This document shows, one piece after another, positions 1 through 39,965 of a DNA stretch of 39,965 nt. Every line of letters starts with the position of its first letter. Position 1 is the stretch's first letter. This DNA is from a bacterium (GTDB lineage: Bacteria > ARS69): contig JALGZR010000043.1 in NCBI GenBank assembly GCA_025774805.1, forward strand, positions 1 to 39,965, written 5' to 3'. Under the pieces are notes generated by a model, which was not told where the DNA came from, did not search any database, and saw only the letters and a program-made list of their open reading frames with translations. The translations under genes were made by a program, and so were the position numbers.

Positions 1-273
1 CCGGATGTTCTCGAGCTGACGCGCCAGCCGCTCGTTCTCGTGTTGCAGTCGCGCCACCTGGCCCTGCTCGACCCGGTCGCTGGTCCAGTGGAGAAGCGCG
101 ACGCCTCCGCCGAGGAGACCGAGCGCCACGACGCCGGTCGCGAGCGCGATCGCCGCCACGGGCAGGGTGATCTGGCGCAGGCCGCGGTCGGGGCCGGACA
201 TGATCAGGATGGAGTATCGGAGTCGAACGCGGGAGACGAGGCCGCGAGCTCGCTCGGCAAGGCTGACGGACAC
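1..273 (-). CDS. M23-type envelope peptidase, N-terminal part only
   Basis: The gene runs off the left edge; 91 N-terminal residues are visible. I chose the GTG at 273-271 because GAAAGGAAG lies just upstream and because the segment RYSILIMSGPDRGLRQ then falls near the N-terminus, resembling the short lead-in seen before the membrane anchor of many cell-wall M23 metallopeptidases. A transmembrane helix follows (about residues 37-60), then the start of a coiled coil (VARLQHENERLARQLENIR). An anchor followed by a coiled coil and a distal LytM/M23 domain is the usual layout of murein hydrolases and their activators. The catalytic domain lies outside the window, so the family call is inference. 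The gene has its own promoter (320-348). Confidence 0.55.
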   Translation of the reverse strand, partial: MSVSLAERARGLVSRVRLRYSILIMSGPDRGLRQITLPVAAIALATGVVALGLLGGGVALLHWTSDRVEQGQVARLQHENERLARQLENIR

Positions 274-319
274 GCGCTTCCTTTCGGGATGAATCGAGAA
301 CCGGGTCGCGAATCGGGAC

Positions 320-348
320 ACGCTACCGGCCGTTCTGCGGGCTGTCAA
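320..348 (-). promoter_or_regulatory. Sigma-70-type promoter for the M23-like gene
   Basis: On the minus strand a perfect -35 TTGACA (348-343) is followed by a 17-bp spacer and TAGCGT (325-320), which keeps the key T, A and final T of the -10 box. It lies about 47 bp before the GTG start at 273. The spacer resembles that of the promoter at 4977-5006. Confidence 0.6.
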
Positions 349-426
349 TCCCTCGAACCGGGCGTTGCTGGTCCATCGGCCGAATGCGGGGTCGGCTGGA
401 CGGGAAATGCACGCGGCGAAAGGGGA

Positions 427-445
427 GCGCCCACCCCTGGGGCGC
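427..445 (-). terminator. Weak hairpin downstream of the sigma factor gene
   Basis: GCGCCC (427-432) pairs with GGGCGC (440-445) across a 7-nt loop, about 40 bp after the sigma factor stop codon. On the minus strand it is followed by a pyrimidine stretch rather than a true T run, so termination is only possible. Confidence 0.25.
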
Positions 446-487
446 GGGGGCGGCGCGAGGGGGGGAGGCACGCCCCCGGTCGTGGGA

Positions 488-1345
488 TCATTGCAGGTAC
501 GAGCGGAGCTTCTCGCGGTCCTTCCGCTGGAGGATCTTCCGGATGGCGCGCTCCTTGAGCTGACGCACCCTCTCGCGGGTGAGGCCCAGGTCCTTGCCGA
601 TGGCCTCCAGGGTCACGCCTTCCCCCGTCTCGATGCCGTAGTAGTCCCGGAGGATCTTCCGCTCCCGCGGGTCGAGCATTTCCATCGCCTCCCGGAGGTC
701 CCGGGCGAGATCGTGATCCACGACGCGCTGATCCGGCGCCGACGCCTGATCGTCGGTCAGGAGATTCATCAGGGAGACGTCGCCGTCGTCGCCCGCCGGG
801 GCGTCGAGCGACACCGATCGCAGGGTGTAGGTCTGGTGCTCCAGGACGTCCTCCACCGAGAGCTTGAGCTCACCGGCGACCTCCTCCGGCACCGGGCGCC
901 GGCCGAGGGTCTGCTCGAGCGCCTGGACCGTGCGGTCGATCTTCGACGCCTTCCCCGCCCGGTTGATGGGGATGCGGACGACGCGCGTCTGCTCGCTCAG
1001 CGCCTGGAGGATCGCCTGGCGAATCCACCAGATGGCGTAGGAGATGAAGCGGAAGCCCCGGGTCTCGTCGAAGCGCTCGGCCGCCTTGATGAGACCGTAA
1101 TTGCCCTCGTTGATCAGGTCGGCCAGGCTCAGCCCGCGCCCCATGTACTGACGGGCGACGCTCACCACGAAACGGAGATTCGCCTGCACGAGCTCGTCGA
1201 GGGCGGAGCGATCTCCGTCCTTGATCCGGCGGGCGAGGCGCACCTCGTCATCCGGCTTCAGGAGCTCGGTTCGCCGAATCTCCTTCAGATAGATGTCGAG
1301 GGAGCGATCATCGCTCTCGCTGTCGACCAGTGCGTTTCTCGCCAC
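488..1345 (-). CDS. RNA polymerase sigma factor, RpoD/SigA-like, lacking region 1.1
   Basis: This is a sigma-70 family factor of 285 residues. Region 1.2 lies near residues 14-47, ending in LARRIKDGDRSALDELV. Region 2 follows (residues about 54-120, with NLRFVVSVARQY, then LINEGNYGLIKAAERFD and YAIWWIRQAI, the core-binding and -10 recognition helices). Region 3 is around 130-200. Region 4 carries the -35 helix-turn-helix (LEAIGKDLGLTRERVRQLKERA, about residues 245-266). There is no acidic region 1.1 and no non-conserved insert, as in the short primary sigma factors of the Bacteroidetes group. The start is GTG at 1345, preceded by GGAGCACGGA. It lies 58 bp downstream of the degP-like gene on the same strand and may share its transcript. 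Primary or general-stress role cannot be settled from sequence alone. Confidence 0.93.
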   Translation of the reverse strand: MARNALVDSESDDRSLDIYLKEIRRTELLKPDDEVRLARRIKDGDRSALDELVQANLRFVVSVARQYMGRGLSLADLINEGNYGLIKAAERFDETRGFRFISYAIWWIRQAILQALSEQTRVVRIPINRAGKASKIDRTVQALEQTLGRRPVPEEVAGELKLSVEDVLEHQTYTLRSVSLDAPAGDDGDVSLMNLLTDDQASAPDQRVVDHDLARDLREAMEMLDPRERKILRDYYGIETGEGVTLEAIGKDLGLTRERVRQLKERAIRKILQRKDREKLRSYLQ

Positions 1346-1403
1346 TCCGTGCTCCTCGCCCGTGTCCGCGCGTCCGGGCGGTCACGAGCCGTGCTTCGGC
1401 CGC

Positions 1404-2906
1404 CTACGGCTTCAGCCCGACGTACCGGGTCTGGTTGCCGCGCTTCAACAGGATGGCGACCGCCTTCTTCTCCTTGTACTTACGGACCGCGGACCGGTAA
1501 TCGGACAGGTCCGTGATCTCCAAGTTCCCGATCTCCTTGAGGACGTCTCCGACCTGGATGCCGGCCTCCTCGGCCGGGCTGTCGATCTCCACCTCAACGA
1601 CGACCACGCCCTCTTCGGACGGATCGTCGACCATGCGGCGCGCCTCTCGGGTGTCGACCTCGTCGACGCGCAACCCCGCCCAGACGCTCTCGTCATCGTC
1701 CCGCACCGAGGCCACGACCGCGCTCGGCTTCTCTCCGAGCACCACCTCGACCTTCTTTTCGCGACCTTCCCGGATGATGTCGAGCCGGATCTCGCTTCCG
1801 ACGATCTGGTCGGCGACCAGCATCCGGAAGGAGTTCATCTCCCGGACGGGCTCCCCGTTCAGCCGCGTGATCACGTCTCCCCGCTCGAGACCGCTCCGGT
1901 CGGCGGGAGTGTCCTGAAGCACTTCGGAGATGAGGATTCCCTCGGTGTCCGGGATGTCCAGGCTCTCCGCCAGTTCCGGGGTGAGGGTCTGGGGGAGGAT
2001 CCCGAGGTAGCCACGGGAGACCCTTCCCGTCCTTCTCAGCTCATCGGCGATCTTGCTGGCCATATTGATCGGAATTGCGAAACCGATGCCTTGTCCCGCC
2101 GGATTTATGGCGGTATTCACACCGACCACCTCGCCGCGGGCGTTGACCAGCGGACCTCCCGAGTTGCCGAAGTTGATCGACGCATCGGTCTGAATGAAGT
2201 TCTGATAGGCGGGCGTGCCCCCCATGATGTTCAGGTCGACCCGCCCCTTCGCGCTGATCACGCCGACCGTCAGCGTCCCCGCGAGCTGTCCGAACGGGTT
2301 CCCGACGGCGATCGCCCAGTCGCCGACCTGGACCCCGTCCGAGTCTCCGAACCGGAGAGGATGCAGGTCGCCTTCGAAGTCGTCGGGGTCGATCTTCAGC
2401 AGCGCGACGTCGGTCTCCGGATCCTGACCCACGATCGTCGCCTCGATCTCGTCCCCGTCGGGGAACGTCACCGAGACCTTGCTCGCTTTGCTGATGACGT
2501 GGTTGTTCGTCAGAATGTAACCGTCCCGATCGATCAGGAATCCGGATCCGGACCCGCTCGGCCGGCGCTGGCGCGGAGTCTCCTCCCGCCGCGGATCGTT
2601 CGGGAAGAGCTCCTCGAACATGTCCCCCCAAGGGTGGAACGTGGGCCGCCGTCCCCGTCGCTGGCCTTCCCCAATCCGGGTCGAGATGGCCACGACGCCG
2701 GGGACGACCTTGTCCGCAACGTCCACGAAAGGACTCCGCAGCAAGCCCTCCGTCGTGCCTTCGTCGTCCGAGGCGAGAGCCTGACCGGTCAGCGGGATCG
2801 GCCGCCCCGGGTCGGTCGTGATGGAATGGGACAAGATCAACCCGGCCAGGAACCCGGCGATGACGAGCGTGGCTCCGGGAGCCAATCGGGGAATGCGGAT
2901 CTTCAT
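1404..2906 (-). CDS. degP: HtrA/DegP-family periplasmic serine protease with two PDZ domains
   Basis: The product has 500 residues, the usual length for DegP/DegQ/MucD proteases, which degrade or refold damaged envelope proteins. An N-terminal membrane or signal segment (residues about 8-27) is followed by a trypsin-like domain with a complete triad: His136 (ILTNNHVISKA), Asp166 (DPETDVALLKID) and Ser249 (INFGNSGGPLV). Two PDZ domains follow (roughly 290-385 and 405-495). The second begins after an acidic linker and ends in the conserved EIGNLEITDLSDYR segment. A Q- and R-rich LA-loop insertion lies around residues 80-120. I chose the ATG at 2906 because GAGGAG lies 5 bp upstream and the hydrophobic segment follows directly. 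It is divergent from lpxH, and the sigma factor gene lies directly downstream. Confidence 0.95.
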   Translation of the reverse strand: MKIRIPRLAPGATLVIAGFLAGLILSHSITTDPGRPIPLTGQALASDDEGTTEGLLRSPFVDVADKVVPGVVAISTRIGEGQRRGRRPTFHPWGDMFEELFPNDPRREETPRQRRPSGSGSGFLIDRDGYILTNNHVISKASKVSVTFPDGDEIEATIVGQDPETDVALLKIDPDDFEGDLHPLRFGDSDGVQVGDWAIAVGNPFGQLAGTLTVGVISAKGRVDLNIMGGTPAYQNFIQTDASINFGNSGGPLVNARGEVVGVNTAINPAGQGIGFAIPINMASKIADELRRTGRVSRGYLGILPQTLTPELAESLDIPDTEGILISEVLQDTPADRSGLERGDVITRLNGEPVREMNSFRMLVADQIVGSEIRLDIIREGREKKVEVVLGEKPSAVVASVRDDDESVWAGLRVDEVDTREARRMVDDPSEEGVVVVEVEIDSPAEEAGIQVGDVLKEIGNLEITDLSDYRSAVRKYKEKKAVAILLKRGNQTRYVGLKP

Positions 2907-2968
2907 GGGGTTCTCCTCTCGGGGCGGGAAGCCCCGGCAGGGGGGCCAGCGATTCCTCTCACTGTTTC

Positions 2969-2997
2969 GAAATACCCCGGGCGTGCCCAAAAGTTGC
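2969..2997 (-). promoter_or_regulatory. Possible ECF-sigma-type promoter before the degP-like gene
   Basis: On the minus strand GCAACTT (2997-2991) is followed by 16 bp and TATTTC. This resembles the AACTT -35 core used by RpoE-type sigma factors, which control degP in other bacteria. It is a weak match and overlaps the opposing lpxH promoter candidate. Confidence 0.25.
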
Positions 2998-3022
2998 CTC
3001 GGGCCCCACCCGTTGCTACGCT
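2994..3022 (+). promoter_or_regulatory. Candidate promoter for lpxH
   Basis: TTGCCT (2994-2999), a 17-bp spacer and TACGCT (3017-3022) precede the lpxH start by about 75 bp. Both boxes are imperfect; spacing is ideal. Confidence 0.4.
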
Positions 3023-3096
3023 GCTCTGTCCTCCGGACGGTTGCGCCCGCCGATCGCGGCTACCTCTCCGCGCACGTTCCCCGGGGGAGAGGGATC

Positions 3097-3903
3097 ATGT
3101 CGGCCCCGGTTTACTTCATCGCGGACGCTCACCTGGGATCCTCGCCCGATCCGCGGCGCGACGAGCCTCGCCTGTCTCGTCTCATCCCGTTCCTGCACCG
3201 CGTCGGGGACCGGAGCGCCGAGCACCTCTACATCTTGGGCGATCTCTTCGACTTCTGGTTCGAGTACACCCATGTGATGCCGTGGCGGCACGCTCGGATT
3301 CTGGGGGAGATCCGCCGCCTGGTGGATCGCGGGGTACCGGTCTCCTTCCTGGGCGGGAACCACGACTGGTGGGCGGGCCCCGTGTTCAAGGAGTTCGCGG
3401 GGATGACGGTGCACCCGGACCCGATCACGGTCGTGCACCAGGGGAAGCGCCTCTTCCTCGCCCACGGGGACGGGCTCGCGTCCGGGGAAGACAGCGGGTA
3501 CCTGATCCTGAAGTCCGTCATTCGCAACCGGTGGGTCGTGCGACTCCTCCATCTCGTGCACCCCGACCTCGCCTACGCTCTGGGACACCGCCTGTCGAAG
3601 TTCAGTCGGACGGTCCTCACGGCCCGCGAGTTCCGCATTGCGCCCCGCCTGAGCGAGTTCGTCGACCGAACGCTGGTCGCGGGTCATGACGCGTTCCTCA
3701 TGGGTCACCTGCACGCCCGTCATGAGGAGAGGCGGCCGGCAGGGGGGAGTCTCCTCGTGCTCGGCGACTGGATGACGGTCTTCTCGGCGCTTCGATTGGA
3801 GGACGGGGAGTTCGTCTGGGAGGACTGGTCGAGTGGGGCCGGGACGGACACGCCGCCTCCCGGGGCGCCCGAGATCGGCGGCCACGGAGAGTCGGGGAGC
3901 TGA
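3097..3903 (+). CDS. lpxH: UDP-2,3-diacylglucosamine diphosphatase (LpxH family)
   Basis: This 268-residue calcineurin-like metallophosphoesterase hydrolyses UDP-2,3-diacylglucosamine to lipid X in lipid A synthesis, at the inner face of the cytoplasmic membrane. All metal-binding blocks are present: D10-A-H12, GDLFDFW (Asp49), GNHDWW (Asn88, His89), LAHGDGL and, near the C-terminus, MGHLHAR. The FDFWFEY stretch after the second motif is typical of LpxH rather than general phosphoesterases. I chose the ATG at 3097 because GGGGGAGAGGG lies just upstream and the catalytic DAHLG then sits at residue 10. Length is slightly above the E. coli enzyme (about 240), owing to a Gly/Pro-rich tail. The gene converges with the PorV-like gene, leaving 39 bp between them. 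Its presence argues for a lipopolysaccharide-containing outer membrane. Confidence 0.9.
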   Translation: MSAPVYFIADAHLGSSPDPRRDEPRLSRLIPFLHRVGDRSAEHLYILGDLFDFWFEYTHVMPWRHARILGEIRRLVDRGVPVSFLGGNHDWWAGPVFKEFAGMTVHPDPITVVHQGKRLFLAHGDGLASGEDSGYLILKSVIRNRWVVRLLHLVHPDLAYALGHRLSKFSRTVLTAREFRIAPRLSEFVDRTLVAGHDAFLMGHLHARHEERRPAGGSLLVLGDWMTVFSALRLEDGEFVWEDWSSGAGTDTPPPGAPEIGGHGESGS

Positions 3904-3942
3904 GGATCGGGCCGAACGTCGGGCCGCCTTCTCTCGCCTCGG

Positions 3943-4908
3943 CTACGGCGCCGCCACCTCCGACTGCATGAACCCCGGACGCCAGCCGAGGGAAACGCGA
4001 TGGGTGTCCCCGAGCTCCGAGCTGTCGGAGAACGGGACGAAGGCATAGTCGACCAGGAAGTCGCCGTAGCGCACCCCGAGGCCGACGGCGCCCATCTCCT
4101 CGTCGTAGTTCAGCTTCAGACCTCCCCGGATCGCCACCACCTGGTGGACCCAGAGCTCGGCGCCGAGGTGCCCTCGCACGTCGCTGTCATTGGGAATGCG
4201 CAGATCCGAGGCGAGCAGGAGGCCGCTCAGAACGCGACGCGTGCGGTAGGCGGCGGCCAGCCTCACCCCGAACGGAAGCACGGCGTCCTCCTCCTCGAAC
4301 TTGACCGGAGTCCCGAGATTCGTCGCGGTGCCGGCGAGGACGAGGCCGCGAAGCGGCGTCCGGTAGCGAACGCCGAGATCGGTCGCGAACGAGGTCGCGG
4401 AGAAGTCGTGGATCTTCGAGTAGAGCACCTTGACGGTGGCGCCCATCTCGATCGTGCGCGTGATGCGCCGGCCGTAGGTGAGGCCCCCGGTGAAGTCGTA
4501 GGCGCGGAAGTGTCCGGTGAGAACGCCGACGTCGTTCCGCTCCTCGAGCTCTCCCATGTGCAGCAACCCGACGTGAGCTCCGATGGCGTGTCCCTGCATT
4601 CCCTGGACGGCCGCGAGGTACTCGTAGCGAACGTCGGAGATCCACTCGTTGTGCGTGGAGTGGAACTCACGGCCGGGAACGGTCGAGATGCCCGCCGGAT
4701 TCCAGTGGACGGCGGTGGGATCCTGGGCGACGGCGGCGTACGCCTCTCCCATCGCGGCGGCCCGGGCCCCGATCCCGATCTTGAGGAAGGCGAGGGAAGT
4801 GTCTCCCGGATCGGCGGCGTCCGCGGTCGGCGGCGTCGACGCCCCGATCAGGAAAACGCTCACGATCCCCAGGAATCGGCGGGAGAGGGACTTCACGCGG
4901 GTCGACAT
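3943..4908 (-). CDS. PorV/PorQ-family outer-membrane beta-barrel protein
   Basis: A signal peptide (residues about 1-31, cleaved near ADAADPG) leads into the family signature: FLKIGIGARAAAMGEAYAAV followed by DPTAVHWNPAGIS. This is the hallmark N-terminus of the PorV/PorQ (UPF0164) family, FadL-like barrels that in Bacteroidetes shuttle type IX secretion substrates. The rest consists of alternating beta-strand segments typical of a 14-stranded barrel. At 321 residues it has the normal length, with no extra domain, unlike the second PorV-like gene at 20380-22464. The ATG at 4908 fits the signal peptide. It is transcribed from the promoter at 4977-5006. Substrate or partner is unknown; a role in surface protein export is inferred from family. 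Confidence 0.85.
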   Translation of the reverse strand: MSTRVKSLSRRFLGIVSVFLIGASTPPTADAADPGDTSLAFLKIGIGARAAAMGEAYAAVAQDPTAVHWNPAGISTVPGREFHSTHNEWISDVRYEYLAAVQGMQGHAIGAHVGLLHMGELEERNDVGVLTGHFRAYDFTGGLTYGRRITRTIEMGATVKVLYSKIHDFSATSFATDLGVRYRTPLRGLVLAGTATNLGTPVKFEEEDAVLPFGVRLAAAYRTRRVLSGLLLASDLRIPNDSDVRGHLGAELWVHQVVAIRGGLKLNYDEEMGAVGLGVRYGDFLVDYAFVPFSDSSELGDTHRVSLGWRPGFMQSEVAAP

Positions 4909-4976
4909 GCTTTCCTCGTTTCGTCAGCCGTGGGTTGGACCCGAGTCATACGGGGAGGCCGCAGAGAAGTCGGACC

Positions 4977-5006
4977 AGTATACGGACCGGCCGTCCGGGC
5001 TGTCAA
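4977..5006 (-). promoter_or_regulatory. Strong sigma-70-type promoter for the PorV-family gene
   Basis: On the minus strand TTGACA (5006-5001), an 18-bp spacer and TATACT (4982-4977) form a near-consensus promoter about 70 bp before the ATG at 4908. Confidence 0.75.
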
Positions 5007-5071
5007 ACGCGGGTCTCCCGCCTTCTCGGCTCATGTCTTTGAAGAATCGACATTTACTGCCCCCGACCCCG

Positions 5072-5138
5072 GCCTGCATCTCTCACCGGGCCGGTCGCGG
5101 GCCGCTGCCGCGGCAGAGGCCGGTGAGGAACGCCGGCC
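5072..5138. repeat. Dispersed palindromic repeat, copy A
   Basis: The left arm GCCTGCATCTCTCACCGG pairs imperfectly with a right arm that begins CCGGTGAG and degenerates to CGCCGG. The centre is G+C-rich and contains GCCGCGGCAGAGG, shared in related form with copy B. It lies between the lipoprotein gene 3' side and the PorV promoter. Confidence 0.75.
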
Positions 5139-5216
5139 GGCGTCGCGCGGAGCGGGATGCGGGAAGAGGGAGGAAGTCGAAGGGCAAGTCGAAGGGCAAG
5201 AGGGCAAAGAAAGAGT

Positions 5217-5245
5217 GAGGGGAGAGAGCAACGCTCTCTCCCCTC
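5217..5245 (-). terminator. Perfect 13-bp hairpin, probable terminator
   Basis: GAGGGGAGAGAGC (5217-5229) and its exact reverse complement (5233-5245) are separated by the 3-nt loop AAC. On the minus strand the stem is followed by ACTCTTTCTTT, a T-rich tract. It would terminate transcripts from the lipoprotein gene, although it lies about 380 bp past that stop codon. Confidence 0.6.
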
Positions 5246-5623
5246 GGCGAGGGAGCCGGTGCCTTTCCTCTTCCCAGAGCCCCTGTTCTCCGGGTCGATT
5301 CAACGACACTCATCAGTCGGGCTGGCGCCAACTGGCAGCACGTGCACTCCCTCGAGAGAAGCGGCACGACACGCCCCAATATGTCGTATCCACTCTCTCA
5401 ACTCCGTAGGCCCCGTTCGGGTTCCCTCGCAGCGTTCGGGTCCCTCGCTTTCCCCACCGGAGCCGGCAGTCCGGAATGGAGCCGCGGGCTCGGTGTCGTT
5501 CCTCGCCACGGAGGCGGGTGAGGCTGGGGCCCCCGCATTCAAGAACGGACGACGGCCGCCGCGTGTGACCCCCGTCGCGGCTCGGGGTCCGCACGACCCG
5601 GCGTCTCGTCCGTCGCCCGGGCA

Positions 5624-6487
5624 TCACGAGCCTCGGCCCTCGGGAGCCTCCTCCCGATCCCGTTTCGCGAGCTGCGAGAGCTCCGGGTTGCTCCGGTCGA
5701 TCTGGTAGGCCCAGTCGATGGTCGCGTATTGGTGGACTCCGCCTCCCGCTCGAATCGAGTGGACTCGGAACTTCGCGTAGTAGTCATCCCAGGTCCATAC
5801 CGCGTAGGTGTGCCCCGCGATCAGCTCGACGCCGATCGGAGAGGCCGACCACCCATCGCCCGGTGCCCAGGACACGTCGTCCATGCTCTCGGTGTAGCCG
5901 AGATCCTGGATGTCGTTCGCGAACCCCGAGATGAAAGTTCCCCGAGCGTAAAGATAGTCCCCGACGAGCTCGAAGACGATGTCGGCGTCGGGAGCGGCGG
6001 CCGCCGTCACGAAGCTGTTGGGAATCTGGAAGTCGGAGAAGTCGATGGCCGACTCCAGGGGCCGGAAGTCCGCCGCGTGAACCGTGACCCCGATCCCCGC
6101 CGGGCGCGGCGTGTCGAACGCGTCCTCATAGGAGAGATCGCTCTCGTGATTGCCGTGGTCGAAGGCATCGACGGCGTAGTAGTAGGTCACTCCGTTCACG
6201 ACGCCGTAATCGCGGTACTCACTCGCCTCCGGATCCGAGATCGTGGCGAGACGCGCGTACGCATCGTCCGGATCGAGGGTCCGGTAGACGCCGTACCCCG
6301 CGACGTCGTCCTCGTAGACGGGGTTCCACCGTACGTCGACCCACCCGTCCCCGGTGATCGTGTAGACACCGGTCGGAACGGCCGGAGGGCCGTCCTCGAT
6401 GTATGTCACCGTGTCGTCGTCGCATCCCGCGAGCCCCAGAATCGCGATGCCGGAGAGCGCGATCATCGTGGGGAAATCGTTTCTCAT
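5624..6487 (-). CDS. Lipoprotein with fibronectin type III domain
   Basis: The protein has 287 residues. Its N-terminus has a basic start, a hydrophobic core and a lipobox (ILGLAGC, Cys near residue 22) followed by Asp residues, so it should be a membrane-anchored lipoprotein. A fibronectin type III-like domain spans about residues 35-125 (PAVPTGVYTITGDGWVDVRW, then GVVNGVTYYYAVDAFDHGN). The C-terminal half (about 130-287) is rich in aromatic and acidic residues, with WTWDDYYAKFRV, and is not a family I recognise. It looks like a beta-sandwich. The ATG at 6487 was chosen because it places the lipobox correctly; the ribosome-binding site is weak. It stands alone, 280 bp below the PHP-domain gene on the same strand. 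Function is unknown; an extracellular binding role is the obvious guess. Confidence 0.8.
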   Translation of the reverse strand: MRNDFPTMIALSGIAILGLAGCDDDTVTYIEDGPPAVPTGVYTITGDGWVDVRWNPVYEDDVAGYGVYRTLDPDDAYARLATISDPEASEYRDYGVVNGVTYYYAVDAFDHGNHESDLSYEDAFDTPRPAGIGVTVHAADFRPLESAIDFSDFQIPNSFVTAAAAPDADIVFELVGDYLYARGTFISGFANDIQDLGYTESMDDVSWAPGDGWSASPIGVELIAGHTYAVWTWDDYYAKFRVHSIRAGGGVHQYATIDWAYQIDRSNPELSQLAKRDREEAPEGRGS

Positions 6488-6767
6488 GGGAATCACCAGC
6501 CTTTGTCCGATTCCCGCCGGACGTCGGGGCCTTCCTTGGAGACACGGGATCGGTTTGCAGGAGACGTGCCAGCGCTCGGCCGGGAGATCGGCCGCGGGGC
6601 CCAGATTACCCTTCGACAAGACCTTGCGCCATTCGAGCGCCGACCTTCCGGTCCGGGACTCGGCCGCCGGGCGTGTCGAACCGACCCCCCGAAAGGGCGC
6701 GACGGGGAATGGGTGTCCTCAATAGGGGACACATGGGCGGGCCGATGGCGGATCCGGCGACGCCCCT

Positions 6768-9700
6768 TCACTCCGCTCCCGTCTCTCCGGCCCAGACCGG
6801 CTCCCAGCGGTCCACGGTGACACCCCACCAGTCGTGGTCCGGCAGTCGGCGCCACCAGGTCGTGCCGCCGAGGACCAGGAGCGCGTCGGGAGTGGGGGCC
6901 ACGAGCACGGGGGGATCGAGGACGGGAGAGGCTCGAATCGCCAGCGGGTAGGGTCCCCGAAAGGCACCGCCGGGCAGGGCGCGGACGATTCGGATCTCGC
7001 GGGCGAGCTCCGGGTGCCGGGCGTCGAGACCGTCGAGCAGGAGAACGGCGCCGTAGCGGTCCACGGTGAGCGCGTGGCCCGCGATCCTCTCCGTAACGCC
7101 GCCGGTGATCGGATCGACCCGGACGGCCTCCCCCGACTCCAGTCCGACGACGGCGTGACGCTGGGAGTCGAACCCGAGAAGGCGGCCCGACACGTCCACG
7201 GTGATGTCGGGGAGGTTCCGGCCCCCCTCGTCGCGCCGCCGGAGCGTACGTCCGGTCAGCCAGGCGAATCCTCCGTCCGGGTGAACCGCCACGGATCCCG
7301 TTTCGGGCCCCGGCGGGACGTGGCTCCAGATACCGGTCCGGCAGTCGAGGAGCGCCACCCAGCCCCCGCCGGGCCCGAACGCTCCGCGCACGAGCACCCG
7401 GCCGTCGGCGAGCGGCGCCAGGCTGAGCTCCCGCCCCGGCTCGTGACGGCGCCCGAGGGGGTAGAAGACTCTCTCGATCCGACCCGTCCCCGGGGTCGCG
7501 ATCGCGAGCTCCTCCCCGAACGCGACGAGGGCCCGCCCGTCCGGGAGGGCGCACAGCCCGGCGGGGCGAATCACGTCGTGACCGGGGATCGTGACGCCGG
7601 CCGCACGGTTCCATCCGGCGAAGCCCCAGCGCGCCATCACTCTCCCGGAGGCGCCGCCGGCCGCCTCGGGAAACGCGATCGCCGTGCTCTTCTCCTCGAG
7701 AACTCCCGACCAGAGGGCGTGCAGGCGCGGCCGGGGTCGGCCGAGGGTCGTCCCGCCGCCGCTCCCCCCGGCGAGCGGCTCCCCGGATGCGCTGACGAGG
7801 GCCACTTCCACCGGACCGCCGTCCGTGACGAGCTTCGCGACCGTCGCCGCGGTCGCGCGCTCCGTCGTGAGGGAGCGCAGCCGCCCCGGCCGGTCGAGCG
7901 GCGCCCCGTTCGGGGTCTCCAGAACCAGGGCGGAGAGACGCGCCGGGGGATCGAGCTCGAGAACGGGCGGCGCGTCCCCCGGCCAGGGCACGTGCGCTCG
8001 GTCGAGCACCGCGATCCAGTCCCCGTCCGAGGAAGCGAGCGGGACGTCCCACGGATCGGAGGGCTCGCCGCTGCGGACACTCCCCCGTAGAGAGTCGTCG
8101 GCCGCCTCGACCCGAACCCGGATCGCCGCCTCGTGCTCGGCGGGTGCGATCGACGGTTCCGTGTATCCCCAGCGCTCCTCGGTCTCGCGCCGGAGCGCGC
8201 GGCTCCACCGGCTCACGGGCCGAAGTGCAGCGAGCGTCCGCGGATCGATCTCGATCTCCACGCGCGACACCTCCTGCGCCGGCTTCCACCACCGGACCGG
8301 GGACGGCGGGAGCGATCGCTTCGGAATCGCCGCGATCGTTTGCAGAGGATCGTCCACGAGCTTCATTAGCAGGCGCGCGCCGAACCACGCCTCCGGGAGC
8401 GGACTCGAATCCGCGGAGAGGCCGCGGGACCGGACCGAGGTCGCGCGGGCGTGCGCCTCGCGGGCCTCCCGGTGCAGCGCCTTCACCCGCGCGGGCGAAG
8501 GCGTCCCCTCCATCACGATCTCCCGCTCCCGCTCGCGGAGATCCCGGATCGCCGCCAAGGCCTCGGCGATCGCGGGGAGAGGGCTCGCGCCCGAGGCGAG
8601 CGCGAGCAGCGTCGAGTCCTCCGTGGCGAGCCGGGAGATCTGCCGCACCGCGCTCCTCAACTCTTCGATCTCCGCGGCGGACCAGTCGGGGATCGGCGCC
8701 CCTTCGGGAAGATCGTCCCGCAGCGCCCGGTCGGGAGCGGGGCGAAACGGATCCCAGGCGGCCCGAAGCCGGAGGAGGGCGTCGCCGGGTCGTTGGTCGT
8801 CCCGACCGCCGCGCCGCGCGTGCGCGCCGTCGAAGTGGCGGGCGGCCGGAGTCACCGGGACCGGACTCGAGACGGCGACATCGCGTCGGGACGGGTCGTA
8901 TCGATTCGGCGTCGTTTGCACGACGCGGCAGTGGTACGCGATCGTCCGGTCGAGACACTCGAGCCGCAGGAGATCCGGGTCGGGCCAGGAGAACCGGAAC
9001 TCGTGCGTGTCCGGAAGGTCCCGGATCTGACCGACGAGCTTCCCGTTCCGAAAGAGCTCGACGTGATCGACCGGGCCGGTGGCGAGCCCCGATCCCCGCA
9101 GTACGGGGAGATCCCCCGAAAGGTCGACGTCGAGCTCGAGCACGATGCGCTCGCCGTTCGTCGCCCAGGTGCGGCCGCGGCGGATCGCCTCCAGGATCGC
9201 CGCGCGGGTGAGCGCGGGCGCGCGCAGACCGGTCAGGGACGTCGCGCCGAGCGCCCCGCCGTGGGTGTCGCTGCAACCCAGGAACGGAACCGCCACCCCT
9301 TTGTGGAGAGCGGCCCGTCCGAGGGACTCCATGCTTCGCGAGTCGCGCATCACCTCGATCGCGGACAGCGCGACCCGCGGCTCGAAGCGCGTCGGCAGGA
9401 AGACCTCGTGGGCCGTGAGCAGGGCGCCCCGCGCCCGCGCCGCGCGGGCGAGCGCGAGAAAGTCGGCGGGCGCCTCGATCGGACCGGGAGCGGGGTAGAG
9501 GACGCAATGGTCTCCCTCGTTCCCCTGCCACTCGAACCCGGGGAACACGACGAACTCGCCCGGCGCGTGCGCCGCCTCCACGGCCCGGAGGAGCGCATCC
9601 CACGGAGATCCGTCCGGGCCCGACGCACGGGCGAGCCCCCCCGCCGTCTGCAGGTGGGGAGTGAACGCGCAGAAGTCGAGGAGGGAGACGTCGCGCGCGA

Positions 9701-10235
9701 AGGCCAGCCCCTCCGCGAGAGAGTGCGCGAAACTCTCGGGCGGAAGCGCTCCCGCGTGTCCCGCCCCCGGCGTGTGCAGGTGTCCCTGGAGATCCCCCCA
9801 GTAGATCCGCTCCGCCGGCGGCTCGGCGAGAACGCGGATCGGCTGGCTCTCCCCCCCGAGGCCGGCTTCCCCCTCGACCCGGATCCGGTGGAGACCGGGG
9901 CGGCCGAACTCGATCCTCCCTACGCCTTTCCCGCCGGCGCCCGCCCCGATCCGCACGCGGTCGGAGAACACGGCCGACGGATCGGTCGTCGTGACCTCGA
10001 GGCGGGCCGACCGCTCGACCCCTGCGGTCGGAACCTCCGGACCCTCGCGTCCCCACCGCTCGGCCAGCAGGACGGAGAAGCGCGTCGCCTCCCCGACGAC
10101 CGCCTCCGAGGGCGCCTCGATCAGGAGGCGAGGGGCGTGGTCCTCGTACTCCGGCGCGGCGAGGCCCGGTACGGCGGCCAGCCCCACGAGCCAGGGGATC
10201 GGCCACGGAAACAGAAGGGTCTTGTCGCTCGTCAC
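6768..10235 (-). CDS. Exported PHP-domain (CehA/McbA or DUF3604-like) protein with large C-terminal extension
   Basis: This 1155-residue protein starts with a signal peptide (LLFPWPIPWLVGLAAVPGLAA). A beta-rich domain is followed by a PHP-type metallohydrolase: YWGDLQGHLHTPGAG (HxH motif), FCAFTPHLQ, FPGFEWQGNEGDHCVLYP, LLTAHEVF and FLGCSDTHGGALG (DxH). The pattern matches the CehA/McbA and DUF3604 groups, which hydrolyse ester or phosphoester substrates. After it come a sandwich segment, a charged helical stretch and a C-terminal third with repeated short beta units (CALPDGRALVAF, LAPLADGRVLVRG, VAVHPDGGFAWLTG) that suggests a beta-propeller. I chose the GTG at 10235 because GGAAGAGGA lies 5 nt upstream and the signal peptide follows at once. 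It is divergent from the sulfatase-like gene. Substrate is unknown. It is much longer than typical family members. Confidence 0.8.
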   Translation of the reverse strand: MTSDKTLLFPWPIPWLVGLAAVPGLAAPEYEDHAPRLLIEAPSEAVVGEATRFSVLLAERWGREGPEVPTAGVERSARLEVTTTDPSAVFSDRVRIGAGAGGKGVGRIEFGRPGLHRIRVEGEAGLGGESQPIRVLAEPPAERIYWGDLQGHLHTPGAGHAGALPPESFAHSLAEGLAFARDVSLLDFCAFTPHLQTAGGLARASGPDGSPWDALLRAVEAAHAPGEFVVFPGFEWQGNEGDHCVLYPAPGPIEAPADFLALARAARARGALLTAHEVFLPTRFEPRVALSAIEVMRDSRSMESLGRAALHKGVAVPFLGCSDTHGGALGATSLTGLRAPALTRAAILEAIRRGRTWATNGERIVLELDVDLSGDLPVLRGSGLATGPVDHVELFRNGKLVGQIRDLPDTHEFRFSWPDPDLLRLECLDRTIAYHCRVVQTTPNRYDPSRRDVAVSSPVPVTPAARHFDGAHARRGGRDDQRPGDALLRLRAAWDPFRPAPDRALRDDLPEGAPIPDWSAAEIEELRSAVRQISRLATEDSTLLALASGASPLPAIAEALAAIRDLREREREIVMEGTPSPARVKALHREAREAHARATSVRSRGLSADSSPLPEAWFGARLLMKLVDDPLQTIAAIPKRSLPPSPVRWWKPAQEVSRVEIEIDPRTLAALRPVSRWSRALRRETEERWGYTEPSIAPAEHEAAIRVRVEAADDSLRGSVRSGEPSDPWDVPLASSDGDWIAVLDRAHVPWPGDAPPVLELDPPARLSALVLETPNGAPLDRPGRLRSLTTERATAATVAKLVTDGGPVEVALVSASGEPLAGGSGGGTTLGRPRPRLHALWSGVLEEKSTAIAFPEAAGGASGRVMARWGFAGWNRAAGVTIPGHDVIRPAGLCALPDGRALVAFGEELAIATPGTGRIERVFYPLGRRHEPGRELSLAPLADGRVLVRGAFGPGGGWVALLDCRTGIWSHVPPGPETGSVAVHPDGGFAWLTGRTLRRRDEGGRNLPDITVDVSGRLLGFDSQRHAVVGLESGEAVRVDPITGGVTERIAGHALTVDRYGAVLLLDGLDARHPELAREIRIVRALPGGAFRGPYPLAIRASPVLDPPVLVAPTPDALLVLGGTTWWRRLPDHDWWGVTVDRWEPVWAGETGAE

Positions 10236-10336
10236 GGCAGTCCTCTTCCGGGCAGGCTTCCGGCCGGAGCAAACAGTCCGGACAGGGTGACCGTGAAGTG
10301 TACCGAAAGGTCGCCGCGGGGGCTTCCCGTCCCGCG

Positions 10337-10366
10337 TTGACGGCTCCCGACCTTCTTCCCTACCTT
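10337..10366 (+). promoter_or_regulatory. Candidate promoter for the sulfatase-like gene
   Basis: TTGACG (10337-10342), an 18-bp spacer and TACCTT (10361-10366). A transcript from here would begin near 10373, upstream of the GTG at 10413 but downstream of an alternative TTG at 10365. Confidence 0.45.
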
Positions 10367-10412
10367 GATCCCGACCTCGCGCCCGCCCGTCCTTCGGGGA
10401 GCCATCCAGACC

Positions 10413-12371
10413 GTGCCCGATCGTCGCCCGTCCCTCGGTTCCCTCCTCCTCGCGCAGATCGGGCTTCCCGCCGTTCTCGGCGGGATCGCGGGATTCGTCG
10501 ATCCTCTCTTTCCCCACGAGCCCGCGTACATCCGGGGCGTCGGCACGTTCTGGAGCGGAGCTTCCCTCGGCGCCGTCCTCGGGTTCTTGGTCCTACTGCC
10601 CCTCACTCTGCTGCTGGCGGGGTTGAACCGCCCGCGCCGGCCGGCGGCCCGCCTGGCGGCGACAGCGACTCTCTTCCTCCTCATCCCGGCGATCGTGGCG
10701 CTCGGGCGCAACCTCTACAAGAGGATTCCCTGGGGAGCGGGGGACGTCGCGCTCGGTCTCGCGGGGGCCGCGGGCCTGGGGCTCGCCGCAGTGGTCGTCG
10801 CCGCGCTCGCCTCGAACCTGCCCCGCCGCCGGGAGACCCGCCTTGTCTCCTGGACCGCCCGAGCCGCGATTCCCGCGCTGCTTCTCGCCCTGCCCGCCGC
10901 GGCGCGAATCGCGTCCGGTTTTCGCCCCCCGACCCCACGCACCGTCGGAGTCGACGGGGCGCCGAGCCTGCTCCTTCTCACGGTGGACACGCTGCGCGCG
11001 GACCATCTGGGAGCGATGGGGGACCCCACCGCCCGCACGCCCTGGTTCGATCGGATCTGCCGGGAGGCCGCGCTCTACTCGAACTGCGTCGCGCCCTCCC
11101 CGTGGACGCTGCCCTCGCTCGGAAGCGTTCTGACCGGAACGTATCCGGGGGAGCACCTCGTGCTGAGGGCGCTCTCCGGGATCTCCGCCGCCGTGCCCAC
11201 GCTCGCGGAGTCGTGCCGGGATGCGGGCCGGCGGACCGCGGCCTTCGTCTCGAACCCCTGGCTCGGAACGGGGGGACTGGCACGGGGCTTCGACCGGTTC
11301 GACGTGGCGGAGCGTCTCGAGTGTCTCGAGGGAGCGAGGGGGACCCGGATCGTCTGGGGGCTGGCCAAGGTGGCGCTCCGGGTGGGCCGCCTGGAATCGG
11401 CCCGGCGCCTTTCCGACCAGGCGATCGCCTGGATCGAGCGGGGTCGGGGATCGTGGTTCCTCTGGGTGCACTACCTCGACCCCCACCTGCCGAACTGGCC
11501 CGAGCCGCCCTTCGATCGTCTCTTCGGCCCCGCCCCGAGACACGTGGGATCGTCGCTGACGGTCGACGACATCCGGGGCGAAACGTATCCCGGCGGCGAG
11601 GCGGGACGGCGCGAGATCGCGCGGCTCTACCGGGGAGAGGTCGCGTACACCGACCGCGAGATCGGGCGGCTGTGGAAGTTTCTCGAGGCGCGGGGCGATC
11701 TCGAGCGAACCGCGGTCGTCTTCTCGGCGGATCACGGCGAAGAGCTCTGGGATCACCGGGAATACGGTCACGGTCACGCCATGTTCGACGAGGTGGTCCG
11801 GGTGCCGCTCGTCCTGCGACCTCCCGGGGGCGAGGCGGGGACGGTTCTCGACGGGCTGGTGAGCCTCGTCGACCTCGCACCGAGCGCTCTCGGGATGTCC
11901 GGGATCCCCGCCCCGAGCGACCGGAGCTTCACCGGCCGTGATCTCCGCGCGGGGGCGGGTCCCGGAGACGTCCGGCACGGGACGGAGATCGATCCCGTCG
12001 CGGGGAGCGCGGCGGCGACGTACGGAGAGGCGACCCTCTACGGGGAGGAGCTGAAATTCCTCCGCACCCGGCGCTGGAAGCTGATCTTCCGGCCCGAGCC
12101 GTCTCCGGGGGAGGACGCCCGGGACCGCCCCGCCCGCGTCGACGCCATCCCCGACCCGAGCCGGATTCGGCTCTTCGACGTGATCGCCGACCCGGCGGAA
12201 CGGGTCGATCTCGCCGTCGCCGAGCCCGCCGTGGCGGATTCCCTCTTCCGGGTTCTCCAGGACTGGATGGCCCGGGTCGGCTCCGGGGGAGCTCTCGCCG
12301 CCCGGGAACTCCCCGAGACCCTCGATCCGGCGATCCGGGACCAGCTCCGGGCCCTCGGCTACGTCCGGTAG
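10413..12371 (+). CDS. Membrane-anchored sulfatase-like alkaline phosphatase superfamily enzyme
   Basis: The N-terminal 165 residues contain about four hydrophobic helices (GSLLLAQIGLPAVLGGIAGF, then LGFLVLLPLTLLLAGL and others). A sulfatase-fold catalytic domain follows, with metal-binding LLLLTVDTLRADHLG, VVFSADHGEELWDH and GHGHAMFDEVVRVPLVL. The active-site segment reads APSPWTLPSLGSVLTGTYP. Where classical sulfatases carry a Cys or Ser in CxPSR that becomes formylglycine, this has Thr in WTLPS. That pattern is known in many bacterial sulfatase-like proteins and resembles the Thr nucleophile of phosphoethanolamine and phosphoglycerol transferases, so phosphotransfer is as likely as sulfate hydrolysis. 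The start is uncertain: GTG at 10413 fits the promoter; TTG at 10365 is the alternative. It ends LRALGYVR, a common sulfatase C-terminus. Confidence 0.85.
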   Translation: MPDRRPSLGSLLLAQIGLPAVLGGIAGFVDPLFPHEPAYIRGVGTFWSGASLGAVLGFLVLLPLTLLLAGLNRPRRPAARLAATATLFLLIPAIVALGRNLYKRIPWGAGDVALGLAGAAGLGLAAVVVAALASNLPRRRETRLVSWTARAAIPALLLALPAAARIASGFRPPTPRTVGVDGAPSLLLLTVDTLRADHLGAMGDPTARTPWFDRICREAALYSNCVAPSPWTLPSLGSVLTGTYPGEHLVLRALSGISAAVPTLAESCRDAGRRTAAFVSNPWLGTGGLARGFDRFDVAERLECLEGARGTRIVWGLAKVALRVGRLESARRLSDQAIAWIERGRGSWFLWVHYLDPHLPNWPEPPFDRLFGPAPRHVGSSLTVDDIRGETYPGGEAGRREIARLYRGEVAYTDREIGRLWKFLEARGDLERTAVVFSADHGEELWDHREYGHGHAMFDEVVRVPLVLRPPGGEAGTVLDGLVSLVDLAPSALGMSGIPAPSDRSFTGRDLRAGAGPGDVRHGTEIDPVAGSAAATYGEATLYGEELKFLRTRRWKLIFRPEPSPGEDARDRPARVDAIPDPSRIRLFDVIADPAERVDLAVAEPAVADSLFRVLQDWMARVGSGGALAARELPETLDPAIRDQLRALGYVR

Positions 12372-12420
12372 CTCAAGCGTCCCCTTTCGGCATCCGATCC
12401 TCTGCATAGAGATGCGCCGG

Positions 12421-12470
12421 CCGACCGACCGGGGGAGAGTGGAGCCCGGCGCCCCCGGTCGGCCGGTCGG
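12421..12470 (+). terminator. Large G+C-rich hairpin after the sulfatase-like gene
   Basis: CCGACCGACCGGGGG (12421-12435) pairs with CCCCCGGTCGG (12452-12462) and the adjoining CCGGTCGG. It starts 50 bp after the sulfatase-like stop codon and lacks a T run, so it may act as a factor-dependent terminator or a 3'-end stabiliser. Confidence 0.5.
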
Positions 12471-12503
12471 GTTGCGCGGATTCACGTCTCTCGGGAGGGG
12501 CCC

Positions 12504-13316
12504 TTGTCGGCGCGCGGGTCGCGGGTGACGGTGCGGCGATCGCTCAAGTTCCGGGTCCAGGTGGCCTCGGCGGTCGTCTTCCTGGGGCATGCCGCGGGTC
12601 TCTGCCTCCTGCTCCCTCACCTGTACGCCCGGCACCTGGAGGAGGATCTCCGAAGCCGCGCGGACACCCTCGCCCGCAGCGTCGCCTGTCTTTTCGCGGG
12701 GACCGACGAGCGCGCGTCCGCCACGAGACTGCCCGATCAATTCGTCGAGTGGCTGGCGGCCGAGTCCGGCGTCGCAGGGATCGCCCTGCTCGACGGGAGC
12801 GGCAACGTGATCGACGGGTGGCCGTCGGAGGGCGCGGCCTGGACACTCTCCGTCGAGCGGGATCTCGGGGAGGAGGGCTCGCGGCGCCGCTACCTCGGAA
12901 CGGCCACGGTGCCGGAATCTCCCGGCCCGGCGAGCGAGATCGTGGTGCGGATGGCGACCGACGGGTACGTCCAGGAGCGGGGGAACGTCCGCTGGCTGTT
13001 CGCGTCGATCTTCCTCCTCACCGGGGCGATGCTCCTCGTGCTCATGAAGTACCTCGGCCGGACAGTTCTGCTGCCGATTGCGGAGATCCGCCGCGCCGCC
13101 GAGAACCTCGCGGACGGGGAAGCGGAGGTGAACGTGCCCGTCTCCGGGGACTGGGAGATCGCGGAGCTCGGCACCTTCATCCGGACTCTGGGGTTGAACC
13201 GCTCGCGCTCCCGGGTCTTCATGCCGCCCGACGTGAAGGCCCTCCAGCGACTCGTACGGAAAGAGGGAACCGCTCCCGAGGAGAGGGAATCCGAGAGCGC
13301 GCCCGCCGACGAGTAG
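12504..13316 (+). CDS. Two-helix membrane sensor ending in a HAMP domain
   Basis: The product has 270 residues. A first membrane helix (about residues 16-38, VASAVVFLGHAAGLCLLLP) is followed by a periplasmic domain of about 115 residues, a second helix (about 160-180, WLFASIFLLTGAMLLVLM) and a HAMP linker (GRTVLLPIAEIRRAAENLADGEAEVNVPVSGDWEIAELGTF, here described by its span, about 182-225). The chain ends about 40 residues later in a charged tail, with no kinase, methyl-accepting, cyclase or phosphatase domain. I chose the TTG at 12504 because GGGAGGGG lies directly upstream. It is followed 65 bp later by a stand-alone receiver, so the two probably share a transcript. It may pass a signal to a separate partner through its HAMP helices; this is inference. 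Confidence 0.8.
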   Translation: MSARGSRVTVRRSLKFRVQVASAVVFLGHAAGLCLLLPHLYARHLEEDLRSRADTLARSVACLFAGTDERASATRLPDQFVEWLAAESGVAGIALLDGSGNVIDGWPSEGAAWTLSVERDLGEEGSRRRYLGTATVPESPGPASEIVVRMATDGYVQERGNVRWLFASIFLLTGAMLLVLMKYLGRTVLLPIAEIRRAAENLADGEAEVNVPVSGDWEIAELGTFIRTLGLNRSRSRVFMPPDVKALQRLVRKEGTAPEERESESAPADE

Positions 13317-13381
13317 CGGGTGCGGAGACTGAGCGGCACGGGCCGGACAACGGAGTCGTTTCCCCGTTCGGGAGGATTGCG

Positions 13382-13747
13382 GTGAAGAAGGGCCGGGTAC
13401 TGATCGTCGAGGACGACGAGATCATCCGGGAGTTCCTCTTCGACAGCTTGAGCATCCAGGGGTTCGCGGCGACGTGCGTCACGAACGGCGAGGAGGCGCT
13501 CGACTCCCTCGCGCTCAGCGAGGCGGATCTCGTGCTCTCCGACGTCCGCATGCCGACCATGGACGGGATCTCTCTCGCGCGGCACGTGAGGGAGCGATTC
13601 CCGCACATTCCCGTGATCCTCATCACCGGGGTCCACGCCGACGAGCGGGAGAGGATATTGGAGGAGAGCGGAGCGGTGGCCTGCCTCTCGAAGCCGCTCC
13701 GGATTCAGCACCTGTGCGAGGTGCTGGAAAAGGCCCGCGCCCGCTAG
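13382..13747 (+). CDS. Stand-alone response-regulator receiver domain (CheY-like)
   Basis: The 121-residue product is one receiver domain and nothing else. It shows the acidic pair (VLIVEDDEI), the phosphorylatable Asp in LVLSDVRMPTMDG, the switch Thr in ILITGVH and the conserved Lys in CLSKPLR. There is no DNA-binding or enzymatic output domain, so it should act by protein contact, like CheY or Spo0F. The GTG at 13382 follows GGGAGGA at good spacing. It lies downstream of the HAMP-only gene. Its natural phosphodonor is not known; the hybrid-free histidine kinase encoded at 16474-17835 is a candidate. Its TAG stop codon (13745-13747) lies inside the first arm of repeat copy B. Confidence 0.92.
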   Translation: MKKGRVLIVEDDEIIREFLFDSLSIQGFAATCVTNGEEALDSLALSEADLVLSDVRMPTMDGISLARHVRERFPHIPVILITGVHADERERILEESGAVACLSKPLRIQHLCEVLEKARAR

Positions 13748-13821
13748 CCTGCATTTCTCACCAGGCTCGTCGCGCGGCTTCGCCGCGGCCGCAGCAGAGG
13801 CTGGTGAGACATGCAGGCTAG
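13744..13821. repeat. Dispersed palindromic repeat, copy B (best-preserved)
   Basis: The 21-bp left arm CTAGCCTGCATTTCTCACCAG matches the reverse complement of the right arm at 20 of 21 positions. Inside is a second perfect hairpin, CGCGGC-TTC-GCCGCG. CTAG occurs at both ends. The receiver gene (+) and the macrodomain gene (-) both take their TAG stop codons from these CTAG ends. Confidence 0.9.
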
Positions 13822-14354
13822 CCCGACGACCGGCCGGTCAGTTGCCTCTCCAGAGCGGCCTGCACCTTCCCCTCGAACGCGGCGAACACGATGCGGGAGA
13901 TCGTATCGTCCTCGGCCAGGAACTCCCGCACCGTGTCGATCGCGACGCGCGCCGCCGCCTCGATCGGATAGCCGAAAACGCCGCAACTGATCGCCGGGAA
14001 CGCGACCGACCGCAGCCCGTGCTCCACCGCGAGACGGAGCGACTCGCGGTGGCAGGAGGCGAGCAGCTCCGGCTCCGCGCTCGTACCGCCGCGCCAGACC
14101 GGTCCGACCGTGTGGATCACGTGCCTCACCGGCAGCCCGTGGCCACCCGTGATGCGCGCCTCGCCGGTGGGACAACGGACCCCGGGGCTCACCTCCGGAA
14201 TCGCGGAGCACTCCTCGAGCAACCCCGGCCCCGCGGCGGCGTGAATCGCACCGTCGACCCCCCCGCCTCCGAGCAGGGTCTCGTTGGCCGCGTTGACGAT
14301 CGCGTCCACCGGGAGCCGCGTGATGTCCGCGCGCAAGACTTCGATTCGGCTCAT
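13818..14354 (-). CDS. Macrodomain protein (O-acetyl-ADP-ribose deacetylase-like, YmdB type)
   Basis: The 178-residue protein is a single macrodomain. It starts MSRIEVLRADITRLPVDAIV and continues NAANETLLGGGGVDGAIHAAAG, the ADP-ribose pocket containing the catalytic-type Asn and Asp. Next come CPTGEARITGGHGLPVRHVI and HTVGPVW, then FPAISCGVFGYP, the second binding loop. The pattern is that of the MacroD/YmdB class, which removes O-acetyl groups from ADP-ribose and mono-ADP-ribose from proteins. Length is typical. The ATG at 14354 follows GAGAGGAGCG. It is transcribed against the receiver gene, and its TAG stop codon (13820-13818) lies in the outer arm of repeat copy B. It appears monocistronic and need not work with its neighbours. 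Confidence 0.93.
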   Translation of the reverse strand: MSRIEVLRADITRLPVDAIVNAANETLLGGGGVDGAIHAAAGPGLLEECSAIPEVSPGVRCPTGEARITGGHGLPVRHVIHTVGPVWRGGTSAEPELLASCHRESLRLAVEHGLRSVAFPAISCGVFGYPIEAAARVAIDTVREFLAEDDTISRIVFAAFEGKVQAALERQLTGRSSG

Positions 14355-14424
14355 CTTCGTTCGCTCCTCTCCGGTCCGCTCTCCCGGGCGGGACGCCCGC
14401 GCGACCCACCGTCTCGGTCCGCCG

Positions 14425-14453
14425 TGGAGAATCTCCGGGGCCGGGTCTATAAT
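14425..14453 (+). promoter_or_regulatory. Promoter with perfect -10 box before the small membrane protein
   Basis: TGGAGA (14425-14430, four of six to TTGACA), a 17-bp spacer and a perfect TATAAT (14448-14453). The start codon at 14486 lies about 25 bp past the expected transcription start. Confidence 0.7.
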
Positions 14454-14485
14454 CCGCGGCTTCGGACCCTCGCCGGAGTTCGGGC

Positions 14486-14821
14486 ATGTCGAGCCGTCGC
14501 CACCTCCCTCACGTTGCCGGGAAACAGAGGGCGGGCGCGGGAGTTCTCTTCGGCTGGGCTCTTCTCCTGACGATCTCGCTCCTCGCCGTCCTCGGACTCC
14601 GGGTCACCGTGCACGAGATCCGGTATCCGGAGGGAGGATACCAGAACCCGTTCACCCCACCGCTCCGGGCCCGGCTCCCACTGGCCGGCCTCGGGAATCC
14701 CGGGGATCTCGTCCAGTTCTTCATGCTCGGGAGCCCGATCGCGGGCGCGATCCGGCTCGTTCGCCGGGGGCGCTCCTCGATCCGGGCCTGGCCGGCGGTC
14801 GAATGGGTCCACGCGCCCTGA
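14486..14821 (+). CDS. Small single-pass membrane protein of unknown function
   Basis: The 111-residue product has one clear membrane helix (about residues 19-40, VLFGWALLLTISLLAVLGL) after a basic N-terminus. A periplasmic or exposed segment rich in Pro and aromatic residues follows (HEIRYPEGGYQNPFTPPL), then a second weakly hydrophobic stretch (DLVQFFMLGSPIAGAIRLV). I do not recognise the family. Support for a real gene is positional: a consensus promoter just upstream, a GGAG sequence before the ATG, and tight linkage with the following membrane protein, whose earliest possible start overlaps its end. Hydrophobic patterning this regular would be unusual in a chance frame. Confidence 0.6.
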   Translation: MSSRRHLPHVAGKQRAGAGVLFGWALLLTISLLAVLGLRVTVHEIRYPEGGYQNPFTPPLRARLPLAGLGNPGDLVQFFMLGSPIAGAIRLVRRGRSSIRAWPAVEWVHAP

Positions 14822-14838
14822 CGGGACTGAGGGCTCCC

Positions 14839-16386
14839 GTGCCGCCCATGCGGGCGGAGGCGGCCCGGGCCGATCCGAGCACCCGCCGACCGCTTCTTCT
14901 CTCGGGCGCGCTCTTCGTCATCTACGCGTTCGGGGTCGGGGTGAAGCTCGCGCACGGGCGCTACACGATGTACGATCAGGGGACCTTCCACAGTTGGCTC
15001 GTGAACGCTTCCCAGGGACGGGGCTTCCTCTCTCCGTTCGAAGGTGGGTCGCACCACTTCCACATCCACTTCTCTCCGTTGCTCTACGCGTTCGTCCCCC
15101 CGTATCTCATCGGGCAGGAGAACACTCCGGTCGTCCTCCTCGTCGGGCTGAAGCTCGCCCTCTACGCGCTGTCCGGAGCGCTCGCATACCTCCTCGGCCG
15201 ATTCCGCCTCCCGGTACGATCGGCGGCACTCCTCGCTCTCTTCTTCGCCTCCGGCCCGATCGTCCTGCACAACGTTCTCGGGGACATCCACGACGTGGAC
15301 GTCGCCCTACCCCTTCTGCTCGCGGCGTGCCTCGCGTCGACGCGCGATCGACCGGGGACGGCCGTCGTCTTCCTCGGGCTCGCGTGTGGGGTGAAGGAGG
15401 AGCTGTTTCTCGTTGCGGCCCTGTTCTGTGTCTACCTCGCACTTCGGACGGGGCGCCGGAGGTGGTACGGAGGGACCGTCCTGTTCGGCGCGGCCTTCGG
15501 GCTCGTCATCGGAGTCGTCATGCCGGCGTTTCCCCCGGGTGGGATGTCCCTGACGCCGCCCCTGTTCGGGGAGCTCGCCGGGGCGCTCGGCTCGCTCGCC
15601 GGGGGAGAGGAGATCACCGGGAGCCTCGGCAGGATCTTCCGGGACGTCTTCGTTCCCCCCTTCTGGAGAAGGAAGCTCGTCGGGCTCGCGGTTCTTTCTC
15701 TCCTGTTTCTCGGCCTCCCGCTCCGGTCGCCTCGAATCCTGATCCCGGTCCTTCCGACGGTCGCCTACCTGTGGCTGAACCAGGGTCGGGACGTCGTGTT
15801 CGATTTCCGCTACCGTTACTGTGTCGTTCTGCTCCCGTTTCTTCTGACGGGATTCACGGAGACCCTGAGCCGACTCCGGCGCCCCGATCGCGTCCTGATC
15901 CCTCTGACGGTCGCCGGACTCGTGCTGGGCCTTTCGGTGCTGCCCCTCGTCTCCTGGAAGCACTTCGGCCCGCTCCGAAACGACGCGTCCTGCCGGGAGC
16001 TGGCCGCGCGCGCTCTCGAAGCGCGGCCTTCCGGACCGATTGCCGTCGACAACCTGACGTGGCAGTACCTCCCGCCCACACCCCGGGTTCGCGATTTCGG
16101 CCGCCATTCCGCCGGAGAGACCGCGCTGCTGAACCTCGAGTACGGTTACCTGAGCTTCTCCGCGGTTCCCGGAGACGCCCGTTCCGTGTTGGGCGAGGTC
16201 TCCGCCGCCGCGCGCTTTCACCTGCACCGGGACGGGGTGCTGGTTCTCTCGAGCGAGGACGCGGTCGCGTCCGAGCTGGGAATGGTCGCCGGTCCCCCTC
16301 CTCCGGCGGTGCTGGCGCGGACGGTCTGGGACCCGCCCGTACCGGGGATCGTGCGGAGAGTGCGGAGCTTCTTGCGGGGTGAGTGA
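14839..16386 (+). CDS. DUF2079-family polytopic membrane protein
   Basis: The product has about 515 residues and roughly ten membrane helices. The N-terminal part carries the family signature: RYTMYDQGTFHSWLVNASQG, then HHFHIHFSPLLYAFVPPYLI, matching the YDLGIFDQ...HFSP pattern of DUF2079 proteins, which are distantly related to membrane glycosyltransferases of the GT-C fold. A conserved GVKEELFLVA stretch follows. The C-terminal 130 residues are soluble. Substrate is unknown. The start is uncertain: GTG at 14839 has GACTGAGGG at good distance, ATG at 14803 would overlap the upstream gene by 19 bp, and ATG at 14848 is also possible. It is probably co-transcribed with 14486-14821. Repeat copy C follows 24 bp after its stop codon. 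Confidence 0.8.
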   Translation: MPPMRAEAARADPSTRRPLLLSGALFVIYAFGVGVKLAHGRYTMYDQGTFHSWLVNASQGRGFLSPFEGGSHHFHIHFSPLLYAFVPPYLIGQENTPVVLLVGLKLALYALSGALAYLLGRFRLPVRSAALLALFFASGPIVLHNVLGDIHDVDVALPLLLAACLASTRDRPGTAVVFLGLACGVKEELFLVAALFCVYLALRTGRRRWYGGTVLFGAAFGLVIGVVMPAFPPGGMSLTPPLFGELAGALGSLAGGEEITGSLGRIFRDVFVPPFWRRKLVGLAVLSLLFLGLPLRSPRILIPVLPTVAYLWLNQGRDVVFDFRYRYCVVLLPFLLTGFTETLSRLRRPDRVLIPLTVAGLVLGLSVLPLVSWKHFGPLRNDASCRELAARALEARPSGPIAVDNLTWQYLPPTPRVRDFGRHSAGETALLNLEYGYLSFSAVPGDARSVLGEVSAAARFHLHRDGVLVLSSEDAVASELGMVAGPPPPAVLARTVWDPPVPGIVRRVRSFLRGE

Positions 16387-16410
16387 GCGGGAGCGATCGC
16401 TCGGTAGAGC

Positions 16411-16475
16411 CCGTGTTTCTCACCGGGCTCGTCGCGGGCCCCGGCCGCGGCGAAGGTGGGGGAGATCCGCCGGTC
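16411..16475. repeat. Dispersed palindromic repeat, copy C (degenerate)
   Basis: The left arm and centre (CCGTGTTTCTCACCGGGCTCGTCGCG...) match copy B closely, but the right arm has decayed to GGTGGGGGAGATCCGC. It occupies the whole gap between the convergent DUF2079 and histidine kinase genes. Confidence 0.65.
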
Positions 16476-17835
16476 AGCCCGTCGGCAGAAAGATCGAGAA
16501 CCTCGCTCCCTTTCCGATCTCGCTTTCGACGGTGAGATCGGCGTTCATCTTCTGGGCCAGGCGCCTCGCGAAGGCGAGCCCCATGCCCATGCCCCTGTGC
16601 TCCCGGGTCTGGGAGCCGTCGCCCTGGCGGAACGACTCGAAGATGTGGGGAAGCGAGTCGGCGGGGATCCCGGGCCCGTCGTCCTCGACGTCGATCCGGA
16701 CCCACTCCCGGTCGTCTCGCCTTGTCGGCTCGACGCGGATGTGAATCACCGACCCGTGGGGGGTGAACTTCACCGCGTTGTCGACGAGGCAGTCGACGAT
16801 CTGGACCAAGCGGTCCCGGTCGAAGATCGAGGGGGGGATCTCCGTCGCCGTCGTGAAGCGGAGCTCGCGCAGATCGGCGGTGATTCCGGGACGGCGCTCC
16901 TCGTAATAGGTGTCGAGAGAGGCTCGCGCGTCGCCGAGCTCGGCGCGGATCTCCAACTCGTCGTCGAGGAGCTTGGAGAAGTCGAGGACGTTCAGGAGCA
17001 TACCACTCAGCTTCTCCGTCTCCTCACGGACGATCCGGAGATGCTCGAACCGCCGGGACTCCTTCGGCTCCCCCGCGATCAGGCTGTCGAGATACGCGAC
17101 CATGATGGTCAGCGGAGTGCGGAGCTCGTGATTCATGTTGTTGAGGAACTCCGACTTCAACCGGTCGAGCTCCTGCAGGTGCTCGTTGGCCTTCCGAAGT
17201 CGCCGGTTGCTCTCCACCATCCGGTTGTACAGGCCCGTGTTCTCGAGGGCGACGCCGAGGAGGTTGATCGAGGTCTGGAGGGTCTCCAGCTCCAAGGGGC
17301 CGAAGTCCTCGCCCCCCACGCGCTTGCCGAGCGCCAAGAGTCCCAGGAACCTCCGGCGGGCGATGACCGGCACGAAGAGGGCGAGACCGTTGCTCTCGGC
17401 GAGCTCCAGACCGGGGATGGTGCGCAGGTCCTTGAGATCGGAGACGAGCACGGGCGCCACGATTCCCCCGGGACGGGCCGTGAGCCAGCGGGTCCAGAGT
17501 GTCCCGATCGCCCGCGCGATGTTCGGATTCAGACCCTGGCCCCTCACGAGCACCGCGTCCTGCCCCGAGCTCTCGGGCAGAATCCAGAGAGCGGCCTTGG
17601 AGCAGCCGAAGTGACCCAGGATGTTGAGGAGCGCGACGTCCGCGATCTCGTAGAGGTCCATGCGGACGTTCAGCTCGTTGCTGAGCTCCTGAAGAGAGAG
17701 AAGACTGCGCTCACGGCGGGCGCCTCGATCCAGGTAGTCGCGGGCGGACATGTCGACCGGGTCGGTCGCGGGCCTTTCCTCCGCCGGACGGGGCGCCGGG
17801 ATTCCCTCCTTGGAACGACGCCGACTCGGGAACAA
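16474..17835 (-). CDS. Soluble GAF-domain sensor histidine kinase
   Basis: The 453-residue protein has no membrane helix. A GAF-like sensor domain covers about residues 45-205 (including GLALFVPVIARRRFLGLLALG). A short coiled coil leads to the dimerisation/phosphoacceptor domain with His236 in NNMNHELRTPL. The ATPase domain keeps every box: N (CLVDNAVKFTP, about 349-359), G1 (VEDDGPGIP), F (IFESFRQG) and G2 (RGMGMGLAFARRL). There is no receiver domain. It is the last gene of the five-gene operon, starting at a TTG 1 nt after the STAS gene stop, with GGAG in the end of that gene. An internal ATG near residue 29 is an alternative start but lacks a ribosome-binding site. Repeat copy C follows at its 3' end. 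Confidence 0.93.
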   Translation of the reverse strand: MFPSRRRSKEGIPAPRPAEERPATDPVDMSARDYLDRGARRERSLLSLQELSNELNVRMDLYEIADVALLNILGHFGCSKAALWILPESSGQDAVLVRGQGLNPNIARAIGTLWTRWLTARPGGIVAPVLVSDLKDLRTIPGLELAESNGLALFVPVIARRRFLGLLALGKRVGGEDFGPLELETLQTSINLLGVALENTGLYNRMVESNRRLRKANEHLQELDRLKSEFLNNMNHELRTPLTIMVAYLDSLIAGEPKESRRFEHLRIVREETEKLSGMLLNVLDFSKLLDDELEIRAELGDARASLDTYYEERRPGITADLRELRFTTATEIPPSIFDRDRLVQIVDCLVDNAVKFTPHGSVIHIRVEPTRRDDREWVRIDVEDDGPGIPADSLPHIFESFRQGDGSQTREHRGMGMGLAFARRLAQKMNADLTVESEIGKGARFSIFLPTG

Positions 17836-17836
17836 G

Positions 17837-18190
17837 TCAGACTCCGAGCGACTGGCGCGCTTCCTCCTCGGAGGAGACGATCGTCAGGAACTGGGTGAGA
17901 TTCAGGAGCTCCAGGACCGAACGGACCGGCTCCGAGAGCGATGCGAGGACGACGCTTCCCCCCGCGTCCTGGTATTCCTCGGTCAGGGCGAGGAGCACGC
18001 CGATTCCGCTCGAGGCGACGAAGGAGATCCCGGACAGGTTCACGACGAGTCGGCGGGTTCCCCGGCTCCGAAGCGTCCGGCAGAGGGCGACGAACGAGGG
18101 CGCGCTCTTCGCGTCGAGGCGTCCGCTCACGCGCAGCAGCCGAGTGTCTCCCCCCGCATCCTCTTCTTCGATGCGAAAATCAGATCCCAT
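17837..18190 (-). CDS. STAS-domain anti-anti-sigma factor homolog
   Basis: The 117-residue product is a single STAS domain of the SpoIIAA/RsbV type, the phosphorylatable antagonist in partner-switching systems. It has RLLRVSGRLDAKSAP near the N-terminus and LVVNLSGISFVASSGIGVLL, with Ser60-Ser61 at the position of the regulatory serine. The Asp that usually precedes these serines is Ala59. Known members bind an RsbW-like kinase when unphosphorylated and are reactivated by a SpoIIE/RsbU-like phosphatase; both activities are encoded by the gene just upstream. The ATG at 18190 follows GGAGGAGGT, a very strong ribosome-binding site, and overlaps the upstream stop codon by 11 bp, implying translational coupling. 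Confidence 0.93.
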   Translation of the reverse strand: MGSDFRIEEEDAGGDTRLLRVSGRLDAKSAPSFVALCRTLRSRGTRRLVVNLSGISFVASSGIGVLLALTEEYQDAGGSVVLASLSEPVRSVLELLNLTQFLTIVSSEEEARQSLGV

Positions 18191-20369
18191 GCCGGACCTC
18201 CTCCGGGGCATTCAGGGTGATCGGGTCGAATTCCATGATCGTGACGTTTCCTTCCGGCGTGGCCGGGTGGTACTCGGCTCGACTCGTGGCCACCCGGATG
18301 ATCTCGAGCCCGAGGCCGCGCTCTCGGCGACGGACCGCGGGCTCCTGGAAATCGACCGAGTGGTCGCGACGGGGCGCGAACGCGACGCCGTGATCGAGCA
18401 ACACGAAACGTCCCCGCAGGCGATGCGGATTCTCGGCGAGGTCTGTCTCCTCCGCGGCATCGGAAGGACTTCCGACCCACCAAAGATCGAACGTCTCGTG
18501 CTCCCGGTAGCCGTAGCCGTGCTCGACGACGTTCGCGCAGAGTTCGTAGAGAGCGCTCTCGAGGACGTGGATCTCGCGCGAGTTGAGGTCCGTGAGCTCG
18601 GGGCAGTCCGGGAAACGGGAGAGAAGACCGTGAAGCGCCTCCTCCCGCGCCGGCAGCCGGACGTGGTATCCGTGCGCGCGGGCCTCCTCCAGCGCGGTCA
18701 GCGGGCGAACCATGGTGTCACCCGACTCCCCGATCCTCCCCGGCCCGCGGCGATCCGCGGCGGTCTCTCCCGCCGCACCGGAGTCGCCGCCGGTCGGGCG
18801 TGCGGACTCCGCGACCGTCTCCGCATCCCGCGCGATCACGAGCAGCGTCTCGTCGTCGAGGGGAGACTGGTCCCCGACCCACTCCCGGATGTCGTGGCGA
18901 ACGGCGTCGAGGATGGCGGCGCCACCCCCGGCCGCGCTTCTCGCCACCGCCCTCTCCAGGCGGCCGAAGCCGAACTGTGTCCGACCCGACGGATCGAACG
19001 CCTCGTTGATTCCGTCGGTGTACTGGAGCACGGCATCCCCCGGCGCGAGCCGGACCTGCTCGTCGCGCAGCGAACGGGCCAGAGCTCCCCCGCGCAGCGC
19101 ACCGATGGGAATGCCCATTGTCCGGTACCACTCCGCCTTGCCGCCGTGCTCCCGGACCACGAGGAGGGGACTGTGGCCCGCCGAGGCGAACACCAGCCGC
19201 CCGTCCTTCGGATCGAGGATGCCGTAAAACATGGTGATGAACGTTCCCGGTCGGAGCGAATCGCGCAGGTCGTTCTCGAGTCGGACCATGAGCGCGCTGG
19301 GCGACAGCGATTCGCCTCGGAACGCCCGCAACAGCGCCGCGAGCATCGACGTCACCAGACACCCCGCGAGTCCCTTTCCGGAGACGTCGGCGATGGTGAG
19401 TCCGATTCTCCCGTCCGGGAGATCGAAGACGTCGTACAGGTCCCCGCCGACCTCCGCCGCGGCGCGGTGCGCGCCCTGGATCACGAACTCGCCCCTTCGG
19501 ACGTACCCCGAGGGAAGCAGTGAGGATTGGATCTCGCGGGCGAGCTCCACTTCCCGGGAGAGGCGCTCCTTCTCGACGCGCTCCTGCTGCGCGACCTGGA
19601 TCCGGTTCGCCATCTCGTTCATGGTCTCGGCGAGCAGGCCGAGCTCGGTGGGGTCGTTCAGTTGCACCGGGGTCTCCAGATCGCCCCGGCCGATCCGCTC
19701 CAGACCCTCCCGCAGCGCGCCGAGCGGCCGCAGGAGCACCGACAGGAAGAGGAAGACGAGGGCGAGGCCGGCTCCCAGAAGCGCTGCGGTCAGCAGGATC
19801 TGCTTTCGCCGCGCGGCCTCGATCACCCCGTCGACGTACTCGCGGCGCATGGCCACGTACGCGGTTCCGATCGCGTTGCGGGATCCGGGCCGAAAGACGG
19901 GTGCCGCGGCGACGATGATCTCGGCGTTCCCGAGGACCCGCTCCCCTCCGACTGCCTCGATGACGTCCGCCTCGGCGACCAGGTCGGCGGGCAGCTCGTG
20001 GGGCTCTCCGATACGCCGGGCATCGGCGTGCCCGCGGATCGCGCCCTCGAGATCGACGACCGTGGAGAACGCCAGCTCTCCGCGGTGCTTCTGGAGCTCC
20101 GACAGAATGGGGGTGAGGGTGAGCTCGGGAAACTCGCTCAGAAGCGCGCCCGCGCTCATGAGCGCGAGATTCCGAGCCTCGAGAACGAGTCGGGCCCGCA
20201 GCTCGTGCGTCAGCGCGGTGCGGGTGTTCCGCTCACCGAAGCCTCCGACGGCGACGACGGTTCCCGCGGTCAGAAGCGCGGCGACCCCGGATACGATCCA
20301 CCGCAGGCGGATCAGCCGGCGTCGGCCGGGAGCTCGGCCGTCGGACGGGGTCGTCCCGGTTCCTTTCAT
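18180..20369 (-). CDS. Membrane SpoIIE/RsbU-type phosphatase fused to an RsbW-type kinase domain
   Basis: This protein has 729 residues. TM1 (about 22-42) and TM2 (about 193-215) enclose a periplasmic sensor domain. A HAMP linker follows (RPLGALREGLERIGRGDLE). The PP2C/SpoIIE phosphatase domain (about 290-520) has intact metal sites: EVGGDLYDVF, IADVSGKG, ASAGHSPLLV, QYTDGINEAFD and DDETLLVIARD. After a linker rich in Gly and Ala comes a GHKL ATPase domain (about 600-720): ALYELCANVVEHGYG (N box), LLDHGVAF and RERGLGLEIIR. This is the architecture in which the phosphatase that activates a STAS protein and the kinase that inactivates it are one polypeptide. The STAS partner follows with an 11-bp overlap. 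The ATG at 20369 follows GAGGGAGGGAG. Confidence 0.92.
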   Translation of the reverse strand: MKGTGTTPSDGRAPGRRRLIRLRWIVSGVAALLTAGTVVAVGGFGERNTRTALTHELRARLVLEARNLALMSAGALLSEFPELTLTPILSELQKHRGELAFSTVVDLEGAIRGHADARRIGEPHELPADLVAEADVIEAVGGERVLGNAEIIVAAAPVFRPGSRNAIGTAYVAMRREYVDGVIEAARRKQILLTAALLGAGLALVFLFLSVLLRPLGALREGLERIGRGDLETPVQLNDPTELGLLAETMNEMANRIQVAQQERVEKERLSREVELAREIQSSLLPSGYVRRGEFVIQGAHRAAAEVGGDLYDVFDLPDGRIGLTIADVSGKGLAGCLVTSMLAALLRAFRGESLSPSALMVRLENDLRDSLRPGTFITMFYGILDPKDGRLVFASAGHSPLLVVREHGGKAEWYRTMGIPIGALRGGALARSLRDEQVRLAPGDAVLQYTDGINEAFDPSGRTQFGFGRLERAVARSAAGGGAAILDAVRHDIREWVGDQSPLDDETLLVIARDAETVAESARPTGGDSGAAGETAADRRGPGRIGESGDTMVRPLTALEEARAHGYHVRLPAREEALHGLLSRFPDCPELTDLNSREIHVLESALYELCANVVEHGYGYREHETFDLWWVGSPSDAAEETDLAENPHRLRGRFVLLDHGVAFAPRRDHSVDFQEPAVRRRERGLGLEIIRVATSRAEYHPATPEGNVTIMEFDPITLNAPEEVRHGI

Positions 20370-20379
20370 CTCCCTCCCT

Positions 20380-22464
20380 CTACGATCCCGAGCCGAGGAT
20401 CTCCTGGGTGCGGGCGCGCTGCTCACGGGCGCGGGCCAGGTAACCCAGGGTCCTCTCGTCCTGGGGGTCGACCTCGAGCGCCTTTTCCCAGAGGCGGATG
20501 GCGTCGTCCAGGCCACCCCGGGAGAACGTCTCGAGACCGCGCAGCAGGTACTCGCGCTTCAGGTAGTCGGCAACGTTCTGGTAGTCGGGATCCGCGAGCC
20601 AGACGAGCTCCCAGTAGCGCAGCGCGTCCGCCCCCCGGTTCTCCTGCATCGCCTCCATGCCCCTCCGGTAGAGGTCCTCGATCTCCTTGCGCTTCTTGCG
20701 GGACAGTTGGGGAGGCTTCGGAACGGGGGGCCCGGGGACGGTCGGCTTCGGCGCGGACGCCAGTCCCGCCCCCGACTTCGACGCGTCGGCCCGGGCGCGA
20801 GCCGCGGCCGCGGCGGCGGCCGCCTGCTGCTGTTCCGCCCGGTGCAGGCGTGCGATCAGCCCGGCCAGCTCGGGCGCGTTCGCGTCCAGGGCCTGCACGC
20901 GACCCAGCGCCTCTTCGGCATCGGGGAGCAGTCCCCTCTCGATCGAGCGGCGGGCCTGCGCGAGAAACGAGGAGACACGCAGCGCGATGGCGCTCTCCGT
21001 GCGCGCGAGCATCGCCCGCGCTTCCGCGTCGCCGGGAACGAGCTCGAGGATGTCCCGCAGGCGGCTTCGCGCCATCAGGAGATCGTCCCCGGCGAACGCG
21101 TCGAGCGCCTCGGCGAAGAGCTCCCCCACGAGCGTGGTCCGCTCGGCCCGACGATCGCTCTCCTCCCGGCAGCGGGCGAGATCCGCCGCCGCCTCCGGGT
21201 GCCCGGGCGCGAGTCCGAGGACCCGCCCGTAGAGGATCGCCGCTCCCGCGTAGTCCTCGTCGCCCTCCACGAGACGGGCCTTCGCGTGGAGCCCTCGCAC
21301 CTGGAGCTCTGCTGCCCGGGGATCCTCGGGCGCCACCGCCGCCAGCGCCGCCGCCGCGTCGAGCGCCTCGTCGATCCGCTCCTCCACGAGAAGCCGCTCG
21401 GTGCGGGCGACGAGCTCTTCGGCCTGCTCCTCCTGGCGGCGACGGAAGCTCTCGGCGAGACGGCGACGGAACGCCTCCTCCTCCGCCTGCGCCGCCGCGA
21501 GACGAGCCTCCTCGACCGTCGGCCCGAACGCGAACGAGGCGCCGAAGCGATGGACGGGGTCGAGCTCGTTGTCCTCGAACACGTAGTCGAACGCGACCCC
21601 GTGCCACCGGAGACCGGCACCGGCGGTGAGGCTCTCACCGTTCCAGCCCCCGCGCAGAGCGATCACCGGGTGGGGACGCGCCTCGATGCCCGCGTGGAGA
21701 TTCGCGTCGGAGTCCTTCGTCTTCTCGATGTCGAGGGCGCCGAGAACCGTTCCGAACCGGTGCACGGGATGCTCGTAGGCGAGCCCCGCGCGCAGGGCGG
21801 AGGGGTCGGCGACGCTCTCCCGGTCGAGCTTGAGCGAGGGCTCGAGGACGTTGCGCAGGGCGATCCCGACGGAGATCCGGCGCGCCCAGACCTCCTCGCG
21901 GCCCAGCGCGATCGCCGGCCGCGCCTGCACCCCGAGATCGAGACCGACACCCATACCGTCGTACCCGGCGATGCTCTGACGCTGCAACTTGACCGAGCCG
22001 CCGAGCGTCCACGCGTCCGCCACACTCCGGCCGTAGGCGACGGTGAGCTCGGTCTCCGAGTCGTCGAACTCGCCGAGGAGGACGTTCCGATCGTCCCGAC
22101 GCTCGATCTCGTCGACCGCGAAGCGACGGAACACGAGCGCCCCCGTTCCCCAGCGCCAGCTCGGCCAGGCGAACGACGCGTACTGCTCTCCGATGTCCAG
22201 TCCGTAGAGGCTGGCGTGGCTCGCCTGGAACTCCGGGCGGGAAAGTCGTCCGAGGCCGGCCGGATTCCAGATCGGCCCGCTCGCGTCGTCGGCGATCGCG
22301 GCGTAGGCTCCCCCCAGCGCGAGGGCGCGATTGCCCGCTCCGTACGCGAACGTGGAGCGGGCGCCGCCGTCCTCGGAGGCGGAGGCGGGCGCCGCCGAAA
22401 GGAGACCGGCGAGGGTGAGCGCGATGCCCCATCTGCAAGCTGGGGTCGGGTGGATCCGTCTCAT
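20380..22464 (-). CDS. PorV-type outer-membrane barrel fused to a C-terminal TPR domain
   Basis: The product has 694 residues. A signal peptide (about 1-29, ending PASASE) leads into the PorV/PorQ signature: GAGNRALALGGAYAAIADDASGPIWNPAGLGRLS. Barrel strands extend to about residue 315. From about 320 to the C-terminus the chain is helical: a long charged segment (FRRRLAESFRRRQEEQAEELV), several tetratricopeptide-like repeats, an Ala- and Pro-rich linker around 565-600, and a final pair of TPRs (YRRGMEAMQENRGADALRYWE; DDAIRLWEKALEVDPQDERTL). The second PorV gene in the window has no such extension. The ATG at 22464 overlaps the giant gene's stop as ATGA, so translation is coupled. It likely exports or tethers that giant protein; this is inferred from family and linkage. 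Confidence 0.88.
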   Translation of the reverse strand: MRRIHPTPACRWGIALTLAGLLSAAPASASEDGGARSTFAYGAGNRALALGGAYAAIADDASGPIWNPAGLGRLSRPEFQASHASLYGLDIGEQYASFAWPSWRWGTGALVFRRFAVDEIERRDDRNVLLGEFDDSETELTVAYGRSVADAWTLGGSVKLQRQSIAGYDGMGVGLDLGVQARPAIALGREEVWARRISVGIALRNVLEPSLKLDRESVADPSALRAGLAYEHPVHRFGTVLGALDIEKTKDSDANLHAGIEARPHPVIALRGGWNGESLTAGAGLRWHGVAFDYVFEDNELDPVHRFGASFAFGPTVEEARLAAAQAEEEAFRRRLAESFRRRQEEQAEELVARTERLLVEERIDEALDAAAALAAVAPEDPRAAELQVRGLHAKARLVEGDEDYAGAAILYGRVLGLAPGHPEAAADLARCREESDRRAERTTLVGELFAEALDAFAGDDLLMARSRLRDILELVPGDAEARAMLARTESAIALRVSSFLAQARRSIERGLLPDAEEALGRVQALDANAPELAGLIARLHRAEQQQAAAAAAAARARADASKSGAGLASAPKPTVPGPPVPKPPQLSRKKRKEIEDLYRRGMEAMQENRGADALRYWELVWLADPDYQNVADYLKREYLLRGLETFSRGGLDDAIRLWEKALEVDPQDERTLGYLARAREQRARTQEILGSGS

Positions 22465-25400
22465 CTCACCACGGCCACCTTTCGAAGATGCCGTTCGCTC
22501 GCACCGTCGCCGTAGCGGACCTCGATCTCCGCCAGGTAGACGCCGTTGACGACGACCGCGCCCCGTCCGTTGCGCCCGTCCCACGTCGTGTCCTGGTGGA
22601 GCCCGGCGACGCGGGGCTCGTCTTCGAGAATCGTGAGGACCTTCTCGCCCCGCAGGGACAAGAGGCGGAGCGTGACGCGTCCGTCGCTCGGGAGGTAGAA
22701 CGCGAACGTGGTCACCCCCCGGCCCGCGGGGAAGGGGTTCGGGAAGTTCGACCAGCTTTCGGCCAGGGTGACTCCGCTGAAGTTCCCCGCCTGCGACCAG
22801 AACGGGAACGCCAGCCCGGCCTCCGCTTCCACCGAGACCGCCAACAGTGCGCTCTGCGGCGGGACGACTCCCATTCCGTCCGCGTCGCAGCCGAGGCGGA
22901 CGCTCGAGACGTCGGACCCCTCGCGCGTGGTCATCCGGATCTCGAGCTCGACGGGATCCCCCGGGGGGAGGCGAAGCGTGTCGGGGAACGAGATCCGGCC
23001 CTTGATGTCGAGCGGATCGAGCGGTCCCGTCTCACCGCGCGACTCCCCGTCGAGGACCGCCGTCAGCCGGGTGGCGACGGCTCCCAGCGGGTACTCGAAC
23101 CCGTCCCGGTCCGCGGCCCTCAGATCCACGTGGGTCACCAGGATCTCCCCCGAAGTGGCCGGAGCGGGATTCCCGAGCCGGAGTCGCAGGGTCGGAACCT
23201 CTCTCCCGTCCGCCGCGAGCACCGGCGGCATCGAGCTCTCGAAACCCACCTCCAGCTCCCGGGGAGGGGACTCGAGTCGAGTGAGCCCCGAGCTGAGAGG
23301 GAACTCGTTCCCCGAGTCGGGCAGCGCCGGAACCGGCGTACCGAGGTTGGAATCGATCGTGACCACTCCCGCCGCGGGCAGAACCATCTCCAGGAACCCT
23401 GCGGGCGCCGTCGCCTCCAGGTCGACCTGCACCGTGAGCGACTCGGCCGCCTGGGCTCCCACCGTCATTCCGGGAATCGGCACGACGAAGCCGTCTCCTG
23501 AGGCGGGGAGGTCGGTGAGCTCGCCGAGCACCTCCGCGCCCCGGAGGACCCGGACCCGATCGAGGAAGGTCCGGGGGACGAGAGGCTCGTCCCTCTCGTT
23601 CCGGAGCCTCCAGGCGAGCTCGTCGCACCGGATGGCGCTCGTTCCGATCCCGCCCGGGTGGGAGAGCACGAGGCTCATCGGCTGGATGTCGGTCTCCCCG
23701 ACGAGCACCGCCCCCGGCATCGACGGCGTGCCCGCGACGAGGATGGACGTCGCCGGCCTCTCGACGGTGACCGGGTCGCCGAGCGCCGGAGAGGGCGTCA
23801 GGATCACGTCGACCGGCGCCCCCGTGTTGGCGTCACGGGCGTCGACCGCCGCCGAGTCCGAGAGCTGGAGCCGGAACATTCCGAGCATCGCGCTGTCGGC
23901 GATGGCGCCGAGGACCTCGATTCGCACCGGCGTGTTCACGGGACACGACACGAACGGCGAGAGCGAGAGGGTGAGCGTCGAATCGTCGTCCCCGCCGACC
24001 GCGCGATCGAGCAGGATCTCCTGAACCGGCCCTCGGACCCGGATCCGGTCGAGACGCGTTCTCGGATCGGCGATCCCGACACCTACGCCGTCGACGATGT
24101 CCACGTCGAACCGGGACAGGCGCACGTCGGACGCGAGCTCGTACGGATCCGGATTGAGCAGATCGAGCGTGAGCAGCGTGACGTCGGACTGACCCTGCGC
24201 CCCCGTCCTCGCTCCGCTCGTGACGCTCGCGACGTCGAGCTGCGTCGCCTCCGCGACGATCCGCGCCAGCCCGGAGGAGATCGGCCAGCTGTCACCCTGG
24301 AGGAGGGCGATCACGGGGGCGCCGCTCGTGGCGTCGTCCACCGTGACCCACGTCTCGTCGACCACCCTCACGCGGAACGTCCCGACCGTGGTGCTGTCCG
24401 CGATGTCCAGCGAGAGGTTCAAGGTCGCCTGACCCCCGGGAGGATCGTCGCTCTCGACGAGAAGCGGGGTCGCGAGCGTCAGATCCACCTCGTCCCCCGA
24501 CGTCTCGAGGGCGGTCTTCTCGAGGTAGACGACCGAGCCCTCCTTCACGACCACTCGGGAGAGGAGGTCGGCCGGGACGACTCCTCCGCCCCCCTCTTCG
24601 GAGATCTGGAGTCGGAGGCCGAGGACGCGGACCGCCGAGCCGCCGACGCCTCCCGGATTGGCGAACGTCAGGGTCAGTGGAACGACGTCCTGCTGTCCGC
24701 GGCTGATCGAGAAGGGCATGGACTCCACCGCGAAGAGCTCGACCTCGTTCGCCGCGACGAAGACCTGGTGCTGGTTGGACGTGGCCTCCAGGGACTGGCG
24801 AGGCGGACCGACCCCCGCCTCGAGTCCAGACACGGATCCCGAGAGACGGACCGGGCCGGAAGACGCGGCGCGGTAATCCCAGGTGAACGTGCTCTCCGCG
24901 CCGGAGGCCAGATCGAAACTGGCGGGCACGGGGCCGGTGAGCAGCTCGAGTACCCCGAGGCCGGACGGGACGAGGGCCGACGGGGTGATCCCGGTGATCG
25001 TCGAGTCACCGTCGTTGCGCGCCGTGAGGCGGACCGCCACGATCTGGTCGATGGTGCTCGCGGGAGGATCGATCGTCAGGCTCGCGAGCAGCGCCGCGGT
25101 CGAGAGGAGAATCGAGTTCGTGTTCGCGACCGATTCGTCGAGGGGCCCGTCGTTCCCCGACTCGACGGTGATCCCTGCCACGGGGATCGAGAGGCGCACC
25201 GTGGAGGAGTCGGTCGGGGTGGCCGAAGAGGTCACCGCCACGAAGAACCGGGCGCCACCCGGGGGGATCGCCGTATGGAGGAGGGGGTGGCTCCACCGAT
25301 CCCCGACCGGCGCCAGCGCCCCGAGATCGGTGTCGTCGCCCCCCGCGTCGAAGGTGCCGTCGCCCCCGTCCCTCCAGAGCCGCACGTCGGAGAGATCCGC

Positions 25401-28400
25401 GGGGAGCGCCGTCCCCAGGTTCTCGACGAGGAGGCCGGTGAGGACGTCCGCGGCGTAGCCGTTCCCCGGAAACGCGAGATCGAGCGCGGACACGGGACCC
25501 TCGTTGGGGCCGAGCGTGGCCTGCGGCGCGTCGAATCGGCCGATCTGAAGGGCGACCATGCCGTCGACCGTCTGCCGCCCCCCGGAGTCGAGAGGCCAGT
25601 CGGCGGCGAGCGAGGTCGGGTCGGCGAAGCCCAGCGCCGGGGGGCCGGCGATGTCGACCCCGAGCCGGTCTCCGTCCGCCGCGCCGCTGAGGGACACGTC
25701 TCCCGTCACGAAGAGCATCCCGCTCGCGCCGGCCGTGATCAGGTAGTCGAGGTCGGTGAACGAGGCCGCGCCGTTGACGAACGTCGCGACTCCGAGGGTC
25801 GAGTCGTCACCGCCCGGCTCCGGGACGCCGTCCCCGTCGTCCCCGTGCAGCACGGCCCGGACGATCTCGGCGTCGAGTTCGGCGACGCTGCCGCTCCCCT
25901 CGGTCCGGTTCGCGATCTCGAGGGAGGTCAGCGTCTTGTCGATCAGGTAGGTGTTGTCCCAGGCGACCTGCAGCAGGAGCGCGTCGTCTCGCCCCGGCGG
26001 GACCGTTCCCGATTCGAGCGTCACGGCGGAGAGCGTGACCCGATCGACGGTGCTGATCGTCTGCGTGGTCGGTCCGATCACCGTCGCGTCGACGGGACCG
26101 TCGTTCCCGCTCGCCACCCCGATCCCGGGATCGGGCGGACCGGGAACCGCGAGATGGACGGTCCGTCCCACCCCGGCGAGATCGGCCACGTCGCAGGTCA
26201 CGAAGATCCGGACCCCCTCCTCCGCGGAAACGGGTAGGGAGAGGCCGGTCATCTCCCAGCGATCCCCCGTGAACGCCATCTCGCCGAGAAGCGTGTCGAC
26301 TCCCTCGTCGAACGCGCCGTCCCCGTCGTCGTGCCACGCCTCGAGCCGCGAGAGATCGTCGCCCTGCTCCGCCGATCCGAGGTTGAGGACGTCGAGCCGG
26401 GTCAAGACGTCGTCCTCGTAGCCGTTCGCCGGCACGAGGACCGTGAGCGCGACGTTCCGACTCGTTCCGGTCTGCAGGTTCGTCCCGCCGAGATCCTCGA
26501 TACCGACCTGCTTCGCCGACATGCCGTCGACCGGGAACGAGCCGGGGGGATCCAGCGGCCAGCTTCCGGTCACGTTGATGGTCCGCGAGAACGTGAACGC
26601 CCCGTCGTCGGCGACCGTGACGTCGAGCACGTCCCCGTCGCGCGCCCCGAGGGAGGCACCCGACTTGAGGATCAGCGTCACCGTGTCGGCGGGGGCGATG
26701 CGCGTGTCGAGACCGCCGAAGACCGCCCGGCCGTCGACGAACGTCGTGGGAGCGGGAAGAGGGGCGTCGCCGTCCGTCCCGCCCACGTTCGACTGGATGA
26801 ACTGCAACATCGTCAGGTCCTGCCAGTCGGCGTCGAGCTGAGCCGGCGTCCCCGCACCGGTCGTGGCGTTCGTGAGCGTGAACGTCCGAAGCGTCTCCGC
26901 GACGGCGGACACGTTGACGAGCCACACCCGGAGGATCTCCTCCGGATCCGCCCCGGGGAGGAGATCCCCGCCCGTCTGGACTCCGGCCGAGACCGCAATC
27001 GTTCCGGGCGGCGGCAGGATCGTCATCGTTCCGGAGTTCCCGACCGCCGCGTCGAGCGGGCCGTCGTTCCCGCTCGCAACCACGATCCCGGTCGAGCTCG
27101 GGGACTCGAACCCGAGACGGATGGTCCGTCCGGGAACCGCGGCGGAGTCCACGTCGATCGAGACGAAGAACCGCCGCCCCGCGGGGGGGAGGGCCGTGGA
27201 CATCCCCACCAGCTTCCACAGGGATCCGTTCCACGCGGCCGGGCCGAGGAAGACGTCCCCGGCGTCGCCCCCGAACGCGCCGTCGCCGTCGTCCCGCCAG
27301 ATCTCCACGGCCGCAATGTCCGCCGGTCCCGCGGTTCCGCGGTTCACGATCCGGACCTCCTGCAGGGTGTCGGTCACGTAGCCGTTGCCGGGGAGCACCG
27401 CGTCCATCGCGAGCACGCCGGACGCGCCCGCTCCGACGCCGCCGCTCGGAACGTTCGTCATCGTGATCTGGGCGGACGACATCCCGTCGACGATCACCTC
27501 TCCCGGCGGGGCGACGGGCCACGGGTTCAGAAAGAGGGCGGGAAGATCGAGAACGACGGACGCGGGCCCGGCGATCGCGAGGTCGAGGGCGTCCCCGTCG
27601 CGGGCCGCCGGGGGAAGCGTGGTGGCCAGATGGAAGGAGAGGAGCGCGCCGGAGGGCAGCGACTCTCCGACACTCGGGAACGTCACCTCGCCGCCGAGGG
27701 CCGCCGCGATGTCGATCAGCGTGTCGTCTCGGGTCTCGAACGCGCCGTCGCCGTCGTCGCGCCAGAGGGACACCGAGCCGAGCTCGGCGTCGAGCTGGTT
27801 CTGGTTCCCGGGGCCGGACGTCGTGTTCTCGAAGAGGAGCGACTGGACCACGTAGGTCTGCGGGTCGGAGTTCGCGAGCGCCACCGACATCAGATGGATC
27901 TCGCTCGCCCCCGGATGCGCCGTCGCGGTGGGCTGCGAGGCCAGAACCGTGACCCCGGTCGGCATCTGGACGTTCACGACGGCGGAGTCGGCGTGATTCG
28001 ACGGGTCCGGGTCGTGCGTGATGGCGCCCGAGATCGAGGCGACGTTGGTGAGCGCGGTGCCGCCGGTCCCCGCATCGACGATGGTCTCCAGAACGAGAGT
28101 CGTCGACTCGGCGGGGGCGAGAGCTCCGACCGTCCACTCTCCCGTGCTGTCGACGTATCCACCCTGACCCGGAAGCGCCGCCTCGAGCGTCAGACCGGGG
28201 GGGAGGATGTCCGTCGCCAGAATGCCGCGCGAAGAGTCCGGGCCGTCGTTGGCGAGCGTGACCGTGAAGTGGACCTTGCCCCCCTCGACCGGCGCGACGT
28301 CGTCGGCGATCTTCCACGTTCGGAGATCGGCGGTGCGGACGGTGACGGCCGAGGAGTCGACGTCGTTGGAGGAATCCGGATCACCCTGGTCCGTCGCCGC

Positions 28401-31400
28401 GATCGCGGCGACGTGGACGAGAGTGGTTCCCCCCGTTCCGGTGTCGATCGTGCCCGTCAGAGCGAGCGCCAGGGAGTCACCCGCCGTCACGCCACCGACG
28501 GTCCAGACCCCGGATCCGTCGTCGTAGGACCCCTGGCCGTACGTCGCGGACTGGTACAGGAAACCGGCGGGACAGGCCGCGCTCACCTCGACGCCGGCCG
28601 CATCGTCCGGCCCCGTGTTCCGCAGGAGGATCGAGAAGGTGACCGTGTCCCCTTCGTCCGGGTCGACGGGATCGGCGCTCTCGCTCACGGCGAGATCCGC
28701 GCTCTGGACCAGGATCTCCGCTGTCCCGGTGTTGTTGATCACGTTGAGGTCCATCGCGCTCGACGCGGTCACCGTGGCCGTGTTGACGATGCTCGTTCCT
28801 CCCGTCCCGCCGTCGACCGTCGCGTCCAGGAGGATCGTGGCACTCGCGAGCACCGGCACCGCCCCGACGGTCCACAGGCCGCTGGCCGGCTCGTAGATCC
28901 CCTGGGTCGGCGTGGCCAATGCGAAGGAGACTCCGCCCGGAAGGACGTCGGTGATCTCGACGCCGGTGGCGGGATCGGGTCCGAAGTTGGTGACGGTGAC
29001 GGTGTACCGGATCGGGTCGCCTTCCTTCGGATTCGGAACGTCCACGCTCTTGGTCACGCCGAGATCGGCCCGGTCGAGGACGATGACGGTCGAGACGTCG
29101 ACGGCGGCGCTGTCGGCATTGTTGCCGAGGTCGGGGTCCGCCTGGTCGGCGGCCGTGATCGTCGCGACGTTTTCGATGTGTTGACCCGCCGTCCCGTTGT
29201 CCACGACGCAGGAGAGAAAGAGCGTCGCCGTGTCGGCGGGGGCGATCGACCCCACGTCCCACCGCCCGGTGGAGTCGACGTAGGTTCCCGGGAACGCGAC
29301 CCCGGACTGGAACACGAGGCCGGCCGGAACGACATCGGTGACCTGGACCCCGGTCGCCTCGTCGGGCCCCTCGTTCGTGACGGCGACCGTGAACGTCACC
29401 GGCTGGCCGACGGAGGGGGCCGGATCGTCGACGCTCTTTTGGACGGCGAGATCGGAGAGCGGCACGGTGACCGCCGCGGACGTCGTGTCGTTGGTCGCGA
29501 CCGGGTCGTGGAGGTCGCGGGCGGAGAAGCCGGCCCGGTTGACGATCGTCGCGCCGCCGGCGCCGGGGTCCACGGACACGAGGACGGCCAGGCTCTCGAC
29601 GGTTGCCGAGTCGAGGGTCCCGATGGTCCAGAGGCCGGTGTCCCGGTCGTAGGAGCCGCGGGTCGGGATGTCGCTCACCCACGTGACACCGGCCGGGAGG
29701 GAGTCGGCGACGACGACTCCCCCGGCATCGTTCGGTCCGAGGTTCTCCACCGTCACGTTGTAGGTGAAGGTCTCGCCCACGTTCGGGGAGGAATTGCCCG
29801 CGGTCTTGGTGACGGCGAGATCGGCGGACTGGACCACGAGGTCGACGGAGGCGACGTCGTTGCCCGCGAACGGGTCGGGCTGGCTCGAGCCGGAGATCGT
29901 CGCCGTGTTCGTGATCGTGGATCCGCCGGTGCCGGTGTCGACGAGGACGTCGATGTCGAGCCGGACGCTCTCGCCGACGCCCAGCGGCCCGACGTCCCAG
30001 ATCCCGGTGACCTCGTCCCAGGAGCCCCGATCCGCGCCGGCGCTCAGGAGAAGCACCCCGGCCGGCAGGAGGTCGTGCACCGTGACGCCGTCGGCGGCGT
30101 TCGGCCCCTCGTTCGTCAGGAGGACCTCGTAGCCGACGCTGTCCCCCTCCCGCGGGTTCTCGTCCGTGACGGTCTTCGCGAGAGACAGGTCCGCGCTCTG
30201 CACGGTGACCGAGGCTTCGTCCTCGTCGTTCGACGACTCGGGGTCGGCAACCTCCGACCCGGAGATGGTGGCGACGTTCACGAGCGTCGATCCTCCGGTT
30301 CCCGAGTCCACCGTCGCCACGATCCGCAGGAAGACGGAGGGACTGCCGGCCTCGAGAATTCCGGGATCCCACGCGGAGGAGCTGTCGTCGAACGTTCCCT
30401 GACTCGCGGAGGCGTAAGCGAACGTCAGACCGTCGGGGAGGACGTCCTTGACCTCGATCCCGTAGGAGAGCGTGGGCCCCAGGTTGCGGAGATCGACCGT
30501 GAACTTGACGCTGTCTCCCTCGGCGGGGTTCGGGGTGTCGACGTACTTCGTCACCGCGAGATCCGCGAGCGGCACGAGGACCCCGGCGGAGTCCGCGTTG
30601 TCCGAATCGTCCACCTCCGGCGATCCGATCCGTATGATCGACGCGCCGTTGACGAGCCACATCCCCTCGGTCCCCTCCTCGACCGTGGCGGACAGGAGGA
30701 GGGAGGCGGAGTGGCCGGCCTTGAGCGCGCCGACGGACCAGAGGCCGGTGACGTCGTCGTAGGTTCCCTGCGAGGGCTCGTCGTACGAGTACCTGAGCCC
30801 GAGAGGCAGCTGATCGAGGACCTCGATGCCCGCGGCGTCCTTGGGTCCGTGATTCATGACCTCCACCGTGAACAGCGCGTCCTCGCCGGGGGTGCGGATC
30901 GAGTCGTCCACCGTCTTCATCAACCGGAGGTTCGTGCTGCCCTCGGGGACGATGAAGACCGACGCCCAGGCCTGGTCGTTCACGACGACGGTGTCCATCG
31001 GACTCGACTGCGTGCGTTGGGCGATGTTCGTCACCGTGGATCCGCCGGTGCCGGGGTTCGCCCGCGCCAACAGGCCCAGGGTGGCGGTCGCGCCCACATC
31101 CAGGGATCCCACCCACCACAGGCCCAGACCGGGATCGTAGAAGCCCTGGGTCCGGCTGTTCGTGACGTAGCTCAGACCGAACGGAACCTGATCCCAGAGA
31201 ACCACCTCGGTCGCCCCCATCGGGCCGTGGTTCTTCGCAGTGATCGTGAAGAGCACCGAGTCCCCCTCGGCGATCAACTCGTGGCTCGCGATCTTCCCGA
31301 CGGCGATGTCGGCGTGCTCCGAAGTCTCGATGATCAGTCGGGGGCCCTGCTCATCCGCTCCCCGTTCCGTCTCTCCCTGCCGGGCCCAGTACTCGGTCTC

Positions 31401-31937
31401 GTTCCCTTCGGAAGTCGGTCGCAGCAACAGACCGTGGTTCGGGACGATCGATCCCTGCCACTCCTGCACGAGCCCGGTCACGTCGACGGATAGCGGACCG
31501 TTCGTATCGGGCGTGAACGTCCCGTAGACCGTCATGGAGTCGAACTCGGTACCGATCAGGTCCCAGTCCGCCACCGACTCCGTCCACCCGCGCGTGATCC
31601 GGTGGACCAGAACCGGGCTTCCGGAGTCGTCGGTGGACTTGACGCTGACCGCCAGCGTGGCCTGGACGATCGTCGCGCCCCGGGGCAACGAGGAGAGGTC
31701 GAACCGGATCGCGGGGCGCTTGTTGTCGCCCTCCTGGTTCCTCCCCCGGAGCGTGTCCTCCCATCCGTGGACCTCGGAGGGGGCCGCCTCCTCCAGCCAC
31801 GTGTCGTCCGTGGCCGAGAAGAGGTGAACTCCGGCCCGCGCCTGCGACGCGGATCCGCAGACAGATACGATGCAGAGAAAAGGAAACAGCGCGCTACATA
31901 GCGAGAGCTTCGCCGGGCGGACGGTGGAGAGGACCAT
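22461..31937 (-). CDS. Giant secreted repeat protein: DNRLRE-like, nine DUF11 repeats, FlgD-like C-terminus
   Basis: This 3158-residue protein begins with a signal peptide (about 1-35, ending QARA). A DNRLRE/CBM96-like domain follows (about 39-205; DDTWLEE, RPAIRFDLSSLP, GLLLRP). Residues about 209-1320 form nine DUF11 repeats of about 123 residues, each starting like ADLAVTK and containing N.GP, a D.LP.G segment, LW.VG and GTGGS.. near the end. Residues about 1380-2200 carry five Asp-rich loops of the form W.DDGDGAF and recurring SGNDGP and VDGM motifs. More beta-sandwich segments follow. The last 95 residues (NFPNPFPAGRGVTTFAFYLP ... WDGRNGRG ... NGVYLAEI ... RKVAVVR) are the FlgD-Ig/type IX-like sorting domain found on surface proteins of this bacterial group. 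It is the first gene of the operon. The exact ligand or role (adhesion, matrix) is unknown. Confidence 0.93.
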   Translation of the reverse strand: MVLSTVRPAKLSLCSALFPFLCIVSVCGSASQARAGVHLFSATDDTWLEEAAPSEVHGWEDTLRGRNQEGDNKRPAIRFDLSSLPRGATIVQATLAVSVKSTDDSGSPVLVHRITRGWTESVADWDLIGTEFDSMTVYGTFTPDTNGPLSVDVTGLVQEWQGSIVPNHGLLLRPTSEGNETEYWARQGETERGADEQGPRLIIETSEHADIAVGKIASHELIAEGDSVLFTITAKNHGPMGATEVVLWDQVPFGLSYVTNSRTQGFYDPGLGLWWVGSLDVGATATLGLLARANPGTGGSTVTNIAQRTQSSPMDTVVVNDQAWASVFIVPEGSTNLRLMKTVDDSIRTPGEDALFTVEVMNHGPKDAAGIEVLDQLPLGLRYSYDEPSQGTYDDVTGLWSVGALKAGHSASLLLSATVEEGTEGMWLVNGASIIRIGSPEVDDSDNADSAGVLVPLADLAVTKYVDTPNPAEGDSVKFTVDLRNLGPTLSYGIEVKDVLPDGLTFAYASASQGTFDDSSSAWDPGILEAGSPSVFLRIVATVDSGTGGSTLVNVATISGSEVADPESSNDEDEASVTVQSADLSLAKTVTDENPREGDSVGYEVLLTNEGPNAADGVTVHDLLPAGVLLLSAGADRGSWDEVTGIWDVGPLGVGESVRLDIDVLVDTGTGGSTITNTATISGSSQPDPFAGNDVASVDLVVQSADLAVTKTAGNSSPNVGETFTYNVTVENLGPNDAGGVVVADSLPAGVTWVSDIPTRGSYDRDTGLWTIGTLDSATVESLAVLVSVDPGAGGATIVNRAGFSARDLHDPVATNDTTSAAVTVPLSDLAVQKSVDDPAPSVGQPVTFTVAVTNEGPDEATGVQVTDVVPAGLVFQSGVAFPGTYVDSTGRWDVGSIAPADTATLFLSCVVDNGTAGQHIENVATITAADQADPDLGNNADSAAVDVSTVIVLDRADLGVTKSVDVPNPKEGDPIRYTVTVTNFGPDPATGVEITDVLPGGVSFALATPTQGIYEPASGLWTVGAVPVLASATILLDATVDGGTGGTSIVNTATVTASSAMDLNVINNTGTAEILVQSADLAVSESADPVDPDEGDTVTFSILLRNTGPDDAAGVEVSAACPAGFLYQSATYGQGSYDDGSGVWTVGGVTAGDSLALALTGTIDTGTGGTTLVHVAAIAATDQGDPDSSNDVDSSAVTVRTADLRTWKIADDVAPVEGGKVHFTVTLANDGPDSSRGILATDILPPGLTLEAALPGQGGYVDSTGEWTVGALAPAESTTLVLETIVDAGTGGTALTNVASISGAITHDPDPSNHADSAVVNVQMPTGVTVLASQPTATAHPGASEIHLMSVALANSDPQTYVVQSLLFENTTSGPGNQNQLDAELGSVSLWRDDGDGAFETRDDTLIDIAAALGGEVTFPSVGESLPSGALLSFHLATTLPPAARDGDALDLAIAGPASVVLDLPALFLNPWPVAPPGEVIVDGMSSAQITMTNVPSGGVGAGASGVLAMDAVLPGNGYVTDTLQEVRIVNRGTAGPADIAAVEIWRDDGDGAFGGDAGDVFLGPAAWNGSLWKLVGMSTALPPAGRRFFVSIDVDSAAVPGRTIRLGFESPSSTGIVVASGNDGPLDAAVGNSGTMTILPPPGTIAVSAGVQTGGDLLPGADPEEILRVWLVNVSAVAETLRTFTLTNATTGAGTPAQLDADWQDLTMLQFIQSNVGGTDGDAPLPAPTTFVDGRAVFGGLDTRIAPADTVTLILKSGASLGARDGDVLDVTVADDGAFTFSRTINVTGSWPLDPPGSFPVDGMSAKQVGIEDLGGTNLQTGTSRNVALTVLVPANGYEDDVLTRLDVLNLGSAEQGDDLSRLEAWHDDGDGAFDEGVDTLLGEMAFTGDRWEMTGLSLPVSAEEGVRIFVTCDVADLAGVGRTVHLAVPGPPDPGIGVASGNDGPVDATVIGPTTQTISTVDRVTLSAVTLESGTVPPGRDDALLLQVAWDNTYLIDKTLTSLEIANRTEGSGSVAELDAEIVRAVLHGDDGDGVPEPGGDDSTLGVATFVNGAASFTDLDYLITAGASGMLFVTGDVSLSGAADGDRLGVDIAGPPALGFADPTSLAADWPLDSGGRQTVDGMVALQIGRFDAPQATLGPNEGPVSALDLAFPGNGYAADVLTGLLVENLGTALPADLSDVRLWRDGGDGTFDAGGDDTDLGALAPVGDRWSHPLLHTAIPPGGARFFVAVTSSATPTDSSTVRLSIPVAGITVESGNDGPLDESVANTNSILLSTAALLASLTIDPPASTIDQIVAVRLTARNDGDSTITGITPSALVPSGLGVLELLTGPVPASFDLASGAESTFTWDYRAASSGPVRLSGSVSGLEAGVGPPRQSLEATSNQHQVFVAANEVELFAVESMPFSISRGQQDVVPLTLTFANPGGVGGSAVRVLGLRLQISEEGGGGVVPADLLSRVVVKEGSVVYLEKTALETSGDEVDLTLATPLLVESDDPPGGQATLNLSLDIADSTTVGTFRVRVVDETWVTVDDATSGAPVIALLQGDSWPISSGLARIVAEATQLDVASVTSGARTGAQGQSDVTLLTLDLLNPDPYELASDVRLSRFDVDIVDGVGVGIADPRTRLDRIRVRGPVQEILLDRAVGGDDDSTLTLSLSPFVSCPVNTPVRIEVLGAIADSAMLGMFRLQLSDSAAVDARDANTGAPVDVILTPSPALGDPVTVERPATSILVAGTPSMPGAVLVGETDIQPMSLVLSHPGGIGTSAIRCDELAWRLRNERDEPLVPRTFLDRVRVLRGAEVLGELTDLPASGDGFVVPIPGMTVGAQAAESLTVQVDLEATAPAGFLEMVLPAAGVVTIDSNLGTPVPALPDSGNEFPLSSGLTRLESPPRELEVGFESSMPPVLAADGREVPTLRLRLGNPAPATSGEILVTHVDLRAADRDGFEYPLGAVATRLTAVLDGESRGETGPLDPLDIKGRISFPDTLRLPPGDPVELEIRMTTREGSDVSSVRLGCDADGMGVVPPQSALLAVSVEAEAGLAFPFWSQAGNFSGVTLAESWSNFPNPFPAGRGVTTFAFYLPSDGRVTLRLLSLRGEKVLTILEDEPRVAGLHQDTTWDGRNGRGAVVVNGVYLAEIEVRYGDGASERHLRKVAVVR
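27970..31313 (-). repeat. Array of nine diverged DUF11-coding repeats
   Basis: The coding repeats have a period of about 370 bp. They are clearly homologous in protein but diverged in DNA, so this looks like an old array rather than a recent amplification. Confidence 0.85.
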
Positions 31938-31964
31938 TGCTTCCCGGGGGCGGAAGTCGAACGC

Positions 31965-32054
31965 GATTGATCACGGCATTGCCCCACGGGCGACGGGGAT
32001 GCCGGTGGGGTGGCTTCCCCTTCATCGGTCCCGGCCCCGAGGAGATTGATCTCC
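31965..32054. promoter_or_regulatory. Candidate operator sites upstream of the giant operon
   Basis: The octamer GATTGATC occurs twice in the 182-bp gap before the giant gene, at 31965-31972 and 32044-32051. The second lies in the inverted repeat GGAGAT-TG-ATCTCC (32041-32054). No convincing -35/-10 pair was seen. Confidence 0.25.
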
Positions 32055-32119
32055 CAGTTCTCGGAAGTGATCCGCTCTCGGGCGGGTCGCGCGAAATCAC
32101 CAAGGATGCCGAGGATTGA

Positions 32120-33076
32120 CTACGAGCCGTACACGACCCGCGGGAGCAACCCCTCCCGCTCTCCGGGCGGGCGGAGAAGCGACTCGAGGTAGGCGCGGGG
32201 GAAGTCCTCGAACCGGACGCTCTCCCGGAAGGCGGTCTCGATGAGCGTGCTCCGGTCGTCGTGGCGAGCGAAGAACTCGTTGAGGAATCCGCGCAGATCG
32301 GGACGGGAGCGGACCTTCCCGAGAAACAGGCCCTTCGCGAAGAAATCCGCGGCGAGCGTGTAGTCCTCGTGGCTCCCGTCCGCGATGAGAACGATCGAGC
32401 CGCCGGGCCGGGCCGACTCCTGTGCGTCGGCGAACGCATCCGCGCCGTTCGCGCAGTCGAAGACGGTGTGAAACGGATCCCGTCCCGGATTGTCCGCGAT
32501 CGTGATCTCCCGGGGGAAGCGGATCTCCCGGAGCAGATCGCGCCGGCGCCTCTCCCGCTCGACGAGCCGGAGGCGGCCGCGGGTACGGAGGGCGAGCTCC
32601 CAGGCCGTGAGGACGCCGAGAATGCCCCCCCCGAGAACGAGGCAGTCCTCCCGCTGCTCGACCGAGGCCAGATCTATCGCCTGCCGGGCGTTGGCGGCGA
32701 GCGTGCCGAGGAGTGCGAGCTCGTCGGAGGCGGTGGCCGGGATCCGGATGAACCGGTGGTAGGGGATGAGCGCGTGGTCGCGGTGGCCGAGCACGGCGAC
32801 TCCGCGCTCTCCGATGAGGGTGCGGTCGACGGCGTCCGTGATGCGGACCACGTTGAGCTGGCCCGGCTGGTACGGGTACGCATTCGGGGGCACGGCCGGA
32901 CAGGTGCCGTGGAGCAGCGTGCGCTCCCAACCGGGGCTGATCGCCCCGCAGGTCGTGGTGACGAGAATCTCGTCCGCGGACGGGGACGGAAGGGTCGTCA
33001 CCGCGCGCTGCAGCCGCCCTGCGCTCTCCAGGGTCCACTCGACGGCGCGGATGGTGAGAGTCTCGGAAGTCGTCAT
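32120..33076 (-). CDS. MDR-superfamily (zinc alcohol dehydrogenase-like) oxidoreductase
   Basis: The 318-residue product resembles medium-chain dehydrogenase/reductase proteins. The N-terminal half has the GroES-like pattern (ILVTTTCGAISPGWERTLL, then PYQPGQLNVVRI and GHRDHALIP). The middle has a Rossmann segment with LVLGGGILGVLTAWELAL followed by basic residues that could bind NADP. It continues VFDCANGADAFADA and PGGSIVLIADGS, typical of the family. The classic catalytic zinc ligands are not obvious, so it may be a zinc-independent member of the bi-domain type. The ATG at 33076 starts 4 nt after the stop of the broken kinase gene, so the two share a transcript. Its substrate is unknown. 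Confidence 0.75.
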   Translation of the reverse strand: MTTSETLTIRAVEWTLESAGRLQRAVTTLPSPSADEILVTTTCGAISPGWERTLLHGTCPAVPPNAYPYQPGQLNVVRITDAVDRTLIGERGVAVLGHRDHALIPYHRFIRIPATASDELALLGTLAANARQAIDLASVEQREDCLVLGGGILGVLTAWELALRTRGRLRLVERERRRRDLLREIRFPREITIADNPGRDPFHTVFDCANGADAFADAQESARPGGSIVLIADGSHEDYTLAADFFAKGLFLGKVRSRPDLRGFLNEFFARHDDRSTLIETAFRESVRFEDFPRAYLESLLRPPGEREGLLPRVVYGS

Positions 33077-33080
33077 CTCG

Positions 33081-33722
33081 TCAGTGCACCTCGTAGGCAC
33101 TGCCGCCGATGAATTCGCGCAGCAGGGAAGTGGGGGGGACAATCGAGTCATCCTTGCCGGTCTCGATCGCGTCCAAAAGGCGGTGGATACGCTCCGCCCG
33201 CACGTAGCCGTCGACCCGCTTCTCGTCGTCTCCCCACTTCTCGAGAAACGGCGGCAGGTGGTGGAAGAGGCGATCCTTGAGGAACGGCAACTCGTAGGGA
33301 AGGGCGCTGTTCACGATGTGGTCGGCGCTCTCCTGATACGGGATGATGTGCTTCAGCTCGCTCCGCCGCACGTAATGCCAGTGGAGGATCGTGCGCTCCG
33401 GAGAGTAGGCGCGGTGCAGGGCGTCGCGGATCATGCGCCGCAGCAATCGGATGTCGGCCCAGCGCACGTACCGTCCGTCCGGTCCCTTGAGCTGACTGAT
33501 CGTCTCGATGTAGATGCGGAACTTGTGCCCCTCGGGAACGCTGGCGGTGAGGTCCGGGTAGAGACCGTGGAGCGTGTCGAGGAAAATGAGGCTGTCCCTC
33601 CCCGGCTCGAAGTGCGTCGTCTTGCCCGTTCGCTTCCCCGTTCGGAAGTCGTAGGTCGGCATCTCGACTCCCCGCCCCGCATCGAGCTCCGCCAGGTGCT
33701 CGTTGATCAGCGGGAGGTCCAT
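33081..33722 (-). CDS. C-terminal fragment of the interrupted uridine-kinase-like gene
   Basis: The first in-frame ATG (33722) has GGAGG 2 nt upstream and could start a 213-residue product, but homology in this frame begins about 100 bp earlier (VIPLSLDNYFFDLELHPKDE, then GDYDFETPEA). The fragment has MPTYDFRTGKR, the base of the kinase lid region, FLDTLHGLYPDL, and a helical C-terminal part with HWHYVRRSELKHIIPY. Without the Walker A loop it cannot be an active kinase by itself. It is 4 nt from the MDR oxidoreductase gene. Confidence 0.7.
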   Translation of the reverse strand: MDLPLINEHLAELDAGRGVEMPTYDFRTGKRTGKTTHFEPGRDSLIFLDTLHGLYPDLTASVPEGHKFRIYIETISQLKGPDGRYVRWADIRLLRRMIRDALHRAYSPERTILHWHYVRRSELKHIIPYQESADHIVNSALPYELPFLKDRLFHHLPPFLEKWGDDEKRVDGYVRAERIHRLLDAIETGKDDSIVPPTSLLREFIGGSAYEVH

Positions 33723-33825
33723 GGCCTCCGGGGTCTCGAAGTCGTAGTCGCCGAACTCGTCCTTGGGGTGAAGCTCGAGATCGAAGAAGTAGTTGTCCAG
33801 TGACAGGGGGATGACGTGGATCCCC

Positions 33826-34314
33826 TCACGCGGCGGCCTCGTCGAGCGTCGATTCGTATCGGATGTCGGCGGCCTCGATCAGCGCCGGGAGCCGGTCCGC
33901 CCGCACGATCGCGTTGAGCTTCTCGATCGTCTCACAGCCGTGCTCGACCGCCCAATCGAGCGCCTCCCACATCGTCCGGTAGGGGATGAATTGGATCGAG
34001 CCGGTGCCGTGGCGCGTCCGCATCTTGGCCCGCTCGTGGCGGTAGAGGATGTAGGCCTTGGCGGTCTTCGCGTGCCCGTTCTCGATCAGCACGCGCTCCA
34101 CGAGATCCTGGACGTCCTCCACGGTGGGCGCGATCCGCGGCGACTGCGATCGCTCCAGAGCCTCCACGACCCGCCGCGTCAGCTCCTCCGATCGGGCGAG
34201 GTCGTGACCGCCGACCGCGGCGGCCGCCTTGTAGATGGCGACGGTGATCTTCTCCGGATCGAATGGGACGACCTCTCCGTTTCGCTTCACGATGTGCGCG
34301 ATCGGCGGACTCAT
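33826..34314 (-). CDS. N-terminal fragment of the interrupted gene: ATP-cone domain
   Basis: The 162-residue product starts at the ATG at 34314, preceded by GGGAGCGG. Residues about 5-100 form an ATP-cone (IVKRNGEVVPFDPEKITVAI, later VLIENGHAKTAKAYILYRHERA), the nucleotide-sensing module best known from ribonucleotide reductases and NrdR. The segment after it (FIPYRTMWEALDWAVEHGCE) leads into the kinase domain in intact relatives. The frame ends at DEAAA, where the P-loop region should begin. It is divergent from the alpha/beta hydrolase-like gene, with 186 bp between them. Confidence 0.75.
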   Translation of the reverse strand: MSPPIAHIVKRNGEVVPFDPEKITVAIYKAAAAVGGHDLARSEELTRRVVEALERSQSPRIAPTVEDVQDLVERVLIENGHAKTAKAYILYRHERAKMRTRHGTGSIQFIPYRTMWEALDWAVEHGCETIEKLNAIVRADRLPALIEAADIRYESTLDEAAA

Positions 34315-34361
34315 GGCCGCTCCCACGGGGCCGGAATGGCTCCGGTCGCCCAATCTCGCGT

Positions 34362-34381
34362 GGAACGACGTTCCCCGTCAA
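34362..34381 (-). promoter_or_regulatory. -35-like TTGACG with an adjacent palindrome
   Basis: On the minus strand TTGACG (34381-34376) is followed 1 nt later by the 13-bp palindrome GGAACG-T-CGTTCC (34374-34362), in what would be the promoter spacer. The -10 region is poor. It lies 50-65 bp before the ATP-cone start, so a repressor site is conceivable. Confidence 0.35.
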
Positions 34382-34500
34382 GGACGCCGCCCGCCCACGG
34401 TGCGGTGCGCGAGCGCCCCGGAGCGCGTCTCCCTCCCGAAGCCGCTCGCCGCGCCCGAATCGCACCCCCTGATCGCCCGCGGTTTCGGTACATTTCCGTC

Positions 34501-35265
34501 GTGGATTCGAATCGGGTTTTCCGGGCCGTCCTCTCCGCCGCGCTCTGCTCCGCCCTCTACGCCGTCGGATACGGTTGCGGCGGGCCTCCGGAGTTTCGCG
34601 GGTTTCGGACCTCCGACGGGTTCACGATCGCCGCGGATCTCCACCTGCCGGACCCGGACGTGCCCGCACCCCTCACGCTGCTCGGGCACCAGCTCGCCCG
34701 GGATCGCCGCTCGTGGGATCCCCTGGTTCCCCGTCTGGTCGACGCGGGTTGGGCCGTCGTGACCGTCGACCACCGGGGGTTCGGGGAGAGCGTGCGGGAG
34801 GCGGCGTCCCCCGACGACCTCGACGATCTGCAGAAGGCGGCTCTGCACCTGGATCTGCTCGGCGCCCTCGACGCGCTCGCCGACCATCCGCGGATCGATC
34901 CGTCCCGTGTCGTCGTCTTCGGAGCGGGAATCTCCGCGAACGCCGCCGTCCGCTGCGCTCGGGAGAACCCGTCCGTTCGGGGGCTCGTCCTCTTCGTGGG
35001 GCTGCTCGAGGCGGAGGAGACGGAGTTCCTCATCGAGAGACCCGACCTTCCGCTGCTGATCGTGGTGGACTCCCGAGATCGGCGTGGGGTGACTCTGACC
35101 CGACAGTACGCCCGGCGGTTCACCGGGCCGAAGCAGTTGTACTTCGAGCTCCCGCCGGTCGACTCGGAGGAGGACGTCCGGTGGCGGGGCACCGACGGGC
35201 TGACGGTCGACTCCGGCCTGGCGGACGTCGTCCTGTGGTTCCTGGATCGGGCCTTTTCGCCGTGA
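34501..35265 (+). CDS. Exported alpha/beta hydrolase-fold protein, probably lacking catalytic His
   Basis: The 254-residue product has an N-terminal hydrophobic segment (VFRAVLSAALCSALYAVGYGCGG) that reads as a signal peptide, possibly a non-standard lipobox at Cys26. The fold pattern is clear: FRTSDGFTIAADLHLP, TLLGHQLARDRRSW, VTVDHRGFGES, a nucleophile-elbow-like GAGISANAA, and LPLLIVVDSRD. The elbow has Ala in place of the second Gly, and the C-terminal segment where a catalytic His normally sits reads ELPPVDSEEDVRWRGTDG, with no His. It may be inactive or use another mechanism. The start is GTG at 34501, without a ribosome-binding site. TACATT ends 6 nt before it, so the message could be leaderless. 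Confidence 0.75.
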   Translation: MDSNRVFRAVLSAALCSALYAVGYGCGGPPEFRGFRTSDGFTIAADLHLPDPDVPAPLTLLGHQLARDRRSWDPLVPRLVDAGWAVVTVDHRGFGESVREAASPDDLDDLQKAALHLDLLGALDALADHPRIDPSRVVVFGAGISANAAVRCARENPSVRGLVLFVGLLEAEETEFLIERPDLPLLIVVDSRDRRGVTLTRQYARRFTGPKQLYFELPPVDSEEDVRWRGTDGLTVDSGLADVVLWFLDRAFSP

Positions 35266-35343
35266 GAGCGGGCGTCAGGGCGCGCGGCCCGGGTCCGGCT
35301 TCGCCGTGAGAGCGGCCTTCACGGCTCGCGGTCCGCATCCGGC
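35256..35343. repeat. Tandem duplication of a 44-bp unit
   Basis: Units 35256-35299 and 35300-35343 match at 37 of 44 positions and share TTCGCCGTGAGAGCGG at their start. The first contains the stop codon of the hydrolase gene, the second that of the convergent secreted-protein gene. Confidence 0.85.
35303..35325. terminator. Hairpin between convergent genes
   Basis: GCCGTGA (35303-35309) and TCACGGC (35319-35325) form a perfect 7-bp stem with a 9-nt loop in the second 44-bp unit. The corresponding stem in the first unit is broken. No T run follows. Confidence 0.4.
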
Positions 35344-35909
35344 CCCGCACTGTCCGCCTCCGCGAGCGGATCGACCCAGGTGAACGGGTCGGGGGCCTTT
35401 CGGATCTCCAGGGTGTGGAAGATCCGAAACGCGAGGTCCTCCGGCGGCATCGGCCCCGGATCGGTCTCGACCTGGAGCAGGACCTGAAGCCCCCCCCGTG
35501 AGAAGGAGTACTGGTGGAGAAGGATCGAGGCGGCCTCCTCTTTCTCGGGGTCCCCCTCTTCCTCTTCGGTGCCGGCCATCACCAGCCGATAACGACGATA
35601 GAGTATCTCCTCGCCGTTCTCGCGCCGGGATTCGGCCGCCTCGAGCCGGATCAGACCGGTCGAGAGGAACTGCTCCTCGATGTCCGCGAGCCGCTCCAGC
35701 AGCGTGCGCTCGCTGTCGGGGGGAAGAAGAAGGAGCGATGCCACCTCCGCCCCGGTGGACTCCAGCCGGTACTCCCCGGCTCCCCCCTCGAGGGTCCAGG
35801 CCACCGGCAGGTCGACGTGGATCGTGTCGTCGACGTACTCGTGATCAGAACCTGCGGCGAGCGACAGGACGATGCTCGCCAGGAGCGAGCCGACCCTCGT
35901 GAGCAACAC
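35319..35909 (-). CDS. Secreted PsbP/DUF1795-like protein of unknown function
   Basis: The product has 196 residues. Signal peptide: LLTRVGSLLASIVLSLAAG. The mature part (HVDLPVAWTLEG, later EEILYRRYRLVMAG, then FRIFHTLEIRK) has the spacing of PsbP/DUF1795/DcrB-like periplasmic domains, in which a short strand with a Pro-Trp kink opens a mixed alpha/beta fold. This is a weak structural resemblance and no function follows from it. An acidic insert (EEEEGDPEKEE) lies near residue 130. The start is GTG at 35909, with GGGAGG 6 nt upstream. The gene is divergent from the putative metallopeptidase gene, and the two candidate start codons almost touch. Its last residues are encoded in the 44-bp tandem repeat. 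Confidence 0.65.
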   Translation of the reverse strand: MLLTRVGSLLASIVLSLAAGSDHEYVDDTIHVDLPVAWTLEGGAGEYRLESTGAEVASLLLLPPDSERTLLERLADIEEQFLSTGLIRLEAAESRRENGEEILYRRYRLVMAGTEEEEGDPEKEEAASILLHQYSFSRGGLQVLLQVETDPGPMPPEDLAFRIFHTLEIRKAPDPFTWVDPLAEADSAGPDADREP

Positions 35910-35910
35910 C

Positions 35911-37266
35911 GTGGACCTCCCGTGTCCCCTCCGGGAGACCGAGCATAGCAGAGGCCGCCCGCCCGCGGCAGTCGAGCGGGATCGACCGGTCGCCCGCGCC
36001 GCGGCGGCGCTGAGCTCCTTCGCGTCGGTCGCCCGCGCCGCGGGAGGGCTGCTCCTTCTCGGACCGCTCGCCGCCTCCGCCTCGCACTTCGAGGTCCACT
36101 TCGATGACCGATCCGCCGACCGGATGATCACCGCCTTCGAGAGAGAGGGAGTGAGCGTCGAGCTCCTGGAGGAGGTCACCCGCTCCGACGGCTACCGCCT
36201 CCTCTACGATCAGATCGCGGCCGGCTCCAAGCCCTTCCGCCCGGTCCAGACCGTCGAAGAGGAGTTTCGCGCCGCACTGGAGGCCGGCCTCGACGGGCAA
36301 CCATGGCCCGGCCACGGACTCCACCGAATCCGGGCCCGACCGGACCGCTACCGGGAAGCGCTCCGCGAGTTCCGCCGGATCCGGAGCACTCTCCAGTGGA
36401 AGATCTCCGCCCGTCTGAGCGAGATGCTCCCTCCGGTGAGCGACTTCACGTCGACGGCCCACCTCATCGTCGGCGGGGACATGGCGGGGTTCGCGTTCAG
36501 TGATCGGAGCGACGTCGTCATCCGGCTCGACGATTTCGTCCGGGCGACGGACGAATCCCCCCTCGACGTCGATCGGCTTGCAACCGTGCTCGGCCACGAG
36601 CTCTTCCACGTGGGCTTCCGCTCCGCCGGGGGTCTTCCTCCTCGACCCCCCTCACGGGAGGAGAGCTGGCTTCGCCTCGCGACGGCGCACGGTCCCGATC
36701 TCGTGGGGGAAGTCTGGCGGGCCGGCGATCCCTCCGGGTGGAACGCGTGGGCGATGGCGAGCCGGCTCTCGGCCTGGGTTCCCCCCCCGGCCTGGAACCC
36801 GCGGAGCGTCGATCGAGTCGTCGCGGTGATGTCCCGCCTCCAGAACGAGGGCAGCGCGGTCTACGTCAGCGCTCCGCTCCGCCGACAGCTCGGGTCCCGA
36901 GGGACGGACGCCGAGCTCGCGACGTGGCTGCGGGACTTGGGCGAGGACCTCCGTCGCTTCGGGGAGATGGTGGAGCGGATGGCCCACGGGGCGGATCCCG
37001 AGGAGATCGATCGCCTGGCGGCGGACGGGTTTCGTTCGGACGGACCCTTCTACCGCGTGGGGTATCGGATGGCCGAGCGCATCGACACCCTCGCCGGCCG
37101 GCGTCCGTTCCTGGACACGATCCGGCAAGGCCCGCTCGAGTTCTTCGAGACCTACTTCGAGACCCACCCGTACGGACCGGAGCAGATCGACCCGGTGACC
37201 GAGCAGGAGATCCGGCGTCTCATTCGGGAGATCCGGGCGGTGGGAGCGTTCGATCCGGAGGGGTGA
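35911..37266 (+). CDS. Putative zinc metallopeptidase, DUF5700-like
   Basis: The product has about 451 residues. Residues about 50-65 form a hydrophobic export segment (RAAGGLLLLGPLAASAS), preceded by an unusually long basic stretch. The catalytic signature GHELFHVGF gives an HExxH motif at about residues 229-233, and QNEGSAVYV about 80 residues later supplies the Glu expected as third zinc ligand (about residue 313). This pattern, with a helical protein around it, matches the DUF5700 putative peptidase group. The start is not resolved: GTG at 35911 avoids overlap with the opposite gene, ATG at 35872 overlaps it by 38 bp, and neither has a strong ribosome-binding site. The real start may lie further in. 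Repeat copy D begins 10 bp after the stop codon. Confidence 0.7.
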   Translation: MDLPCPLRETEHSRGRPPAAVERDRPVARAAAALSSFASVARAAGGLLLLGPLAASASHFEVHFDDRSADRMITAFEREGVSVELLEEVTRSDGYRLLYDQIAAGSKPFRPVQTVEEEFRAALEAGLDGQPWPGHGLHRIRARPDRYREALREFRRIRSTLQWKISARLSEMLPPVSDFTSTAHLIVGGDMAGFAFSDRSDVVIRLDDFVRATDESPLDVDRLATVLGHELFHVGFRSAGGLPPRPPSREESWLRLATAHGPDLVGEVWRAGDPSGWNAWAMASRLSAWVPPPAWNPRSVDRVVAVMSRLQNEGSAVYVSAPLRRQLGSRGTDAELATWLRDLGEDLRRFGEMVERMAHGADPEEIDRLAADGFRSDGPFYRVGYRMAERIDTLAGRRPFLDTIRQGPLEFFETYFETHPYGPEQIDPVTEQEIRRLIREIRAVGAFDPEG

Positions 37267-37276
37267 TCCCCGTTCC

Positions 37277-37337
37277 GGCCTGCGTCTCTCACCAGCCCCT
37301 GCCGCGGCCGCAGCGGAGGCCGGTGAGATCCGCGGGC
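37277..37337. repeat. Dispersed palindromic repeat, copy D
   Basis: The left arm GCCTGCGTCTCTCACC pairs with GGTGAGATCCGCGGGC at 13 of 16 positions. The centre CCGCGGCCGCAGCGGAGGC is nearly that of copy B. It follows the metallopeptidase gene. Confidence 0.8.
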
Positions 37338-37419
37338 GGGCCCGTGACCTCAAGTCGACCCGCAAGGCGGCCGATCGAAAGGACGAGACCTCTTCTCATC
37401 CCTCTTGGGGCGTCGAGCG

Positions 37420-37854
37420 ATGAGCACCGGGAAGAAACGCAACGGAGATTCCTCGAAAGACCTCTCCTCTACCCCCTCGTCCGCTTCCGAGCTCCCTGGC
37501 GGGACCCCTCGCGCGCGTCGCCGCCGGTCCTCTCGACGCAACCGCCGCAGGGCGGCGGGGAAGACCCCGGCGAAGTCGGAGGCGCCGCCCGCCGGCGCGA
37601 CCGGAGTGTCACCCGCCGTGGCGAAGAAGACGAATCCCCCGGTCGCGGCGGAAGCGCCGCCCGCCGGCAAGGATGCGGCAGAGTCCACCGGCACGGGGGA
37701 CGAACGGTCGACCCCCGAGAAGAGGCCCGCGCGAAGGAAGACGAGGTCCGCGCCCCCGCGGATTTCCGACGTCGACGTCCAGAGCATCCTCGTGTACCTC
37801 GATCGAGACGAGCGCTCCGGCTATCGCTATCTCCTCAAGGAGTGCTTCGACTGA
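37420..37854 (+). CDS. Small basic, mostly disordered protein of unknown function
   Basis: The 144-residue product starts MSTGKKRNGDSSKD. Residues 1-110 are low-complexity: Ser/Thr-rich, then a strongly basic block (RARRRRSSRRNRRRAAGK), then Ala/Pro-rich with two EAPPAG repeats and a further Arg/Lys block. Only the last 30 residues look folded (ISDVDVQSILVYLDRDERSG, then YRYLLKECFD). Such an arrangement suggests nucleic-acid binding through the basic part, but I recognise no family. The ATG at 37420 has GGGGCG at some distance upstream. It lies alone between repeat copies D and E. Confidence 0.5.
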   Translation: MSTGKKRNGDSSKDLSSTPSSASELPGGTPRARRRRSSRRNRRRAAGKTPAKSEAPPAGATGVSPAVAKKTNPPVAAEAPPAGKDAAESTGTGDERSTPEKRPARRKTRSAPPRISDVDVQSILVYLDRDERSGYRYLLKECFD

Positions 37855-37868
37855 CGCGGTACCGAACT

Positions 37869-37929
37869 GGCCTGCATCTCTCACCGTTCTCCTCTGCTGC
37901 AGGCTAGCCCGGTGAGACATCGAGGCTAG
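37869..37929. repeat. Dispersed palindromic repeat, copy E (rearranged centre)
   Basis: The left arm GGCCTGCATCTCTCACCG pairs with CGGTGAGACATCGAGGCT. The centre CTCCTCTGCTGCAGGCTAG is the reverse complement of the copy B right-centre (GCAGCAGAGG), so the core appears inverted. Its terminal CTAG supplies the aconitase stop codon. Confidence 0.8.
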
Positions 37930-39965
37930 GTCCCCTGCGGCATCTTCGCTCCGCCCGAGGCCCGAAGAAGATTGAGGGCCGATCCCGCGCGGAACCACTC
38001 GATCTGCTCCGCGTTCATCGAATGACGGACCTCGGCGCGATCCTCGCTTCCGTCCCGGTGATGGAGGACCACGGTGAGCGGACGACCGGGGGTGAGTTTC
38101 GCGAGACCGAGCACCGACACGTGATCGTCCTCCTGCACCTTCTCGTAGTCGGCCGGATCCGCGAAGGTGAGCGGCAGGATTCCCTGCTTCTTCAAGTTCG
38201 TCTCGTGAATCCTCGCGAAGCTCCGGGTGATCGCCGCCGCGGCTCCGAGGTGACGGGGACTCATCGCCGCGTGCTCGCGGCTCGATCCCTCGCCGTAGTT
38301 CTCGTCGCCGACGACGATCCAGCGCCGGCCCTGCGCACGATACCGCCGGGCGAGCTCGGAGAGACTGCGGCCCGTGTCGCCGGTCTCCAGGTTCTTGCCG
38401 GTGCCGGTTTCGCCGGTGAACGCGTTGACCGCGCCGTTGAACATGTTGTCGGAGATCCGGTCGAGGTGACCGCGATACCGCAGCCAGGGTCCCGCCGGAG
38501 AGATGTGGTCCGTCGTGCACTTCCCCTTCGCCTTCAGCAGGAGCGGAAGTCTCTCCATGTCCTTCCCGTCCCACGGATCGAAGGGGTCGAGGAGCTGGAG
38601 ACGCTCGCTGTGCTCCGACACCTTGACCTCGATGTTCTCTCCGCCCTCGGTCGGGGGAATGAACCCCCTCTCCTCGGCGAGGAACCCCCGCAGTGGAAGC
38701 TCGTCCCCCGTCGGGGGGTCGAGTCGGACCTCGGCTCCGTCGGCCCCGGTCAGCGTGTCCTTCAACGGGTTGAACTTCATGCTTCCCGCCAACGCCATGG
38801 CCGTCACGATCTCCGGACTCGCGATGAACGCGAGAGTGTTCCGGTTTCCGTCGTTTCGGCGCGGGAAGTTCCGGTTGTAGGAAGTCAGAATGGAGTTCAC
38901 CTCGCCCTTCGGAACGTCCTCCCGGTTCCACTGTCCGATGCAGGGTCCGCACGCGTTGGCCAAGACCATCGCTCCGATCTGCCGCAGGTCCTCGAGCTGA
39001 CCGTCCCGACGGATGGTGGCGAAGATCTGATCGGAACCCGGCGTCACGAGGAACGGACACTTCGCCGCGAGACCGTGCTCCTTCGCCTGTCGGGCGATGT
39101 GCGCCGAGCGGCTGATGTCCTCGTACGAGGAGTTCGTGCAGCTCCCGATGAGGGCGGCGCTGAGCGCCTCCGGATACGACTCGCGCTCGACGTCGGCGGC
39201 CATCTCGGTGACCGGGCGGGCGAGGTCGGGAGTGTGCGGGCCGACGATGTGGGGCTCGAGCGTCGAGAGATCGATCTCCACGATCTCGTCGTAGTACTTC
39301 TCCGGATCGCTCTCCACCTCCGGATCCGCCCGCAGGTGGGAGGCGTGCTCGTCGGCGAGGTCGGCGACCTCGGTACGCCGCGTGGCCCTCAGATACGCGC
39401 CCATTCTCTCGTCATAGGGGAAGATCGACGTGGTGGCGCCCAACTCGGCCCCCATGTTCGTGATCGTGGCCTTGCCGGTGCAGCTGATGGAGGAGACGCC
39501 AGGGCCGAAGTACTCGACGATCCGGTTCGTCCCTCCCTTGACCGTGAGAATGCCCGCGAGCTTGAGGATGACGTCCTTCGGAGCGGTCCATCCTCCCAGC
39601 TCGCCGGCGAGCCGCACGCCCACGAGCCTCGGGTGAAGCACCTCCCACGGCATGCCGGCCATCACGTCCACGGCATCCGCTCCGCCGACCCCGACCGCGA
39701 TCATTCCGAGACCACCCGCGTTCGGCGTGTGCGAATCGGTCCCGATCATCATTCCGCCGGGAAACGCGTAGTTCTCGAGCACGACCTGGTGAATGATACC
39801 CGCTCCCGGTTTCCAAAAGCCGATTCCGTAGCGTCGTGACGTGGCCTCCAGGAAGTTGTAGACCTCCCGGTTCACCTCGATGGCGTTCATCATGTCCTCT
39901 CCGGCCCCCGACCGCGCCTGGATCAGATGGTCGCAGTGCACGGTGGAGGGCACGGCCGTCGTCCT
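37926..39965 (-). CDS. acn: Aconitate hydratase (mitochondrial-type), N-terminus outside the window
   Basis: Aconitase converts citrate to isocitrate in the citric acid cycle, using a [4Fe-4S] cluster. The 679 visible residues open with [14 protein letters not shown], so roughly the first 70-80 residues lie beyond the right edge. Cluster cysteines are present in SCTNSSYED and in [11 protein letters not shown]. Substrate-site segments include [15 protein letters not shown] and the C-terminal swivel domain with [15 protein letters not shown] and [16 protein letters not shown]. The sequence style is that of the mitochondrial-type enzyme (ACO2) rather than bacterial AcnA or AcnB. The TAG stop codon (37928-37926) lies in the outer arm of repeat copy E. 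No neighbouring citric-acid-cycle gene is in the window. Confidence 0.97.

Follow-up and report, generated by a model that had tools for sequence, protein, structure and literature searches.

In Flavobacterium johnsoniae the gene of the giant protein SprB is directly followed by the gene of its cognate shuttle SprF, and some cargo-shuttle operons of this organism also encode a PorE-like protein, a proposed cell-wall anchor of the complex (PMC12618676). In Porphyromonas gingivalis the type IX secretion system (T9SS) CTD protein PorA relays a surface signal to PorXY-SigP (PMC7712824). Partner switches, such as SpoIIE/SpoIIAA/SpoIIAB, RsbU/V/W, Rv1364c, SypE-SypA and BtrU/V/W, are made up of a PP2C phosphatase, an RsbW-type kinase and a STAS substrate. 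STAS outputs beyond sigma factors are known (PMC8256260, PMC10120452).

The stretch of DNA analyzed here, the window, is 39,965 nucleotides long and equals contig C229 of its genome (G000) in full. From the sequence alone an earlier note had read a five-gene operon in it, and this reading holds: on the minus strand between 31937 and 16474 all five reading frames are open, GC3 lies at 0.82-0.90 in every one of them and codon-position GC supports each (Table 1). The four junctions were read directly in the sequence just as they had been given, i.e. an ATGA overlap of the giant's stop and the PorV start (22461-22464), a gap of 10 nt between PorV and SpoIIE (20370-20379), an 11-bp overlap of SpoIIE and STAS (18180-18190, if STAS starts at ATG 18190, upstream of which GGAGG is found) and a single nucleotide between STAS and the histidine kinase (17836).

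Table 1. Coordinates of the operon genes and of a neighbouring gene trio in the window.
Feature	Position	Strand	Description
Giant surface protein	22461..31937	-	3158 aa; Sec-type signal peptide, DNRLRE, DUF11, stalk, C-terminal sorting domain
PorV/PorQ-family barrel with C-terminal TPR	20380..22464	-	694 aa; signal peptide
Membrane phosphatase/kinase	18180..20369	-	729 aa; Cache-like, HAMP, SpoIIE-type PP2C, HATPase_c_2
STAS-domain protein, anti-sigma-antagonist type	17837..18190	-	117 aa; 124 aa from upstream ATG 18211
GAF-HisKA-HATPase histidine kinase	16474..17835	-	453 aa; TTG start at 17835; variable, non-core
Barrel-only PorV	3943..4908	-	
HtrA-like protease	1404..2990	-	trypsin and PDZ
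Sigma-70-family factor	488..1345	-	

The likeness to SprB-SprF lies in the arrangement, since in both cases the gene of a large T9SS surface protein stands directly before that of an outer-membrane shuttle, in the operon a probably dedicated one. The parts differ: SprB-SprF has a PorP/SprF-like shuttle and a type B CTD, whereas the operon has a PorV/PorQ-family shuttle with TPR, a FlgD-like CTD and a phosphoswitch. The pair is therefore not of the SprB/SprF type B kind, as its shuttle belongs to the PorV family, and no operon protein matched an NCBIfam model of the type B CTD. PorA-PorXY-SigP is a two-component system with an ECF sigma factor; in contrast to the operon it has no PP2C/STAS and is not encoded in one operon with cargo and shuttle.

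The signal peptide of the giant is visible in the sequence, and profile searches placed a DNRLRE domain at residues 44-203 and found nine DUF11 repeats. These are followed by a stalk of about 1700 aa (about residues 1341-3040; 22818-27914, minus strand) without any Pfam match, and by a C-terminal FlgD/T9SS-type sorting domain (residues ~3060-3158). Residues 3060-3155 show a weak similarity (E 6e-4) to that part of NF033707 which represents the C-terminal region of PorU; FlgD_ig (PF13860) matches homologous giants, two of four above the cut-off, and Por_Secre_tail matches one homologous giant below it. Hence the giant has both marks of a T9SS cargo, a signal peptide and a C-terminal Ig-like sorting domain. 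Its stalk and C-terminus together (residues 1341-3158) are 23-49% identical to operon giants of other phyla, and the N-terminal parts of the operon giants diverge (DUF11, beta-helix, Big, cadherin). WRDDGDG-like acidic motifs recur in the stalk. As to the secretion machinery, SprA (TIGR04189) scored above the cut-off in the window's genome and in 11 of 13 genomes overall, with sub-threshold matches in the remaining two (G001 and G033), and PorU (NF033707) did so in 10 of 10. GldM (TIGR03517), a model for which there was no positive control, was silent in all genomes searched.

The second protein had been called an exporter in the earlier note, a term that does not fit, as PorV is the cargo shuttle of the T9SS. 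It scored 100.9 bits against NF033709 (PorV_fam; cut-off 90), and in an AlphaFold2 model (mean pLDDT 86) it forms a barrel at residues ~78-312 and a TPR superhelix at residues 317-689. The best PDB matches in Foldseek, 8gl6_F (E 5e-11) and 6h3i_F, are PorV chains of the T9SS translocon. It stays below the equivalog cut-offs of PorQ (53.7 vs 220 bits) and PorVQ2 (44.2 vs 325), and a Pfam profile search gave no match to canonical PorV, PF19572. Profile score and barrel fold thus place it in the PorV/PorQ family, outside the canonical PorV, PorQ and PorV2 equivalogs. Canonical T9SS PorV (PF19572 / 6h3i_F) shares the barrel fold and the family and differs in that the TPR is missing there. This C-terminal TPR arm of 370 aa was absent from the description in the earlier note. 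In a barrel of the PorV type both termini are in the periplasm, and therefore the TPR arm is probably periplasmic as well. Since a separate barrel-only PorV adjoins PorU on contig C31 of the same genome, the PorV of the operon comes in addition to it.

On the signalling side, profile searches bore out the families previously named for the operon (FlgD/T9SS-like cargo, PorV family, SpoIIE, RsbW-like kinase, STAS and GAF histidine kinase), except that SpoIIE phosphatase and RsbW-like kinase turned out to be one protein. In this protein two TM helices flank a predicted periplasmic Cache-like domain (residues ~45-175), followed by HAMP, the SpoIIE PP2C and a C-terminal RsbW-like HATPase_c_2. The match to sCache_3_2 is below the Pfam cut-off in the window and above threshold in the homologue L105, and the structure model (pLDDT 80) has the Cache-like region between the TM helices. 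The closest PDB fold is 3ke6 (Rv1364c RsbU-RsbW). In nearly all aligned operons the metal-binding aspartates of the PP2C, the serine at the phospho-acceptor position of STAS and the N- and G-box of the kinase are kept (L101 is partial and was not counted), and the HK histidine of the histidine kinase is conserved in the alignment. Judged by these catalytic residues, PP2C, kinase and STAS qualify as a predicted partner-switching set of the RsbU/V/W type. The fusion of phosphatase and kinase is shared with Rv1364c (RsbU-RsbW) and SypE (PMC10120452). Unlike the known switches, the sensor is a membrane Cache-HAMP and not PAS or REC, and the operon has no sigma or anti-sigma target; the earlier note was correct that no sigma or anti-sigma gene lies within it.

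The same note had let its case depend on the gene order not being unique to this assembly. The order recurs in independent genomes, which rules out an assembly artefact. Two independent MAGs of the same family keep it, G001 with the five genes together on a single contig (L050; 16,171 bp, JAGQIB010000208.1, labelled Gemmatimonadetes HKST-UBA01, L138) and G003 with the five genes spread over two contigs. G003 also shows signs of two operon copies, both broken by contig ends (L051, L052, L078, L215). All functions are found in the same order in a Krumholzibacteriia record (L142) and in L144, where an ORF of its own, placed between SpoIIE and STAS, encodes the kinase domain, and G033 has the arrangement too (L121). 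Of the 82 genomes in the phylum to which G049 belongs, 76 have an orthologue of the phosphatase of L119 at E <= 1e-120; at 1e-50 there are 79 matches, generic PP2Cs among them. Among 20 loci sampled there, PorV-TPR lies directly upstream of SpoIIE in all 20, a homologous giant precedes it in 19, and a recognised STAS follows SpoIIE in 18; of the two STAS exceptions, L203 stops at a contig end and L193 has conflicting simple gene calls.

In all 20 loci sampled from Zixibacteria, the phylum that includes G013, SpoIIE comes after PorV-TPR, and most of these loci also have STAS and a kinase. When 132 Zixibacteria genomes were counted, SpoIIE was found on the same strand at most 6 kb downstream of 97 of the 113 TPR-extended PorVs (at least 520 aa) vs none of the 26 barrel-only PorVs, several of the exceptions among the extended ones being near contig ends, and 79 of the genomes had a linked PorV-SpoIIE pair. 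The phosphatase therefore goes with the TPR arm and not with PorV generally; a generic PorV-SpoIIE association is ruled out by the barrel-only proteins. Of all observations, this link argues best for a possible role of the TPR arm in signalling. No SpoIIE or STAS neighbours were found at the other PorV loci of the window's genome.

The placement of the kinase domain changes between lineages, from C-terminal on SpoIIE (window type) to a STAS-HATPase protein encoded separately (Zixibacteria type A) or a position N-terminal to Cache-HAMP-SpoIIE (type B). Because the order recurs elsewhere and the set stayed together while this domain was fused or split in various ways, the comparison strongly supports that the genes form one unit. 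Judged from gene order, the conserved core is four functions, with the histidine kinase outside it: HisKA class and sensor domains of this protein differ between lineages, and no histidine kinase follows STAS in type B loci, among which L119 has an ObgE-type GTPase in its place. ATGA coupling of giant and PorV occurs in 27 of 49 operons (the unrelated barrel-only PorV of Table 1 left out), chiefly in those of the window, Krumholzibacteriia and Zixibacteria types. The distance matrices for giant, PorV, SpoIIE and STAS correlate with one another at rho 0.77-0.89 (0.58-0.78 within Zixibacteria alone), which fits co-inheritance and is no proof of interaction.

Taken together, the operon is real and conserved, its component families are known, and as a system it is apparently undescribed. 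The earlier note knew of no described system with this exact set, and in the open-licence papers searched we found no description of a partner switch that shares a locus with a T9SS cargo and PorV, nor PorV, SpoIIE and STAS together, nor Zixibacteria in connection with type IX secretion; the sole joint mention of this secretion type and partner-switching was in the title of a reference. This absence is indicative. Nor did we find a description of the set and its near-core operon conservation in entire uncultured phyla. With this operon the T9SS, which is most familiar from Bacteroidota, is joined to a partner switch without an evident sigma-factor target, and the ways in which bacteria sense or control the display of giant surface proteins would become testable.

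What the operon does can be proposed from its parts. We hypothesize, and give it an even chance, that it encodes a dedicated T9SS cargo-shuttle-partner-switch module, whose phosphatase/kinase faces the periplasm and couples the state of the envelope to STAS phosphorylation. The giant would be exported by Sec and then cross the outer membrane via the T9SS translocon of the genome, using the FlgD-like domain at its C-terminus. PorV-TPR, which is encoded next to the giant and which by analogy we infer to carry it, would most likely receive it as a dedicated shuttle or anchor, with the TPR arm left in the periplasm. There the Cache domain of the membrane protein would sense the periplasm, perhaps by reading the TPR arm or the occupancy of PorV, and set the balance of PP2C phosphatase vs RsbW-like kinase on STAS. 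STAS, aided in this lineage by the GAF histidine kinase, would pass this state on to synthesis or export of the surface protein, where both the target of the output and the direction of control are presumed. In this way the module may, as the earlier note suggested, gauge or gate display of the giant. Tentatively, the shuttle itself could be the sensor, its periplasmic TPR arm reporting loading, arrival or loss of one specific giant cargo to the phosphatase/kinase in the inner membrane. We hold this to be rather doubtful; if true, outside-in signalling across both membranes would adjust the production of that cargo.

The signal may instead have nothing to do with the TPR arm. Cache domains usually bind small molecules, and the periplasmic sensor domain of Chlamydia RsbU has, judging by the title of a reference in PMC8256260, been examined for a ligand-binding role connected with the TCA cycle. 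The Cache domain could thus sense a small periplasmic ligand or a redox or nutrient state, and the switch would merely decide on the production or export of giant and PorV, like BtrU/V/W of Bordetella for type III secretion, where BtrU and BtrW affect secretion itself and BtrV works post-transcriptionally (PMC8256260). Such a gate, working from inside to outside, is possible though on the unlikely side, and alone it leaves unexplained that the phosphatase is restricted to TPR-extended PorVs (97/113 vs 0/26). Improbable in our estimate is another reading, in which the signalling genes govern a wider programme (e.g. the physiology of the envelope in general, or a sigma factor encoded elsewhere) and share a transcript with giant and porV only to ensure joint production. 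It draws on G004, where phosphatase/kinase and STAS stand at the site syntenic with the window (L077, G004:C466, 482-2855) with uridine-kinase-like and dehydrogenase-like neighbours as in the window, 72 bp behind the dehydrogenase-like one. Neither giant nor PorV is present at this site, an uncoupling that arose in nature, and giant copies lie on other contigs; the signalling genes may therefore have another job. Several sigma-70-family genes are also present in every genome tested. Against the wider programme stands that the association, with re-fusions of the kinase domain, is conserved across several phyla, and perhaps also that SigB/F/G-type sigma factors gave only sub-threshold matches in 10 genomes, although the model used (TIGR02980) has a strict cut-off. 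The module with its own cargo and shuttle is the reading that we prefer.

Outside the operon, the window holds a sigma-70-family factor, an HtrA-like protease and a barrel-only PorV together (Table 1). A similar trio is found in G002 (L058), a genome without the operon, and by this comparison it looks like a separate conserved cluster; the sigma factor of the trio is thereby ruled out as a dedicated target. The window's genome also has a second giant (L213, G000:C68, 7885-13071, minus strand), with ~51% identity over the conserved stalk, and no PorV-TPR or signalling genes were recognised beside it. Like the site in G004, this giant speaks against a strict unit. A PorV-STAS neighbourhood in Ozemobacter was rejected as a member, its neighbours being an MshE-type ATPase and a shikimate dehydrogenase. 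Two of the homologous loci have unusual proteins: L119 encodes a SpoIIE variant of 1213 aa with a C-terminal TPR extension (9396-13037), and in L121 (7066-15529) a PorV ORF of 1247 aa precedes SpoIIE, STAS, HATPase and one more protein of SpoIIE-HATPase make-up.
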